Positions 1-64,000 of a stretch of 64,000 nt of DNA are shown piece by piece (position 1 is the first letter of the stretch; each line of letters opens with the position of its first letter). A program made the position numbers and the translations under genes. The notes beneath the pieces are model-generated. The model ran no database searches and was not told the origin of the DNA. It saw only the letters and a list, made by a program, of their open reading frames with translations. Source of the stretch: Erodium maritimum. Its lineage: Eukaryota > Streptophyta > Magnoliopsida > Geraniales > Geraniaceae. Where the stretch lies: the NCBI GenBank assembly GCA_963921825.1, contig OY997589.1:50586546-50650545 (forward strand). Reading direction: 5' to 3'.

Positions 1-2397
1 ATCCCCAACTGTGGACCAACACATACGCCATACGAGGGGCAGCCGTTCGAAACTTTGAACCATTGTATCGAGTTTTATCAAACCTATGGGAAAGTCGGTG
101 GGTTCAGCACACGGAGACATACTGAGAGAAAAGATAGGAGTGGGCACATAACGCTTAAGTACATGGTGTGTTCCAAAGAAGGGGAGATCCGTGAATCGAA
201 AGACCTTCCGCATTCCAATGCAACACGTAAGAGAAAGCGTTTGCTCACAAGGTCAAATTTGAGGCAATGATACGCTTCAACAAGATCCTTGCATCCAGAT
301 GCTACAAGGTGACCAAATTCGTAGCTGTCCATAACCATCCCTTAGTTGGGAAATCACACTCGCACCAGCTTCGCGGAAATAGACACGTGAGTGAGAACCA
401 TGTTCACTAGATAAACCACTGTCGAAGAGCGGGTATTGGACCAACAGATGCGCACAGATTACTTAGCGAACAATGTAGTGGCATCGATAAGGTGGGTGCA
501 ACTAGAATGGACTTCGTTAACTACAACAGGGACTTGAAGGCATTCATTGCAGACAGTGATGTTCAGGTCATCCTAGACGAGTTTCGTGCGAAAAAAGAGG
601 CGAATAGTTCGTTCAATTACGAATATGCTGAAGACACAATGGGTAGGATAACACGATTATTCTGGTGTGACGAGATATCGATAAGGAACTACGAGCTTTT
701 CGGGGATTCATTTGCGTTTGATGCAACTTACAGAACAAATATGTAAGTTTACATGACTACATTTGTTGTTATCTGAATACATGTATGGCCTTTCGTTTGA
801 CCATTTTGTACAAATAGGTATTGTATGTCTTTCTGTCCGTTCACCGGAGTGGACAATTATAAAAAATCAGTGACCTTTGGACTTGGTTTGGTGACACATG
901 AAGACGTTGAGTCATACACGTGGATGTTTACAACATTCCTTAAGGCAATGAACAACAAGAAGCCACTCTATTTTGTCACAGACCAAGACCCCGCAATGAA
1001 GATAGCTGTGCCAAACGTGTTCACTGAATCGAGGCATAAATTATGTATGTGGCATATTCTAGACAAACTGGCCGTGAAGGTAATAAAGCACACAATTAAG
1101 TGAAATCACTATGGTACAATTTAAATTTATGCATTTACATGTTCTATGCACAGAATTTACACTCGTATATAATACTCACATTGTCATGACGCAGGTGCCT
1201 TCCACCATTGTGCATGACAGTGATTTCCGACAACGAATTCATGACGTGGCTTATAGCAACAACATTACCCCCGACAAGTTTGAGAGTCTTTGGGCAGAGT
1301 TGCTTGGGGAATTTGGTTTGGAGGACCATGAATGGTTGCAAGGAATGTACGAGATTCGAGATAGATGGATACCGGCTTACTATCGAGACCTCCCAATGGG
1401 TCAATTCATGCGGACAACTTCAAGGTTAGAATCAACAAATGCCGCATATCAGCGATATGCTGATCGGTACCTTGGTCTCGTACAACTGTTATGGGGATGT
1501 AAATCAGTTATTGATAATCAACGTCAAGAGCACTATAGGTTGATGATGCAAAGTTACACTTCACATCCAAGGTATGTTACACAGTCTGGTTTGGAGGCAG
1601 ATGCATGGACATTGTACACGCGACCGATATTCGAAGATGTGCAAAAAGACATGAAGGATGCAAATGATTTTTGTAGCTTTAAAGATATGGGTGGAAATGA
1701 TGAAAAAAAGGTATACATAATAGTCGATAAAAAGTATATCGAGACGGGGAAGGAGTATACTGTGGAACGCATTGTTAGTACGAATGAATTTCGGTGTTAC
1801 TACAACAAGTTGATGTCAAGTGGTATGGTATGTCACCATATATTCTTTGTGTTACAAACTACTAGTTGGAAGCAAATCCCTCGTACGTTGGTATACGACC
1901 GGTGGTGTAAGGACAGTGACATGTCAAACAAATTGTCAGACATTGGTGCCAGTACTGAAGATTTAGAAGTGGATGACAGCGAGGTTATGGGTGCACTGTA
2001 AAAAAGATTTGATGAAATACTTGAAATACCAAACGCATCGAATTCAAGTTTGAGGGAATTATTGAGCATAGTGAAAAAATATAAGGTGAAAACCGTCGAT
2101 GATGTTGTGGAAGAAGCGCAGTTGAGTAGGACAAGTTATATTGCGAGAGTTATTGGAGTACGGTTGCCGGATATTGTTACGGTTCATCCTCCAGCAATTA
2201 CAATTACTAAGGGGAACCGATTACAACCAAGCGAGCGCCTGCAACGTGAACGCGACAAGGCAATGCAGAAAAGTAGTAAGCCTCTTAGGTTATGCAGAAC
2301 ATGTAACACAATGCAAACACATGATAGCAGGAATTGTAACTTGAAGCCCAAAACAACTAAGAGCAAGGCTGCGGGGAAGAAAAAAGCAAAGAAATAA
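1..2397 (+). pseudogene. FAR1-type MULE transposase, 5' end missing, one frameshift and one in-frame stop
   Basis: Domains in order: a FAR1-type DNA-binding region (about 25-380, motifs YGKVGGFSTRR and HNHPLV), the MULE catalytic core, a SWIM-like region and a C-terminal zinc knuckle (CRTCN...HDSRNC, 2299-2343). The three expected acidic catalytic residues are visible: the D of FDATYRTN, the D of VTDQDPAM and the E of SRLESTNA. The C-x-W-H motif is CMWH. Two introns fit in frame: 743-817 and 1080-1194, each with GT...AG. Damage: the reading frame shifts near 235-265 inside the FAR1 domain, and a TAA at 1999-2001 interrupts the frame that continues to 2397. The second SWIM cysteine is Tyr (CYYNK...CHH instead of CxC...CxH). 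The start lies left of the window. This could be a transposase or a FAR1-related gene of the host. The neighbouring Ulp1-type gene favours the transposon. Confidence 0.85.
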
Positions 2398-3135
2398 ATG
2401 GTGATTACATTTAGATTTATCAGGTTTACATTGTATTTGTGGAGCAAATTTACATGCTATTTACATGCTTTCTTGCGTCGCAAGCGTTCATAAAAGACAG
2501 CCTACAAAATTATGAGTACCTTTGTTGACAGTTGGTCATGTTTGAATATGTCCTTTTAGCATTTCAGAACTTGCATCATTTTTGGAACTATGGATTATGT
2601 TTTTGGATTATGTGGTTGAATAACCTTATGTTATGGTGAACAATTATCAGTTTATTTTTTTTCGTGAGATTGAACAATTATCAGTTATTGTATTTTTAGC
2701 TTCTACAATTTTTAGTATGCATGACTTTATTTTATGATCTTGTTATGATGAAACTTTCCCATATTGATGTTTATACTTACTCTATTCGAAACATATGATA
2801 TAATCATGCATTTACACGGTATTCGTATGAATTTACATTTAATACTTCACTCATACAATATCTAAATGTGTCTTACTTTTGTTCCACACAATCCCTATAC
2901 ATGGGGCACGTTTCGTTGCCACTTGCTAGTCTTTTTGCATGACGATGTAAATATGTGGCATCAACCAAATACAGATAGGATGATAGACTCGGAAGAAACT
3001 GCTGTAATCATAACCCCTAACTACCTACACGTAGGCACATGAAACGGCGGGTCATGGTGTACGTCACAGGTCTTGTTCCTTCAATCACACCGTTTCAGTT
3101 TATTAAATACCCACGCCCAATCATAGTTGCTTTAG
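2398..3135. other. AT-rich spacer inside the MULE
   Basis: No coding frame of note. It holds several TTTACAT/ATGTAAA words (for example near 2408, 2429, 2452, 2814, 2836 and 2946) and a TATTAAATA box at 3101-3109 that would serve the acidic open frame downstream. Confidence 0.5.
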
Positions 3136-3492
3136 TCAAATCCTAACTACGGCCATAATCAATTGCACGCATGCACAATATCCAAATTGCCACTCCCTCC
3201 GTTTGATCCTGACATCAACTGGAAGGACTTCGACTTCTCTCCTCCGTCGCAGCACTTTAGCAGTAAGGATGAGGACAGCGAAGCAGGTTCTGATGCCGAG
3301 GTCTTCTCTTACAAACGTTGTAAACTAAACCCACCATCGGACTCTAACGAATCTGACGACGAAGATGATGAAGATTCGGATGCCGAGGACTCAGACGATG
3401 TGGAAACTGAAGAAGAAGACGATGACCAGGGCGCCGACGACGACAGGGATGGAGATTGGTCAGAGGATGAGGACGATGATGGATTATGGTAG
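3136..3492 (+). CDS. Acidic low-complexity open frame (Asp/Glu/Ser-rich tail), no in-frame ATG
   Basis: The frame is open from 3136 to the TAG at 3490-3492. The C-terminal half is almost all Asp, Glu and Ser (for example DEDDEDSDAEDSDD) and the N-terminal part has PPFDPDINWKDFDFSPP. A TATTAAATA box lies at 3101-3109. No ATG is in frame: the only nearby ATG (3171) is in another frame and closes after 12 codons. Either an upstream exon or a mutation separates it from its start, or it is not translated. It lies between the FAR1 transposase and the minus-strand small gene. The function is not recognised. Acidic tails of this kind occur in many nuclear proteins, which is not specific evidence. Confidence 0.35.
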   Translation, partial: SNPNYGHNQLHACTISKLPLPPFDPDINWKDFDFSPPSQHFSSKDEDSEAGSDAEVFSYKRCKLNPPSDSNESDDEDDEDSDAEDSDDVETEEEDDDQGADDDRDGDWSEDEDDDGLW

Positions 3493-3931
3493 ATTACATG
3501 CATTTATATTTGGCTGTTAAAGTATTATATTTCTGATTTTGGATGTATGAATAATGAACTAAAACCTTATTGTTGGATATTTAATAAACTTAATTTTATG
3601 CTTTTTGATTTAATCCCATGTTTCCTGATTTTGAATCAGTACCTATATTCAAATTTCAAAAGTTTGGATCGTTCATGATAGGTGTTCTGATCTAGGTTTC
3701 AGAAGCTATCGGCATTACACAATGATAAATCTCATTTACATTTAGTATCGTTTATATATATATAATGTAATTACACGTTAATAGAATATGATTTTAGGTT
3801 GAGGAAGTTCAAAACAGCACGTCATTCATAAACATAAATTACAACACACGAAACAGTAACCAAAAGATAAATTCATTAGATATTCATAAAAAGTGTAGTT
3901 AGTACACAAACTACACTTCTTCAAAAACCAA

Positions 3932-3956
3932 AAAGGGCACAATATATGTGCCCTTT
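3932..3956. repeat. Perfect 10-bp stem hairpin between two convergent small frames
   Basis: AAAGGGCACA and its exact reverse complement flank a 5-base ATATA loop. It sits about 15 bases past the stop codon of the minus-strand small gene at 3972-4265. The role is unknown. It could mark a transcript end but no known plant signal is matched. Confidence 0.5.
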
Positions 3957-3971
3957 CAACTACTTAATTAT

Positions 3972-4265
3972 TTAAGAAGACGGGGGAAGGACTGGTTCGA
4001 GAGACAGATGGAGGAGTGCATGCTCAGCCAGCAGTTCCTCATGAGCAGCCACATCCTCCAGCGGCCATCCGGTTGTGTCCACCTCCCCCATCTCATACAA
4101 CTGCTCCATGACAACAAGGTGGGCTCGCAGGATAACTCCTTTGAGCCGCTCAAACTTCAGCTCCCACTGGGTTCTGGCAGCCTTGCGCTGCATAGCTTCC
4201 GCCGCTGCAACTGGATCACGGCGGCTTCTAGTAGGTGGAACGTCTCCTGGGTTGTTTGCAGCCAT
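3972..4265 (-). CDS. Small helical protein (97 aa) carried by the MULE, function unknown
   Basis: An intact frame with ATG at 4265 and TAA at 3972. The protein starts MAANNPGDVPPTRSRR and is then largely alpha-helical in character (LKFERLKGVILRAHLVVMEQ, later AAHEELLAEHALLH), with a basic N-terminus and few cysteines. It has its own promoter: CCTATAAAAG at 4331-4340 on the same strand, about 65 bases before the ATG. It lies between the transposase and the Ulp1-type gene and points away from the Ulp1 gene's 3' end. I do not recognise the family. An intact frame with a canonical TATA box in an otherwise damaged element argues that it is a real gene of this element, but no homologue was checked. 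Confidence 0.5.
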   Translation of the reverse strand: MAANNPGDVPPTRSRRDPVAAAEAMQRKAARTQWELKFERLKGVILRAHLVVMEQLYEMGEVDTTGWPLEDVAAHEELLAEHALLHLSLEPVLPPSS

Positions 4266-4330
4266 TGTTAAGAGATCTACATCTTCTCCTACTTAGTATT
4301 TACGTGTGTTTCAGATGCCGTGTAAACATC

Positions 4331-4340
4331 CTTTTATAGG
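4331..4340 (-). promoter_or_regulatory. TATA box of the 97-aa MULE gene
   Basis: CCTATAAAAG on the minus strand. A transcript start about 30 bases downstream would fall near 4300, leaving a leader of about 35 bases before the ATG at 4265. Confidence 0.55.
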
Positions 4341-5414
4341 CAATTGGTTGCGTGTAAACACTACCATAATTGATTAGGGTATGCACGCAAGTCCTTCAGC
4401 CATTTACAATTAATTTTGAGAAATTATAATCTTACTTTAAAATTGAACTTATTTACATTTTAACCACTACATTTTAATTGAGCTCAGTTGTATTATTACT
4501 TTTACCGTGTTGAATTTTCTTTTATATTCACAATACTACAACAATTTGGCACATTATGTAATTAAATATTTTATAATAATAAACGTGACTCACTTTTTAT
4601 TTTCAGGCATTCATACATAGAAATAAAATAACATGTAAATATGCAAACACATAGGGTTTGAAACCCTAATATAATATGTTTAAAGTGGATGTCGTTTGTT
4701 GTTCAAAATTGTTTTAACTTTTGAGTGATTGAGGCATACATAGAAAGGAGTTGGTTGTTTTGAATACACATTTTTCTTAAATGCAAAAAACTTTCTGAAA
4801 ATATGATCATTCCATACACCCATTTTCCATATTCTATAATACTAAACTTTTAACATGTAAATCTGCTAATATGCAACACACACTTTAAACTACACAGCAA
4901 ATGTGTTTAAACAACTTGATTATGAGTTGCATGAATATTGTTAAAACAATGTTAGAGGCATACAATGATACTGGGGAAAACAAATATGTACCTGTATAAA
5001 TATATAGTACGTACTATGATCGATGTGGTACGTAAGTGTTAAAAAGCTATGTAGTTAAAATGTAAAAACCAAACATTGTTATGTAAGAATTTGCTTTCAA
5101 CAACCATGAATAGCAACGAACCGGTTATTACAAAGTTCATTTCAGTACTACTGTGAGCAATGTGCTAAACCTTTGTTTAAAAGCTATGTACTTGGAATGT
5201 AAAAACCAAACGTCGATATGTGATAAATTGTCTTCAACAACAGTAATTCTCAAACAACGGTACCGGCATGTCATAAAAGTTCATATCAGTTCACAGCAAT
5301 TGGGATTGTCATAAATGTCATGTGGAACTAAATTCAGCAATCAAAATAAAACAAGTCTGTTGGAACCAAATGCAACATAGATGTAGAGGAGTGTACTGAA
5401 CCCCATTCAACAAA
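4341..5414. other. AT-rich spacer inside the MULE
   Basis: No gene seen. It is rich in TTTACAT/ATGTAAA words and contains the imperfect tandem duplication listed separately. The 3' untranslated region of the Ulp1-type gene must begin at its right edge. Confidence 0.5.
5040..5300. repeat. Imperfect tandem duplication, unit about 138 bp
   Basis: Two units start near 5040 and 5178. Both carry AAAGCTATGTA, AATGTAAAAACCAAAC, TTCAACAAC and AAAGTTCAT in the same order. The copies differ at many positions, so the duplication is old. Confidence 0.6.
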
Positions 5415-6025
5415 TCAACGCTTGCGACGCAATAAGGCCTTGAATTTCGGTGTAAAGATGAAATCTTCATTCCATTGTTTGTAGTACTTCTGCAGCTTCT
5501 TCTCCTGTGTCGGCCAAGCGGTGTTGAGCTCAAATGTCATCAACTTGTATAAAAATCGACGTCTGAGCAATGACATCTGCTGAGGCTGTGTACAATAACA
5601 GTGTACTCAGGCTGTTAGAAACCAACTAATGTAGAAGATGAATACCGGAAAAAATATTATGGTAAAGGGAAACTTACATAATCCTGGTCTAACTTGTCAG
5701 CCCATCGCCCACCGCCAAGATATGACTCCATATGCCACATGGCATATATGCCACAGTCATCCTTGTTGTAAGGCGATGCCCAGTATAATGGGACACGGGT
5801 GATGGTAATGTCCAGTAATTTACCGGCCAGTGTGGGGTTGGAGTCACATATAAAATCAGCAATTTTGTCTCGCTGAAAAAACATATAACAAAGTAAGTAA
5901 AAAAACTGTAACTAAAATCAATAAGCATGTCATGAACATTATATCAGTAGAATAAGAGTAACATTACCATAACATGGTGTATGTCACCGTATCGGTCGAT
6001 GTCCAGTTCATCCGACAAATAGTTG
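5415..6025 (-). pseudogene. Ulp1-type gene, C-terminal part with the catalytic Cys
   Basis: Last exon 5415-5585 (ends FKALLRRKR, TGA), exon 5678-5872 with DDCGIYAMWHMESYLGG holding the catalytic Cys, and the left half of the His/Asp exon (5968-6025). Splice signals at 5586-5589, 5677, 5873 and 5967 are canonical. The left end of the gypsy solo LTR follows directly at 6026. Confidence 0.75.
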
Positions 6026-6689
6026 TGTCACGCCCCAATTTCAGTAAATCGAACTCGGGACGCGAACATTTTAAATCATAAAACATTTTGAAACCTTTTA
6101 CAAAAAAACACTTTAAAAACGCCATTTGTTCATCAGAAATAATCATGTAATCATTTACAACTTAAAGGTACGTCCCAACAATTGGACAAAAAGCAAGGTA
6201 CACGTCGCTAGACTCAAAGTAAACCCAGAATCCCGCTCCTAGCTCTTCAAGCTTCAGAAGCTCACCTAGTCCAACCTGCGACCGGTACCTGTAGGAAAAG
6301 CAGTTAGGGGTGAGCGTTCGCTCACCACCACGGATAACAGACTGACTACGGCATACTTAGCAGACGATGCCGGTAACACCAACAACCAACTCAACACCGG
6401 GGACTACGATCCCCAAACTCCAGTAACCCGACTGACACACACACACACACTGTTACTTTCCTCAACCGACTCAACACTCGGACACGTAATGTAGACCTGA
6501 CACAACGATTGACGACCTCCTCCAAAGACACGACAGACAACCACGCAACACCCAAGATCACAAAGGATCGCACACCAAACAAGATCACAAAGGATCGCAT
6601 ACCAGACAAGATCACAAATGATCCCATTCCTGTCAACAAACAGCAACAACACAGGTTCAGCACTCCACGGGCACTCATGGCCACCCAAG

Positions 6690-7050
6690 ACACCAACAGT
6701 AAAGCACGAACTCAACCACCCCACGGGCAGTCACGGCCTCCCAAGACACATCAACAGTAACTCACGGGCTCAACAACCCCACGGGCACTCACGACCTCCC
6801 AAGACACACCAACAGTAACTCACGGGCTCAACAACCCCACGGGCACTCATGGCCTCCCAAGACACACCAATAGTAACTCACGGGCTCAACAACCCCACGG
6901 GAACTCACGGCCTCCCAAGACACACCAATAGTAACTCACGGGCTTAACAACCCCACGGGCACTCACGACCTCCCAAGACACACCAATAGTAACTCACGGG
7001 CTCAACAACCCTACGGGCACTCACGGCCACCCAAAACACACCAACAGTAA
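6690..7050. repeat. 58-bp tandem repeats in the gypsy LTR
   Basis: A unit of about 57-58 bp containing GGGCTCAACAACCCCACGGG and CCTCCCAAGACACACC recurs about six times. The same array is present in the other LTRs of the family (about 18830-19130, 24780-25060, weaker at 51270-51480), so it belongs to the LTR. Open frames through it are a by-product of the periodicity. Confidence 0.8.
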
Positions 7051-7052
7051 AA

Positions 7053-7366
7053 CACGGGCTCTCATGGCCACCCAAGACACAACAGTAACACGGGCTCTCA
7101 TGGCCACCCAAGACACAACAGTAACACGGGCTCTCATGGCCACCCAAGACACAACAGTAACACGGGCTCTCATGGCCACCCAAGACATAACAGTAACACG
7201 GGCTCTCATGGCCACCCGAGACACAACAGTAACACGAGCTCTCATGGCCACCCAAGACACAACAGTAACACAGGCTCTCATGGCCACCCGAGACACAACA
7301 GTAACACGGGCTCTCATGGCCACCCAAGACACAACAGTAACACGGGCTCTCATGGCCACCCAAGAC
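7053..7366. repeat. 36-bp minisatellite in the gypsy LTR, about 9 copies
   Basis: The unit contains GGGCTCTCATGGCCACCC and AAGACACAACAGTA. Because 36 is a multiple of 3, the array is open in several frames on both strands, which gives false repetitive proteins. In the sister LTRs the array is shorter (two to four units near 19150-19260 and 25050-25160), so it has expanded in this copy. Confidence 0.85.
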
Positions 7367-8656
7367 ACGATTTACACAACCAACCTCTGGGCATAACCAA
7401 TGCCTCCAACTGTCCTAATATCAACAGTTTCACAATCAACCTCCTGGCATGGTCATATGCCTCCAGTACTTCTAATATCGATAAGTTCACAATCAACCTT
7501 CGGGCATGGCCATATGCCTCCAGTAATCCTAACATCGTTAAGTTCTCTGCTCCTACGACACTACTAAGTGTCACATGCAATTCTAATGTTCGATACGTTC
7601 CTGAATCATACGACACTACCCTGGATCGCCTACCTTTCTAGTATTCGATAAACCTACTTAACCCACGACACCCCAGTGTCAAATGCATTTCTACTGTTAA
7701 CTTTCCCTAGTCAGGGCCGAGATCCGGCTACTTTTCCCTACCTCGTATGCTTTCTCCAAAAGCGCACAATTAAACTCTGGCGTGATCTCGGTCACTCGCC
7801 TAGCTTTCCCTTTCCTCGGTCTGCAGCACGATCTAACAAGAACACAATTTTAAACTCTTTTAAGCTTGCAGGCATAAACTGAATTTTAATAAACCCGACG
7901 CCCAAAAGTAACCCCGACAATGTCGATCACTCCCAAACTCCCCAATTACTCGACATTATCGATATTGGACCCGGAAAGGCCCGATTCGCCCGACATGGCG
8001 AATCTGCCCGGGTTTTGAAAACGCCCTTCCGATGCTCCGAAAATTCCCGTTTTCGTTTCTACGGTATTAGAATAATTCAAGGGTTCCTAGGCACTCGACA
8101 GATTCGAATTCCGACTTCCGAGTCATTTAATTTGCGTTTCAATTTTCTAAAACCCGTTAATTACAACTTTTCCAATTTAATTCCAAATTTCGATCCGGTT
8201 GTGGATAAATGATCCGGAGAACGTTCTAAACCACCCGAACACAAAACCCGATCACCCGAGCACGTGGGCCCCACCCGGACCAACTTGGCCGTGGGTGGCT
8301 AGGGTTCCAATGGGCCCGGCCCACCATGGTGGTGGCCGGCCCTAGCTCCGGCCGGCCGGCCACCACCCTATGGTGGCCGGAGCTCCCCCCGAGCTCCCGG
8401 TCACCGTAAACCGTCCCCCTTCACCTCCAAACGTCTCCAATACGTCTCCAACAATCCCCAATCCTCAATACAACCCTAAACTACTCATTTTAACCAAACC
8501 CTAACTTTTGAAATTAAGCAAAACGACGATCGGTTTGGTGATTACCGTAGAGGAAGACGATTCTTGGAATGTTGAGACGATCCAATGGTGGAGTGCTCGT
8601 GAATAGTGCCCCAAACCCTAGCTCTTCTCTTGCTTCTCCTTTTCTCTCTTCTCCTT

Positions 8657-10344
8657 TGTTGGGTCTCGAGGTAGGGTTGGAGATGAACCAACTCGCAGCG
8701 GAAAATCAATGAAAACCAAGAGACAATTAAAACCATGAAACAACTAACAAAGAATGGATTAACAAGAGAAAAATTCAGCACTAGTTCTTACCAAAACAAG
8801 AACACCGGTTAACGAATGATTGGCTTGAGTCTCCAAGACGCCTACGTATCCACATGGGAATCAAAGCCACGTAGTTCTTCTCTTTGAGGACTCAAGAACA
8901 CAAACATGGAGGTGGAAACTAGCCAAACCCGAAATGGCCATGGAAGAGGGAGAGAAAATGTGTTTCCTATTCTTGTCTAGTGTTTGTTATGTTGAAAAAA
9001 GATGACTTAAACATAACAAAACCCATACTTGTCCAACTAAAGGCATGGGACAAGTATGGTGTCAAGTAAGGTGTAAATAGGACAAAGTATGGCAAGACAA
9101 GATTGTGTTAGGTGGTGAATCACCAACACCTTAATCCTTGTCTTGCTTACTTAGTACTAATTAATCAAGACTTGATTAATTAGTTCCATGGGCCTTGGTT
9201 GCATGGGCCTTTCATGGGCCTCTTGGAACATGGCCCGTGACCATTTCCAACGAGGTCCCGTGATTCGCTCATCGCCTCCATGCCTTCCATACCGGAAATG
9301 TCCAACATTATCCGACGCGATCAATCCCAAGACTCCAAGCCTTGTCTCGATCCGTAAAGTCCTATTCACTTACGGGCACATGACCCAAAACCCAGTTTTG
9401 GTCATGTCCCAAGACAACTCCCTTTTGGCCATTCTCCATAAATGTGTCAATGAGTTTCATCCTCCGGTGTGACCCTTAGGTTTATGCATGTCAATAGATC
9501 AACGTAAAATCCCATTTTACTTGATCCTATTTAAGTGGCAACTAACGAGACTTTAGTATTGCCTGACACTACATAACGAATCGACCCTGTCGATTCTAAC
9601 CTTTCCGTCGTCCCTGTCATTATCCTTTTATCTCCGATATCCTGATTGAGATAAGGCATAGAGCCGTCATCCTTATTATTCTCAATCACCGTTCCTTGAT
9701 ATGTGAGATGACTGAAGATATGATACCCAGTATCATGTGCATGGCCATGCTATTCTTCCAGTCACTCTCGATCAAGCGGCCGAGAACCGATATCTTTCCC
9801 ATACCTCAGTATGAGGGATAAATCCCTTAGCCGCCTTTCGTGTCACTCATGTAGCCCGTCCCCAAGCCAATCCTGGCCGTTATGGAAGCCCTGTTACGGA
9901 CAACGTTAGGCTCAGGTCAAACTCAGTTGTTGACTACATAGCGATCACAAAGACTCCTTGGTCTAAGGATACATGACAAGCTACGACACTGAATATGTTC
10001 ATGACTTAATCTATGGCACATATTCAGGGCGGGTCGTCCAATATCATGTCCCACATGATATCTATGATCAGACTCCGAAATCCCATTCCAATGACTAACA
10101 GAACGTAAGCCATAAAGAGCCATCTTTCATACTAGTCGCTTCTAGTGAAGCTTTGTTGACTAGGGACCCATCGAGTGTGATCTATCTCGATCTATGGTTC
10201 TATTCGCATGGTGGGCATAGATCAGAGCACACATCGATATATTACTCCAACACATAAGTAATATAAAGCCGCTTTAATTTTATTGCTAACGATGATATAT
10301 ACATTTGGACATTTAGGATTGAACTACGGGCACTAAGACTAACA
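8657..10344 (-). repeat. Copia 3' LTR (element orientation)
   Basis: Begins TGTTGGGTCTCGAGG and ends GACTAACA on the plus strand. Nearly identical to 15429-17116. Confidence 0.9.
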
Positions 10345-10495
10345 ATCTCCCACTTGCCCTAGTTCCAATCTAAACTCCTATATGTCCCCATCGACTTTAC
10401 ATGTCTAACATGTTCAGGCAGTGACACTGCCTTAGTCAACGAGTTGGCTATGTTATCATCTGTTGCAATATCGGTTATCTTCACTTCACCTCAGT

Positions 10496-13400
10496 TCAGT
10501 ATTTATCTGATGAGGTGGATACGCCGCAGTACATGTTTGGATTTGTTATGCGATCTAGGCTTTTAGCTTGCGCAATGGCCCTTGTGTTGTCGCAAAATGG
10601 ATTCACCGGACTGGATGGGTTTTTAATTACACCCAGCCCTGCCATGAATTTCCAAATCCACATAGCCTCCTTAGCTGCCTCTGCAGCATCCATGTACTTG
10701 GCCTCTGTCGTAGATTCGGCAATGGTATCTTGCTTTACGCTTTCCCAGCTAAAGCTCTGCCATTCAGCGTAAACACATATCCTGATTGACTTCTAAAGTC
10801 ATCTGGATTTGTCTTGGAAAACTAGCGTCTACTCATCCTTCGACGACTAGTTCAGCATCATCTTTCCCCCGGGTTAGAATGATGTCTACTGGTACAACAT
10901 AAGGCTTACGAGACGTCTGGTCTCATACATGTCATGGCATATATGATCGATCCTGCCCCCAGGCGCATAGGATTCTCATCATCCTTTTCAGCTCATCAGG
11001 TGTCTTAGGACACTGAGTCTTGCTGAGATGAATGCCATGACTAGTGGGTAAGAGTCCTTTCTTTGAATCGAGCATTAAGAACCTACTCAATGCCTTGTTC
11101 ACATAGGTTCCCTGACTTAAATCCAAGACCCTCTTGGTGCGATCTCTACATATCTTAATCCTTAAGATATGAGAAGCATCGCCTAAGTCCTTTATTGAAG
11201 AACACTTCCTCAACCAAGCTTTAGTCTCGTGCAAGGTTGGGATGTCGTTTTCAATGAGAACCAGAAAGGTAATATTGCTCCCACTAGCCTTCTTATAAAC
11301 GCAAGATTCATCCTCGTTCTTGATTAAGCCAAATCCAATTACAGCTTCATCAAAACGAAGGATCCAACTCCGAGAAGTTCGTTTCAATCCATAAATGGAT
11401 TTCAACAACTTATAAATCTTTCCTTTATTCTTCGGATCGTCAAAACCTTTGGGCCGAGACATACAAACGTACTCAGTCAAATTTCCATTTAGGAAAGCGG
11501 TTTTGACATCCACTTGCCATATCTCGTAATTATGATACGCAGTTATGTCAAGAAGAATTTGGATCGATTTTGACCATAGCCACTAAGGAGAAGGTTTCCT
11601 CATAGTCAATCCATTGGATCTGCCTATAACCTTTCGCCACCAGTTGAGCTTTGTAGGTCAGAGGGTTGCCGTCCATGTCAAACTTCACCTTGAAGATCCA
11701 TTTGCATCCTATGGTCCTCACACCATTGATGGGATCAACCGGTTCCCAGACTCGGTTGTCCGACATGGATTGCATTTCCTCCCTCATGGCTCCCAGCCAT
11801 AACTCGGAGTTGGGCACATCCACGACTTCCTGAAAGGTGGCTGGATCATCGTGATCCACCATGACTTCATTGTCACCTCCGGATACCATATCTTGGAGGT
11901 GGAAGATTGATCCTTTCAAATCGCCTTGGACCTTCCGGAATTGTAACAGGAATTGGTTCTTACTCTACGACAATCTCTGGCTCCTTTCTACTGGGTTGCC
12001 AATTGGTTTAGACAGATCTGTACCATCCTGAATTTGTTCGAGATGCACAGTCCTCCCAATGACGTCTTTGGAAACAAAACTTCTTTTCCATAAAGACCCC
12101 ACCCCAAGCGACGAACACCATGTTCTCACTGGGATTGTAGAAATAGTATCCCCTTGTTGCTTTGGGATACCACACGAAGGTGCATATCTCAGATCTTGGT
12201 TCGAGCTTAGTCGAAACCAAATGTTTCACATAAGCCTCGCAACCACAAATCTTTAGGAAGGACAAAGCGGGCATCATCCCGTACCATTTTTAAAATGGTG
12301 CCCCTTCCACACCATTCGTCGAAGCCCGATTCACTATGAATGCGGTCGTCTCTAGAGCAAAACCCCTAAAAGAGATTGGGAGATCAGTCCAACTAATCAT
12401 GGAACAGACCATTGTCTAACAATGTCCGATTTCTCCGTTTGGCTACACCTTTCAACTACAGTGACCTAGGAGGAGTCCATTTCAAAAGGATCCCATTCTC
12501 TTTTAGATGATCTAATAACTCTGTGGTCAAGTATTTTCCACCTCGATCCAATCGAAGTGCCTTAATACCTTTGTCGAGCTGGTTTTCTACTATAGTCTTA
12601 AACTCTTTGAATTTATCAAAAGCTTCAGACTTATGTCTCACCGAATAGACATAACCATATTTACTGTAATCATCAGTAAATGTGATAAAGTAGCTAAAAC
12701 CCCTCCTGGCAAGTGAACTTATTGGTCTACACACATTCGAGTGTATCAGCCCCAATAATTCACCCGCCCTTTCATCGCGATCGATAAAGGGCACTTTAGT
12801 CATTTTGCCCATCAAACAAACCTTGCACCTATCGATCGAATGGAATTCGAATGAACCTGAAAGCCCGCACTTCTGAAGTGCTGATAGGCGCTTCTTGTTT
12901 ATGCGACCCAAATGACAGTACCATAACAGAGTTAGGTTTAAATCGTTGGATTTAGACCTCTTGGTATTAACGGAATATATAGAACTTGAGGCATTGTTAC
13001 CCATATCTAATATGTACAATCCTCCAACCATGTCAGTACTGGTATAAAACATATCATTGCATAGAACATTGAAAACTCCATTTCCAATATTAACATTATA
13101 TCCTTCCTTGTCAAACACGGATACAGATATAATATTCCTACTAAAAGTAGGTATGCAATATACATTATACAATACTAAGACAAGGCCTCTTGGCAAAGCA
13201 AGACTCATGGATCCTACAACAGTTGCCACAACTCTGAGGTCCATTTCGTGCTTTCCAAATCTCTCCTACTTTCAGCCACCATATATTAGTGCATGTGCGA
13301 GATTCAGTCATGGTATCTAATACCCATGAATCTTTGGAAGTAGAGAGATGTAGCTCTATAGAGTTAATACCGAATGAAGGCACGATCCCACCGCCCTTCC

Positions 13401-13743
13401 TTAGATCATCCAGGTTTCCTGATGAAGGCGCAGTCCTACTGCCCTTCTTCAGATCATCCAGGCTATTTGATGAAGGCGCAGTCCCACTGCCCTTCTTCAG
13501 ATCAGCCATGAACTTCCTGTAATCCCGGTTCCAATGACCAGGCTGTTGGCAGTAGAAGCAGACATTCTCAGGTGTCTCATCTTTCCTGCCAAGTGCGCAT
13601 GGGCCCAGCCCTTGCCACTTCCAATTCCCTTGTTGACCATCAGAATATCCTTGGATCCCAGATCCCTGAGATATTCTTCTCAGCAGCTGATGACACTTCA
13701 TGTAACTCTGATATGGTCTTAGAGACAGCCTTGTCAAGGACAT
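10496..13743 (-). pseudogene. Copia gag-pol remnant
   Basis: Recognisable blocks on the minus strand: zinc knuckle CFYCQQPGHWNRD, GAG-pre-integrase (HLGRINKKRL), integrase core (TFTDDYSKYGYVY), reverse transcriptase (GCKWIFKVK, DVKTAFLNGNL, SIYGLKR) and RNase H (SSPVNPFCDNTRAIA). Between the knuckle and the protease is a three-fold repeat of about 19 residues (around 13380-13500). It is broken in several places, so no product is expected. Confidence 0.85.
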
Positions 13744-15428
13744 ATTCTATGCGTTCAGACTTGAGGACTATCCTCAAAAATTCTGTACCAGTCCAAATAG
13801 TTTGTCCCATTTAGCTTGACCCTGTCAAGAATGGTTTTTAATGACAAACTATTAATGTTCGCTGAATTTGCCATTTGATCTACAACAGATAAAATTCAAT
13901 CAGTAAACTGAATAAATTTTATGAAGATCAAGCTTAAACACCAACAATCAATTCTAAACCTTTAGAATCTGAAACCAAGATCCTTGATTCACTCGATTAA
14001 GCTGAACTAATGCTCACCACTTAATCGAGCTATGTAGGTAGGAATCCATCCAATCACATCCAATGTGACTCCTGGCTAGGGTATGTACTTATGTACACGA
14101 CTTACCCTATCTGTTACCCTAGCTCAACCTCAGGCTAAGAATCGTAGTCGGGTCCACCAATTTTCAACTATGGCTCGTCACTATGTAGGTGCTCCGCTAA
14201 TGCGCACGACACCCACATATGTCGTCCAAACCTACTACCCCGCTTTCCCATGGATGCTCCGCTAATGCGCACGACACCCATAGGACGGGGAGGTAGTAAG
14301 GTGTTGATGATTGGGAGGTATCGGACATGACCCGTTTTTACTTGTCCGGTTGTGTTTAAAACTTTGACACATCCTAGATGCGATGAGCACATCAACTACA
14401 TTCCAAATGCAATGATGCCTCAAATTACCTCCAATGTAATTCTTCCTTCGAACCCGTCAACTACATCCAATGTAATGACGATTCTAAGGGCTCACACACA
14501 AGGATTAAAATTCCAATTTTATCTTTGCATGTGAGGTGATATGCTCGGTAAATAAAGTTAAGCATGCAATTCTAAAACACAGAATTAATCATGCATAAAC
14601 TAAACCAAGCATAAAGCGATAAATATGCACATAATAGCCCCCTAAACTAACTCCCACTAGCTTCTTGAGCTCCACCGACTCCAAGCCGATGCCAACACCC
14701 GAAAAGCCACCAAATGACCTTTTCGCCCTTTCTTCATCTTGAGTAAAATATTACAATTTAATACACGACTCGCAGGTCGGGAATAAATAAATATTACAAA
14801 CAAGTGGTTCGACGACCACACCTTGAAAGAATAATTACACGTTAACTCTAACGGCTCGCAGGCCGTGAAAAGCGATAAATAATTAAATTGAGCTCGGGGC
14901 TATTATGTACACCATGCCAACATCACATCACACATCGTGTTATCAAACAAGCATGTTATCAAACATCATGTGATTTTCCGGTTTTAATTAATAGCCAAGT
15001 TTCGAAATTTTTTGATGCTCGGTTTATCGAAACCGTTCAAAAATGAAACTTTTGAACATTTGATCTTCGAGTTCATCATGACGGTTCCAAACTCGTCATA
15101 ACTAACAAAACGGTTTAGCCTTGGCATATCAACCATCCAATGGTCATGCTTGGCCTAGCTCCGTCCAACGGAGCCCCGTTCGGTCCCGGTTTCGGCTCCC
15201 CGAGAGTCCCGCTCCCGAGACCCGAAAAATCAAATTTTTTTCAAAATTTCCAGATTTGAAATAATTTTCAAAAATTCATTTTACATGCATTAAATCCATA
15301 AACAATAATTTAAAACATGTTATCAAACAATTTAGCAAAACAACATGCCAAAAACGAAACTTTCAAGCAAAACCGAAACTTTGAACACCGTCTTGTGAAT
15401 CCCGAAGGTAGCACGGCTCTGATACCAC

Positions 15429-17116
15429 TGTTGGGTCTCGAGGTAGGGTTGGAGATGAACCAACTCGCAGCGGAAAATCAATGAAAACCAAGAGACAATT
15501 AAAACCATGAAACAACTAACAAAGAATGGATTAACAAGAGAAAAATTCAGCACTAGTTCTTACCAAAACAAGAACACCGGTTAACGAATGATTGGCTTGA
15601 GTCTCCAAGACGCCTACGTATCCACATGGGAATCAAAGCCACGTAGTTCTTCTCTTTGAGGACTCAAGAACACAAACATGGAGGTGGAAACTAGCCAAAC
15701 CCGAAATGGCCATGGAAGAGGGAGAGAAAATGTGTTTCCTATTCTTGTCTAGTGTTTGTTATGTTGAAAAAAGATGACTTAAACATAACAAAACCCATAC
15801 TTGTCCAACTAAAGGCATGGGACAAGTATGGTGTCAAGTAAGGTGTAAATAGGACAAAGTATGGCAAGACAAGATTGTGTTAGGTGGTGAATCACCAACA
15901 CCTTAATCCTTGTCTTGCTTACTTAGTACTAATTAATCAAGACTTGATTAATTAGTTCCATGGGCCTTGGTTGCATGGGCCTTTCATGGGCCTCTTGGAA
16001 CATGGCCCGTGACCATTTCCAACGAGGTCCCGTGATTCGCTCATCGCCTCCATGCCTTCCATACCGGAAATGTCCAACATTATCCGACGCGATCAATCCC
16101 AAGACTCCAAGCCTTGTCTCGATCCGTAAAGTCCCATTCACTTACGGGCACATGACCCAAAACCCAGTTTTGGTCATGTCCCAAGACAACTCCCTTTTGG
16201 CCATTCTCCATAAATGTGTCAATGAGTTTCATCCTCCGGTGTGACCCTTAGGTTTATGCATGTCAATAGATCAACGTAAAATCCCATTTTACTTGATCCT
16301 ATTTAAGTGGCAACTAACGAGACTTTAGTATTGCCTGACACTACATAACGAATCGACCCTGTCGATTCTAACCTTTCCGTCGTCCCTGTCATTATCCTTT
16401 TATCTCCGATATCCTGATTGAGATAAGGCATAGAGCCGTCATCCTTATTATTCTCAATCACCGTTCCTTGATATGTGAGATGACTGAAGATATGATACCC
16501 AGTATCATGTGCATGGCCATGCTATTCTTCCAGTCACTCTCGATCAAGCGGCCGAGAACCGATATCTTTCCCATACCTCAGTATGAGGGATAAATCCCTT
16601 AGCCGCCTTTCGTGTCACTCATGTAGCCCGTCCCCAAGCCAATCCTGGCCGTTATGGAAGCCCTGTTACGGACAACGTTAGGCTCAGGTCAAACTTAGTT
16701 GTTGACTACATAGCGATCACAAAGACTCCTTGGTCTAAGGATACATGACAAGCTACGACACTGAATATGTTCATGACTTAATCTATGGCACATATTCAGG
16801 GCGGGTCGTCCAATATCATGTCCCACATGATATCTATGATCAGACTCCGAAATCCCATTCCAATGACTAACAGAACGTAAGCCATAAAGAGCCATCTTTC
16901 ATACTAGTCGCTTCTAGTGAAGCTTTGTTGACTAGGGACCCATCGAGTGTGATCTATCTCGATCTATGGTTCTATTCGCATGGTGGGCATAGATCAGAGC
17001 ACACATCGATATATTACTCCAACACATAAGTAATATAAAGCCGCTTTAATTTTATTGCTAACGATGATATATACATTTGGACATTTAGGATTGAACTACG
17101 GGCACTAAGACTAACA
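15429..17116 (-). repeat. Copia 5' LTR (element orientation)
   Basis: Same length and termini as 8657-10344. The primer binding site lies directly outside its inner edge at 15415-15427. Confidence 0.9.
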
Positions 17117-17683
17117 TCCTTCTCTCTCTAACTTCTCTCTTCTTTTTTTCTGTTTTTTTTCTCTTTGAAACCACCTTGGCCGAACACCCCTATCACCTCT
17201 CATCTTTATTTTCCCCCCAAAACCTAACACCACCACTTGTTTGACAAGTGGCAAGGTGGGTCCCACACCTTTTGGGAAAATAACTACTAGATTTTTTCCA
17301 ATCAGATTCGCGAAAATAGGACGTTTCGGGCCCCGAACGGGCACTTTTTCCAAGAAATTACGAAACTTCACGGGCTACAAGGAAACGGCTCAACTAAGAC
17401 CGCTGCGACGACGGCTAAGCTTTTTGGATCCAAAACGGTCCTCGAATGGACCAAAACGTCGCTCGGTTGACTTTTCAAGCGAAAAGTCAACATTTCCCAA
17501 AATGACCATAAAGTTGCCCTGAGTCCGCTGGAACTCACTTTGGTCAATATCGGGGTCAACTTAAGTCCGGTATGACCCTCGGGATCAAATTTAGGTTCAA
17601 TAAAGTGTTTGCTGAATTTTTTTAAATTTTCCTGTTTTTCGCAGATTTGACTGGCGTTGACCGGGAGTGGTTATTACAAGTTG

Positions 17684-17868
17684 TCAAACAACTCAATTAC
17701 GCATTTTTTCAAATCAATACACATTACAGTGTAATGATGGCTTTTCAGTACAACCATAAAAATCTGTGAAGGGAAAACAAACACCCTAATACGTTCAGTA
17801 TACATGTAATGTGTTCGGAAAAAAGCGTACAATTAACATCCTAAACTATGTTACTTACAAGATCAACC
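17684..17868 (-). pseudogene. Island of the Ulp1-type gene between two gypsy insertions
   Basis: 185 bp of MULE sequence survives between two LTR insertions. On the minus strand it holds the last bases of one exon (17859-17868), an intron with GTAAGT donor and CACAG acceptor (17764-17858), and the start of the exon with HHYTVMCIDLKKCVIELFDN (17763-17684). This exon continues at 6025-5968. Confidence 0.8.
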
Positions 17869-18479
17869 TGTCACGCCCCAATTTCAGTAAAACCGAACTC
17901 GGATCGCGAACGTTTAAAACAATAAAACCTTTCAGACATTTTAAATAAAACACTTTAAAACCACCAATTACTTAAACAAAATAATTATTTACAGCTCAAA
18001 AGTACGTCCCACAAGCGGACAAAATATAAGTGTACGTCGCTAGACTCAAAAGTAAACCCGGACTCCCGCTCCTAGCTCTTCAAGCTTCGGAAACTCACCT
18101 AGTCCAACCTACGACCAGTACCTGTAGGAAAAGCAGCTAGGGGTGAGAGTTCGCTCACCACCACGGATAACAGACTGACTACGACATACTTAGCAGACAA
18201 TGCCGGTAACACCAACAACAACTCAACACCAGGAACTACTATCCCCAAACTCAAGTAACCCGACTGACACACACACACTACTACTTTCCTCAACCGACTC
18301 AACACTCGGACACGTAATGTAGACCCGACACAACGATTGACGACCTCCTCCAAAGATACGACAGAAAACCACACAACACCCAAGATCACAAAGGATCGCA
18401 CACCAAACAAGATCACAAAGGATCGCACGCCAGCTGCTCAGTAACCCCCTCTCTCTCGCCATTTACCGATCCCTGTCAG

Positions 18480-18670
18480 GTCAGGCGGTCTACATGTCGC
18501 GCAACTTCTCCCGATCTCAGTCGGGAGGCTAGCCCAAAACCTCTCCCCTTCCCCCGATCCCTGTCGGGAGGCTAACCACACCCGCACACACTTCTCCCGA
18601 TCCCTGTCGGAAGGCTACCCCACAACCTCTCCCCTTCCCCCGATCCCTGTCGGGAGGCTAGCCACACCTC
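18480..18670. repeat. Tandem hairpin block in the gypsy LTR
   Basis: Four units of about 40-60 bp, each with CCCGATCCCTGTCGGGAGGC or a variant, which can fold as TCCCGA...TCGGGA hairpins. The matching block is at about 24440-24620 in the partner LTR. It is absent from the related LTRs at 6026 and 50287, so it distinguishes this subfamily. Confidence 0.7.
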
Positions 18671-21096
18671 ACGCAACTTCCCCGACACAAATTCCGGTCT
18701 CCAACCTCAGGTAACCACAATCACAATCACAAGCAAAGTTCAACAAACAGCAACAACACAGGTTCAACACTCCACAAGCACTCATGGCCACCCAAGACAC
18801 CACAGTGAAACACGGGTTCAACAACCCTACGGGCACTCACGGCCACCCAAGACACACCGACAATGACTCACGGGCTCAACAACCCCACGATCACTCACGG
18901 CCTCCCAAGACACGCCAACAGTAACTCACGAGCTCAACAACCCCACGGGCACTCATGGCCTCCCAAGACACACCAACAGTAACTCACGGGCTCAACAACC
19001 CCACGGGCACTCATGGCCTCCCAAGACACGCTAACAGTAACTCACGGGCTCAACAACCCCACGGGCACTCATGGCCTCCCAAGACACACCAACAGTAACT
19101 CACGGGCTCAACAACCCCACGGGCACTCATGGCCACCCAAGACACCAACAGTAAAACACGAGCTCTCATGGCCACCCAAGACACAACAGTAAAGTACGGG
19201 CTCTCATGGCCACCCAAGACACAACAGTAAAGTACGGGCTCTCATGGCCATCCAAGACACAAACTAAACAATCAACCTCCGGGCATGGTCATATGCCTCC
19301 ATTAATTCAAATATCAACAGGCTCACAATCAACCTCCGGGCATAACCAAATGCCTCCAGTAGTTCTAATATAAACAGTACACTGCTCCAACGACACTACT
19401 AAGTGCCACATGCATTTCTATTGTTCGATACGTTCCCGTATCATACGACACCACCCGGTGTCGCATGCCTTTCTATTGTTCGATAAACTTACTTAACCCA
19501 CGACACCCAAGTGTCACATGCATTTCTACTGTTAACTTTCCCTAGTCAGGGCCGAGATCCGACTACTTTTCCCTACCTCGTATGCTTTCTCCAAAAGCGG
19601 ACTAACAAGCTCCGGCGTGATCTCGATCACTCACCTAGCTTTCTCTTTCCTCTGTCTACCGCACGATCTAAAAGAACACAATTTATATACTTTTAAGTTC
19701 GCAGACATAAACCGGAATTTAATAAACTTGACGCTCAAAAGTAACCCTGACAATGTCGATCACTCCCAAACTTCCCAATTACTCGACATTGTCGATAATG
19801 AACCCGGAAAAGCCCGATTCGCCCGACATGGCGAATCTGCCCGGGTTCTGGAAACGCCCTTCCGGGGCTCCGAAAATTCCCGTTTTCGTTTCTACGGTCT
19901 TAGAATAATTCAAGGGTTCCTATGCACTCGGCGGAATCCAATTCCAACTTCCGAGTAATTTAATTAGCGTTTCAAGTTTCTAAACCCGTCAATTACAACT
20001 TTTACAATTTAATTCCAAATTTCGATCCGGTTGTAGATTAATGATTCGGGGAACGTCCTAAACCACACGAACACGAAACCCGAACACCCGAGCACGTGGG
20101 CCCCACCCGACCAACCTTGGCCGTGGGTGGCTAGGGCTCAAATGGGCCCGGCTCACCATGGTGGTGGCCGGCCTTAGCTCCGGCCACCCACCCCATGGCC
20201 GGCCGGCCACCCTACATGGTTGCCGGAGCTCCCCCTGAGCTCCCGGTCACCTGAAAACATCCCTCTTCACTCCAAAACGTCTCCAACGATCCCCAATCCT
20301 CAATACAACCCTAAACTACTAGATTCAAACCAAACCTTAATTTTCAAACCTAACAAAATGAAAATCGGTTAGGTGCTCACCGTAGAGAACGTCGACGTGA
20401 GCTCGATTCCTTTAGCTTTGAGACGATCCAAAGGTTAGATGAACGGGAATAGTGGCAAGACTCCAACCCTCCTTCTCTTTTCTCTCTTCTTCTCTCTTCC
20501 TTCTATCTACTTTCTCTCTCCAAAAACCCCCAAAAACAGCCTTATGGCCGAACACCCCTAAGCCACTCATCTTTGTCTTGTTTCAAAAATACCTAACCCC
20601 ACCACATATTTGACATGTGTCAAGTGGGTCCCACACCTATTTATAAAGATATCCTCTAGATATTTTCCAATCAATTCGCGAAATTGGGACGTTTCGGGCC
20701 CCGAACAGGCACTTTTTTCAAGAAATTACGAAACTTCACAGGCTACAAGGAAACGGCTCAACTAAGACCTCTGCGACGACGGATAAGCTTTTTGGATCCA
20801 AAACGGTCCTCGAATGGACCAAAACGGCGCTCGGTTGACTTTTCCTGCGAAAAGTCAACATTTCCCAAATTGGTCAGAAAGTTGCCCTGAGTCCCCCGGA
20901 ACTCACTTTGGTCGATATCGGGGTCAACTTAAGTCCGGTATGACCCTCGGGGTCAATCTTAGGTTTAATTAAGTGTCTGCTTAAAATTTTTAAATTTTCC
21001 TGTTTTTCGCAGATTTGACTGGCGTTGACCGGGAGCGGTTCTTACAATCTACCCCCCTTAAGGGAATTTCGTCTGTGAAATTTGAGAAAACGCACC

Positions 21097-22859
21097 TCAG
21101 GAGTCGAAAAGATCTGGGTACTTCGCCCGCCAATCCATTCCTAAGATCACGTCAAAGGTCATCATTTCCAGCACGGGAAGGTCATGAGGGCAAGGACAGT
21201 CTGCGACTCTAATTTCGCAGGCACGACAGACCCTAGTCAACAACACATCACCCCCAAATAGGGTGTCCAGGCACAGGGGTGGACTCAACGGCTCTAAACT
21301 CATCCCCTACCTCTCAGCACAACTCAACGAAACAAACTAGTGCGACACCCCGGTATCAAACAAGAATAATGCCCATAATTGATACAATAAACACGTACCC
21401 TGAAAGGTCTCGCGGTAGGTAGTGGATCCTGGGGCCCGGGAGTCGGTAATTGCGTACACTCTTCCCTCTGACGCCTGCTGCCTCTGATCCGGCGCACTGA
21501 CTGCTGGGTACCCAGATCCCTACTGTTGTCTCGTGGACGGCTGTGAGAACCTTGACTGCTGACTCTGACGCGGGCGACCTCTGGGCGACTGCACGGTATA
21601 CGACTTTTGCGGCCGCTGCGCTGACGTTGCCCCCAACGGCTCACGGCACCATGCAATAGTGTGTCCCACCCGGCCGCACCGGAAAAAGCTGGTCTCGTCG
21701 GCTCTCGACTACGTGCCCTGGCCTGCCCGGCTGGTCGCTGGTAGCGCCGCGGGCCCTAATCCCATCGGACACTCTCGATGAAAATGGCCTCGCTGCCCGC
21801 ATGTAAAACGTGTCGGCCCCCTCTCTGAGGCGACTGGCCCCACTGACGCCACAGACCCCCTCTGTCTCGCTCCGCCCTGCTGAGCTTGTGGCCTAAAGAA
21901 CCCCGTGGTCATCTGTCTCCTCAGATCTCGGAACTCGGACGGCTCCGCAACACTGGTCGGTCGCTGTCGAACCTCGCGGGTCCTGGCCGCATCCCAGATA
22001 CCCTGCTCCACTTTCGCTGCAGTGTCCACGAGCTCTGAGTACTCCCGCAACCTCAAGGCGAGGAATCGATCCCGAATAACTGGCCTCAGTCCCCCCGCGA
22101 ACCGCAGGCAACAGTTCTGCTCTGTCGCCACCATTTCTGGCGCGAATCTGGTCACGGCCGTGAATCTGGCCTCGTATTCCTCCACTGACATCCCCTCCTG
22201 CTGCAGTTCCAGGAACTGCCGATGTCGGTCCACCCGAGCCGACTCGGGTAAATACTGCGCCAGAAAGACCGTCTGGAAGACATCGTAGTCGTTTCCGACT
22301 CTGTCCCTCACACGCCCCCACCAGTGGTAGGCGTTGTCCCTCAGCTGATGAGCTGCAAAGGACACTCTTCTGCGGCCATCCTCGATACCTGAGGTGTCCA
22401 GGTCCCGCGTGACCTGCTCTAGCCATCTCTCGGCTAGGTCTGGGTTTGGCTCCCTGACAAATGTGGGTATGCCGAGCTTCAGGAAGTCCAGCATTGTCCG
22501 AGCCGTATGGTCTTCGGCCTGGACGGGCCTCGCTGGGACCGCTGCTGCCTCCGGAGCTGGCGATGCCGACTCTCTACTGCGATGATCGCCACCAAACTCT
22601 ACATTGTCCTAGTCAGCTCGTCCAGGGCGGTCGTAGTGGGAGGGTCTACGACCGGCGGGACGCTGGGCGTGACCGTAGATGGTCCCGCGTCGCTCCTCCT
22701 GTCTTCTCCGACAGGAGTACCCTGGGCCTCCGCATACTCAGCGGGCTCGATGGTGGGCACCCGTCCCCAACTGCCTCGCGCGGGCGCATGTCCCCGTGTC
22801 ACGGCTGATCGTCCTCGTCTGCGCCGAGCCATGTGTCGGTATCCTCGGCATGGATACAC
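21097..22859 (-). pseudogene. Gypsy gag and aspartic-protease region
   Basis: On the minus strand gag starts near 22859 (Arg-rich start RHMARRRRGRS), followed by the retrotransposon gag domain (AYHWWGRVRDRVG, QYLPESARVDRHRQFLELQQ), a zinc knuckle (CGQRGHFHRECP), and a protease-like segment ending DVILGMDW (about 21110). The stretch is GC-rich compared with its surroundings. Polymerase domains do not follow: the purine tract and LTR come directly after. Broken. Confidence 0.75.
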
Positions 22860-25800
22860 GCAAACGTTTAGTTTGCGAATTTATATAACGACGACATGCT
22901 CCAAATACTAGCGTTCATACGGTCTACGTCTATCTCTAGCGTACTCGTTACTAAACGTCACACCGCTCACGCCATTAATACTTTAATTATAATAATACGT
23001 AAAGAGACCTCAAATAGAACGCACAAACGTGCACCATGTCACGCAACAACAACACGAAAACTGCGTAAACAAGACGGCGAAAAAGACAGGGGTCACCGAC
23101 CCGTGACAGACCCCGTCACGGTTGGGGTCACGGTGCCGTGACGAAGGCTCTAAAATTGCCAAAACGCGCTGCTCCGTCACGGATCCGTGACACTCGCGCA
23201 GGCCAGTTTTCCAAAAATGTTTCAAACTCGACCCTTACTCCTTTTTCACCTCAAAAGAAACCTTGAATGACACACACGCTCGACCCACAAATTACCAACT
23301 CACGTCCAACAATTCTAGACCAAACACAAGTCTCCCAACCTCAATCATAAGCCGACACGGCCAAACAACAACACAACAACACGCCCACCGGGCCAACCAA
23401 AGTCGAAATACGACCACAGGGCCAATCAAGTTTAAAACACGCCCACAAGGCCAACAAATTTTAAAACTTTCTCCTTTTCATTTTAAAACCTCATTTCTTG
23501 ACATCACGTAGTTACAACCCGGTTCAGGCGTCCCAGAACTACATTGTACCCATTGATGTCAACACCGTCACGTTCGACTACAGGAGCGCTCCTGAGTCGA
23601 GTCGCGACAGCTCAAAAATGTTTCACGCGGCAACACACAATCAGTATGCCAGCAACAAAATATTGCACATACACACAAACACAAACAAGACTCAAGACAA
23701 ACGGGTCTACACACGGTTTCCGACCTGCGTACCGAACGCACGACGGGACTTTACTGACTCGACTCTCCCCACCTAATTGACGTACAGTTCGAGGTGTGAA
23801 ACCTCAAGCTCTGATACCAAGCTGTCACGCCCCAATTTCAGTAAAACCGAACTCGGAACGCGAACGTTTAAAACAATAAAACCTTTCAGACATTTTAAAT
23901 AAAACACTTTAAAACCACCAATTACTTAAACAAAATAATTATTTACAAATCAAAAGTATGTCCCACAAGCGGAAAAAATATAAGTGTATGTCGCTAGACT
24001 CAAAACTAAACCCGGACTCCCGTTCCTAGCTCTTCAAGCTTCGGAAGCTCACCTAGTCCAACCTGCGACTAGTACCTGTAGGAAAAGCAGTTAGGGGTGA
24101 GCATTTGCTCACCACCACGGATAACAGACTGACTACGACATACTTAGCAGACAATGTCGGTAACACAACAACAACTCAACACCGGGGACTACTATCCCCA
24201 AACTCAAGTAACCCGACTGACACACACACACTGTTACTTTCCTCAACCGACTCAACACTTGGACACGTAATGTAGACCCGACACAACGATTGACAACCGC
24301 CTCCAAAGACACGACAGACAACCATGCAACACCCAAGATCACAAAGGATCGCACACCAAACAAGATCACAAAGGATCGCACGCCAGCTGCTCAGTAACCC
24401 CCTCTCTCTCGCCCTTTACTGATCCCTGTCAGGTCAGGCGGTCGACCTGTCGCGCAACTTCTCCCGATCTCAGTCGGGAGGCTAGCCCACAACCTCTCCC
24501 CTTCCCCCGATCCCTGTCGGGAGGCTAGCCACACCCGCGCACACTTCTCCCAATCCCTGTCGGGAGGCTAGCCCACAACCTCTCCCCTTCCCCCGATCCC
24601 TGTCGGGAGGCTAGCCACACCTCACGCAACTTCCCCGAAACAAAGTCGGGTCTCCAACCTCAGGTAACCACAATCACAATCACAAGCAAAGTTCAACAAA
24701 CAGCAACAACACAGGTTCAACACTCCACAAGCACTCATGGTCACCCAAGACACCACAGTGAAACACGGGTTCAACAACCCTACCAGCACTCACGGCCACC
24801 CAAGACACATCGACAATGACTCACGGGCTCAACAACCCCACGGGCACTCACGGCCTCCCAAGACACGCCAACAGTAACTCACGGGCTCAACAACCCCATG
24901 CGCACTCATGGCCTCCCAAGACACACCAACAGTAACTCACGGGCTCAACAACCCTACGGGCACTCATGGCCTCCCAAGACACACCAACAGTAACTCACGG
25001 GCGCAATAACCCCACGGGCACTCATGGCCTCCCAAGACACACCAACAGTAAAACACGGGCTCTCATGGACACCCAAGACACAACAGTAAAGTACGGGCTC
25101 TCATGGCCACCCAAGACACAGCACTAAAGTACGGGCTCTCATGGCCACCCAAGACACAAACTAAACAATCAACCTCCGGGCATGGTCATATGCCTCCAGT
25201 AATTCTAATATCAACAGGCTCACAATCAACCTCTGGGCATAACCAAATGCCTCCAGTAGTTCTAATATTAACAGTACACTGCTCCTACGACACTACTAAG
25301 TGACACATGCATTTCTATTGTTCGATACGTTCCCGTATCATATGACACCACCTGGTGTCGCCTGCCTTTCTATTGTTCGATAAACTTACTTAACCCACGA
25401 CACCCAAGTGTCACATGCATTTCTACTGTTAACTTTCCCTAATCAGGGCCGAGATCCGGCTACTTTTCCCTACCTAGTATGCTTTCTCCAAAAGCGCACT
25501 AACAAGCTCCGGCGTGATCTCGATCACTCGCCTAGCTTTCCCTTTCCTCTATCTGCAGCACGATCTAAAAGAACACAATTTATATACTTTTAAGTTCGCA
25601 GACATAAACCGGAATTTAATAAACTTGACGCCCAAAAGTAACCCTGACAATGTCGATCACTCCCAAACCTCCCAATTACTCGACATTGTCGATAATGGAC
25701 CCGGAAAAGCCCGATTCGCCCGACATGGCGAATCTGCCCGGGTTTTGGAAACGCCCTTTCGGGGCTCCGAAAATTCCCGTTTTCGTTTCTACGGTCTTAG

Positions 25801-26806
25801 AATAATTCAAGGGTTCCTATGCACTCGACGGAATCCAATTCCGACTTCCGAGTAATTCAATTAGCGTTTCAAGTTTCTAAACTCATCAATTACAACTTTT
25901 ACAATTTAATTCCAAATTTCGATCCGGTTGTAGATTAATGATTCGGGGAACGTCCTAAACCACACGAACACGAACACCCGAGCACGTGGGCCCCACCCAG
26001 CCAACCTTGGTCGTGGGTGGCTAGGGCTCAAATGGTCCCGGCTCACCATGGTGGTGGCCGGCCCTAGCTCCGGCCAACCACCCCATGGCCGGCCGGCCAC
26101 CCTACATGGTGGTCAGAGCTCCCCCCGAGCTTCCGGTCACCGGAAAACGTCCCTCTTCACTCCAAAACGTCTCCAACGATCCCCAATCCTCAATACAACC
26201 CTAAACTACTAGATTCAAACCAAACCCTAATTTTCAAACCTAACAAAATGAAAATCGGTTAGGTGCTCAACGTAGAGAACGTCGACGTGAGCTCGATTCC
26301 TTTAGCTTTGAGACGATCCAAAGGTTAGATGAACGGGAATAGTGGCAAGACTCCAACCCTCCTTCTCTTTGACATGTGTCAAGTGGGTCCCACACCTTGT
26401 TGGAAAGACATCCTCTAGATATTTTCCAATCAGATTCGCGAAAATCGGACGTTTCGGGCCCCGAACGGTCACTTTTTCCAAGAAATTATGAAATTTCACG
26501 AGCTACAAGGAAACGGCTCAACTAAGACCGCTGCGATGACGGATAAGCTTTTTGGATCCAAAACGGTCCTCGAATGGACCAAAACGTCGCTCGGTTGACT
26601 TTTCAAGCGAAAAGTCAACATTTCCCAAATTGGTCAGAAAGTTGCCCTGAGTCCCCCGGAACTCACTTTGGTCGATATCGGGGTCAACTTAAGTCGGGAA
26701 TGACCCTCGGGGTCAATCTTAGGTTTAATTAAGTGTCTGCTTAAAATTTTTAAATTTTCCTGTTTTTCGCAGATTTGACTAGTGTTGACCGGGAGCGGTT
26801 CTTACA

Positions 26807-29800
26807 CAATCGATGTCAATGGCACCGTTAACACCTTCAATTCATCCTTGAACTGTTCTTCAAACCCAGTGTCATTGTTATACATATCGTACGATACCTA
26901 GTATATCAATAAATGTAAAGTAAATAAAGTATAGCAATACCTTGCTAGTATAAAACCCATAAAATAATCATACGATAAATGTAGTCTTACACTAGCTGGT
27001 GATGATAGAAACAACCGACACGGCGATGTGCTGCTCCTCAACTCCTCCATATGGTTGAGGTAGTTGGACCACGCGTCAACCACTTGGCTCATAACCCACA
27101 TTCTGTCCATCAATGTGCGCATCCCCTCCCTTGTTACCTTAAAAGGAGAGCATTTGTAAACGAATTCCCTGTAAATATGAAAAAGAGCGTGAGATGTGTT
27201 GCATGTGCAAACCTTGTAACAAGATATAAATGTAAATGTAAATCAAGCTACTCACATTTTACGGCCAGCGACAGAATACATCCATCGTGTCAGCTGATGC
27301 TCGTCGTCATCCAAATTGCTCCGAACATCCGTTTTCCTGTCCACATATGGAGAACAGTACACAGCAACTGGTGCTATCGCACGAACATATGGGACGACCT
27401 TAGGGGTGCATACAATTGCGGACATCGGGTCAAACGATGGTTCAGCACGGCTCATTTTCATGCGAACATCAAAACCTTTTGCGCATACGGGGGAGTCTGA
27501 CTCATCTGAGCTTGTATCCGTGTCAACGGGAATTGGTTCAGGGTATTCACGTGCAATGTCAGCAGCAACATCGATTGGGTCAAAGTCGTCAAACAAGGTC
27601 TTTGCAATTGAATCACGGAGTCTACTCGTGTTGGGAGAAACTTTATCTGCTTGTGGTGGGAATGGTCCAAAAGGTGCTGCTGGTGATGTACTCATCTGGG
27701 CCGCTGGTGAGGTATCAAATTGTGACAATAAACGGAACGATGGGGGTGAAATAGGTTGTGCAGGGTTTGAACTGTGATCACATTCACCTTTAACATTACG
27801 TCCATGGGTACCAAATAACCCATCAATCGTATCCCAACCACCTGGTAGATCAAACCACGGATCCTGCGTTGGTAGTGCATCCTCGGGTTGTGTAGCGGGT
27901 AAATCATCTGGGTGTGCATCCGGAAAGGCGCGCTGGCACATAGCTGCAACACATTTGAACCATTCGGTACCAGAGTGTTTTGTGAACCCTTCCCGCATCA
28001 ACTCGGACATTTCAGTATTTCCTTCCTTAATCTTGGTGACAGCAGCACACCATCTGTTCGCAAACATTTGTACCATATACATATGTGATAATAAAATGGT
28101 TAGCTGAGTAATTATGTATGTGGTAATAATCCATTATTACGGCCATATTAACGTGCGTAATATGTAAAATATAAACAAAATGTGTATTTGCAGATGATGA
28201 TGTCTGTAACGTAAAATGTAAAATGTAAATAAACAGCATGTAAAATGTAAAATCAAATAATATATATAATTATATCATATAAACAGCATCATAATTTAAT
28301 CACCCATATATGGTAGTATTACCACCTGGCTATCGTCTAGCTCGGCTTCTTCAGTGTGTTTGTCTGTACTGCTTCCATCTTCTGGGCATGGACTATGGTA
28401 GCTGGTAGGAGATTCAGTTGGATCGATGGGAGCTGGAGGACTAGCTGTGTGTGGGGCCGGAGGAGATTGGGGATTTTCCACGGGGTGATGTGGCAAATTA
28501 GGTTCATCGGCCGGGCGCAACAGAGGATCGACCAAAATGTGACCTTTGCCAAAAAGGTCAAGTGATATCTCTTCCTTCTGCCTTTCACTAACTGATGTAG
28601 TGTCCCATCCAATCAGTGACGGCCATGCACGGGGGACACGTCTCACGCCAACCTCAACACGATCAAGGTAGAATAACTGTAAAATGTAAATACATGTAAA
28701 TATAATTCATGTGAACTTCATCCACGAACAAAACAAAGTTATAATCGGTAAAATCAAAGCATACCAGCAAAAAGGTTATTGGCCCAACAAAAAATCTGGA
28801 CTCAGGGCTCTGGGTATGCCAAGTCTTCCTAGAATCGGCGAGTTTGTTAACTACGGTTTGGCACCAGTTGAACTCCCGTATACGAGTCACATCAGCAATA
28901 GAGTTAAAGCAAGTCTGGTTGGCAAGATTGTCGGTCCGATGCTCTATCATCATGGTTACAAATAACACCATGAAATTCCTCTTGAAATTATCCCTGTATT
29001 CCCCGGTAGATATTATGTGGTCAGCGATAATAGACGTAGTTAGATGGTCACGGTCGTCTTCGTCAAATTGAGACCTCTAGTTCTCTAGATCAGGTGCCAC
29101 TGTAGCCCGTACGCATCACACGTAACCTCCCTCCCGCCAATCGGTATGCCGAGGGTGTCGTGCACATCACGCTCTGTTATGCGTAACTTCCCATTGTTCA
29201 TCCTGAGTGACATACTGCCATAATCGAAATTATCAACCAAAAAGTATGCTAACGTACTTGGTATACGCCTGATATTCAAATGCAGCACATGTTGGAAACC
29301 AATCTCCTCAACTGCTTTCCTTTGGTTGGGGTTTAATGAGCTGATAACATCAATCAACTTCTTGGGGGACGATCTAATACGTAGCCAAGGTAAATCCTTG
29401 CGCTTCTTTGATACCAACTTCACCTCAGCCGTCTTCCCAAACTTGTAGTGTTTACGTCTACTTTCCTTAACGCATTCAGGCTTCCTTTTCCTAGATGATT
29501 CTCCCTTAGTTGGTACACTAGATCTGAACCTCCTGACGGGGGGTCTCTGTTGCTTGTCGGACCTAGAGGTGGGGGCAGGCTTCGAATCGGGAGATTTCCA
29601 GATATCGTTGCCATGCTTCTGATCGCGCTTGCTAACGTATAATCTTTGTAGTTCAGCGAGTGGCACATCATAATCCTCGCTCTCATAAGATTCATCGCTC
29701 TCAGAAGATTCAATGTTGATGTGATCCTGATTGGGAGCGTCCTCAAAATCTGAATCATCTGAATATGGACCACACCAAACTAATTAATTCTAAACCGTAA

Positions 29801-30569
29801 CACAATAATGAACCGAACAACCATACATACGCAAATTCAAAAAATGGAAGAATGCATGCTACACAAATTAATCACATTATATTTGCCAAGATATTATGTG
29901 AATATTCTATAAAACCAATGAGAAGATGATATTCCCATGATGTTGTGTTTGGTTACATTAATGTGTTGCAACTTACATCAAAAAACGTTAAATTCAAGCT
30001 ATTACAATTGTTTACATTTATGAATATGTAACATACATCCACAATATTATTCACATTAGGTCTATAAAACTTAATATATAGAATGTATTGACTGAAATGT
30101 AAAAATACGATATCATTCTGTAGTGCATGCATCTCATGCAACAACAGTGTAATAGTAGCATTAACCAAATGCATGATCCACTACAATCATATTATGACAT
30201 ATTCTACACCATACACTACCACCACAATACACCTAATCGACTCACAAGAACTATTTAGATTACATGTATGCGTATTAAGGTACTCTATTAGCAAAATGAA
30301 TGGATCTAATATGAAATGTAATTAAGTGTGATGTATATGTAATTTGATCATGAAAAATTCATTAATCAAAAAAGGCTTGCATTATACATATGGGAATCCC
30401 AAAACATTAACAAATAATTTACCAAACCCATCATGCATTATTAAAATAACTGAGCAACCTGAAGACTGTGAAAAAAAAAAATTAATTCCAAGATACCTTC
30501 TAGCACAAATCGAGGCGTGCTCCTGCTTGCTTTGCCCTTCCTGTCTCCTTTACCACTTCTTGTCCTCAT
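26807..30569 (-). pseudogene. Ulp1-type gene, N-terminal two-thirds
   Basis: Exon 1 (30569-30497) reads MRTRSGKGDRKGKASRSTPR and splices in frame over a 738-bp intron to an acidic stretch (DDSDFEDAPNQDH) at 29758. Exon 2 continues to 28765 and contains FVLFVTMMIEHRT-like and DVTRIREFNWC motifs. Exon 3 (28676-28304) has LDRVEVGVRRVPRAW. Exon 4 (28053-27256), exon 5 (27168-26991) and exon 6 (26897-26812) keep frame across junctions. The right end of the gypsy element follows at 26806. Inside exon 2 a frame change and a TAG near 29065-29090 damage the gene independently of the insertions. Confidence 0.7.
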
Positions 30570-31098
30570 ACTATAATAATCTGCAAAAAACCCCAAATCA
30601 ACAACCAGTCCACATATATATTACATGCAATATAAGCACACCGAGAGCACACGAAAATGGTTAATAACCGTATAAACCAATTAACTGTATTGGTTAAAAA
30701 CACTGAACTGAAGCACTTAGATCTTCAGCTGCAAAAACTCGTCTTCTGTAAACCCTAGAAATCCAACCGATACTGAATGTAACTACATATCAAGTAGAGA
30801 TATTTACTTACCCGATTATCGTTGCACGACACCGCGTATTTGGAAAATCAAAATCAAAATCTTCAATCGAGCGCGAATCAAGCACGGAGAGTAATCGTCG
30901 CGAAATCCGAGGGGCGCGTTGCTGTGGAATTTACTTGGTTGCCCTTCAGAACTGTCTGAGTTACATTACGAATCAAGCACGCGCGCGAGTAATTACGATC
31001 CGTGCCACTGATGTGTAATGTAATCGTGGCTGTTGATTGTTAAGATCCTAAGGCTGAGAATAATCCGCACGTTTGTACAGAATGGGGTGTTTGTACCT
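30570..31098. other. Right terminal region of the MULE
   Basis: Holds the presumed promoter side of the Ulp1-type gene and the element end. Read on the minus strand from 31098 the end shows CAGGTACAAAC, TGTACAAAC about 20 bases in, and TTAGGATC about 50 bases in. This matches the end module of the (TA)n-flanked elements to its right. A (TA)-rich tract (31106-31127) follows. Confidence 0.55.
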
Positions 31099-31409
31099 GA
31101 AAAAAAATATATTTATATATATATATAGGAGAGCAATCAGGTGCGAACCATGAGTTACGGTGCGAACATGCGAACTCAACCAGATTGCGCCATGTGTCGC
31201 GCTCGGAAAATGCCCCCCTTTTTTTTATAATCAAGTTTATTAATTCGATTTTTCCCGTTTCGCTTCAACTCCGATTTCATTTTTTCCTGCGCCAATATTC
31301 TTATTTTTTCAAGAGCTTTCTAACAAGTAGTGGATTGCATATATTTTGATGTGTTTTGGAATAAGTGTGTGGATGTGTGACTATAAGTGCGAAAAAGTGT
31401 GATGTGTTT

Positions 31410-31600
31410 TGCAAATTTAGTGTATATGGTTTGCGGATTTAGTGTATATGTTTTGCGGATTTAGTGTATATGGTTTGCGAATTTAGTGTGTTTTGCAAAT
31501 TTAGTGTATATGGTTTGCGGATTTAGTGTATATGGTTTGCGGATTTAGTGTATATGGTTTGCGAATTTAGTGTATATGGTTTGTGAATTTAGTGTTATTT
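31410..31600 (+). repeat. Subterminal tandem repeats, left array
   Basis: About eight copies of a roughly 22-bp unit, TTTGCGGATTTAGTGTATATGG and variants (some with GAATTT for GGATTT, some shortened). The same unit occurs in opposite orientation at 31947-32105. Confidence 0.8.
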
Positions 31601-31663
31601 ATAGTGTGTCCATATATATATGTTATATGTGTGTTGCTCAAAATTGTATCTTTATTGATTCAG

Positions 31664-31932
31664 TGCTCTCAATGCTGTTGCATCTCCAAATGTCAAAGTG
31701 CTTGTAGTTGGCAACCCCTGTAACACCAAGTCAGTTACTTAAATCATCATATTAATTCATCTTATTAATTTTCTAATACCATATATAAATATATATACTA
31801 TATTATGTTGATTTGTAATATCTTCATCTTCTTGATGTTCAGTGCATTTGATTTGTTTGAAAAATGCTCCCAACATACCAGCAAAGAACTTCCATGCCTT
31901 GACTCGATTAGATGAGAATAGAGCAAAATGTC
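31664..31932 (+). pseudogene. Captured fragment of a chloroplast NADP-malate dehydrogenase gene (two exons and an intron)
   Basis: Exon piece 31664-31729 translates to ALNAVASPNVKVLVVGNPCN and is followed by a GT...AG intron (31730-31842). The second exon piece 31843-31932 translates, after one extra T near 31847, to [15 protein letters not shown] and then [13 protein letters not shown]. This is the NAD(P)-binding and active-site-side region of plant NADP-dependent malate dehydrogenase (ALNAVAS...[18 protein letters not shown]...[12 protein letters not shown] in that family). That enzyme reduces oxaloacetate to malate in the chloroplast stroma and is thioredoxin-regulated. Only about 50 codons are present, with neither start nor end and with a frameshift, so no enzyme can be made. 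The retained intron shows that genomic DNA, not mRNA, was captured. Confidence 0.85.
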
Positions 31933-31946
31933 CCTATTCAGTAAAT

Positions 31947-32105
31947 TCGCAAACCATATACACTAAATTCGCAAACCATATACACTAAATCCGCAAACCA
32001 TATACACTAAATTTGCAAAACACACTAAATCCGCAAACCATATACACTAAATCTGTACACCATATACACTTAATACGCAAACCATATACACTAAATTTGC
32101 AAAAC
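31947..32105 (-). repeat. Subterminal tandem repeats, right array (inverted)
   Basis: About seven copies of CCATATACACTAAATCCGCA and variants, the reverse complement of the left array at 31410-31600. Confidence 0.8.
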
Positions 32106-32395
32106 ACATCACACTTTTTCGCACTCATATTCACACATCCACACACGTGTTCAAACACACATCAAAATATATGCAATCCACTACTTGTTAGAAAGCTCTT
32201 GAAAAAATAAGAATATTGGCGCAAAAAAAAATTAAATCGGAGTTGAAACGAAGCGGGAAAAATTAAATTAATAAACTTGGTGGGGAAAAAAATGAGCATT
32301 TCTAAGCGCGACACGTGTCATGTTGTTGTTGAGTTCGCAGGTTCGCATTTTAAGAGGGGTTCGCACCTGATTGCTCCCCTATATATATATATATA

Positions 32396-32840
32396 GGGTT
32401 GGTATCAGGTACAAACCCCCTCTTATTGTGCAAACTACGAACCCACGAGAGCCATAGGATCCCCCAAAAGTAATGTCAGCAGAGCGCACCAGATGCTGAC
32501 ACATGGACAATAAATATATAAAACAACGCACCTTATTGTGCAAACTACGAACTCACCAGGTGCTGACACGTGGCGCGCACAATGCTGATAGTTTGCGCAG
32601 CACGGTGCTAATAGTTTAGCACAAATGCAAACTATCAGCACTGTGTGCGCCACGTGTCAGCACCTGGTGAGTTCGTAGTTTGCACAATAAGGTGCGTTGT
32701 TTTATATATTTATTGTCCATGTGCAGTTTGCGCGCAAACTATTTGCACCATGCTGCGCAAACTATCAGCACTGTGCACGCCACGTGTCAGCACATGATGA
32801 GTTCGTAGTTTGCACAATAAGGGTGGTTTTTACTGGATAG

Positions 32841-32882
<42 letters not shown>

Positions 32883-33209
32883 CTATCCAGTAAAAACCAC
32901 CCTTATTGTGCAAACTACGAACTCACCAGGTGCTGACACGTGGCACGTTTAGTGCTGAAAGTTTGCGCAGCACGGTGCTAATAGTTTGGGACTATTAGCA
33001 CTGTGCGCCCAAACTATTAGCACTCTGCGCGCCACGTGTCAGCGCCTGGTGAGTTCGTAGTTTGCATAATAAGGTGCGGTGTTTTATATATATATTGTCC
33101 ACGTGTCAACATCTGGTGCGCTCTACTGACATCACTTTGGGGGGATCCTGTGGCTCTCATGGGTTCGTAGCTTGCACAATAAGGGGGGGTTTGTACCTGA
33201 TACCAATCC
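32396..33209. mobile_element. Nested (TA)n-flanked palindromic MITE complex
   Basis: Outer ends are GGGTTGGTATCAGGTACAAACC (left) and GGTTTGTACCTGATACCAATCC (right). Inverted similarity runs about 170 bp inward, past ACGAACCCACGAGAGCCATAGG and TGTCAGCAG motifs. Inside, a further inverted pair starts at a TATATAAAACAACGCACC / GTGCGTTGTTTTATATA boundary (about 32512-32710). A head-to-head pair meets at (TA)15 (32847-32876). It looks like repeated insertion of the same family into (TA)n inside earlier copies. Confidence 0.7.
32780..32940. repeat. Large palindrome around (TA)15
   Basis: GGGTGGTTTTTACTGGATAGC and its exact reverse complement flank a 30-base TA tract (32847-32876). Arm similarity continues outward through GCACAATAAG and GAGTTCGTAGTTTGC for at least 55 bases. 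It could extrude as a cruciform. Confidence 0.8.
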
Positions 33210-33227
33210 TATATATATATATATATA

Positions 33228-33589
33228 GGGTAGCTATCCAGTAAAAACCATCCTTATTATGCAAACTACGAACCAATCTAAGCCACAGGATGCGGTCAAA
33301 GTGACGTCAGCAGAGCGCGCGCGATGCTGACACGTGGCCGCTTCGCGCGCGCCTCTGCCTGCGCGCGTGAGCGTGTTGACCACGCGCGCGCACAGTGCTA
33401 ATAGTTTGGGCGCACAGTGCTAATAGTTTAGCACAGTGTCAAACTATTAGCACTGTGCGCCCAAACTATTAGCACTATGCGTGCTACGTGTCAGCACTGT
33501 GCGCGCGCACCAGCAGCGCGCGCGCCGACGTGTCAGCACCTGGTGAGTTCGTAGTTTGCACAATAAGGGGTGGTTTGTACCTGATACCA

Positions 33590-33593
<4 letters not shown>
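33228..33593. mobile_element. (TA)n-flanked MITE
   Basis: Starts GGGTAGCTATCCAGTAAAAACC and ends GGTTTGTACCTGATACCAACCC, with (TA)n on each side (33210-33227 and 33594-33621). The centre is a GC-rich palindrome built from GTGCTAATAGTTTG units and (CG)-rich words. Confidence 0.75.
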
Positions 33594-33621
<28 letters not shown>

Positions 33622-34075
33622 AGTATCAAATACAAATCATTCTTTATTGTGCAAACTACGAACAGATATGAGCCAAAGAATGCGCATGTTGACGTCATCG
33701 CAGCGCACAAGATGTTGACACGTGGGCACTCAGTTGCTGATGCGTGCACCAAGTAACGGTACCTTCCCTAACATGTGATGATACCTACATACAGAGTGTT
33801 GACACCCACATACATAGTGTTGATGCTATGCAAAGTGCTGGTATCTTACCTAACACGGTACGGGTACCTTACCTTACACGGTATTGGTACCATATAGAGT
33901 GCTGGTACCATGTGTACTGCGCGCGTGGTCAACATGCGCTGCACGCGGTCAAAGGTGTGCGCGGAAAGGCCACGTGTTAGTATCACGCGTGCTTTGATGA
34001 CATCATCTTGACCGCATCTTGTGGCTCTCGTGCGTCCGTAGTTTGCACGAAAAGAGTGGTTTGTATTGGATACCC
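33622..34075. mobile_element. (TA)n-flanked MITE, more diverged
   Basis: Left end AGTATCAAATACAAATC, right end GGTTTGTATTGGATACCC. It has the shared inner motif TGTGCAAACTACGAAC at its left and GTCCGTAGTTTGCACG at its right. The TA tract is on the left only. The right flank (CGCGTATTTATTAG) shows a short or decayed one. Confidence 0.65.
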
Positions 34076-34707
34076 GCGTATTTATTAGAGATCATGTATC
34101 ACGCGAACTCACAGGAAGGCGAAACATGTCCTTTGCGTACATGCACAGCTCTTGTTCACGCACGCAGAACTCTGGTATCCCATGTATTAGAGGCCATGTA
34201 TCATGCGACCATTCAATGAGGCGAATCAGAGGCCACATATCAGAGGTCGGGGTGACATCACAAACAACCTTTAATATCGAAGCCCGTGAAGAAAGCTTCG
34301 CTTGAAATCGAATATTGTCTCGGTACAATGAGATGAGACCCACTTCTGACCTATGATAAACAGTCCAATTATGCATCGTGCATGCACTAAGGAAAAGTAA
34401 TAATATCCAGCCATTTCTCAACATTATTTTGAATGTCCACTTCTTCAAATGTCAATTGAACATTAGCGAAGTGTTTAGTTATACAGAAAACTCACAAACA
34501 TGTCAATAGTTCCTTCATCTAACATGTTAATTACCTTAAGAATATAATTTAAGAGTTTAATTACGAGATGGTTAGGAGGTGGCTTGAACCATATATAGGA
34601 AGAAATATAAACAACGAAAAGGTCACTTTTATTCCATATTCATGGCATATACAAGAGATCTTTCGTGTAAATCAAGAAACAAATAGGTCACAAACTTAAC
34701 ACGATAC
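34076..34707. other. Intergenic stretch without assigned gene
   Basis: A minus-strand open frame (34424-34092) begins MLRNGWILLLFLSAC, which looks like a signal peptide, but no family is recognised and no promoter is evident. The rest is AT-rich. Confidence 0.35.
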
Positions 34708-37700
34708 TGTTAGCAAATTAAGCTAATAATTCCCTCACCGTAATTGATACAGTAAACAAACACATGAAAAATATGATGGGTAAATGGTGGTAGGTGGTGG
34801 ACGGTGGTCAACACCACCTTAAGTTCCTTGTCTAACTTTTCCACATATTATTTGCATTTTTTGTGCTATAAATACAAGCAACTATGAGGCATCAAAAATG
34901 TAACTCGGCAATTGCAAGAACAAAACAAATACTTGTCTCTCTTTTTTTGTTCCAAATATTCGTTAGAACCAACAAGCGGTATTAGAGCCCGGTTCATTGT
35001 GGACGACTCTGTTGGGAAGATCAAGGAAAGCTACACTAGGATTCCCTCTACCGTAGTCGACCATGGGAGCGAGCTAGCGGTGACGAGGTCGTACCCTATG
35101 ATGGTCAGCAATCAATTTCCCCATCCTATCCCGTACCAACTACGGCGATTGGGAGATCCTTATGAAGGTCGGGTTACAAGCAAGAGGCTTATGGACGGCA
35201 ATCCAAGGCAGGGAGGATCTCACTAACGAGATTGGATGTCGCAACGATCGCTCCGCAATGGAGGTGATCTTGCGCTCGGTTCCGACCGAAATGATCTCGA
35301 CGATTGGGAAGAAGCAGACAGCTCACAAGGCATGAGAGGCGATCAAAACAATTCACATGGGCTAAAACCGAGTCCGCGACGCGAAGGCTCAAACACTCTG
35401 GCACAAGTTCGAGCGATTCACACACAAAGACGGTGAAACCGTCAACGAGTTGGCAGTATGACTTACTGGCATCGTGGCAAATCTCAGTGTCCTCGGTGAT
35501 GAGGTACCACAGAAGCAAGTGATGTAGAAGTTCTTCGCATAGTTCCAAGGTGTTATTTGCATTTAGCATTATCAATCGGTAGCCTCGTCGACCTCGATAC
35601 AATCAACATGAAGGAATTGACAGGACGCTTCAAAGCAGCGAAGGAACGCATGGAGCTAGACGAAGAAGAGGAGGGGGCACGAGGCTCCTCCTCACAAAGG
35701 AAGAATGGTGTAACCGTAGGAGATGGCGGGACCATGGCGGTACAAACGCCTCACCCAAACCATGGGAAAAAACACCACAACAGTGGAAAAAATGAAGGTG
35801 ATGACAACACCAGAAAGCCAGGGAAGTGCCACTACTACAACATTGAAGGGCATTAGATCCGTGACTACCGGAAGAAGAAGAGGGATGAGGCTGATGACGA
35901 AGCTCAACTTGTTCATGCAGATGACGAAGCACTGAACTACTGATGGCTCAGGCGACGTTAGTTGCAGGTACACTTTCCAAGGCGGAGAGCTCGAAGAAAG
36001 AGCGGGAAGTCCAACACGATCGTTCACTAAGGAGTACTCAACAAGCTCATGATGACATATCAAAGACTCATGCTGACTCAAGCGTAAGTCAAGCCAAGAG
36101 CGAGAGAACGTCTGAGGTATTGGTCCAAAGGATAATATGGACGTCGTGCTGGAGACAAAATCAAGACGAGGAAACGTCCGAGGTACTTTCCCAAAGATCA
36201 GGTGGACACCAACATGAGCAAAGAAGTTCCTGGAGCGTGGGAAACCTAATGCCATGCTAAAGGACAAGGAAGTGTCGGATGAGCAGGTCAATATGAGAAG
36301 TTCTTGCCTCGATGCAGCAGCAAAAATGATGGCCAACCACATCGCGGAGAAGGGAAGAGTGGAACAAGGAAGGATGGATCCTACTACTCATGACGAGGTG
36401 CACACTGAGGTCAACCTTGGGGAAATCGACGATCGGAAGGATCCGGTGTGGTACATGAACACGGGATGGAAGTTTTCTTCAAAATTATTGACTACCCACC
36501 TCACTGGAGCATGCCATGAGGTGACAGAAGTAGACGAGACAACAGACCTGGGCGCGGCCTACGACATGAAGGAACAACCATTTGAGACGGGGGGATCATG
36601 CACTGTACATCAAACTCGTTCTCAGTCGAGAACACCATGGTGTCATTCACTCCAACACCACCACGAGCTCTATCCTCATGGGGAGATGCCTCTAAGATTA
36701 CACCAGAGAAAGCAGTACTACCTAAATAAGCTGAAACATAGTATGATTCTCTAGCAACATCCCATTCCACTGGTACGACACATCAGCCAAGTCAAGGAGG
36801 AGTGGGCGTGGTCTTTGTGTCCTCACCGACAAACTCCACTCCATATGCATTGTTAGCGGGCGAGAAGGCTCCTTTCCACTATCGCAAGCTTGACGATATC
36901 GATTCAACAACCTGAGAGAGTAATGCAATGACGATGACCGTCGATCGCAACCTACCATCTCGGGCAACCGCCGATTCATACCCATTCAGGTTCGATGAGA
37001 TGCAGAAACTCCTCAGTTTGATTGAGAAATCCATGCACGTACCCAAGGCCTTGATGAGTGAAACCCTGGTTATCAAGTCGGAGCACATGCTCGAGCATCT
37101 CTACTGGACAATATGCAAATGTGGCCTTGCAATCCATCTTGAGTCTATGGCCTTTCATCACAAGGTATGTGTATGGGTGAATGGTTGCACCGTTCATATA
37201 GCTGAGCTCCAAGAAAGGGAACGGGTTTGGGTGGCTCTGAAGCTTGCTCCAGACCCTGCGAATCTCGTCTACGAGTTAAATAATTATGTGGAGAATGGTG
37301 ATTCCCATGTTCTCTTTATGGATCTGTTTCTCCAGATGATTGGTGATGGCGAGGTTGAGATTTCTTAATCAACTTAGCAAGTCGCACACGCTAGAGCTCG
37401 GAGATGAAGGAACATGTATCGTAGCTTGATAAGAAAGCTTTGTTATTTGGTCCACACAAGGCCTGACAGCACCCACACAGTAGGACATGCGAGTAGATTC
37501 ATGGAGTCACCTAAAGTTGAGCACATGGTTGCAGTAAAGCATCTCCTTCGCTACATGGCAGGAACCATTCACTTTGGTTGCCATTATAAGAAGAAGGAAG
37601 ATGAAGTAAAATTGATTAGCTATAGTGACGCAGATATGGTCGGTGATCTAGACGATAGAAAGAGCACAACCGACGTGATATTCTTTCTTGGGCACAGTCC

Positions 37701-38375
37701 AGTTAGTTGGACGAGTACGAAGAAAAAGGTGGTGGCATTATCAACTTGTGAAGTAGAGTACATCGCTGCCGCCACCGCTGCCTGTCAGGGTGTGTATCTT
37801 GCACGCCTGGTAGGCCATCTGCCCGGCAAGGAGGTCGTTGTCGTCACACTCTACGTGGACAACAAATCAGCAATTCAGTTATGCAAGAATCTGGTTTTTC
37901 ACGACGGGAGCAAGCACATTGACACACATTATCATTTCAATAGGAAATGCGTCGACGACGGTAAAATCATCTTCGAATACATCAAAACCGATGATCAGCT
38001 CGCAGACATAATGCCAAAATCACTTGGCAGGGTGAAATTTCGAGACCTACGCTCGAAGATCGACATCGTGAACATACATGTCTAGCTTGGGGAAAGGGGG
38101 GGGGGATTGTTAGCAAATTAAGCTAGTCATTCCTTTACCGTAATTGATACAGTAAACTAACAAATGAAAAATATGATTGGTAGATGGTAGTAGGGGGTGG
38201 GCAGTGGTCAACTCCACCTTAAGTGTCTTGTCTAACTTTTCCACATATCATTTGCATTTTTTTGTGTTATAAATAGAGGTAACTCCGAGGTATCAAAAAT
38301 ATAACTCGGCAATTGCAAGAACAAAACCAACGATTGTCTTTATTTTTTTGTTCCCAATATTTGTTAGAACCAACA
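34708..38375 (+). mobile_element. Small Ty1/copia element, 3.67 kb, internally shortened
   Basis: LTRs at 34708-34974 (267 bp) and 38108-38375 (268 bp), both TGTTAGCAAATTAAG...GTTAGAACCAACA. A primer-binding-like GGTATTAGAGCCC follows the first LTR and a G-rich purine tract (about 38088-38106) precedes the second. Flanks GATAC (34703-34707) and TATAC (38376-38380) match at four of five positions. The internal 3.1 kb has a gag-like part and a clear copia RT-end plus RNase H stretch, while most of integrase and RT is not seen. LTRs differ by several percent by eye. It is a broken fossil with multiple breaks. Confidence 0.85.
37414..38085 (+). pseudogene. Copia RT C-terminus and RNase H
   Basis: Motifs YRSLIRKLCYLVHTRPD, AVKHLLRYMAGT, SYSDADMVGDLDDRKSTT, STCEVEYIAAATAACQ, LYVDNKSAIQL and KHIDTHYHF follow the order of copia RNase H. 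It ends close to the 3' LTR as expected. Confidence 0.85.
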
Positions 38376-39107
38376 TATACTATAGATGGACCCATATTCT
38401 TGGCATAAGGTGAAGACGGGAATGGAGTATCGCCAAGCCTACCTGCTACCAAGCTGGAGCCAAGTGTCTCTCTCTTGTTATGTTATTCATAATCCACGAT
38501 GATTAACTTAATGCACGATCATAAAATGTCAGTGTAGAAGGCTAATAGCTGGATATGTCTGCGTCATTGCATAACATAATACGGGAAGTGGGTTGGGGTT
38601 GGAGTTGGAGTGATACCCTTGTTTTCATCGAAACACACACCGCCATATTGCTCCTTTCCTTGCACCATTGAAGTGTCTCTTATTTATATATCTCATCCAC
38701 TAACTACGTAAGCTTCCCACCGTACACACCTCCTCCCAGCTAACATCTGGCCATTCTTCATATTGTTTTTGTTTTTTTTTCAAGTAAATGGTAGCAATTG
38801 AGGCTAAAAGTGTAAGTGATCTTTGATCTTTACAAAGGCCACTCTTCATTTTGTTTTTGTTTTCTTAACGTAAATGGTCACAATTGAGGCTTAAATAGTG
38901 CCCTTTGTTTGTTGTACATCCTTGAAGGGGTTCCTTTGGTTTTGTTCTTTACTTCAAAGACTTAGCTTCAAAATTTTATAAAAATTGCTGAACAAAAAAA
39001 ATCGAGGCTTAAATAGTAAGTGATCTTTAGAAAGGAAGGCTAGAGTTTGACACAGATATGGTGTAGTAGGAATATCATACAAATCTATTACACTAGATCA
39101 GTATATT
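38376..39107. other. Intergenic stretch
   Basis: AT-rich with a plausible TATA (TTTATATATC near 38693) but no convincing frame after it. Nothing else identified. Confidence 0.4.
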
Positions 39108-39125
39108 AAATCAATTAAATCCCAA

Positions 39126-40292
39126 CAGGTCTTACAAACCCATCTCTCTAGTATTTTTCTAATTGCTTTCTCTCTACCCTCTTCAAACTCAATCGACCTC
39201 TATGACGTCATCGATGTCCGATCTGGCTTCTTCCGGAGTTAGTGACGACGCTGGTGGCTTCCCCCCGTTCCTCTCTTTGCTATTTGTTTCTTCACTTCCT
39301 CTTCCTCTCTCGTTATCTCCCTCCTCCTTCTATCATTTTCTCATTGGCTCCGGCGACTCGGCTTCCTCAGATCTACTCGTGGGACTGGTTTCTCCATCGA
39401 TTCCGGTGGGGATCTTCGTAGATCTGGGGAACACGATTCAGATCTGCTACTAGGCGACGTTTTTTTTGTCTCCGTGAACTTTTCGGTCCCAGATCCACCT
39501 TATCCCTTCTTTCTCGGCTGTTTGGGGCTCCGGACCTCGTCGGAGCAGGTGGTCTTCCGGCGAGGGGTTTGGCCAGTAAGGCTTTGTTTCTGAAGTTAGT
39601 TGCGGTGGAGGAGCTTTCATGGATGCGAGAAGAGTTGATTGATTTGTTGGCGCGACGACGGGTTGTTGCCTCTTCCTTTGTGGCATACGTCTAGGTAAAA
39701 TCCACATTCTGTTAACCCTCTTGTCTTTCTGGTTAGAGAAGTCAGACTGGTTGTTCCCGGTGTTGGCCGGCGGCCATTAAGGTCTAATCTTGGCGGTTTC
39801 AGGGTACTGGATTTTTCGTGAGGATTTTTTCATTTGGTATCGATTTAGATGTTGGTCCCCCACCACTGTTTCACCTCTCTGTGCTGGCTTGGAGGTGAGT
39901 TACCTTGCTGGTAACGGGGGGTTGAATGAAATTTTTCCCCTTTGGTGCGTAATGGTCGGGGTCAAGGTTAGTGGTTTGGACGGTTTTTCTATGGGTTTTT
40001 TTCTGTGTTTTCTGTCTATTTTTGTTTCTGTTTGCGTTTTTCCCTTGTTGGCCTTTGGTTGCTTAATGCCTGTTAAATCTACGTGGATAAAAGTCTCAGC
40101 CCTTGTGTGGGTTTCTAGTTGTTCTTAATGTTAGATAGATCTGGGTTTGTAAGACCTGTAATGTACCTACTTGTTGGGATGTGTTTTGAGGTGCCACTGA
40201 GGCATGCTCGGGTCTGTTTGGTGAGGGTTTTACCCCTTGGATTTGTTTTCGGTTTGAAAACTTGGCTCCTTAATAATATTTGCTGATAAAAA
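39126..40292 (+). mobile_element. Retroposed copy (probable truncated LINE or LINE-derived), 1.17 kb
   Basis: An 18-bp direct repeat AAATCAATTAAATCCYAA flanks it (39108-39125 and 40293-40310, one mismatch). The right end is TTAATAATATTTGCTGATAAAAAAA, an A-rich tail resembling that of the LINE copy ending at 60138. Long target duplication plus A-tail is the mark of LINE-driven retroposition. The plus-strand frames (39163-39453, 39790-40128) have no recognised domain, so the source could be a LINE 5' region or a host transcript. Confidence 0.65.
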
Positions 40293-40539
40293 AAATCAAT
40301 TAAATCCTAATCTTATAGTTTCTTTATGGTTTTGACATAATAACTGGATTAATTTAGTTAGTTATTATTTTGGTACTAACATATATCAAATAATAATAAT
40401 TACAGCTCATATGTGTTTTTTAACATAATGGAGTAGTTTTTGTTAAGCGTGTAAGTCAAACATAGATAGAAAATAATAACATGAAAATGGAAAAAGGCGA
40501 GGCCTTAACCTTATGCTTGTTGGAGTAGTTGTATCCTGG

Positions 40540-42870
40540 GCTTGGAGTGGGGCATCCAAACTTCTCTTCTTCTAGTCTGGAGGTAGGGGTGGTCACTCTC
40601 GCATCCTAAAGGCATAATTTGGTGGTCGCCTTCTGAGAGTGGCGAACCATCGAGACCTTGAGTTTGTCCAGCGAGGCTTGCAAATTCCTCGTAGCAACCA
40701 GAGGTAGCCCCTAATTAGGCGGGAACAAGTTGTAGACTCCATGTTGGTGTCGGTGCTTTAGGCAGGAAGTTCTAGACCAAACTTGGTGTTGGGAGGGCCA
40801 GTGGCGCGGATTTTGGTGGGACGACAAGTCTTGGAGCCGAGGGTTCAGGGGGCAGGAGTCCGTCCTTGCTAGTGGCTCGAGGTGGTGCATCCGTATAAAT
40901 GAGTTGGGTTCCACCCAGTCCCTTCGAATCCTCGCATTAATAGTGGGTCTATCCGGTGCCATGAGAAAGAGATTGTAACGTTGTATAAGTAGGGGTTGTT
41001 AGGTTCCCTTCTACGACACTCGTTCTCTTTGTGGCCACCCGGAATAGAAGAAAAATTCCAAGAGTCTGACGTATTGGAGCTGAACCTGTGTTGGTGTGTG
41101 GTGGCCCTCGACCATTACCCGGGTCATCTAACGGAAGGTGTGGCGAGGTCCTTCAAGAAACGGGTGCTCAAAGTATGACCCCATGTCATTCCAGCCTTGT
41201 CGGTACAAAAGTCCACAAAGCCCTCTAGTGTTTCTCCCACCTGGAAGCCATTTTCCGTCGTGAGGCCATCCATGGGAGGTCGGAGACTACCGCCCACATT
41301 CGGATCCTCAATAAAGACAAAGTGGTTGGATTATTTCTAGGGCAGAGGTCCTCCAAAATCAGTAGAGCTTGTTTAAATGACCAAGGCTCACCCCGTCAGA
41401 TTCTCTCCTTCGCATGGGATGTAAAGTAAATTACAAATACCTACCCCAAACTTATAGCGTTTAACTGATACCTACCTTAAATTCTTTTTTAACTGATACG
41501 TACACAGATGTTTAGTTATATAACAAATAGCCCAAGCTGTCAACTAAAATGACAAAAATGCCCTTAGTGATTTTTTAAATAATTTTTAAAAAATACAACT
41601 GAAGTGATTTTTAAATAAAACTGAAGTGATTTAATAAGTATATATATATATAACAAAAGTGATTTTTTAAATAATTTTATTAAATAATTATTGAAGTGTA
41701 GTTGAGGGTATTTTCGTCATTTTAACTGACGGCCAGGGCTATTTGTTAGATAACTAAACATCAGAGTAGGTATCAGTTAAAAAAAGTTTGGGGTAGGTAT
41801 CAGTTAAACGTGACAAGTTAGGGGTAGGTATTTGTAATTTACCCTAAAGTAAAATCTCGAGATTCCCCATCCTAGGTCCTTGAAAACAAGACCAGTATGG
41901 TGCGACACTTTAGTCATGAATTCCTTCATCGAGTCTCGGTCACATTGTCGGGTGGTAAAGAGTCCACCCGCTAGACCGAAAGTCGTACGGCCCCGAGTGC
42001 AATCTGTCGCCAGGTTCCTTAGGACGCAAATGATTTGATCCTCCTCCTTGTCCATTTTCAAGGCATCAAAGACCTCTTGAAGAGTTCGGAGAGCCTCCAT
42101 CGTAGGTTGATGCGTCTTGGTGCTGCCATCTTCATCCCGGGGGACAGCTCGACTGGGATTTACTATAGGGCTAAGATCTGCCAGAGGGGTGGTATGGGTC
42201 CTCTTTTGAGCGTCAGTTCGTTCCAACCAGGTTCGGGGCGGCATCATCGAGGGACCACCGCAGGTAGGTGTAGCAGTGCTGTCCGGTAGTAGGTCCACCG
42301 GGACAGGGAGCATGACGACATCAAGAGAATCCATCGATGTCGGTGAGTTTCTCGGGAGGGGCGGGAGTAGGGCCGTCGGTGTTTCTCCCAATCGGACGAC
42401 CAATGGTGGCACGACGATCCCCGTGGATGACAATCGTGTCCTAGAAGGTTTCTTTAGATCCGATGCTTGGAGAGAGCCTCGCTCTGGCTGAAGATCATGG
42501 TTGGTGTTCGACGACATGGCAGAGAGAGGACAGAAGGGAAGAGGGATCAGTCACCCCTTTTTCTAGTATTGCGCGAGCTTTATGACCATCGAGCTCGGTG
42601 TTGGGGCATAACCTGAGGCGACATGACCACGTGAGGGACAGCATCGGTGGCAACACCAGGGAACACGTGGGAGAGTGACGGGTGGGCATTTTTCTCGTGG
42701 GTGGGTAGGTGGACGACCTGCACATGTACATAGGGGTGGTGGGGGGCATGGACATAGCGAGGTCTCGGTAGGAGCAGTATATGCGAAGGTCACTAAAGAA
42801 AAGAAGAACGTCACACAGAACTTCTGTAGACAAAGGATTGAAACCTTAAAAGCCGAGTTTGAAAGTTAGC
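40540..42870 (-). mobile_element. Possible Ty3/gypsy gag-related remnant, broken
   Basis: The minus-strand frame 42517-41845 is proline-rich at its start (PPLVVRLGETPTALLPPLPR) and then has GGLFTTRQCDRDSMKEFMTK, which resembles the gag segment just after the WF motif in Ty3/gypsy elements. It is cut by a MITE at 41431-41844. To the left, GC-rich sequence (40540-41420) may be its continuation. No LTRs or polymerase were found. Family assignment rests on one motif. Confidence 0.3.
41431..41844. mobile_element. MITE (414 bp) with 9-bp target duplication
   Basis: TAAAGTAAA lies on both sides (41422-41430 and 41845-41853). The ends are inverted: TTACAAATACCTACCCC at the left, GGGGTAGGTATTTGTAA at the right, with inner AACTGATACCTACC / GGTAGGTATCAGTT pairs. 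The 9-bp duplication suggests the Mutator superfamily. No coding capacity. Confidence 0.75.
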
Positions 42871-43030
42871 TCATATGTTTATATCTTATATTTGTTTCTG
42901 GTCGAGTTATGATTCAAAAGATAAATGTCTTGAGAGTTGATTTACATTCTACACACCTATTTTTTTTGTAAATAGGATCATTTCATTTTTACTAATAAAA
43001 ATGATTCATTGTCCTAAAGAAACGAGCTAC
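42871..43030. other. Short AT-rich flank of the LINE
   Basis: Nothing recognised. It ends in the target duplication of the LINE. Confidence 0.4.
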
Positions 43031-43042
43031 GTATCTTATAGC

Positions 43043-46000
43043 TTTTTTTAGCGAAAGACGCAATTTTATTACACCTCAGATTGAATGATACATTGTAGTG
43101 CGTCAGGCACAGGGCCTGACCATTGAAGAACATACATAGAACGAGATTCTCTTACTAACTAGTGAGAAGCTCTATTCGCAGTTCTTTTTACAAATTGAAG
43201 GGTAGTCCCCTCTTGTTGAGAAAGAAGCCTATGAATATCCCGAATAATTGTCCCGATTGGAGATGTCGGGGGTCGTCATGTAAAATCATATTCAGGAGAA
43301 CTTGGGCGTCAGACCGGATAATAAAATACTCCCCCAAGCTAGGTGCGTTTTTCAGAGCTGCTGCCAGGGCACAAGCCTCGACCATGAGCAAAGACCAGCA
43401 TCCCGGGAGTAATCCATTTACTGCAAGTTAGACTGTTCCATAGGTATCCCGAGCAATGACACCCCATGCCGACTAATGCGTATCTGGAAAGACCGATCTA
43501 TCCACATTAATGACAATAGTACTCGGGGGCGGGTGTGTCCACTTAGCCGGCCATAACGGGGTGTGGGACCTAAGTGTGGGAGATGCATTATTTGCCTCCC
43601 GCCAGGCCTTAAGAAATGTCGCCGCCGAGGAGACCGCTCGTATTGCAGCCGGGGATGGGATACTCCCCTCCATTTGAGGTCATTTTGAGCCTTCTATATC
43701 TCCCATAGGAGTGATAAGATATCAGCCACCTTGTCTCGGGACCTCCAGGCAACTATCCCCTCCCACCAATGCGCAAAGTCTTCGTTAAAACCATAGGGGA
43801 TCGGGTCTCCAAAATATGACTAGCACGTTTTCGCAAACCCGCACTCTAAGAACAAATGGCCCACTATCTCAGGAGCTCTCCTGCATATATCACATGTGGC
43901 AAGGATCGGAACAAACTGTCAGTTAAGATTGGAAGCCACCTGTAATGTATCAGTTAGGCACCTCAACAGGAATATCAGTAGCCAAGGCGGGGCTGGGATA
44001 CACCATAGGGACGGCCATGTGACCGATGTCGTGTTCTGACGTGTCTTGTGGCGCTCCCCTGCCAGCATCATATAGCCAGATTTGGTAGTATATTGCCTTG
44101 TACGATATGAAGCCCAATACGACGAGTCTTTAGGCCGGAGTTCAGATAGTGGAACCTATAGTGTATGATCCTTTTCCTCAACCGAGAATATCTGATTCAG
44201 TAGTGGCATGTCCTAACATAACCTACCTGGAACCATAAGCCCCACAGCCCGAGCTCCCACTAAAGATTGCTGATCCGAGGTAATCTTCGGGTTAGGCCCA
44301 AGAAGCCACGGGGTTCCCTTTATACAAGTGTCCCGACCATTCCCTATGGCTATTCGAAGCCCTCCTCGGATTAAAGACTGAGCGGATAGGATACTGGCCC
44401 ATACAAAGCTCTGATTAGCGATAGATACAGCCTCTAGAAGCTTTCCATCCCAAGAGCGGACCCGCTTGATGATACAGTCCCCTAAGTATGCCATTTCCGC
44501 ATTCCTATTCCTTCCGATCATATTAGGGACCCTGAGGTACATAGAGGATGTCGATGTCTTACCAATGGCCAAGTTCTAACAGCATGTTTGTTTAAATTCT
44601 TCCGATGTATTCTTACTGAACATGACTGATGACTTGGCGAGGTTGAGGACTTGTCCAGAAAGCTGACCAAATAGTCCTAAGATATGCTCCGGTGTGACCC
44701 TACAGAAAATGTAACAATCGTCACCAAAGAACATATGCGATATTTCTAGGGCGCCCCGTGCGACGCGAACACCTCGCAGCCGACCCTCCTCCTGAGCCTG
44801 GCACAGTAGGAGTGATAACCCTTCCATACAAAGAAAGAACAGATATGGAGAGAGCGGGTCTCCTTTTCTTAATCCCCGAGATTGTGCAAATCGTGGAGAA
44901 TCCGGACGAGACCGTGTAGTGAACAGATTTCATGTAGCACACCACCAACTCCATCCATGCTGGTGAGAAGCCCAGCCTATACAAAGGAGGTAACCCCATT
45001 CACCCCGATCATAAGCCTTACTCATGTCGAGCTTGAGGGCCATCAAGCCGAGAGACCCCTACCGTTTCTACCGTAGAAAATGAATTACCTCAAAGGCGAT
45101 AAGAATGTTGTCTTGAATACAACGGTCTGGGATAAATGCTTCCTGCATGTCAGAGATAACAGTATGAAGGAGCGGTCGTAACCGATTTGCCCGGACCTTG
45201 GACAAAATTCGGAATATCACATTGCATAGAGCTATCGGGCGAAAATCAGTTACCACATCCGGGTCAGGTTTCTTTAGGATTAAGACTATGGGCTATCATT
45301 CAGAGTCTGTTCAAAGCCCCCAGAGGCCAAGACCTCCTATATAAAATGAACAACCTCCTCGGACACGATCGGCCAGTAATGTTGTTAAAAGTGTGGATTC
45401 AGACCATCCGGATATGGGGACTTGTCTGGACCCATTTGAAACACTGCCGCCCTGACTTCCATATCCGAGTATGGAGCTAAAAGAGATTGGTTATGCACTA
45501 GAGTAATACACTAGGGGAGGATAATGGGGAAATCATGTAGATCCGGTAAGCTAGACTGTAACAGAGTCTCTAAGTAATCAACAATCAACTCACACATACC
45601 CGTATCCCAGGTGACCAACTCCCCTGTTTCCATTTTTGAGAGATGACATTGCATTGATCCGACGACGATATGAGAAAGCCGCTTGAAGGAATTTAGTGTT
45701 ACGATCCCCTTCGTCCAACCAGTGATGCTTCGCCCACTGCCGCCAAAAGGCCTCTTGTTCTCTCAATGCCCGTTCATATTGGATCTGTATAGCTTCCCGA
45801 AGGTGTACCCCCGCTCTATCAGTACGACTATTGAGTTCCGCAATTCTCCGCTGACACCACTTAATATGATTAATATTCCAGTGGAAATGCTGATGACCCC
45901 AATCCTCAAGTGTTTTCCCCATTGTCTGAATTACCTCTGCCATCAGTTTCGTCGAACGCTTGTCCCATGATTCCTGAATTAGGCGGCCACAATTAGGGTC

Positions 46001-47281
46001 ACGGACCCATTGATATTGGAAATGGAACTTTTGAGGGCCATGGTGAGATACCTTATATGCCAAGGATAAGAGAACTGATCAATTGTCAGAGGTTGTCACA
46101 CCCGTGTTACAGAAGGCCAAGTTTGGGAGGGTGGAATATAGCGTGTCTGATACCAGTGCCCTATCCAAACGAGATTGGACCAGTTCTTCATGTCTACGCC
46201 CTGAATACCAAGTATACTGATGTCTTGTCATTGGGACGTCAACCAGGCGTAGATCATCCACCATGGAGCAGAAATCATCCATGAGGCTCAAGGGGTAGGA
46301 CCGTCCTCTTATAGTTTCCACTGGATCGAGAATACCATTGAAATCCCCTATCAATATCCAGTTCGGTCGTGTTGGAGTATAGAGATTAATATCATCTCCC
46401 AAGTACGCTGGCAAAGGTCTCGACAAGGCTCCCCATAAATCCCCGTGAGACGCAAATCTCTATAGACTGGGGCCGAAACGTCAGTATTAATGTACCTCGG
46501 AGACGACGTTCTAAGCATCACCTCAATTCCTGAAACCCACAGTAAAGCCAGACCTCTCTGATTCGGAGTATCCTGAGTCCTCCTGGAATAGGGAACACAA
46601 AGGAAGCCCTGAAAACCCAACGATTAGGATAGCAAAGCACAATTCTGTTCAGTCATCATTGTTTTCGATACAAAGAGAAGACGAGGCCTATGGTCAGCAA
46701 GCAGTTGTCGTAGTTGCTACTTATGCAACCCACTACCCATTCCCCGACAATTCCACGCCAGAACCCGAAGGTCTGGAGGATCCCGTGGCGGTGGCAGAAT
46801 CCCCAAAGGGCTAGGAATTGGAGCCGAAGGTTGAGGCAATGGAGATTGGGGTAAAATTTGAACCCCCCCCCCCCCAAGACCTTGCGAATTAATCTCGTTC
46901 AATCCCAGACCAGACATCAATGGGGGCAGGGGCACAGATGACCGAGATAAGGGGCCGGAACCTCGGTCCCAATTTCGCTGCAAAGACGTAATTGCCGACT
47001 GAATTAGCGGGGAAGACGATCGTCGTCGTTCTCGGCGTCACGATGAGGAGGAAGCCCCCACTAAGCCTTGCGATCCAATCTCATTCAACCTAGGTCCAAA
47101 TGAGACCAGAGACGAAATTGACGATGAAGGCGACGATAGGGGTGGGGGCAACGACGGAGGATGATTCGGGCATGAGAAGGGTATGAAAGTGGGGGAAATC
47201 TAGCCCGTGAAAGATCCACGACACTCGGACCAATGGGACGCCATCACATCATAGTTTGGGGTCTCTGTTCAAAAATATTCA
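43043..47281 (-). mobile_element. L1-type LINE, 4.24 kb, 5'-truncated, degenerate
   Basis: Target duplication GTATCTTATAGC (43031-43042) and GTATCGTATAGC (47282-47293), one mismatch. An A-run (T-run on plus, 43043-43049) lies at the 3' end. On the minus strand: the C-terminal end of ORF1 (proline and serine rich, about 47250-46990), endonuclease, reverse transcriptase, a zinc-binding region and RNase H. This is the layout of plant L1 elements with an RNase H. The 5' end stops inside ORF1. Confidence 0.85.
43188..46983 (-). pseudogene. LINE ORF2: endonuclease, reverse transcriptase, RNase H
   Basis: In order on the minus strand: endonuclease start LRVLAWNCRGMGS (about 46770-46730), WILIGDFNGILDP (about 46360-46320) and QSRLDRALVSD (about 46160); the linker with HWLDEGDRNTKFL (about 45710); reverse transcriptase with DFRPIALCNVIFRILSKV (45250-45200), AFIPDRCIQDNIL and the active-site motif FGDDCYIF (about 44720), a variant of F/YADD; a Cys/His region (about 43950-43800); and RNase H with IVINVDRSVFPDT and SDAQVLLNM (43540-43280). 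The blocks lie in different frames and several stops separate them, so ORF2 is dead. Confidence 0.85.
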
Positions 47282-47293
47282 GTATCGTATAGC

Positions 47294-47820
47294 TTTGATC
47301 AACCATGTCACCTTTTTAATCAATCATTTTTGTTATTATAGAAACGCGTATAATACACGTAAAACGAACGCCAAGTTGAAGGAAAGGAGGGGGAGGGAAT
47401 GTAACGGATTGTGGGACGCAGCAAGAATAAATAGGTAGGTCCCATAGAAGACATATACAGTATCGCAAAATCAACATGCATGAAGCGACACGATTCATTA
47501 TTTGGATGAATCAAGCCTAAGTCTAAGTCAGAATGTTTGAAGTTGAATTAATCATTTAATGCAATCGCTCAATCCCTTTTTTTCCCATCTCATTCCACTT
47601 TTAAAATTTAAGAAAATCAACCTAAAAATCATTTAAATTTTATGCAATCGCTCAATCCCTTTTTTTTCCCCATCTCATTCCACTTTTAAAATTTAAGAAA
47701 ATCAACCTAAAATTCATTTAAATTTTAGAGGCTACTTTATGTCACACGTTTCCTCTTTCATTTAAATTTCAGCAAATTTGATACAGAATTCGTAAATAAT
47801 TGGATTATAAAAAATGTATC
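47294..47820. other. AT-rich intergenic stretch with a tandem duplication
   Basis: No gene. Holds the 82-bp duplication below. Confidence 0.4.
47560..47727. repeat. Tandem duplication, unit about 82 bp
   Basis: Two almost identical units, each ATGCAATCGCTCAATCCC, then a T-run, CCATCTCATTCCACTTTT, AAATTTAAGAAAATCAACC and CATTTAAATTT. Near identity means it is recent. Confidence 0.85.
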
Positions 47821-49032
47821 AGCTAGTAGACCTCAAGGTGATCGGCGCAGAGAGACTGAGGAGGAGGTGATGTCGAACACAGCCACGATGCCGCGGGAGA
47901 CGGCAGAGGCAGTGACGTGGTGTCGAAGGCAGGGGAAGGAACCCTCTAGGGTTTCCATGGAGCCGTGGGGGGAGCTGGGCCTGGGCATGCGTCGGATGGC
48001 AGGTAAGGTCGGGCCAGGGGACGTTAGGTCGGCTCGTATCGGAGGCCCGGGCACAAGGGAAGGGGTCGCGAGTCGGGGCTCTGAGATGGGCCTGCCAGGG
48101 CAAGCAGGAGTGTTGGGCCGTGGAGCTGGATCGGGAAGGCGGGTCGGATCGTCATGCTGGTTCGGGCGGGCGGTAGGCGGATCAGGCCCAACCCGGGTCC
48201 GGATTGCTGAAGACAGGTCGTGGGCTCATAGGCCGGGGGATCAGAACCGGGCTCACAAACCTTACTGGACTGGACCAGGTGGCACCGCTACTCACCATGG
48301 TTTGTCGGGTCAGCTTTATGGGCGGTTCGGGGTGTTTGGGTCTCGGACCCGTTCACATGGAACCCCAGACCCGATACTAGTGGGGCGCTTTTCGACATTC
48401 AATGGCCTGACACTAATTCTGAGCATTGACTTAGAGGGGCATGCGGAGTCTAATGGAGGGACACTACAAACGGGGAGGGGCGGAACGCTCCCTCGCCTAG
48501 ATCAATGAGGCTTGCGTGGTCTAGTGGGGGGTTTTCCGGTAATACCGCCTCACTAGACGTAGGGTGGCATCGATTCCACCAAGTATCGGCGCGGCATTCC
48601 TCAATCAGATCAGGAATCAGAAACTTTACGTTTTTAAGGGCCCTCATTATCATCAGAGGGGGGACGACGTCTGCTGGTTCCTCGGGAGGGTGCAATGTCC
48701 AACTGAGCCATTTCAGGTCCTGGTTACAGTGTTGTTCGGGACGTCGCTCTAGGGCTTCAGTATTACACTGGAGCATACCTCAAAGTCGATTTATGTCCAA
48801 TCGGAAACTCCAACTCCAACACTGTGCATGCTCGGTCCTTGCCAATCAGTCTAAAGTCGTTGTATCGGTGATCGGAAGACACTGTCGCAGTATTCTCCTC
48901 GAGACTACCCTTGATCTCTATAGAGCCCCTTTACTTTTAGTTCTATTGTTATTTCAGTTTTTAGCATTTCAGTACTTTATTTTTGTAAGCAACTTTCAAT
49001 TATAATATAATAATCGTATTTCCTCAAAAAAA
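47820..49032 (+). mobile_element. Possible LINE-derived retroposed sequence, GC-rich body with A-tail
   Basis: A GC-rich segment with long open frames (47867-48508, then 48505-49005) and no recognised domain passes into an AT-rich end TATAATAATCGTATTTCCTC followed by eight A (49026-49033). The end resembles the LINE tails at 40280 and 60120. No flanking direct repeat was found, so the left border is a guess. Confidence 0.35.
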
Positions 49033-49169
49033 ACAAAGGTAGAACAATTGTAGATTGAGCGAAATTCAACATAATCCAAACTTTTGTCCCTAGCCTTTGT
49101 CGATACCAAGTAATTGTCGTAATGGGTGGCATTAAAAAACTCCAAAAGAAAACACACCTTAGCATATCA

Positions 49170-49643
49170 TTCTTTTTACAAATATGTATACTGGTTTTGT
49201 TCCACGGGGTATTTTGGGAAAGGTTTTTAACGAGGCATCAAACACAGCTTCAAGAACATTTTGTCCATTGCACTCTTTTTCTTTATTCGGGTTTTGTCCC
49301 ATAGGGTTTTCTTGAAAAAGTTTTTAACGAGACAGCTTAATACACATTCATCATTTACGAGCGGTGGTGCAAAGGGGGACTGTTATAATTATGTGGTGGC
49401 CCCACCTTATTTCTTACCCCGTAAGCTTTCAAAAGCTTATCTTACAAGCTTTGTCTTCTTGATCTATAACTAGAACAAAAGGAACTCGTGGCTCAATAAT
49501 GAAAAAATGCTACGGAAACTATGTTTTCATCTATCTTTTTCTTGCTCGATTCTTGTTTCATCCATTCACATTTGTTGAACATGGTTCTAGTACTAGAAGC
49601 ATTAACCAGTGTTCAAGCCGATTTCAGTTATCAAACTACAACA
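49170..49643 (+). mobile_element. Ty1/copia 3' remnant with one LTR
   Basis: GGTTTTGTCCCATAGGGTTTT and GTTTTTAACGAGACAGC are typical of the region before the 3' LTR in many plant copia elements. A purine tract AAAGGGGGAC (49371-49380) is followed by a putative LTR TGTTATAATTATG...CTACAACA (49381-49643, 263 bp). No other part of the element is seen. Broken. Confidence 0.5.
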
Positions 49644-49681
49644 CCAAGATCAATAACAAAATCACAGCATATATATATATA

Positions 49682-50281
49682 GGATAGTTTTCAGGTACAA
49701 AACCACCTAAGTAATTACAAATTACGAATTGATATGGTGTGTTAGATTATGCCAATGAATAGGTGAGATTAAAAGCTTCATTGATGGCATGAGATATAAC
49801 TAGTTAGATTTTGCATTTAGTTTAGACATTTTACACGTAATAAAAAGTAATATTGTAATAGCATTAAATTATATTAATTCAGGAGTGCGCACTTGTCAAC
49901 ATTCAAATGGATCTCTTATTTTATTCACAAATTCGGTAACTCCACCTCAGTTTGAACTCCGAATTTGGTTTGTCCTTGTGCCAATATTTTTCTTTTTCCA
50001 AGAGATATCATCATGACCAATGTTTAATATACTCGAGAACAAAAACAAAAATCGATAATAAATGGTTATGATATGACATAGACTTAGAAAATGGTTTGTA
50101 AATTGTACTAACATTTCTTGAAAACCCTATAAAAATGGTTCGGAAATCCTAATACAATGTTTTGTAAATCAATTGTAATAGTCTAGAAACTATCCGAAAA
50201 ATTATTTAGCAATTAGGGTTTAGTAGGGATTAACATTTAGGGTGTGATGAGATGGGATGACTATGCGTCAAATTCCTCTTT
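49682..50281. mobile_element. (TA)n-flanked element end, solitary copy
   Basis: After a TA tract (49669-49681) comes GGATAGTTTTCAGGTACAAAACC and later ACAAATTACGAATTG, matching the left end of the family at 31-34 kb. No matching right end was found before the next LTR at 50287, so the right border is uncertain. The rest is AT-rich. Confidence 0.5.
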
Positions 50282-50286
50282 TAACG

Positions 50287-53200
50287 TGTCACGCCCCAAT
50301 TTCAGTAAACCGAACTCGGGACGCGAACGTTTTAAAATAATAAACACTTTTGAAACCAGATTTGAATAAACACTTTAAAAGTACCATTTGTTCAACAAAA
50401 TAATAATTACAGTTTAAAACACGTCCCAACAAGTGGACAAAAGTACAAGGTATCCGTCACTAGACTCAAAAGACAAAACCCGGACTCCGCTCCTAGCTCC
50501 ACAAGCTTCGAGAGCTCACCTAGTCCGTCACACGAACAATACCTGTAGGAAAAGCAGCTAGGGGTGAGCGTTCGCTCACCCCCACGGATAACAAACTGAC
50601 TACGACATAATTAGCAGACAAAGCAAGTAACACCAACAACAACTCAACACCGGGGAACACCATCCCCAACCCAAGTACTCTAACTGAACAAACACCCACT
50701 GTTGCCTTCCCTGACCAACTCGACACCCTGACACGTAAAGTAGACCCGACACAACCATTGACGACCTCTTCCAAGGACTCAAAAGAAAGTTACGCAACAC
50801 CAAACAGCATCACAAGGGATCACACCCCAAACAAGATCACAAAGTATCGCACACCAAACAAGATCACAAAGGATCGCAACCAGCTGCCAAGAATGCTCAC
50901 GCCCTCCCGGGACTCTAACCCGATCAGGCCAACCCAAGAATGCTGCAACTTACCGAGACTCTAACTCGTAAGCCAGCCGGAAAAATGCTTGCACTTACCG
51001 AGACTCTAACTCGTAAGCCAGCCAAAGAATGCGTGCAACTTACCGGGACTCTAATCCGTAAGTCAGCCAAAGTATGCTCACAAACCCAAACCACACACGC
51101 GCAGCCAGGACCCCTTTATTAGCGGGCGGGCCGCCTACCCCGTCTGAACATGCAGACGCGTGTGATCGTGGACCCCCGTTTCATGAAGCGGGCCCCAACC
51201 TCAAGTAACCACAAACACAATCACAATCACAATCACAATCACAAGCAAGTTCTACAACCAGTAACAACACAGAATCAACACTCACAGGCACTCATGGCCA
51301 CCAAGACACCAACAGTAAAACTCAGACTCAACAGCCCCACCAAGACACACCAACCGTAAGACACGGACTCAACCGCCCCACAGGCACTCACGGCCTCCCA
51401 AGACACACCAACCGTAAGACACGGACTCAACAGCCCCACAGGCACTCACGGCCTCCCAAGACACAACAACCATAAGACACGCTTGCAACTTACCGAGACT
51501 CTAACTCGTAAGCCAGCTAAAAAACCTACAGTAAAGTACGACTCTCATGGCCACCCAAACACGAATAATAACACGGACTCTCAAGGCCACCCAAACACAA
51601 ATAAACAATCAACCTCCGGCTTAACCAAAGCCTCCAACAGTCCTAATATCAACAGTTTCTCAATCAACCTTCGGGCATAGTCATATGCCTCCAGTACTCC
51701 TAATATCGATAAGTTCACAAACAACCTCCGGGCATGGTCATATGCCTCCAGTAGTTCTAGTATCGCTAAGTTCTCTGTTCCTACGACACTACTAAGTGTC
51801 ACATGCTTTTCTCATAATTGCTACGTTCCCGTATCATTCTTTTCTAATATTTAAATAAACCTACTCAACCCACGACACCCCGGTGTCACATGCAATTCTA
51901 CAGTTAACTTTCCCTAGTCAGGGCCGAGATCCGGCTACTTTTCCCTACCTCAACCGAAGAACACCCGCTACGTTTCCTAGCTGCTGACGTTCTGGCTCGC
52001 TACCTCCGGGCTTCACTTCGATCGAAGCCGGACTCTAAATTTAACACGAAGCCACAAATTAATAACGGTTCCGCCGTTAAATTAAAAGTTACGATTAGTC
52101 CAGTTTAAATCCGACAGTTGTCTTTTACACTCGAGCGGGATAAAAGCGGGGTCACGGCGAATCGGGTTTGAGTACCCGAGCACCGAAACCGGTGCATGCG
52201 AGGCACGGTCCCAATGCACGAGGTCCGATTCAGCGGTCCGCTTTTGTTCCTTTCTAAACCCAATTAGCAGTCCATTTTAACCAGAGTTCCAGATTCGTTC
52301 AAGGTCCACTTAAAACCGTTTTAAATCAAATCTGACTTCGTTTTCCTTTTTGACTTAAAAAAACTTCATTTTCAAATGTTTTTGCTTCCAACCAGTTCAG
52401 ATCCAAAAATAGACTTCGTTCCAGATCAGTCCAGATCAACAACAATTTTTAGGTCCAAAATACAAACATCGAACTTTTATTTCAAACCTGATTTTGATTT
52501 TAAAACTCAACTTAAACCTTTTTTCCACATTTAATCAGATCTAAATTTGTTTTGAAACATATTAACAACACCTTAAAATACCAGTCTTTGATGAATCTTA
52601 CTCAAAACCCATTTTTAATTTAAATCCCTTTTTTTTCTTTTATTAATTAAAACTGATTTTCGTTTTCAAAACCTTTTCCTTTTCAAATCCCTTTTTTTTG
52701 ATCTTTTCCAAGCTCAAGGGTTCAAGTTCAGATTTGCCCAGAGATGAACATGCTCGGAAACAACCCACAAGAACCGAGAAAAGAAAGAAGGGAGAGGAGT
52801 TCGGTTTTGACACCGGCCGACCACCGGCGACGAAATCGCCGGCGACCAATCCCTAAGGGCGAGACTCTCACCGTAGGAGGAAGGAAAAACGGCGGCGGTG
52901 CGGTCTAGAGTCGGCGGATCACGGTGGCCTCTCGCCCGTCTCAGATCTGGGACGACGGGGCTCGGGTTCGAGGGTTCTGAAGACGAGAAGGGGAGGAGGC
53001 GGCGGACTCTCGGGAGAGAGGAGGATGGCGCCGGCGAGTCCGTCTCGGCTCTGGCCGTGCACGGCGACGGCGTGGAGGCGCGACGGAGCTCGGGCGTCTG
53101 GTGGTGGTGTGAGAAGAGGAGGAGAGAGTGGGCTCGGTGGCTCGGCGTAAGCGTGACGGAGGGGCGGAGCTCGGAGGTGGGTCGTGGCCGGGGAGCTCGC

Positions 53201-53646
53201 CTGAGCGGTGAAGACGTGTGGGAGAGAGAGAAGGGATCGGGGTTGGGAGGTCGGAGACGGTGGGGAAACGAGAGAGGTGAAGGGCGAGTGAGGGCGGTGG
53301 CGGTCGTGGATCGGACGGAGAGGGGTGGACGGCGTTGGGTGATGAGAGAGAAGGAGGGAGAGGGTTCGGGTGAGGCTCGAAGAAGACGAAGAAGAAGGAG
53401 TGAGGGAGGCTGTGTGCGTGAGAGAGAAGCAGCAAAATTTAGGGTTTTAACCCTAAATTTTGGGTATAAATACCCAGGGTTGGGCCAGCTGGTTGGGCCA
53501 GGCCCAAAGAACAAACCAGCCCAGCAGTTTTTTTTTTTACAACTTTCTTTCGTGCTTGATCCAAATTTCTCGATCCGGTTTTCAACTATGACGCCTTAAA
53601 CGATAACTTAAACAAGTTAAAACTTTTTACCGAGGCGGTCTTCACA
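50287..53646 (-). mobile_element. Ty3/gypsy solo LTR, 3.36 kb, diverged subfamily
   Basis: The plus strand starts TGTCACGCCCCAATTTCAG, as in the LTRs at 6026 and 17869, and ends GGTCTTCACA. In element orientation the start TGTGAAGACCGCC parallels TGTAAGAACCGCT of the others. A perfect 5-bp duplication TAACG flanks it (50282-50286 and 53647-53651). No internal region, so it is a solo LTR. The right half is GC-rich and gives long false open frames on both strands. Confidence 0.8.
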
Positions 53647-54356
53647 TAACGTGCATTAGGACACGGTCATCAAGCAATATAGAGACGGTTAAGTACCGGT
53701 CGATCCCACAGGGAGTAAAGGTATCACTAGTATTTTGCTAAAACCTGGGGACGTAGGTTGTCACTTCCACATCCCCGAAAGGGAAAATAAAGGGCAGAAA
53801 AATTAATGTTGTTTTGAAATCTGGGCAGAAAGTAAAATAACATATGTACACGGTACCACCTAAGACACATAACGTTCGATTCACACAAAGAGTCGGGTAC
53901 AAGTAAATATGAATTCCAATTAACGCATGGTTTGGTTAACGAGGTTGAACTCAAATAATGCTTTCCTTATGGTCTTAGAACACGTAAGTTCCTATGTATG
54001 TGGTATCAAGAAATCAACTACATACTAGTCACGGGGAGAGGGCACAAGACCATTGCCCGGACCGATATGCGAACCACCAATCATCGGGAAGCAATAAACT
54101 AGGGTGTAGTTCTATGATCTTGAGCGAAGCTCGATCAATCCTCGAACGAGAGATAACGACAACGAATGCATGTCACTCTCGCTACCAACTAACACAAGTA
54201 GAGATAGCTACACCACTCAGCGAATCAACTCAGTTACGCCTAGTTCACTTCCTAATTCCCGACTACCATCAATAGCGACGAACACCGGAAATCAGGTAGA
54301 ACTAAATAGAGTATTGAGTCGCGATACTCTGGTACTACACAAGCATGAGAGGACTC

Positions 54357-54480
54357 TAAGTATTAATTTTTTTCACCTCAATACCCTAACTATTAATTTT
54401 TTTCACCTCAGTACCCTAACTATTAATTTTTTTTTCACCTCAATACCGTAACTATTTTTAGTGACACCTCACTATTCTAA
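54357..54480. mobile_element. Fragment of the CACCTCAATACCC MITE family
   Basis: Three repeats of TTTTTTTCACCTCAATACCC with ACTATTAATT spacers, then AGTGACACCTCACTATTCTA. It matches the end regions of the MITEs at 56134 and 60235. No opposite end is present. Confidence 0.7.
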
Positions 54481-55755
54481 AATATTGATATTAGAGATTC
54501 CAAAGTGCTACAACTAACAATTCACAGGGAAATCAACACCCAAAGCAATAAATCACTCAAGGGAAATCCACACCCGGAATCATCAATTTAGCTTATAACA
54601 TACATGACATAAATAGAAATCATCTGAAAATAATAAATCTCATATATAATGCAGTGATAAAATCAAGCATCCAAAATAAGCACTAAACATATTAAGTAAC
54701 GAATGCTACGAAAATATGAATGTAACACTTGATATTCGTCCAAGAGGTCGAAAATTCACCTAATTAAGTTCAGACCAAAAATCTCTAAGTTTTAGCATGT
54801 GAACAATAATACAAACCATTTTCCCCAATTTAATTTATCTAGGAAACGATCTACGTACATAAATCAACTAAATCAGGTAATAAATACAAATTTGTATCGA
54901 ACTCAATCTTGAGAAAAAAACATCATCTAACACCACAAATGAACAACATCGCGCATTAAATAAACTAGCATATATTTACAACGACATTCATGACTAAAAG
55001 TTACTACTCACTAGCCATGGAACTAAAAACGATAAAATCAGTGTTGGAAATTGACACGGAGCTAAGGAAAAGGATAGTATAAAGTAAACTCGTGCTAGGA
55101 ATGATGATTCCTAGCTCAAATCCTCAAAAATCAGCTCAAAATCGACTCAAATCCCCAAAAATGAGCTTGAACCTGAGCTTGGTGTTCAGTCCTTTTTGGG
55201 GCTCGATTTCTCGTCTCTAGAAGCCTCAACACCTAAAACAAAGGAGGAAATGGAAAGAGGGAAGGCTGAGCTTCACTTTGGTAGCTGGAACTCGTCGGAT
55301 GGACGCGGGAGGTGGGAGATCCATCTTGTTGAAATTGCTTCGTCTCACTCATGTATCTGCAAATAAAACTTCTCTTATCTGTAATATTTCTTGACCTTTC
55401 CTCGTTTCTTGAACTCACGTAAAGAAGGAGAGGACGCAATTGTGCGTGAAAGATCTAGTGTGGGCGTGTGTAGAGCAAATACATGCAGCCGGAAAATCCA
55501 ATGACCACATCTAATCCGCAAGATCTGGTTAGTAGAGCTGACCGAGTCAACCATCGGGTCAATGAGATATGCGGAGAAAAAACGCAGGCGCACAGCGTGT
55601 GCTGCACCGGAACGCGCCAACGATCAGATTCCTCCATTATGTATAATTTTACTATTTTTCTTGTATCATCTTCATCTTAGCTCCGATTTTATTCGTTCTT
55701 TCTCCCGTATTTTTATTTTTCAAAGACCTACAATATGAGATCAATATTGGATATA

Positions 55756-57212
55756 GGGGAAATTTCAATTTGATACCCTGGCAAACATTTATTTGCAGTA
55801 TAATACCCTAGCTTGTTTTTATTTTACAATTTAATACCCTGCCAAACATTTATTTTCACTTTCATACCTAGCTGTTAACTTTCCATCCAAAATGGATGGA
55901 AAATAGTCATGTTCTTTGGACATGACCTTGTTTTTTTTTTCAAAAAAATACCAAAAACACCCTTCAGCTTTTATTTTTTAAGTATATAAAAAAAACTGCT
56001 TTTTTTAAAATACTTTTTTAAATATATTAAAATCTGTTTTTTGTAATATATAAAAACTGATTTTTTTTTTTTTAAATAAATCTGATTTTTGAATTATATA
56101 AAAATATGATTTTTGAAATATATAAAAATTTAGGGTAATTTTCACCTCAACACCCTAACTATTAATTTTTTTCACCTCAATACCCAAACTATTTTTAGTG
56201 ACACCTCACTACTCTAGAATGCCTTTTTTTCACTTTCATACCCTAACTATTTTTTGTGGCACCTCACTACCCTAGAATGCATTTTTGTGGCACCTCACTA
56301 CCCTAGAATGCATTTTTTGTGGCACCTCACTACCCTATAATGCATTTTTGTGACATTAAAAACTGATTTTTTTTAAAAGAAAATTTGAAAACCAATGGCA
56401 TGCTTTTAAAATTTCGATTGTTAGTGAGTGGTATTATGGACATTTTAAGTGTTTTCATCCAAAAATGGATGACAAATTGATGGCGGGTATCAAAGTGAAG
56501 AAAAAAAATGCATTCTAGGGTATTGAGGTGCCACTAAAAAATAGTTAGGGTATTGAGGTGAAAAAAATTAATAGTTAGGGTATTGAGGTGAAAATTACCC
56601 AAAAATTTATTAATTAACTATATAAAAACTGATTTTTCAAAATATTTTTTGAAATAAAATCTATTTTTTAAAATATATAAAAAAATCTGATTCTTGTAAT
56701 ATATAAAAAAATGATTTTTTTAAATAAATATGATTTTTGAATTATATAAAAGTATTATTATGAAATATATAAAAATTGATTTTTAAAATATATAAAAACT
56801 GATTTTCTTGAAATATTTTTTGATATAAAATCTATTTTTTAAAAAAATATAAGAATTTTTTTTTAATATATAAAAACTCTTTTTTATAATATTTTTTAAT
56901 TAAATCTGATTTTTTGAATTATATAAAAATAAAAATTTTGAATTATATAAAAACTGATTTTTTAAATAATTTTGAAATAAAATATAGTTTTTTGAAATGT
57001 ATAAAAAAAAAATGATTTTTTGTGGTAGGTTTTGAAAATTTGATTGGTCTCATGGGGTATTTTGGACTTTTCATCTATTTTGAAAGGAAAGTTAACAATT
57101 GGGTATGAAAGTGAAAATAAATGTTTGTCAGGGTACTAAAATGCAAAAAAAACAAGCTAGGGTATTATACTGCAAATAAATGTTTGCCAGGTTATCAAAT
57201 TCAAATTTTTCC
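55756..57212. mobile_element. MULE-type MITE, 1,457 bp, long terminal inverted repeats, 9-bp target duplication
   Basis: TTGGATATA on both sides (55747-55755 and 57213-57221). Left end GGGGAAATTTCAATTTGATA, right end its near complement TATCAAATTCAAATTTTTCC. Inverted similarity runs at least 150 bp (CAAACATTTATTTGCAGTAT, TAATACCCTAGCTTG, GTTAACTTTCC). The inside is AT-rich low-complexity TATATAAAAACTGATTTTT repeats. A second MITE (56134-56600) sits within. No coding capacity. Confidence 0.88.
56134..56600. mobile_element. MULE-type MITE, 467 bp, nested
   Basis: AAAAATTTA on both sides (56125-56133 and 56601-56609). Ends GGGTAATTTTCACCTC and GAGGTGAAAATTACCC are perfect inverted repeats. It contains several CACCTCAATACCCTAAC-type units in both orientations. 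Confidence 0.9.
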
Positions 57213-57366
57213 TTGGATATATTATGAAGTACCAAAAATATCGACGATTAAGAGGCTTTAAGACAATTATTAATGAATGTTAAAAGTATAAAAACAAGCA
57301 CAAACAAGGTAAAAATGTAGGGAAAATACTCAAATTAAGTAGGAAAATTTTACGCTCATCACACGG

Positions 57367-58289
57367 TTTCATGGCCAGTGTGTTACGATACTCAACATTC
57401 AACATATGACTCTTGGCCTGTACGTACTCTATCACTTAGGGGATCAGGGGGCTTTCTTTGGGAACCAACATCTTTCCTCTGCGTTTGGCTGCCTTCTAAC
57501 CTGGAGACAAACTTGCTACTCTAGTGGTGGTGTTGGGGATGGAGAGATGTCCACGGGGCTAGGAGGTTGAGAATCAGGGATCGATTCAGGTTTTGAATCA
57601 TGACCGAACTTTGGTTCAGAACCGATAGTTGGGGATGAACTATAGTTACCTCGTAATTTTAATCTTGTTCATTTTCCCCTCATGTTGCATTCTTCCGCTC
57701 TAAATTTGGGCTCATTGGCGAAAACAGATAGTTCGCCGAAATCTTCCCGTTGGTGCACCAGATAAACTCAAGGTCGACTCGTGTTGCTGACCCTAAGAAA
57801 TTTGTACGTAAATTTTAGAGAGTTTGAGAAATAACTTGTTGCAAGTTGGTGCACAAATGAAGAGTGTGTCATGACTTATTTATTTATACGTATAAAAATA
57901 TTTATTTTTATTTTTTTATTAATTGTTAGAATTGAAGAAAAAAAACTAACGGTAATGTTACCATTGGAAACGACGGTAATGTTAGCGTTAGAAACAACGG
58001 TAATATTTTTTCTTGAAATTTGAGGGACACGTGGCGTAATAGGAGAGGTCAGCCATGTCGGGTTTAGAACCTCGGCTGTGCGTCAGGGTTCGACTCCACG
58101 GGTGGAGAGCCTCCGGCTGCGGCTCCTCTCTGCTTTCTTGCTCCAGTGGTGCAATGTTGGCGCCTCCGGGTTCGGTTGTGTGTTTCACGCCTATCTTGTT
58201 GTCTTACAGGTCCCCTTAGGTATAGAATAAAAATTGATAGGCGCTATTCCGACGACTAGAACCTTTTAAAGATAAATCGGGGACTAAAA
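57367..58289. other. Intergenic stretch with a possible tRNA-derived SINE
   Basis: 57440-57800 holds a faint coding-like minus-strand frame (EPKFGHDSKPESIPDSQPP, KAAKRRGKMLVPKESP) with many stops, not classified. 57850-57920 is AT-rich. Confidence 0.3.
58040..58210 (+). mobile_element. Possible tRNA-derived SINE
   Basis: A perfect pol III B-box GGTTCGACTCC (58087-58097) lies about 35 bases after an A-box-like CAGCCATGTCGG (about 58050). The following GC-rich sequence has a GGAGAGCC...GGCTCCTCTC fold-back. No target duplication or tail was found, so it may be only a chance tRNA-like stretch. Confidence 0.3.
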
Positions 58290-58310
58290 GAGGATTAGTA
58301 TAAGAGAATT

Positions 58311-59390
58311 ATGTCTCGCTTCAGGGCTAGACAGAAACGCCCACATCACCCGGTTGGCCGGAAATTGTTCCCCGGAGATTTCGAGGGTGAAACACTGTCT
58401 TTTCCCTCCTTTTGCACAACATTATTGTCTTTGTATAGAGAGTATCTCTCCTTTTTTTCACCTTCTAAGGCAGAGAAGGATCGTCCGGCCAAGGTTTGTC
58501 CGGCCGATAAGCATGGAGGCGTTGAGTCGGAACAACGCTCAGTCAAACGTGCCAAGGATCGTCCGGCTACTCAGGTGGGTCATGGAGTCTCACGTGAGGC
58601 TGAGGCTTTTTCTTCTGCCCCTTTGAAGCCAACAGAGGAAGGGGACCAAGACGTTGGTGTTGTATGCGCGGACGGAGTTGTGCGTTGCCGACAAAGGACA
58701 CGGGCTCGGTTTATTGTGAGTGATACCGAGCTATACGTGCGAAACCTACCGTACGCTTATTCGGAGGAGTCATTCCGGGGCATGTTCTCAGCATTTGGCG
58801 ACATTGTCTCATCGTCTGTGTTGAAGCGACCAAACAAAAAAGGTTTCTTCTTCGGTTTCATTCTTTTCAAGTCACATATTGATGCCTCTCAGGCATTAGA
58901 ATCTCTAAATGGGTTTAAGTTGAACGGACATATCCTGTTTTTGGTTTTCTCTCAGCGTCTTTTGATTTCTCCAGCGACTGAACCAAGCGAGATTGAAAAA
59001 CAGAGCATGGGCTCTGTTTTGCGTGGCGATCAGGAACCGCTTTCAAGGGACTGTGATCGGACGTTGGGAGCGGGGTTGGGTGCTAGTGAGATCCCCAAGT
59101 TAACCAGACGTCATCCGACGTTCGCTCCGTCGTCCCCCATGGATGCCGATGAGGTACTATGTTCACCTTCAATCCTTCCCGTAGATGGTGCTGATCCCGT
59201 GAATCAGGGAAATTCGATTTTGAAAGAGATTCCACGGATTACGACTCCTACAATTTCGGTCCTGATCTTGCCGCAAATCACGGACGTTACTACGTCGTCT
59301 CCGGGCACGGCACTGCAGCCTGCTCTTGTCGAACCTGGTTCTGCACACGGGCTTGGGGCATTGGATGGTTTGGGCCTTTTGACCCGGTAG
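58311..59390 (+). CDS. RRM-domain ORF1-type protein (359 aa)
   Basis: ATG at 58311, TAG at 59388-59390. A single RNA-recognition motif lies at about residues 139-215: RNP2 is LYVRNLPY (about residue 141) and RNP1 is KGFFFGFILF (about residue 178). The flanks are low-complexity and rich in Ser, Pro and Glu. Known: one group of LINE ORF1 proteins has an RRM that binds the element RNA. No zinc knuckle is visible. A stop-containing segment (59391-59539) separates it from the next coding block, so the original protein was probably longer. Function in this copy is doubtful. Confidence 0.6.
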   Translation: MSRFRARQKRPHHPVGRKLFPGDFEGETLSFPSFCTTLLSLYREYLSFFSPSKAEKDRPAKVCPADKHGGVESEQRSVKRAKDRPATQVGHGVSREAEAFSSAPLKPTEEGDQDVGVVCADGVVRCRQRTRARFIVSDTELYVRNLPYAYSEESFRGMFSAFGDIVSSSVLKRPNKKGFFFGFILFKSHIDASQALESLNGFKLNGHILFLVFSQRLLISPATEPSEIEKQSMGSVLRGDQEPLSRDCDRTLGAGLGASEIPKLTRRHPTFAPSSPMDADEVLCSPSILPVDGADPVNQGNSILKEIPRITTPTISVLILPQITDVTTSSPGTALQPALVEPGSAHGLGALDGLGLLTR

Positions 59391-59539
59391 ATTGGGCCTA
59401 CTTCAGAAAAGACAGGCCAGGCCACTGATCTGATCGATTTGGGCTTGCCAAAGGGAATTCTGGGCCCGTTTTTGGTGGGTCTGTCTTAAGTCCATCTCCA
59501 TCTGAAAAGGCCTAACAACTGGCCTGTGAAGATCCAAGT

Positions 59540-59989
59540 TTGGAGACCGTTTTCAATCGTATTGGAAATGATCTTGGCTCGTTACCAAAACCGTTTCTGG
59601 AAGTCGAGTTGCAAGGAAGTCCTTGGAAGGAAACCTTGGAAAAACCGGTACCTAGAGCCGAGCCAAAGAAACGTGGACGTCCAAAGAAGGGTCACTCGAA
59701 GGTGATTGTTCTACCAACCGTGGTCTATCAGACAAGAGCCAGGACCTCTGCTGATGGAGGGGATAAAATGGGACGTTTTATTGTGGACGTTACCAAAAAA
59801 GATAGTTCTGGCAAGTGGAGTTACAGCTCGAAAGTTGGCCATAAACCTGTTGATTTTTGTGCATTGGCTTTTGAGAAGGACGTCGAGGGAAGGAAGAACA
59901 AGGAGTACTTGGAACCGACCTCAGAACTTGCTTTATCCCCTGTTCCGATTTCTAATCGGTTCACTTGTTTGAATCCGGATAGGAAGTAG
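59540..59989 (+). pseudogene. C-terminal ORF1 block with AT-hook
   Basis: 149 codons with a good AT-hook, KKRGRPKKGHSK (about residues 43-54), then KMGRFIVDVTKKDSSGKWSY and a short C-terminus ending FTCLNPDRK. It is in a different reading register from the RRM block with stops between, so it is read as the downstream part of a damaged ORF1. An AT-hook would bind AT-rich DNA in the minor groove. Confidence 0.5.
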
Positions 59990-60234
59990 TCACATTGTTT
60001 TTTCTCTTGTACTTCTTTTGTTTTTCGCTCTTTGGAGCTGGTAATGGTCTGAGGAAAGGATCTTATTGGAGCCTTTCTTGCTTTGTTCTATAGCCTTATA
60101 GAACATTTTTTTAATAAAATTTTAGCCTATAAAAAAATGAGGATTAGTCGAATTGACCAACAAAAAAATGACGCTTAAATAGATGGCTAGATGAGATTTG
60201 ATTGGAATTTTTAGAACACTAATTATAAATAAAG

Positions 60235-60689
60235 GGGTAATTTTCATCTCAATACCCTAACTATTAATTTGTTTTCACCTCAATACCCTAACTATTTTTA
60301 GTTGCACCTTAATACCCTAGAATGCATTTTTTTTCACTTTGATACCCGCCGTCAATTTATCATTCATTTTTGAATGAAAACACTTAAAAAGTCTATAATA
60401 TCACTCACTAACAATCAAATTTTTAAAAGCATATCATTGGTTTTCAAATTTTCTTTTAAAAAAATCAGTTTTTAATGTCACAAAAATGCATTATAGGGTA
60501 ATGAGGTGTCACAAAAAATACATTTTAGGATAATAAGGTGCCATAAAATTGCATTCTAGGTTAGTGAGGTGCCGCAAAAAATAATTAGAATATTGAGGTG
60601 AAAAAAAAAAGACATTTTAGAATATTAAAGTGCCATTAAAAAATAATCAGGATATTGAGGTGTAAAAAAACTAATAGTAAAAATTACCC
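60235..60689. mobile_element. MULE-type MITE, 455 bp, in the CYP707A upstream region
   Basis: TAAATAAAG on both sides (60226-60234 and 60690-60698), a perfect 9-bp duplication. Left end GGGTAATTTTCATCTC, right end GTAAAAATTACCC. Same family as 56134-56600 but more diverged between arms. It ends 327 bp before the CYP707A start codon. Confidence 0.88.
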
Positions 60690-60772
60690 TAAATAAAGAG
60701 AGGCAAGAGTGAGTGGAGAGTGGCAATAGCAAAGGGTGAGCATCATTGGGCTTTGGGGAAGGGAAATAAGTC

Positions 60773-60780
60773 ACACGTGG
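60773..60780. promoter_or_regulatory. ABRE/G-box ACACGTGG upstream of CYP707A
   Basis: ACACGTGG matches the ABA-responsive element core bound by bZIP (ABF/AREB) factors. It lies about 180 bp before the TATA box. CYP707A genes are known to be induced by ABA as feedback, which makes this site plausible. Function here is inferred. Confidence 0.5.
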
Positions 60781-60951
60781 TACCGTACTAGTAGAGGGAC
60801 ATTAATGAAATGAGCTGTCTCATATCATATCATATCCTATTCCTCCTCAGGCTCAGGGTAAGGCTCAGCGTGTGGGATTCGAGCTGTAGTCTCTTCCTTT
60901 TACCTTCCTAGCCTCCTTCCTCCCATTCTCATTCCCATATCCTGTTTCTTC

Positions 60952-60960
60952 TATTTATAT
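60952..60960 (+). promoter_or_regulatory. TATA box of CYP707A
   Basis: TATTTATAT, 57 bp before the ATG at 61017, giving an expected leader of about 30 bases. Confidence 0.6.
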
Positions 60961-61016
60961 CCCTCTCTTGTTCACTCTCCACAGACCCACTCTATTCTCC
61001 AATTCAACAATTCAAT

Positions 61017-62834
61017 ATGGACTTCACCACCTCTTCCCTTCTACTTGTTCTGCTTTCCACTGTCCTCCTGTTGCTTGTGAAGAAGCGGGCCTCCGCACAA
61101 TTGCTGCCTCTCCCACCCGGTTCCATGGGTTGGCCTTACATCGGCCAGACCTTCCAGCTTTACTCCCAAGATCCTAGTGTCTTCTTCACCTCCAAACTCA
61201 AGAGATACGGGTCCATGTTCAAGACCCACATCCTGGGGTGTCCGTGCGTGATGATTTCGAGCCCTGCGGCTGCAAAGTTTGTGCTGGTGACCAAGTCCCA
61301 TCTGTTCAAGCCCACATTCCCCGCCAGCAAGGAGAGGATGCTGGGCAAGCAAGCCATCTTCTTCCACGAGGGCAAGTACCACGCCACTCTCAGGAAGCTT
61401 GTCCTCCGCGCCTTCACCCCTGACGCCATCCGCAACAAGGTCGCCCATGTCCAACTCCTTGCCCAAAACACCCTCTCCCAATTGGAATTGCAAGGCACTC
61501 TCATCAACACCTTCCAAGAAATGAAAACTGTCAGTCCCTAATTTCAGAATCAATCATCAATGCATACATAATAATTACTAGTACTGACTCTATATATATG
61601 TCTATGTATGTATGCAGTATGCCTTCAATGTTGCTCTGCTCTCCATATTCGGCAAGGATGAGATTGTGTACAGGGAGGATCTGAAGCGCTGCTACTACAT
61701 TCTCGAGAAGGGCTACAACTCCATGCCCATTAACCTCCCGGGCACCCTCTTCAACAAGTCCATGACAGCTAGAAACGACTTGTCTCAGATCCTCGCCAAA
61801 ATCATCTCCACCAGAAGGCAAAGCAAGGACCACAATGACCTGCTCAGCTCTTTCATGGCTCACGATGAAGGCCTTACCGACCAACAGATTGCTGACAACG
61901 TCATTGGTGTCATCTTTGCCGCCCGAGATACCACCGCTAGCGTTCTCACCTGGATTCTCAAGTATCTTGCCGACTACCCCGCCATTCTTCAGGCTGTCAC
62001 AGTAAGCACAATTTTCATCAATCACTACACTACTTAATTATCCCATCAACATCAAATTACTCAATCACAAATTAGATCACTCTCTACAGGAAGAACAAGA
62101 GGCCATAGTTAGGAGCAAAGACAAGTCATTGGATCACTACTGTTTGACCTGGGAAGATACCAGGAGGATGCCACTAACCTCAAGGGTCATTCAGGAAACA
62201 CTTAGAGTTGCTTCAATTTTATCCTTTACTTTCAGAGAAGCTGTGGAAGATGTGGAATATCAAGGTTGGTAAATATGTTCCACCTTTCTTTTCTGCTACT
62301 ATTAATTGCATATATATACATAACTCAATAATTTGAATTTGATGTTTCAGGATACCTTATACCAAAAGGTTGGAAAGTTCTTCCACTTTTCAGAAACATT
62401 CACCATAGTCCAGATAACTTCACAGACCCTGGCAAGTTTGATCCCTCCAGATTTGAGGTATGGCTGTTTCTACCTCTACCTCTTGTGCTGAACAATTTAC
62501 TCATATCACTGATTACTGGTTTGTTTCTTCCTCAACAGACTGCTCCCAAACCCAATACATTCATGCCATTTGGAAACGGGGCCCACTCATGTCCTGGGAA
62601 TGAGCTGGCCAAGCTTGAGATACTGGTCATCCTACATCATTTGACTACACAGTACAGGTATACACAAAAAGAGAAATAACAAACTCAATCCTAGGATTCT
62701 AAAAATAGAATATGTGCTGACATTGTTTTTGTTTTGACAGATGGTCTGTTGTAGGTCCTCAGAATGGGATCCAGTACAGTCCCTTTGCCCTTCCCCACAA
62801 TGGTTTGCCCATCAGACTATCTTTGAAGAAGTAG
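61017..62834 (+). CDS. CYP707A: Abscisic acid 8'-hydroxylase, cytochrome P450 family 707A, intact
   Basis: Six exons: 61017-61529, 61618-62001, 62090-62264, 62351-62457, 62539-62657 and 62741-62834 (TAG), all with GT...AG introns and keeping frame; 463 aa, within the usual 460-480. Seen: an N-terminal membrane anchor (LLLVLLSTVLLLLV) and a proline hinge (PLPPGSMGWP), the I-helix oxygen-binding motif FAARDTTAS, the K-helix ETLR, the PERF-type DPSRFE, and the haem loop PFGNGAHSCPG with the ligand Cys. The run KTYAFNVALLSIFGKDE and the C-terminal NELAKLEILVILHHLTT are hallmarks of CYP707A. Known role: hydroxylates ABA at C-8' using NADPH and O2 at the endoplasmic reticulum; the product turns into phaseic acid. 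This is the main ABA breakdown step, controlling germination and drought recovery. Which paralogue (A1-A4) cannot be told from here. Confidence 0.96.
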
Positions 62835-63874
62835 AATTATACCCACCATTTTCCCAACAAGACACTAAACCATAATTTTGTCCAACAAAATTCAACACGA
62901 ATGTACAGAAATGCCAATCCAAGTGTACAGAATAGAGGACTAATTAAATGTTCATCCCAAGGCAAGCATCGAGGAAAAGTCCTCTCTATGCACATGGGAT
63001 AATAATCCCTCTTTCAAAGTTATATAACATATATATCGATATCAAAGGCATTCCAGTCAATGAAATGAAGTTTGACTACAGCTTGCTACTCACTTTCTTG
63101 TCATGTCTTTTAGATTATAATATTATTATAACAAACCCACACCTGTATATGTAATCATGAGCTATGTGTGCTCCCCTATTTCCAATCATGCATTGACAAT
63201 TTATATTTCCCCAGCCCATGATTGTATAGAGTGAAGAAGATATCCTAAGTTAAATGACTTGCATGCACATGAGAATACGACATGTTTGTTTCCGTTCCTT
63301 TACTGTTTCAGGGACATGTATGTTGCTTGTGTAGCATGCATTGCCTCCTTATATCTAATGGAGAAAAAGTTTAAAGTCAGAACTCAAACCTATGATGCCT
63401 CCACTCCTCATCTTGGCCTCGGTGAAGTCGTCATCTTCCAAAGAGGAAAAAAAATGCACCATGAGTAATATCAAGTTGGTCAAATAGTTATATCATTTAT
63501 ACATATAAAAAAAGACACTTTTGTCTTAAACATTATACTGCAGCTGAAATTTTGAACAAGCAGAGGGGCCTGGAGCATATATTATACATTTACAACAAAT
63601 TACTTCATGGATTATGGCCCTATGAAAAGTCACAAGAGCAAATATTCAAGGTTCAGAAAATTCTGTTATCTGAATTAAACCAGTACACTATTATTATTCC
63701 TCCAGTATTCAAGCAGTTTTCAACACAATATGATGGAAATTCTTGTATGCCAATCATGGAGCCCGTTACTTCAGTGTTTCACCTATACCATTTTTCAGCT
63801 GCATAATAAATAGAACATTTTCATCAGCATATGAAGAATCAGAGCAAACATAAAAGAAAGAAAGAAAGAATAAA
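62835..63874. other. CYP707A 3' region and convergent intergenic space
   Basis: AT-rich. It holds the presumed 3' UTR of CYP707A (no perfect AATAAA seen close to the stop). Short frames at 63259-63468 and 63552-63806 have no recognised domain. The right part should hold the 3' UTR of the minus-strand gene. Confidence 0.4.
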
Positions 63875-63976
63875 TTATTGTACTTTCTCAACAGCATCCA
63901 TCATGGTGGAGACATTTTGCCTTTCTGCCTTGAGATGTTCAATACGATCTCGCTTCAATTGATTCTCTTCTTCTGC
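63875..63976 (-). CDS. Last exon of a convergent gene, coiled-coil C-terminus (partial)
   Basis: On the minus strand, after a pyrimidine-rich stretch and acceptor TTAG (63977-63980), 33 codons read AEEENQLKRDRIEHLKAERQ and then a 13-residue tail ending EKVQ, followed by TAA (63875-63877). The heptad-like Leu/Ile spacing and charge pattern indicate a coiled coil. The rest of the gene is to the right of the window. No family can be named from this exon. Confidence 0.5.
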   Translation of the reverse strand, partial: AEEENQLKRDRIEHLKAERQNVSTMMDAVEKVQ

Positions 63977-64000
63977 CTAAGACACAAAGTAGTAAAAATA

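Follow-up and report, generated by a model that had tools for sequence, protein, structure and literature searches.

The 64-kb window (the whole stretch of DNA analysed) opens inside a FAR1-type Mutator-like element (MULE) with paired ends, the right 31.1 kb of which occupies positions 1..31098 on the forward strand. Its left terminus lies outside the window, 1315 bases ahead of the first base of the window, at genome position C2:50585231, and its whole span is approximately 32.4 kb with two nested LTR retrotransposons included. The transposase is represented by a piece of the FAR1 DNA-binding domain (1..270, forward strand; PF03101, E-value: 3.8e-08), the MULE transposase catalytic domain (801..1103, forward; PF10551, E-value: 2.3e-23) and a C-terminal part (1087..2397, forward). 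A partner gene, convergent to the transposase, is found on the reverse strand as N-terminal pieces (28663..29783), middle exons (26988..28133), an exon with HHYTVMCID...ELFDN that is split by an LTR retrotransposon (17680..17781) and a last section (5672..6024) that completes the split exon (6024-5968) and holds the KDDCGIYAMWHMESY exon (5872-5672). The LTR inserts are ordinary nested retrotransposons, with limits set by eye at the junctions. The first (6025..17678) has the ends TGTCACG...TTACA and a 5-bp duplication, AGTTG, and holds another LTR element inside; the second (17869..26806) has the same end letters and the duplication CAACC/CAATC, with one mismatch. The window copy of the FAR1 element is thus broken, its partner gene being interrupted by these two insertions.

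The partner gene is a regular companion of the transposase. Using the first open reading frame of the C-terminal part (1087-2001) as the query for transposase relatives, a convergent partner gene was found within 45 kb of 20 of the 26 copies with at least 57% identity, while random positions gave a mean of 0.3 in 60. The sequence-only reading had named this a FAR1/Ulp1 element, a label that fails in both Pfam and PDB. The joined exons of the catalytic region have no Pfam match to Peptidase_C48 at E-values up to 10, the separate pieces are also negative, there is no match in PDB, and a protein search returned no Ulp1. One distant protein match (E-value: 3.7e-16; 40% of the query aligned at 23% identity) carries another Pfam domain, and the only feature visible in favour of the label is an H...D...DCG-like motif.

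The right end of the element carries a terminal module (CAGGTACAAAC ... TGTACAAAC ... TGCGGATTA; 31040..31098, reverse strand), confirming the proposal that a diverged, inverted form of the module lies there. The left end has the same core together with a TA tract and is embedded in (CA)n(AT)n. An alignment of the left end with the right end beats 400 of 400 shuffles, as expected of related inverted termini.

Next to the MULE, past its right end, come five small elements, E1-E5, with TA tracts as the joints between them. An A/T-rich tract ending in (TA)7 (31099..31127) leads to E1 (31128..32379), which has the ends GGAGAGCAATCAGGTGCGAACC and GGGGAGCAATCAGGTGCGAACC. A (TA)8 tract (32380..32395) joins E1 to E2 (32396..32846, forward strand), which has an A end on the left and a B end on the right, and a (TA)15 tract (32847..32876) joins E2 to E3 (32877..33209, reverse strand), in which the B end is on the left and the A end on the right. 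E4 (33228..33593, reverse strand) has the same arrangement as E3 and lies beyond a (TA)9 tract (33210..33227); it is followed by a (TA)14 tract (33594..33621) and E5 (33622..34075), a diverged element. The starts of E1, E4 and E5 coincide with module variants proposed at 31128, 33228 and 33622, which are genuine element ends. It had also been claimed that every complete copy of the module abuts TA; TA does lie between all five elements, but the right side of E5 has no TA tract.

The three copies of the module reported at 32396, 33189 and 33571 are real, although the exact cores are at 32404 (forward), 33189 (reverse) and 33573 (reverse), and 32396 is the edge of the element. The second box, TGTGCAAACTACGAAC, starts 11 nt past the first box rather than about 20 bases further, and is enriched in the window (11 occurrences against 0.61 expected, a count reached by none of 100 shuffles). 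The third piece, GAGCCATAGGATC, was thought to be part of each complete copy; it is exact at 32449 only, occurs with a single mismatch at 33144, and is missing from the 33573 end. By itself, the 13-mer at up to three mismatches shows no enrichment across the window (29 against 22.0 expected, with 11 of 100 shuffles reaching 29).

The host genome contains 2,922 copies of ATCAGGTACAAAC, compared to 29 of a reversed control, and 1,714 copies of the B-end core ATCCAGTAAAAACC, compared to 10 of its control. TATATA lies 2-14 nt outside the module at 43 of the first 51 sites listed, a figure obtained by matching two site lists by eye. On the reverse strand, which was used for the count as matches there were listed once per site, 1,313 TATATA-flanked matches stand against 1,450 module copies, and the control gives 0; the corresponding forward-strand count (4,884) is inflated through overlapping starts. 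The majority of sampled module copies are therefore flanked by a microsatellite, as in arrays of the SaTar type.

FAR1 elements elsewhere in the genome have similar ends and flanks. All 12 long matches to the left end pair with a right end at a distance of 10.6-32.4 kb, and 11 of them start at query base 1-2. TA repeats lie within 24 nt of 10 of 11 intact left termini, the exception being in a tract of (TA)n then (GA)n; by the same rule, the window outside the cluster yields 396 qualifying positions of 30,940 and 592 of 29,740. Of 15 further right ends fetched, the 13 that keep the outer box all abut TA, and the two without it also lie beside TA; TA likewise adjoins the right end of the window copy and those of the C8 and C6 copies. 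Target duplications, 8-11 bp in MULEs, are unreadable because the flanks are themselves TA repeats. Both ends of the element have CAGGTAC(A/C)(A/C)A together with inner boxes set at intervals, and the shortest coding members (approximately 10.7 kb) have a FAR1/MULE transposase gene running from the left end and the convergent partner from the right. The check suggested by the sequence-only reading, a survey of the termini and flanks of FAR1 copies genome-wide, thus largely bears it out, with the same core and TA at both ends.

Within the fetched stretches, the left terminus is present in seven of the first 12 close copies, and a DNA search added those of C8:41.8 and C4:67.75 Mb as well as a truncated terminus at C4:17.45 Mb. 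Among the distant transposase copies, no terminus was found at eight of 12 loci, and that of L071 is truncated. A second FAR1 subfamily, F2, has ends that are TA-flanked but different; these match E1 weakly; for one B end, none of 400 shuffles reached the match. Many FAR1 elements share TA arrays with small elements. Across TA tracts from the C8 and C6 copies lie elements of the A/B, D or E1 type, and copies of E4 that are approximately 93% identical adjoin, or sit one element from, two other FAR1 elements. At C8, C6 and other loci, as in E1-E5, distinct elements lie end to end via the tract without nesting.

The proposed tie between the MULE and E2-E4 is weaker than stated and holds for one of their ends. 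Aligned with the right end of the C8 copy of the FAR1 element, the A end of E4 agrees at 29 of 35 columns (score 38, against at most 28 in 500 shuffles) and that of E2 at 28 of 35 (score 33, against at most 25), so that E2-E4 match the FAR1 right end over approximately 35 nt on one side only. The B end is at or near chance against the FAR1 termini (17 to 405 of 500 shuffles reach the score) and weakly similar to the right end of a separate family of approximately 0.65 kb (E2: score 25, 0 of 500; E4: 77 of 500). It is this 0.65-kb family, and not E2-E4, that matches both FAR1 ends. Three short derivatives were recovered by both end searches, with ends 645-659 bp apart, and all 12 short ones abut TA. 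The ends of E1 match those of the derivative, and the D family match spans just 12-22 columns. Similarity past the outer box does not extend to every family: in the 38 bases that follow box 1 inward, the D ends do no better than chance and the A, B and E1 ends are mostly weak, the best match being the E1 right end to the FAR1 left end (22/38, p=0.0005).

This stacking of transposons in TA tracts is well supported, as a new case of an array type already known. TA-stacking arrays have been published as SaTar, MuTAnT and Ac-mMITE (PMC5907723, PMC4486113, PMC8449440). SaTar elements and AgS-MULEs are described from guayule, rice, sorghum and citrus (Valdes Franco et al. 2018, PMC5907723), where non-autonomous MULEs also lie in (TA)n, end to end and un-nested, alongside autonomous MULEs with similar ends. 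AgS-MULE1 is 5.3 kb with 400-bp TIRs, whereas here the shortest coding copies measure approximately 10.7 kb, with a convergent pair of genes and ends that are short and unequal; neither ulp1 nor far1 occurs as a word in the main text of that paper. AutoMuTAnT of Medicago truncatula, given as a single-ORF element of 4,873 bp, differs from the two-gene element found here (Stawujak et al. 2015, PMC4486113); the MuTAnT end mask is GGGGTTTGCTAGAACA, with 218 copies, and the description there reports no second gene. The Ac-mMITEs of pineapple are likewise abundant, clustered (TA)n MITEs, comprising two families with common distal end parts (Lin et al. 2021, PMC8449440). Their authors state that no autonomous element was found, whereas the present genome does have a coding element whose ends match. 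MULEs bearing ULP1 (KAONASHI/KIU), described from Arabidopsis, melon, rice and grapevine (PMC13317346, PMC2528002), have a second gene, which in KI-MULEs runs opposite to the transposase, as in this element; KI-MULEs are described as lacking TIRs, and the partner gene here has no match to the Peptidase_C48 models. By their published descriptions, Micron of rice and TAFT of maize are also small elements that prefer TA tracts.

The module probably marks the ends of FAR1-type Mutator-like transposons belonging to a lineage that inserts into TA microsatellites. The FAR1 element coexists in one genome with a 0.65-kb derivative with matching ends and at least three stacked families (A/B, D and E1), and is itself present in at least 12 end-paired copies. 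The proposed model is as follows. The transposase would bind the terminal boxes and integrate into a TA tract, thereby hiding the target duplication. Each insertion would leave TA on both sides as fresh landing sites, and non-nested arrays would therefore grow. With less certainty, the same transposase or close kin might move E1-E5 in trans. The FAR1 element is thus a candidate enzyme source for TA-stacking arrays, and the co-occurrence of two-gene elements, derivative and stacked families allows trans-mobilisation and TA targeting to be tested directly.

The stacking in TA tracts indicates a common target, not a common transposase, and it is quite possible that a different, unsampled MULE, broadly of the same lineage, is what moves E2-E4 and the D-type elements, the outer box reflecting old ancestry and the stacking a target preference. 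Such a second MULE would fit the confinement of both-end FAR1 matches to the separate 0.65-kb family, the divergence of the A/B and D ends past the outer box and the existence of F2. However, the A end of E4 aligns with the FAR1 right end above all 500 shuffles, and no closer autonomous partner was found in the upstream stretches of 24 transposase loci, many of which show no end.

It is rather unlikely that the arrays arose by recombination between TA microsatellites, for example through circular intermediates, rather than by transposase targeting. Recombination has been proposed for SaTar (PMC5907723), and the FAR1 copy in a mixed (TA)n(GA)n tract and the (CA)n(AT)n around the left end of the window element agree with it. 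Against it are the FAR1 copy at C2:63.58 Mb, which has TA at both ends outside any recognisable array, and the sharp boundaries at the terminal box, both of which are still compatible with recombination. That the common module is a chance or low-complexity match can be practically discounted: the lack of window enrichment for the 13-mer by itself, with three mismatches allowed, speaks for it, but the genome counts (2,922 against 29) rule this origin out, as do the paired ends, exact boundaries and TA flanks.

A related FAR1 family at approximately 47% identity is abundant, with more than 100 copies. At the left homology boundary of two copies there is neither the module nor a TA tract of at least four repeats, which is suggestive only, both of a lineage that does not target TA and of its rejection as the partner of the small elements. 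This lineage, possibly without TA use, is a possible natural comparison. In Arabidopsis, VANC is an anti-silencing factor that recognises repeated boxes. It could be imagined, though it is unlikely, that one lineage drives the whole TA-stacking guild via the common outer box, that the 47% sister lacks the TA target and that the partner gene encodes perhaps a VANC-like factor recognising the repeated boxes; if so, comparing both lineages would locate the determinant of target choice. Two 13.8-kb stretches around copies of the 47% family contain no Ulp1-like gene. A convergent partner gene lies within 45 kb of at least eight of the first 34 (of 104) matches to this family, a lower bound as 129 of 718 candidates were scored.

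Five small elements (E1-E5) occupy positions 31128-34075, to the right of a large MULE with a FAR1-type transposase (the FAR1 element). Pure TA tracts of 16-30 bases lie between successive small elements, and a TA-rich tract separates E1 from the large element. The sequence-only reading placed TA tracts at every complete copy; this holds between all five elements but not at the right side of E5, which is diverged. In E2, E3 and E4 alike, an A end (GGTTGGTATCAGGTACAAACC type) is paired with a B end (GGTAGCTATCCAGTAAAAACC type), and seven more complete A/B elements at fetched loci show the same arrangement (10 of 10 overall). E1 (1.25 kb) has ends that are related yet distinct. Toward the middle of E1, a ~22-bp repeat (TTTGCGGATTTAGTGTATATGG) forms inverted arrays at 31403-31595 and 31939-32108. 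A further TA-flanked element end (GGATAGTTTTCAGGTACAAAACC) is found at 49669-50004, with inner similarity to E1 at 49950-50004.

A terminal module shared among these elements had also been proposed. In the window its box 1 (ATCAGGTACAAAC) has exact matches at 32404, 33189 and 33573, and box 2/3 (TGTGCAAACTACGAAC) is found 11 times when up to 3 mismatches are allowed (0.61 expected). The third piece (GAGCCATAGGATC) is missing from some copies. Across the 763-Mb genome (window at G000:C2:50586546-50650545), box 1 has 2,922 copies against 29 for its reversed control; the corresponding counts for the B-end core are 1,714 and 10. TATATA lies 2-14 nt outside box 1 at 43 of the first 51 sites listed.

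Window base 1 falls inside the FAR1 element. Examination of the preceding 10 kb puts the left end at C2:50585231, where (CA)n is followed by a 25-base AT tract and GGGAAGGTTTCAGGTACAAACCCC; the right end is at 31098. FAR1 and MULE transposase domains are encoded at the left, and a convergent gene (the partner gene) from the right. This copy is broken, because two LTR retrotransposons, one inside an exon, split the convergent gene (5-bp duplications, one with a mismatch). An LTR element at 8657-17116 (1,688-bp ends, 99.9% identical), within the LTR insert 6025-17678, has ORFs at 10.9-13.7 kb that read as copia-like. Protein-like tandem repeats (TGSHGHPRHNSN and similar) are present within the LTR retrotransposon inserts at 6944-7414 and 24.6-25.2 kb.

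A genome-wide transposase search gave at least 131 matches (130 of 759 candidates scored); those listed comprise 26 at 57-100% identity, 104 at 44-49% and one second piece. DNA searches with the left end gave 12 long matches; those with the right end hit right ends or internal sequence at 20 loci, plus short matches. All 12 long left-end matches have a correctly oriented right end, spanning 10,587 to 32,421 bases; the shortest end-paired copies are on C8 (10,587 bases) and C6 (10,760 bases). Of 11 intact left termini, 10 have TA repeats within 24 nt on their outer side, a rule that 396 of 30,940 and 592 of 29,740 window positions satisfy as background. TA repeats likewise stand outside every one of the 13 fetched right ends in which the outer box survives (three of them with one changed base in it), and two further fetched right ends have lost the box but also lie beside TA. 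Among the matches listed, the 104 loci at 44-49% identity (the ~47% FAR1 family, e.g. L036-L039) include many open reading frames of >400 aa; the four copies that were compared resemble one another at about 95-96% across most of their length, and the family is apparently a recent, large expansion. L063, L067 and L068 belong to another FAR1 subfamily, also TA-flanked, at 59-68% identity, whose end (GGTCTCTACTGCGAACTCAAATTGGGCTGCGAAC) is different.

The outermost ~45 bases of the FAR1 left end also gave twelve short matches; all of these, once fetched, proved to adjoin TA. The eight with both ends read are 652-671 bp long. Aligned over 40-44 positions, their left ends agree with that of the FAR1 element at 36-40; the right end is best matched by the FAR1 right end in five of the eight (29-40 of 33-46 positions) and is nearer the left type in three. 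Three of the twelve were recovered independently by left-end and right-end searches. This 0.65-kb family is the closest candidate non-autonomous partner of the FAR1 element among those found.

Within the cluster, the A ends of E2 and E4 match the right end of the C8 FAR1 copy at 28-29 of 35 positions (scores of 33 and 38, where the best of 500 shuffles reached 25 and 28). The A end of E4 matches the right end of the 0.65-kb family at 38 of 48 positions, and the E1 right end matches that family at 32 of 39; B ends and the ends of D, another small-element family, give partial matches only. A test restricted to the 38 bases inside box 1 returned mostly weak values, so the signal lies mostly in the outer box and inner TRCRAAC-like repeats. 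These similarities place E1-E4 in the same lineage of termini as the FAR1 element; mobilisation by this very transposase is not claimed. For E2-E4 the proposed tie to a FAR1 partner is looser than the sequence-only reading had it.

Small-element ends of the A/B, D (ATCAGGTACAAACTTGTATC...) and E1 types often face FAR1-element ends across a TA tract (at 8 of the 15 right ends listed, by eye); another FAR1-type end does so once. The C8 copy is flanked on either side by an A/B element, and the C6 copy has a D-type element at left and E1-type then E4-type elements at right. A copy at C2:63.58 Mb has TA tracts, but neither side has a recognisable neighbour element. From this anatomy, integration into a TA tract would hide the duplication, and insertion would regenerate TA landing sites on both sides, from which arrays could build up.

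A separate search with the partner gene gave at least 129 scored matches. The gene is convergent and within 45 kb for 20 of the 26 close transposase matches and for at least 8 of the first 34 in the ~47% family (random-position control: mean 0.3 of 60). An H...D...DCG-like motif is visible in it, which resembles that of Ulp1-type cysteine proteases; Pfam and PDB searches gave no Ulp1-type match. TA-targeting MULEs and arrays are already described in PMC5907723, PMC4486113 and PMC8449440 (the authors of the last, on pineapple, report that no autonomous element was found), as are ULP1-bearing MULEs in PMC13317346. By analogy with VANC/KIU in the latter paper, one guess is that the partner gene might act in anti-silencing. 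No paper uniting MULE, ULP1, microsatellite and MITE was found among the open-access papers searched. The array is a known kind of system, with an unusually complete set of components here.

Elsewhere in the window, open frames at 60912-62037 resemble, by eye, a cytochrome P450 gene (CYP707A-like), and those at 44213-46459 a LINE-type endonuclease/reverse transcriptase remnant.
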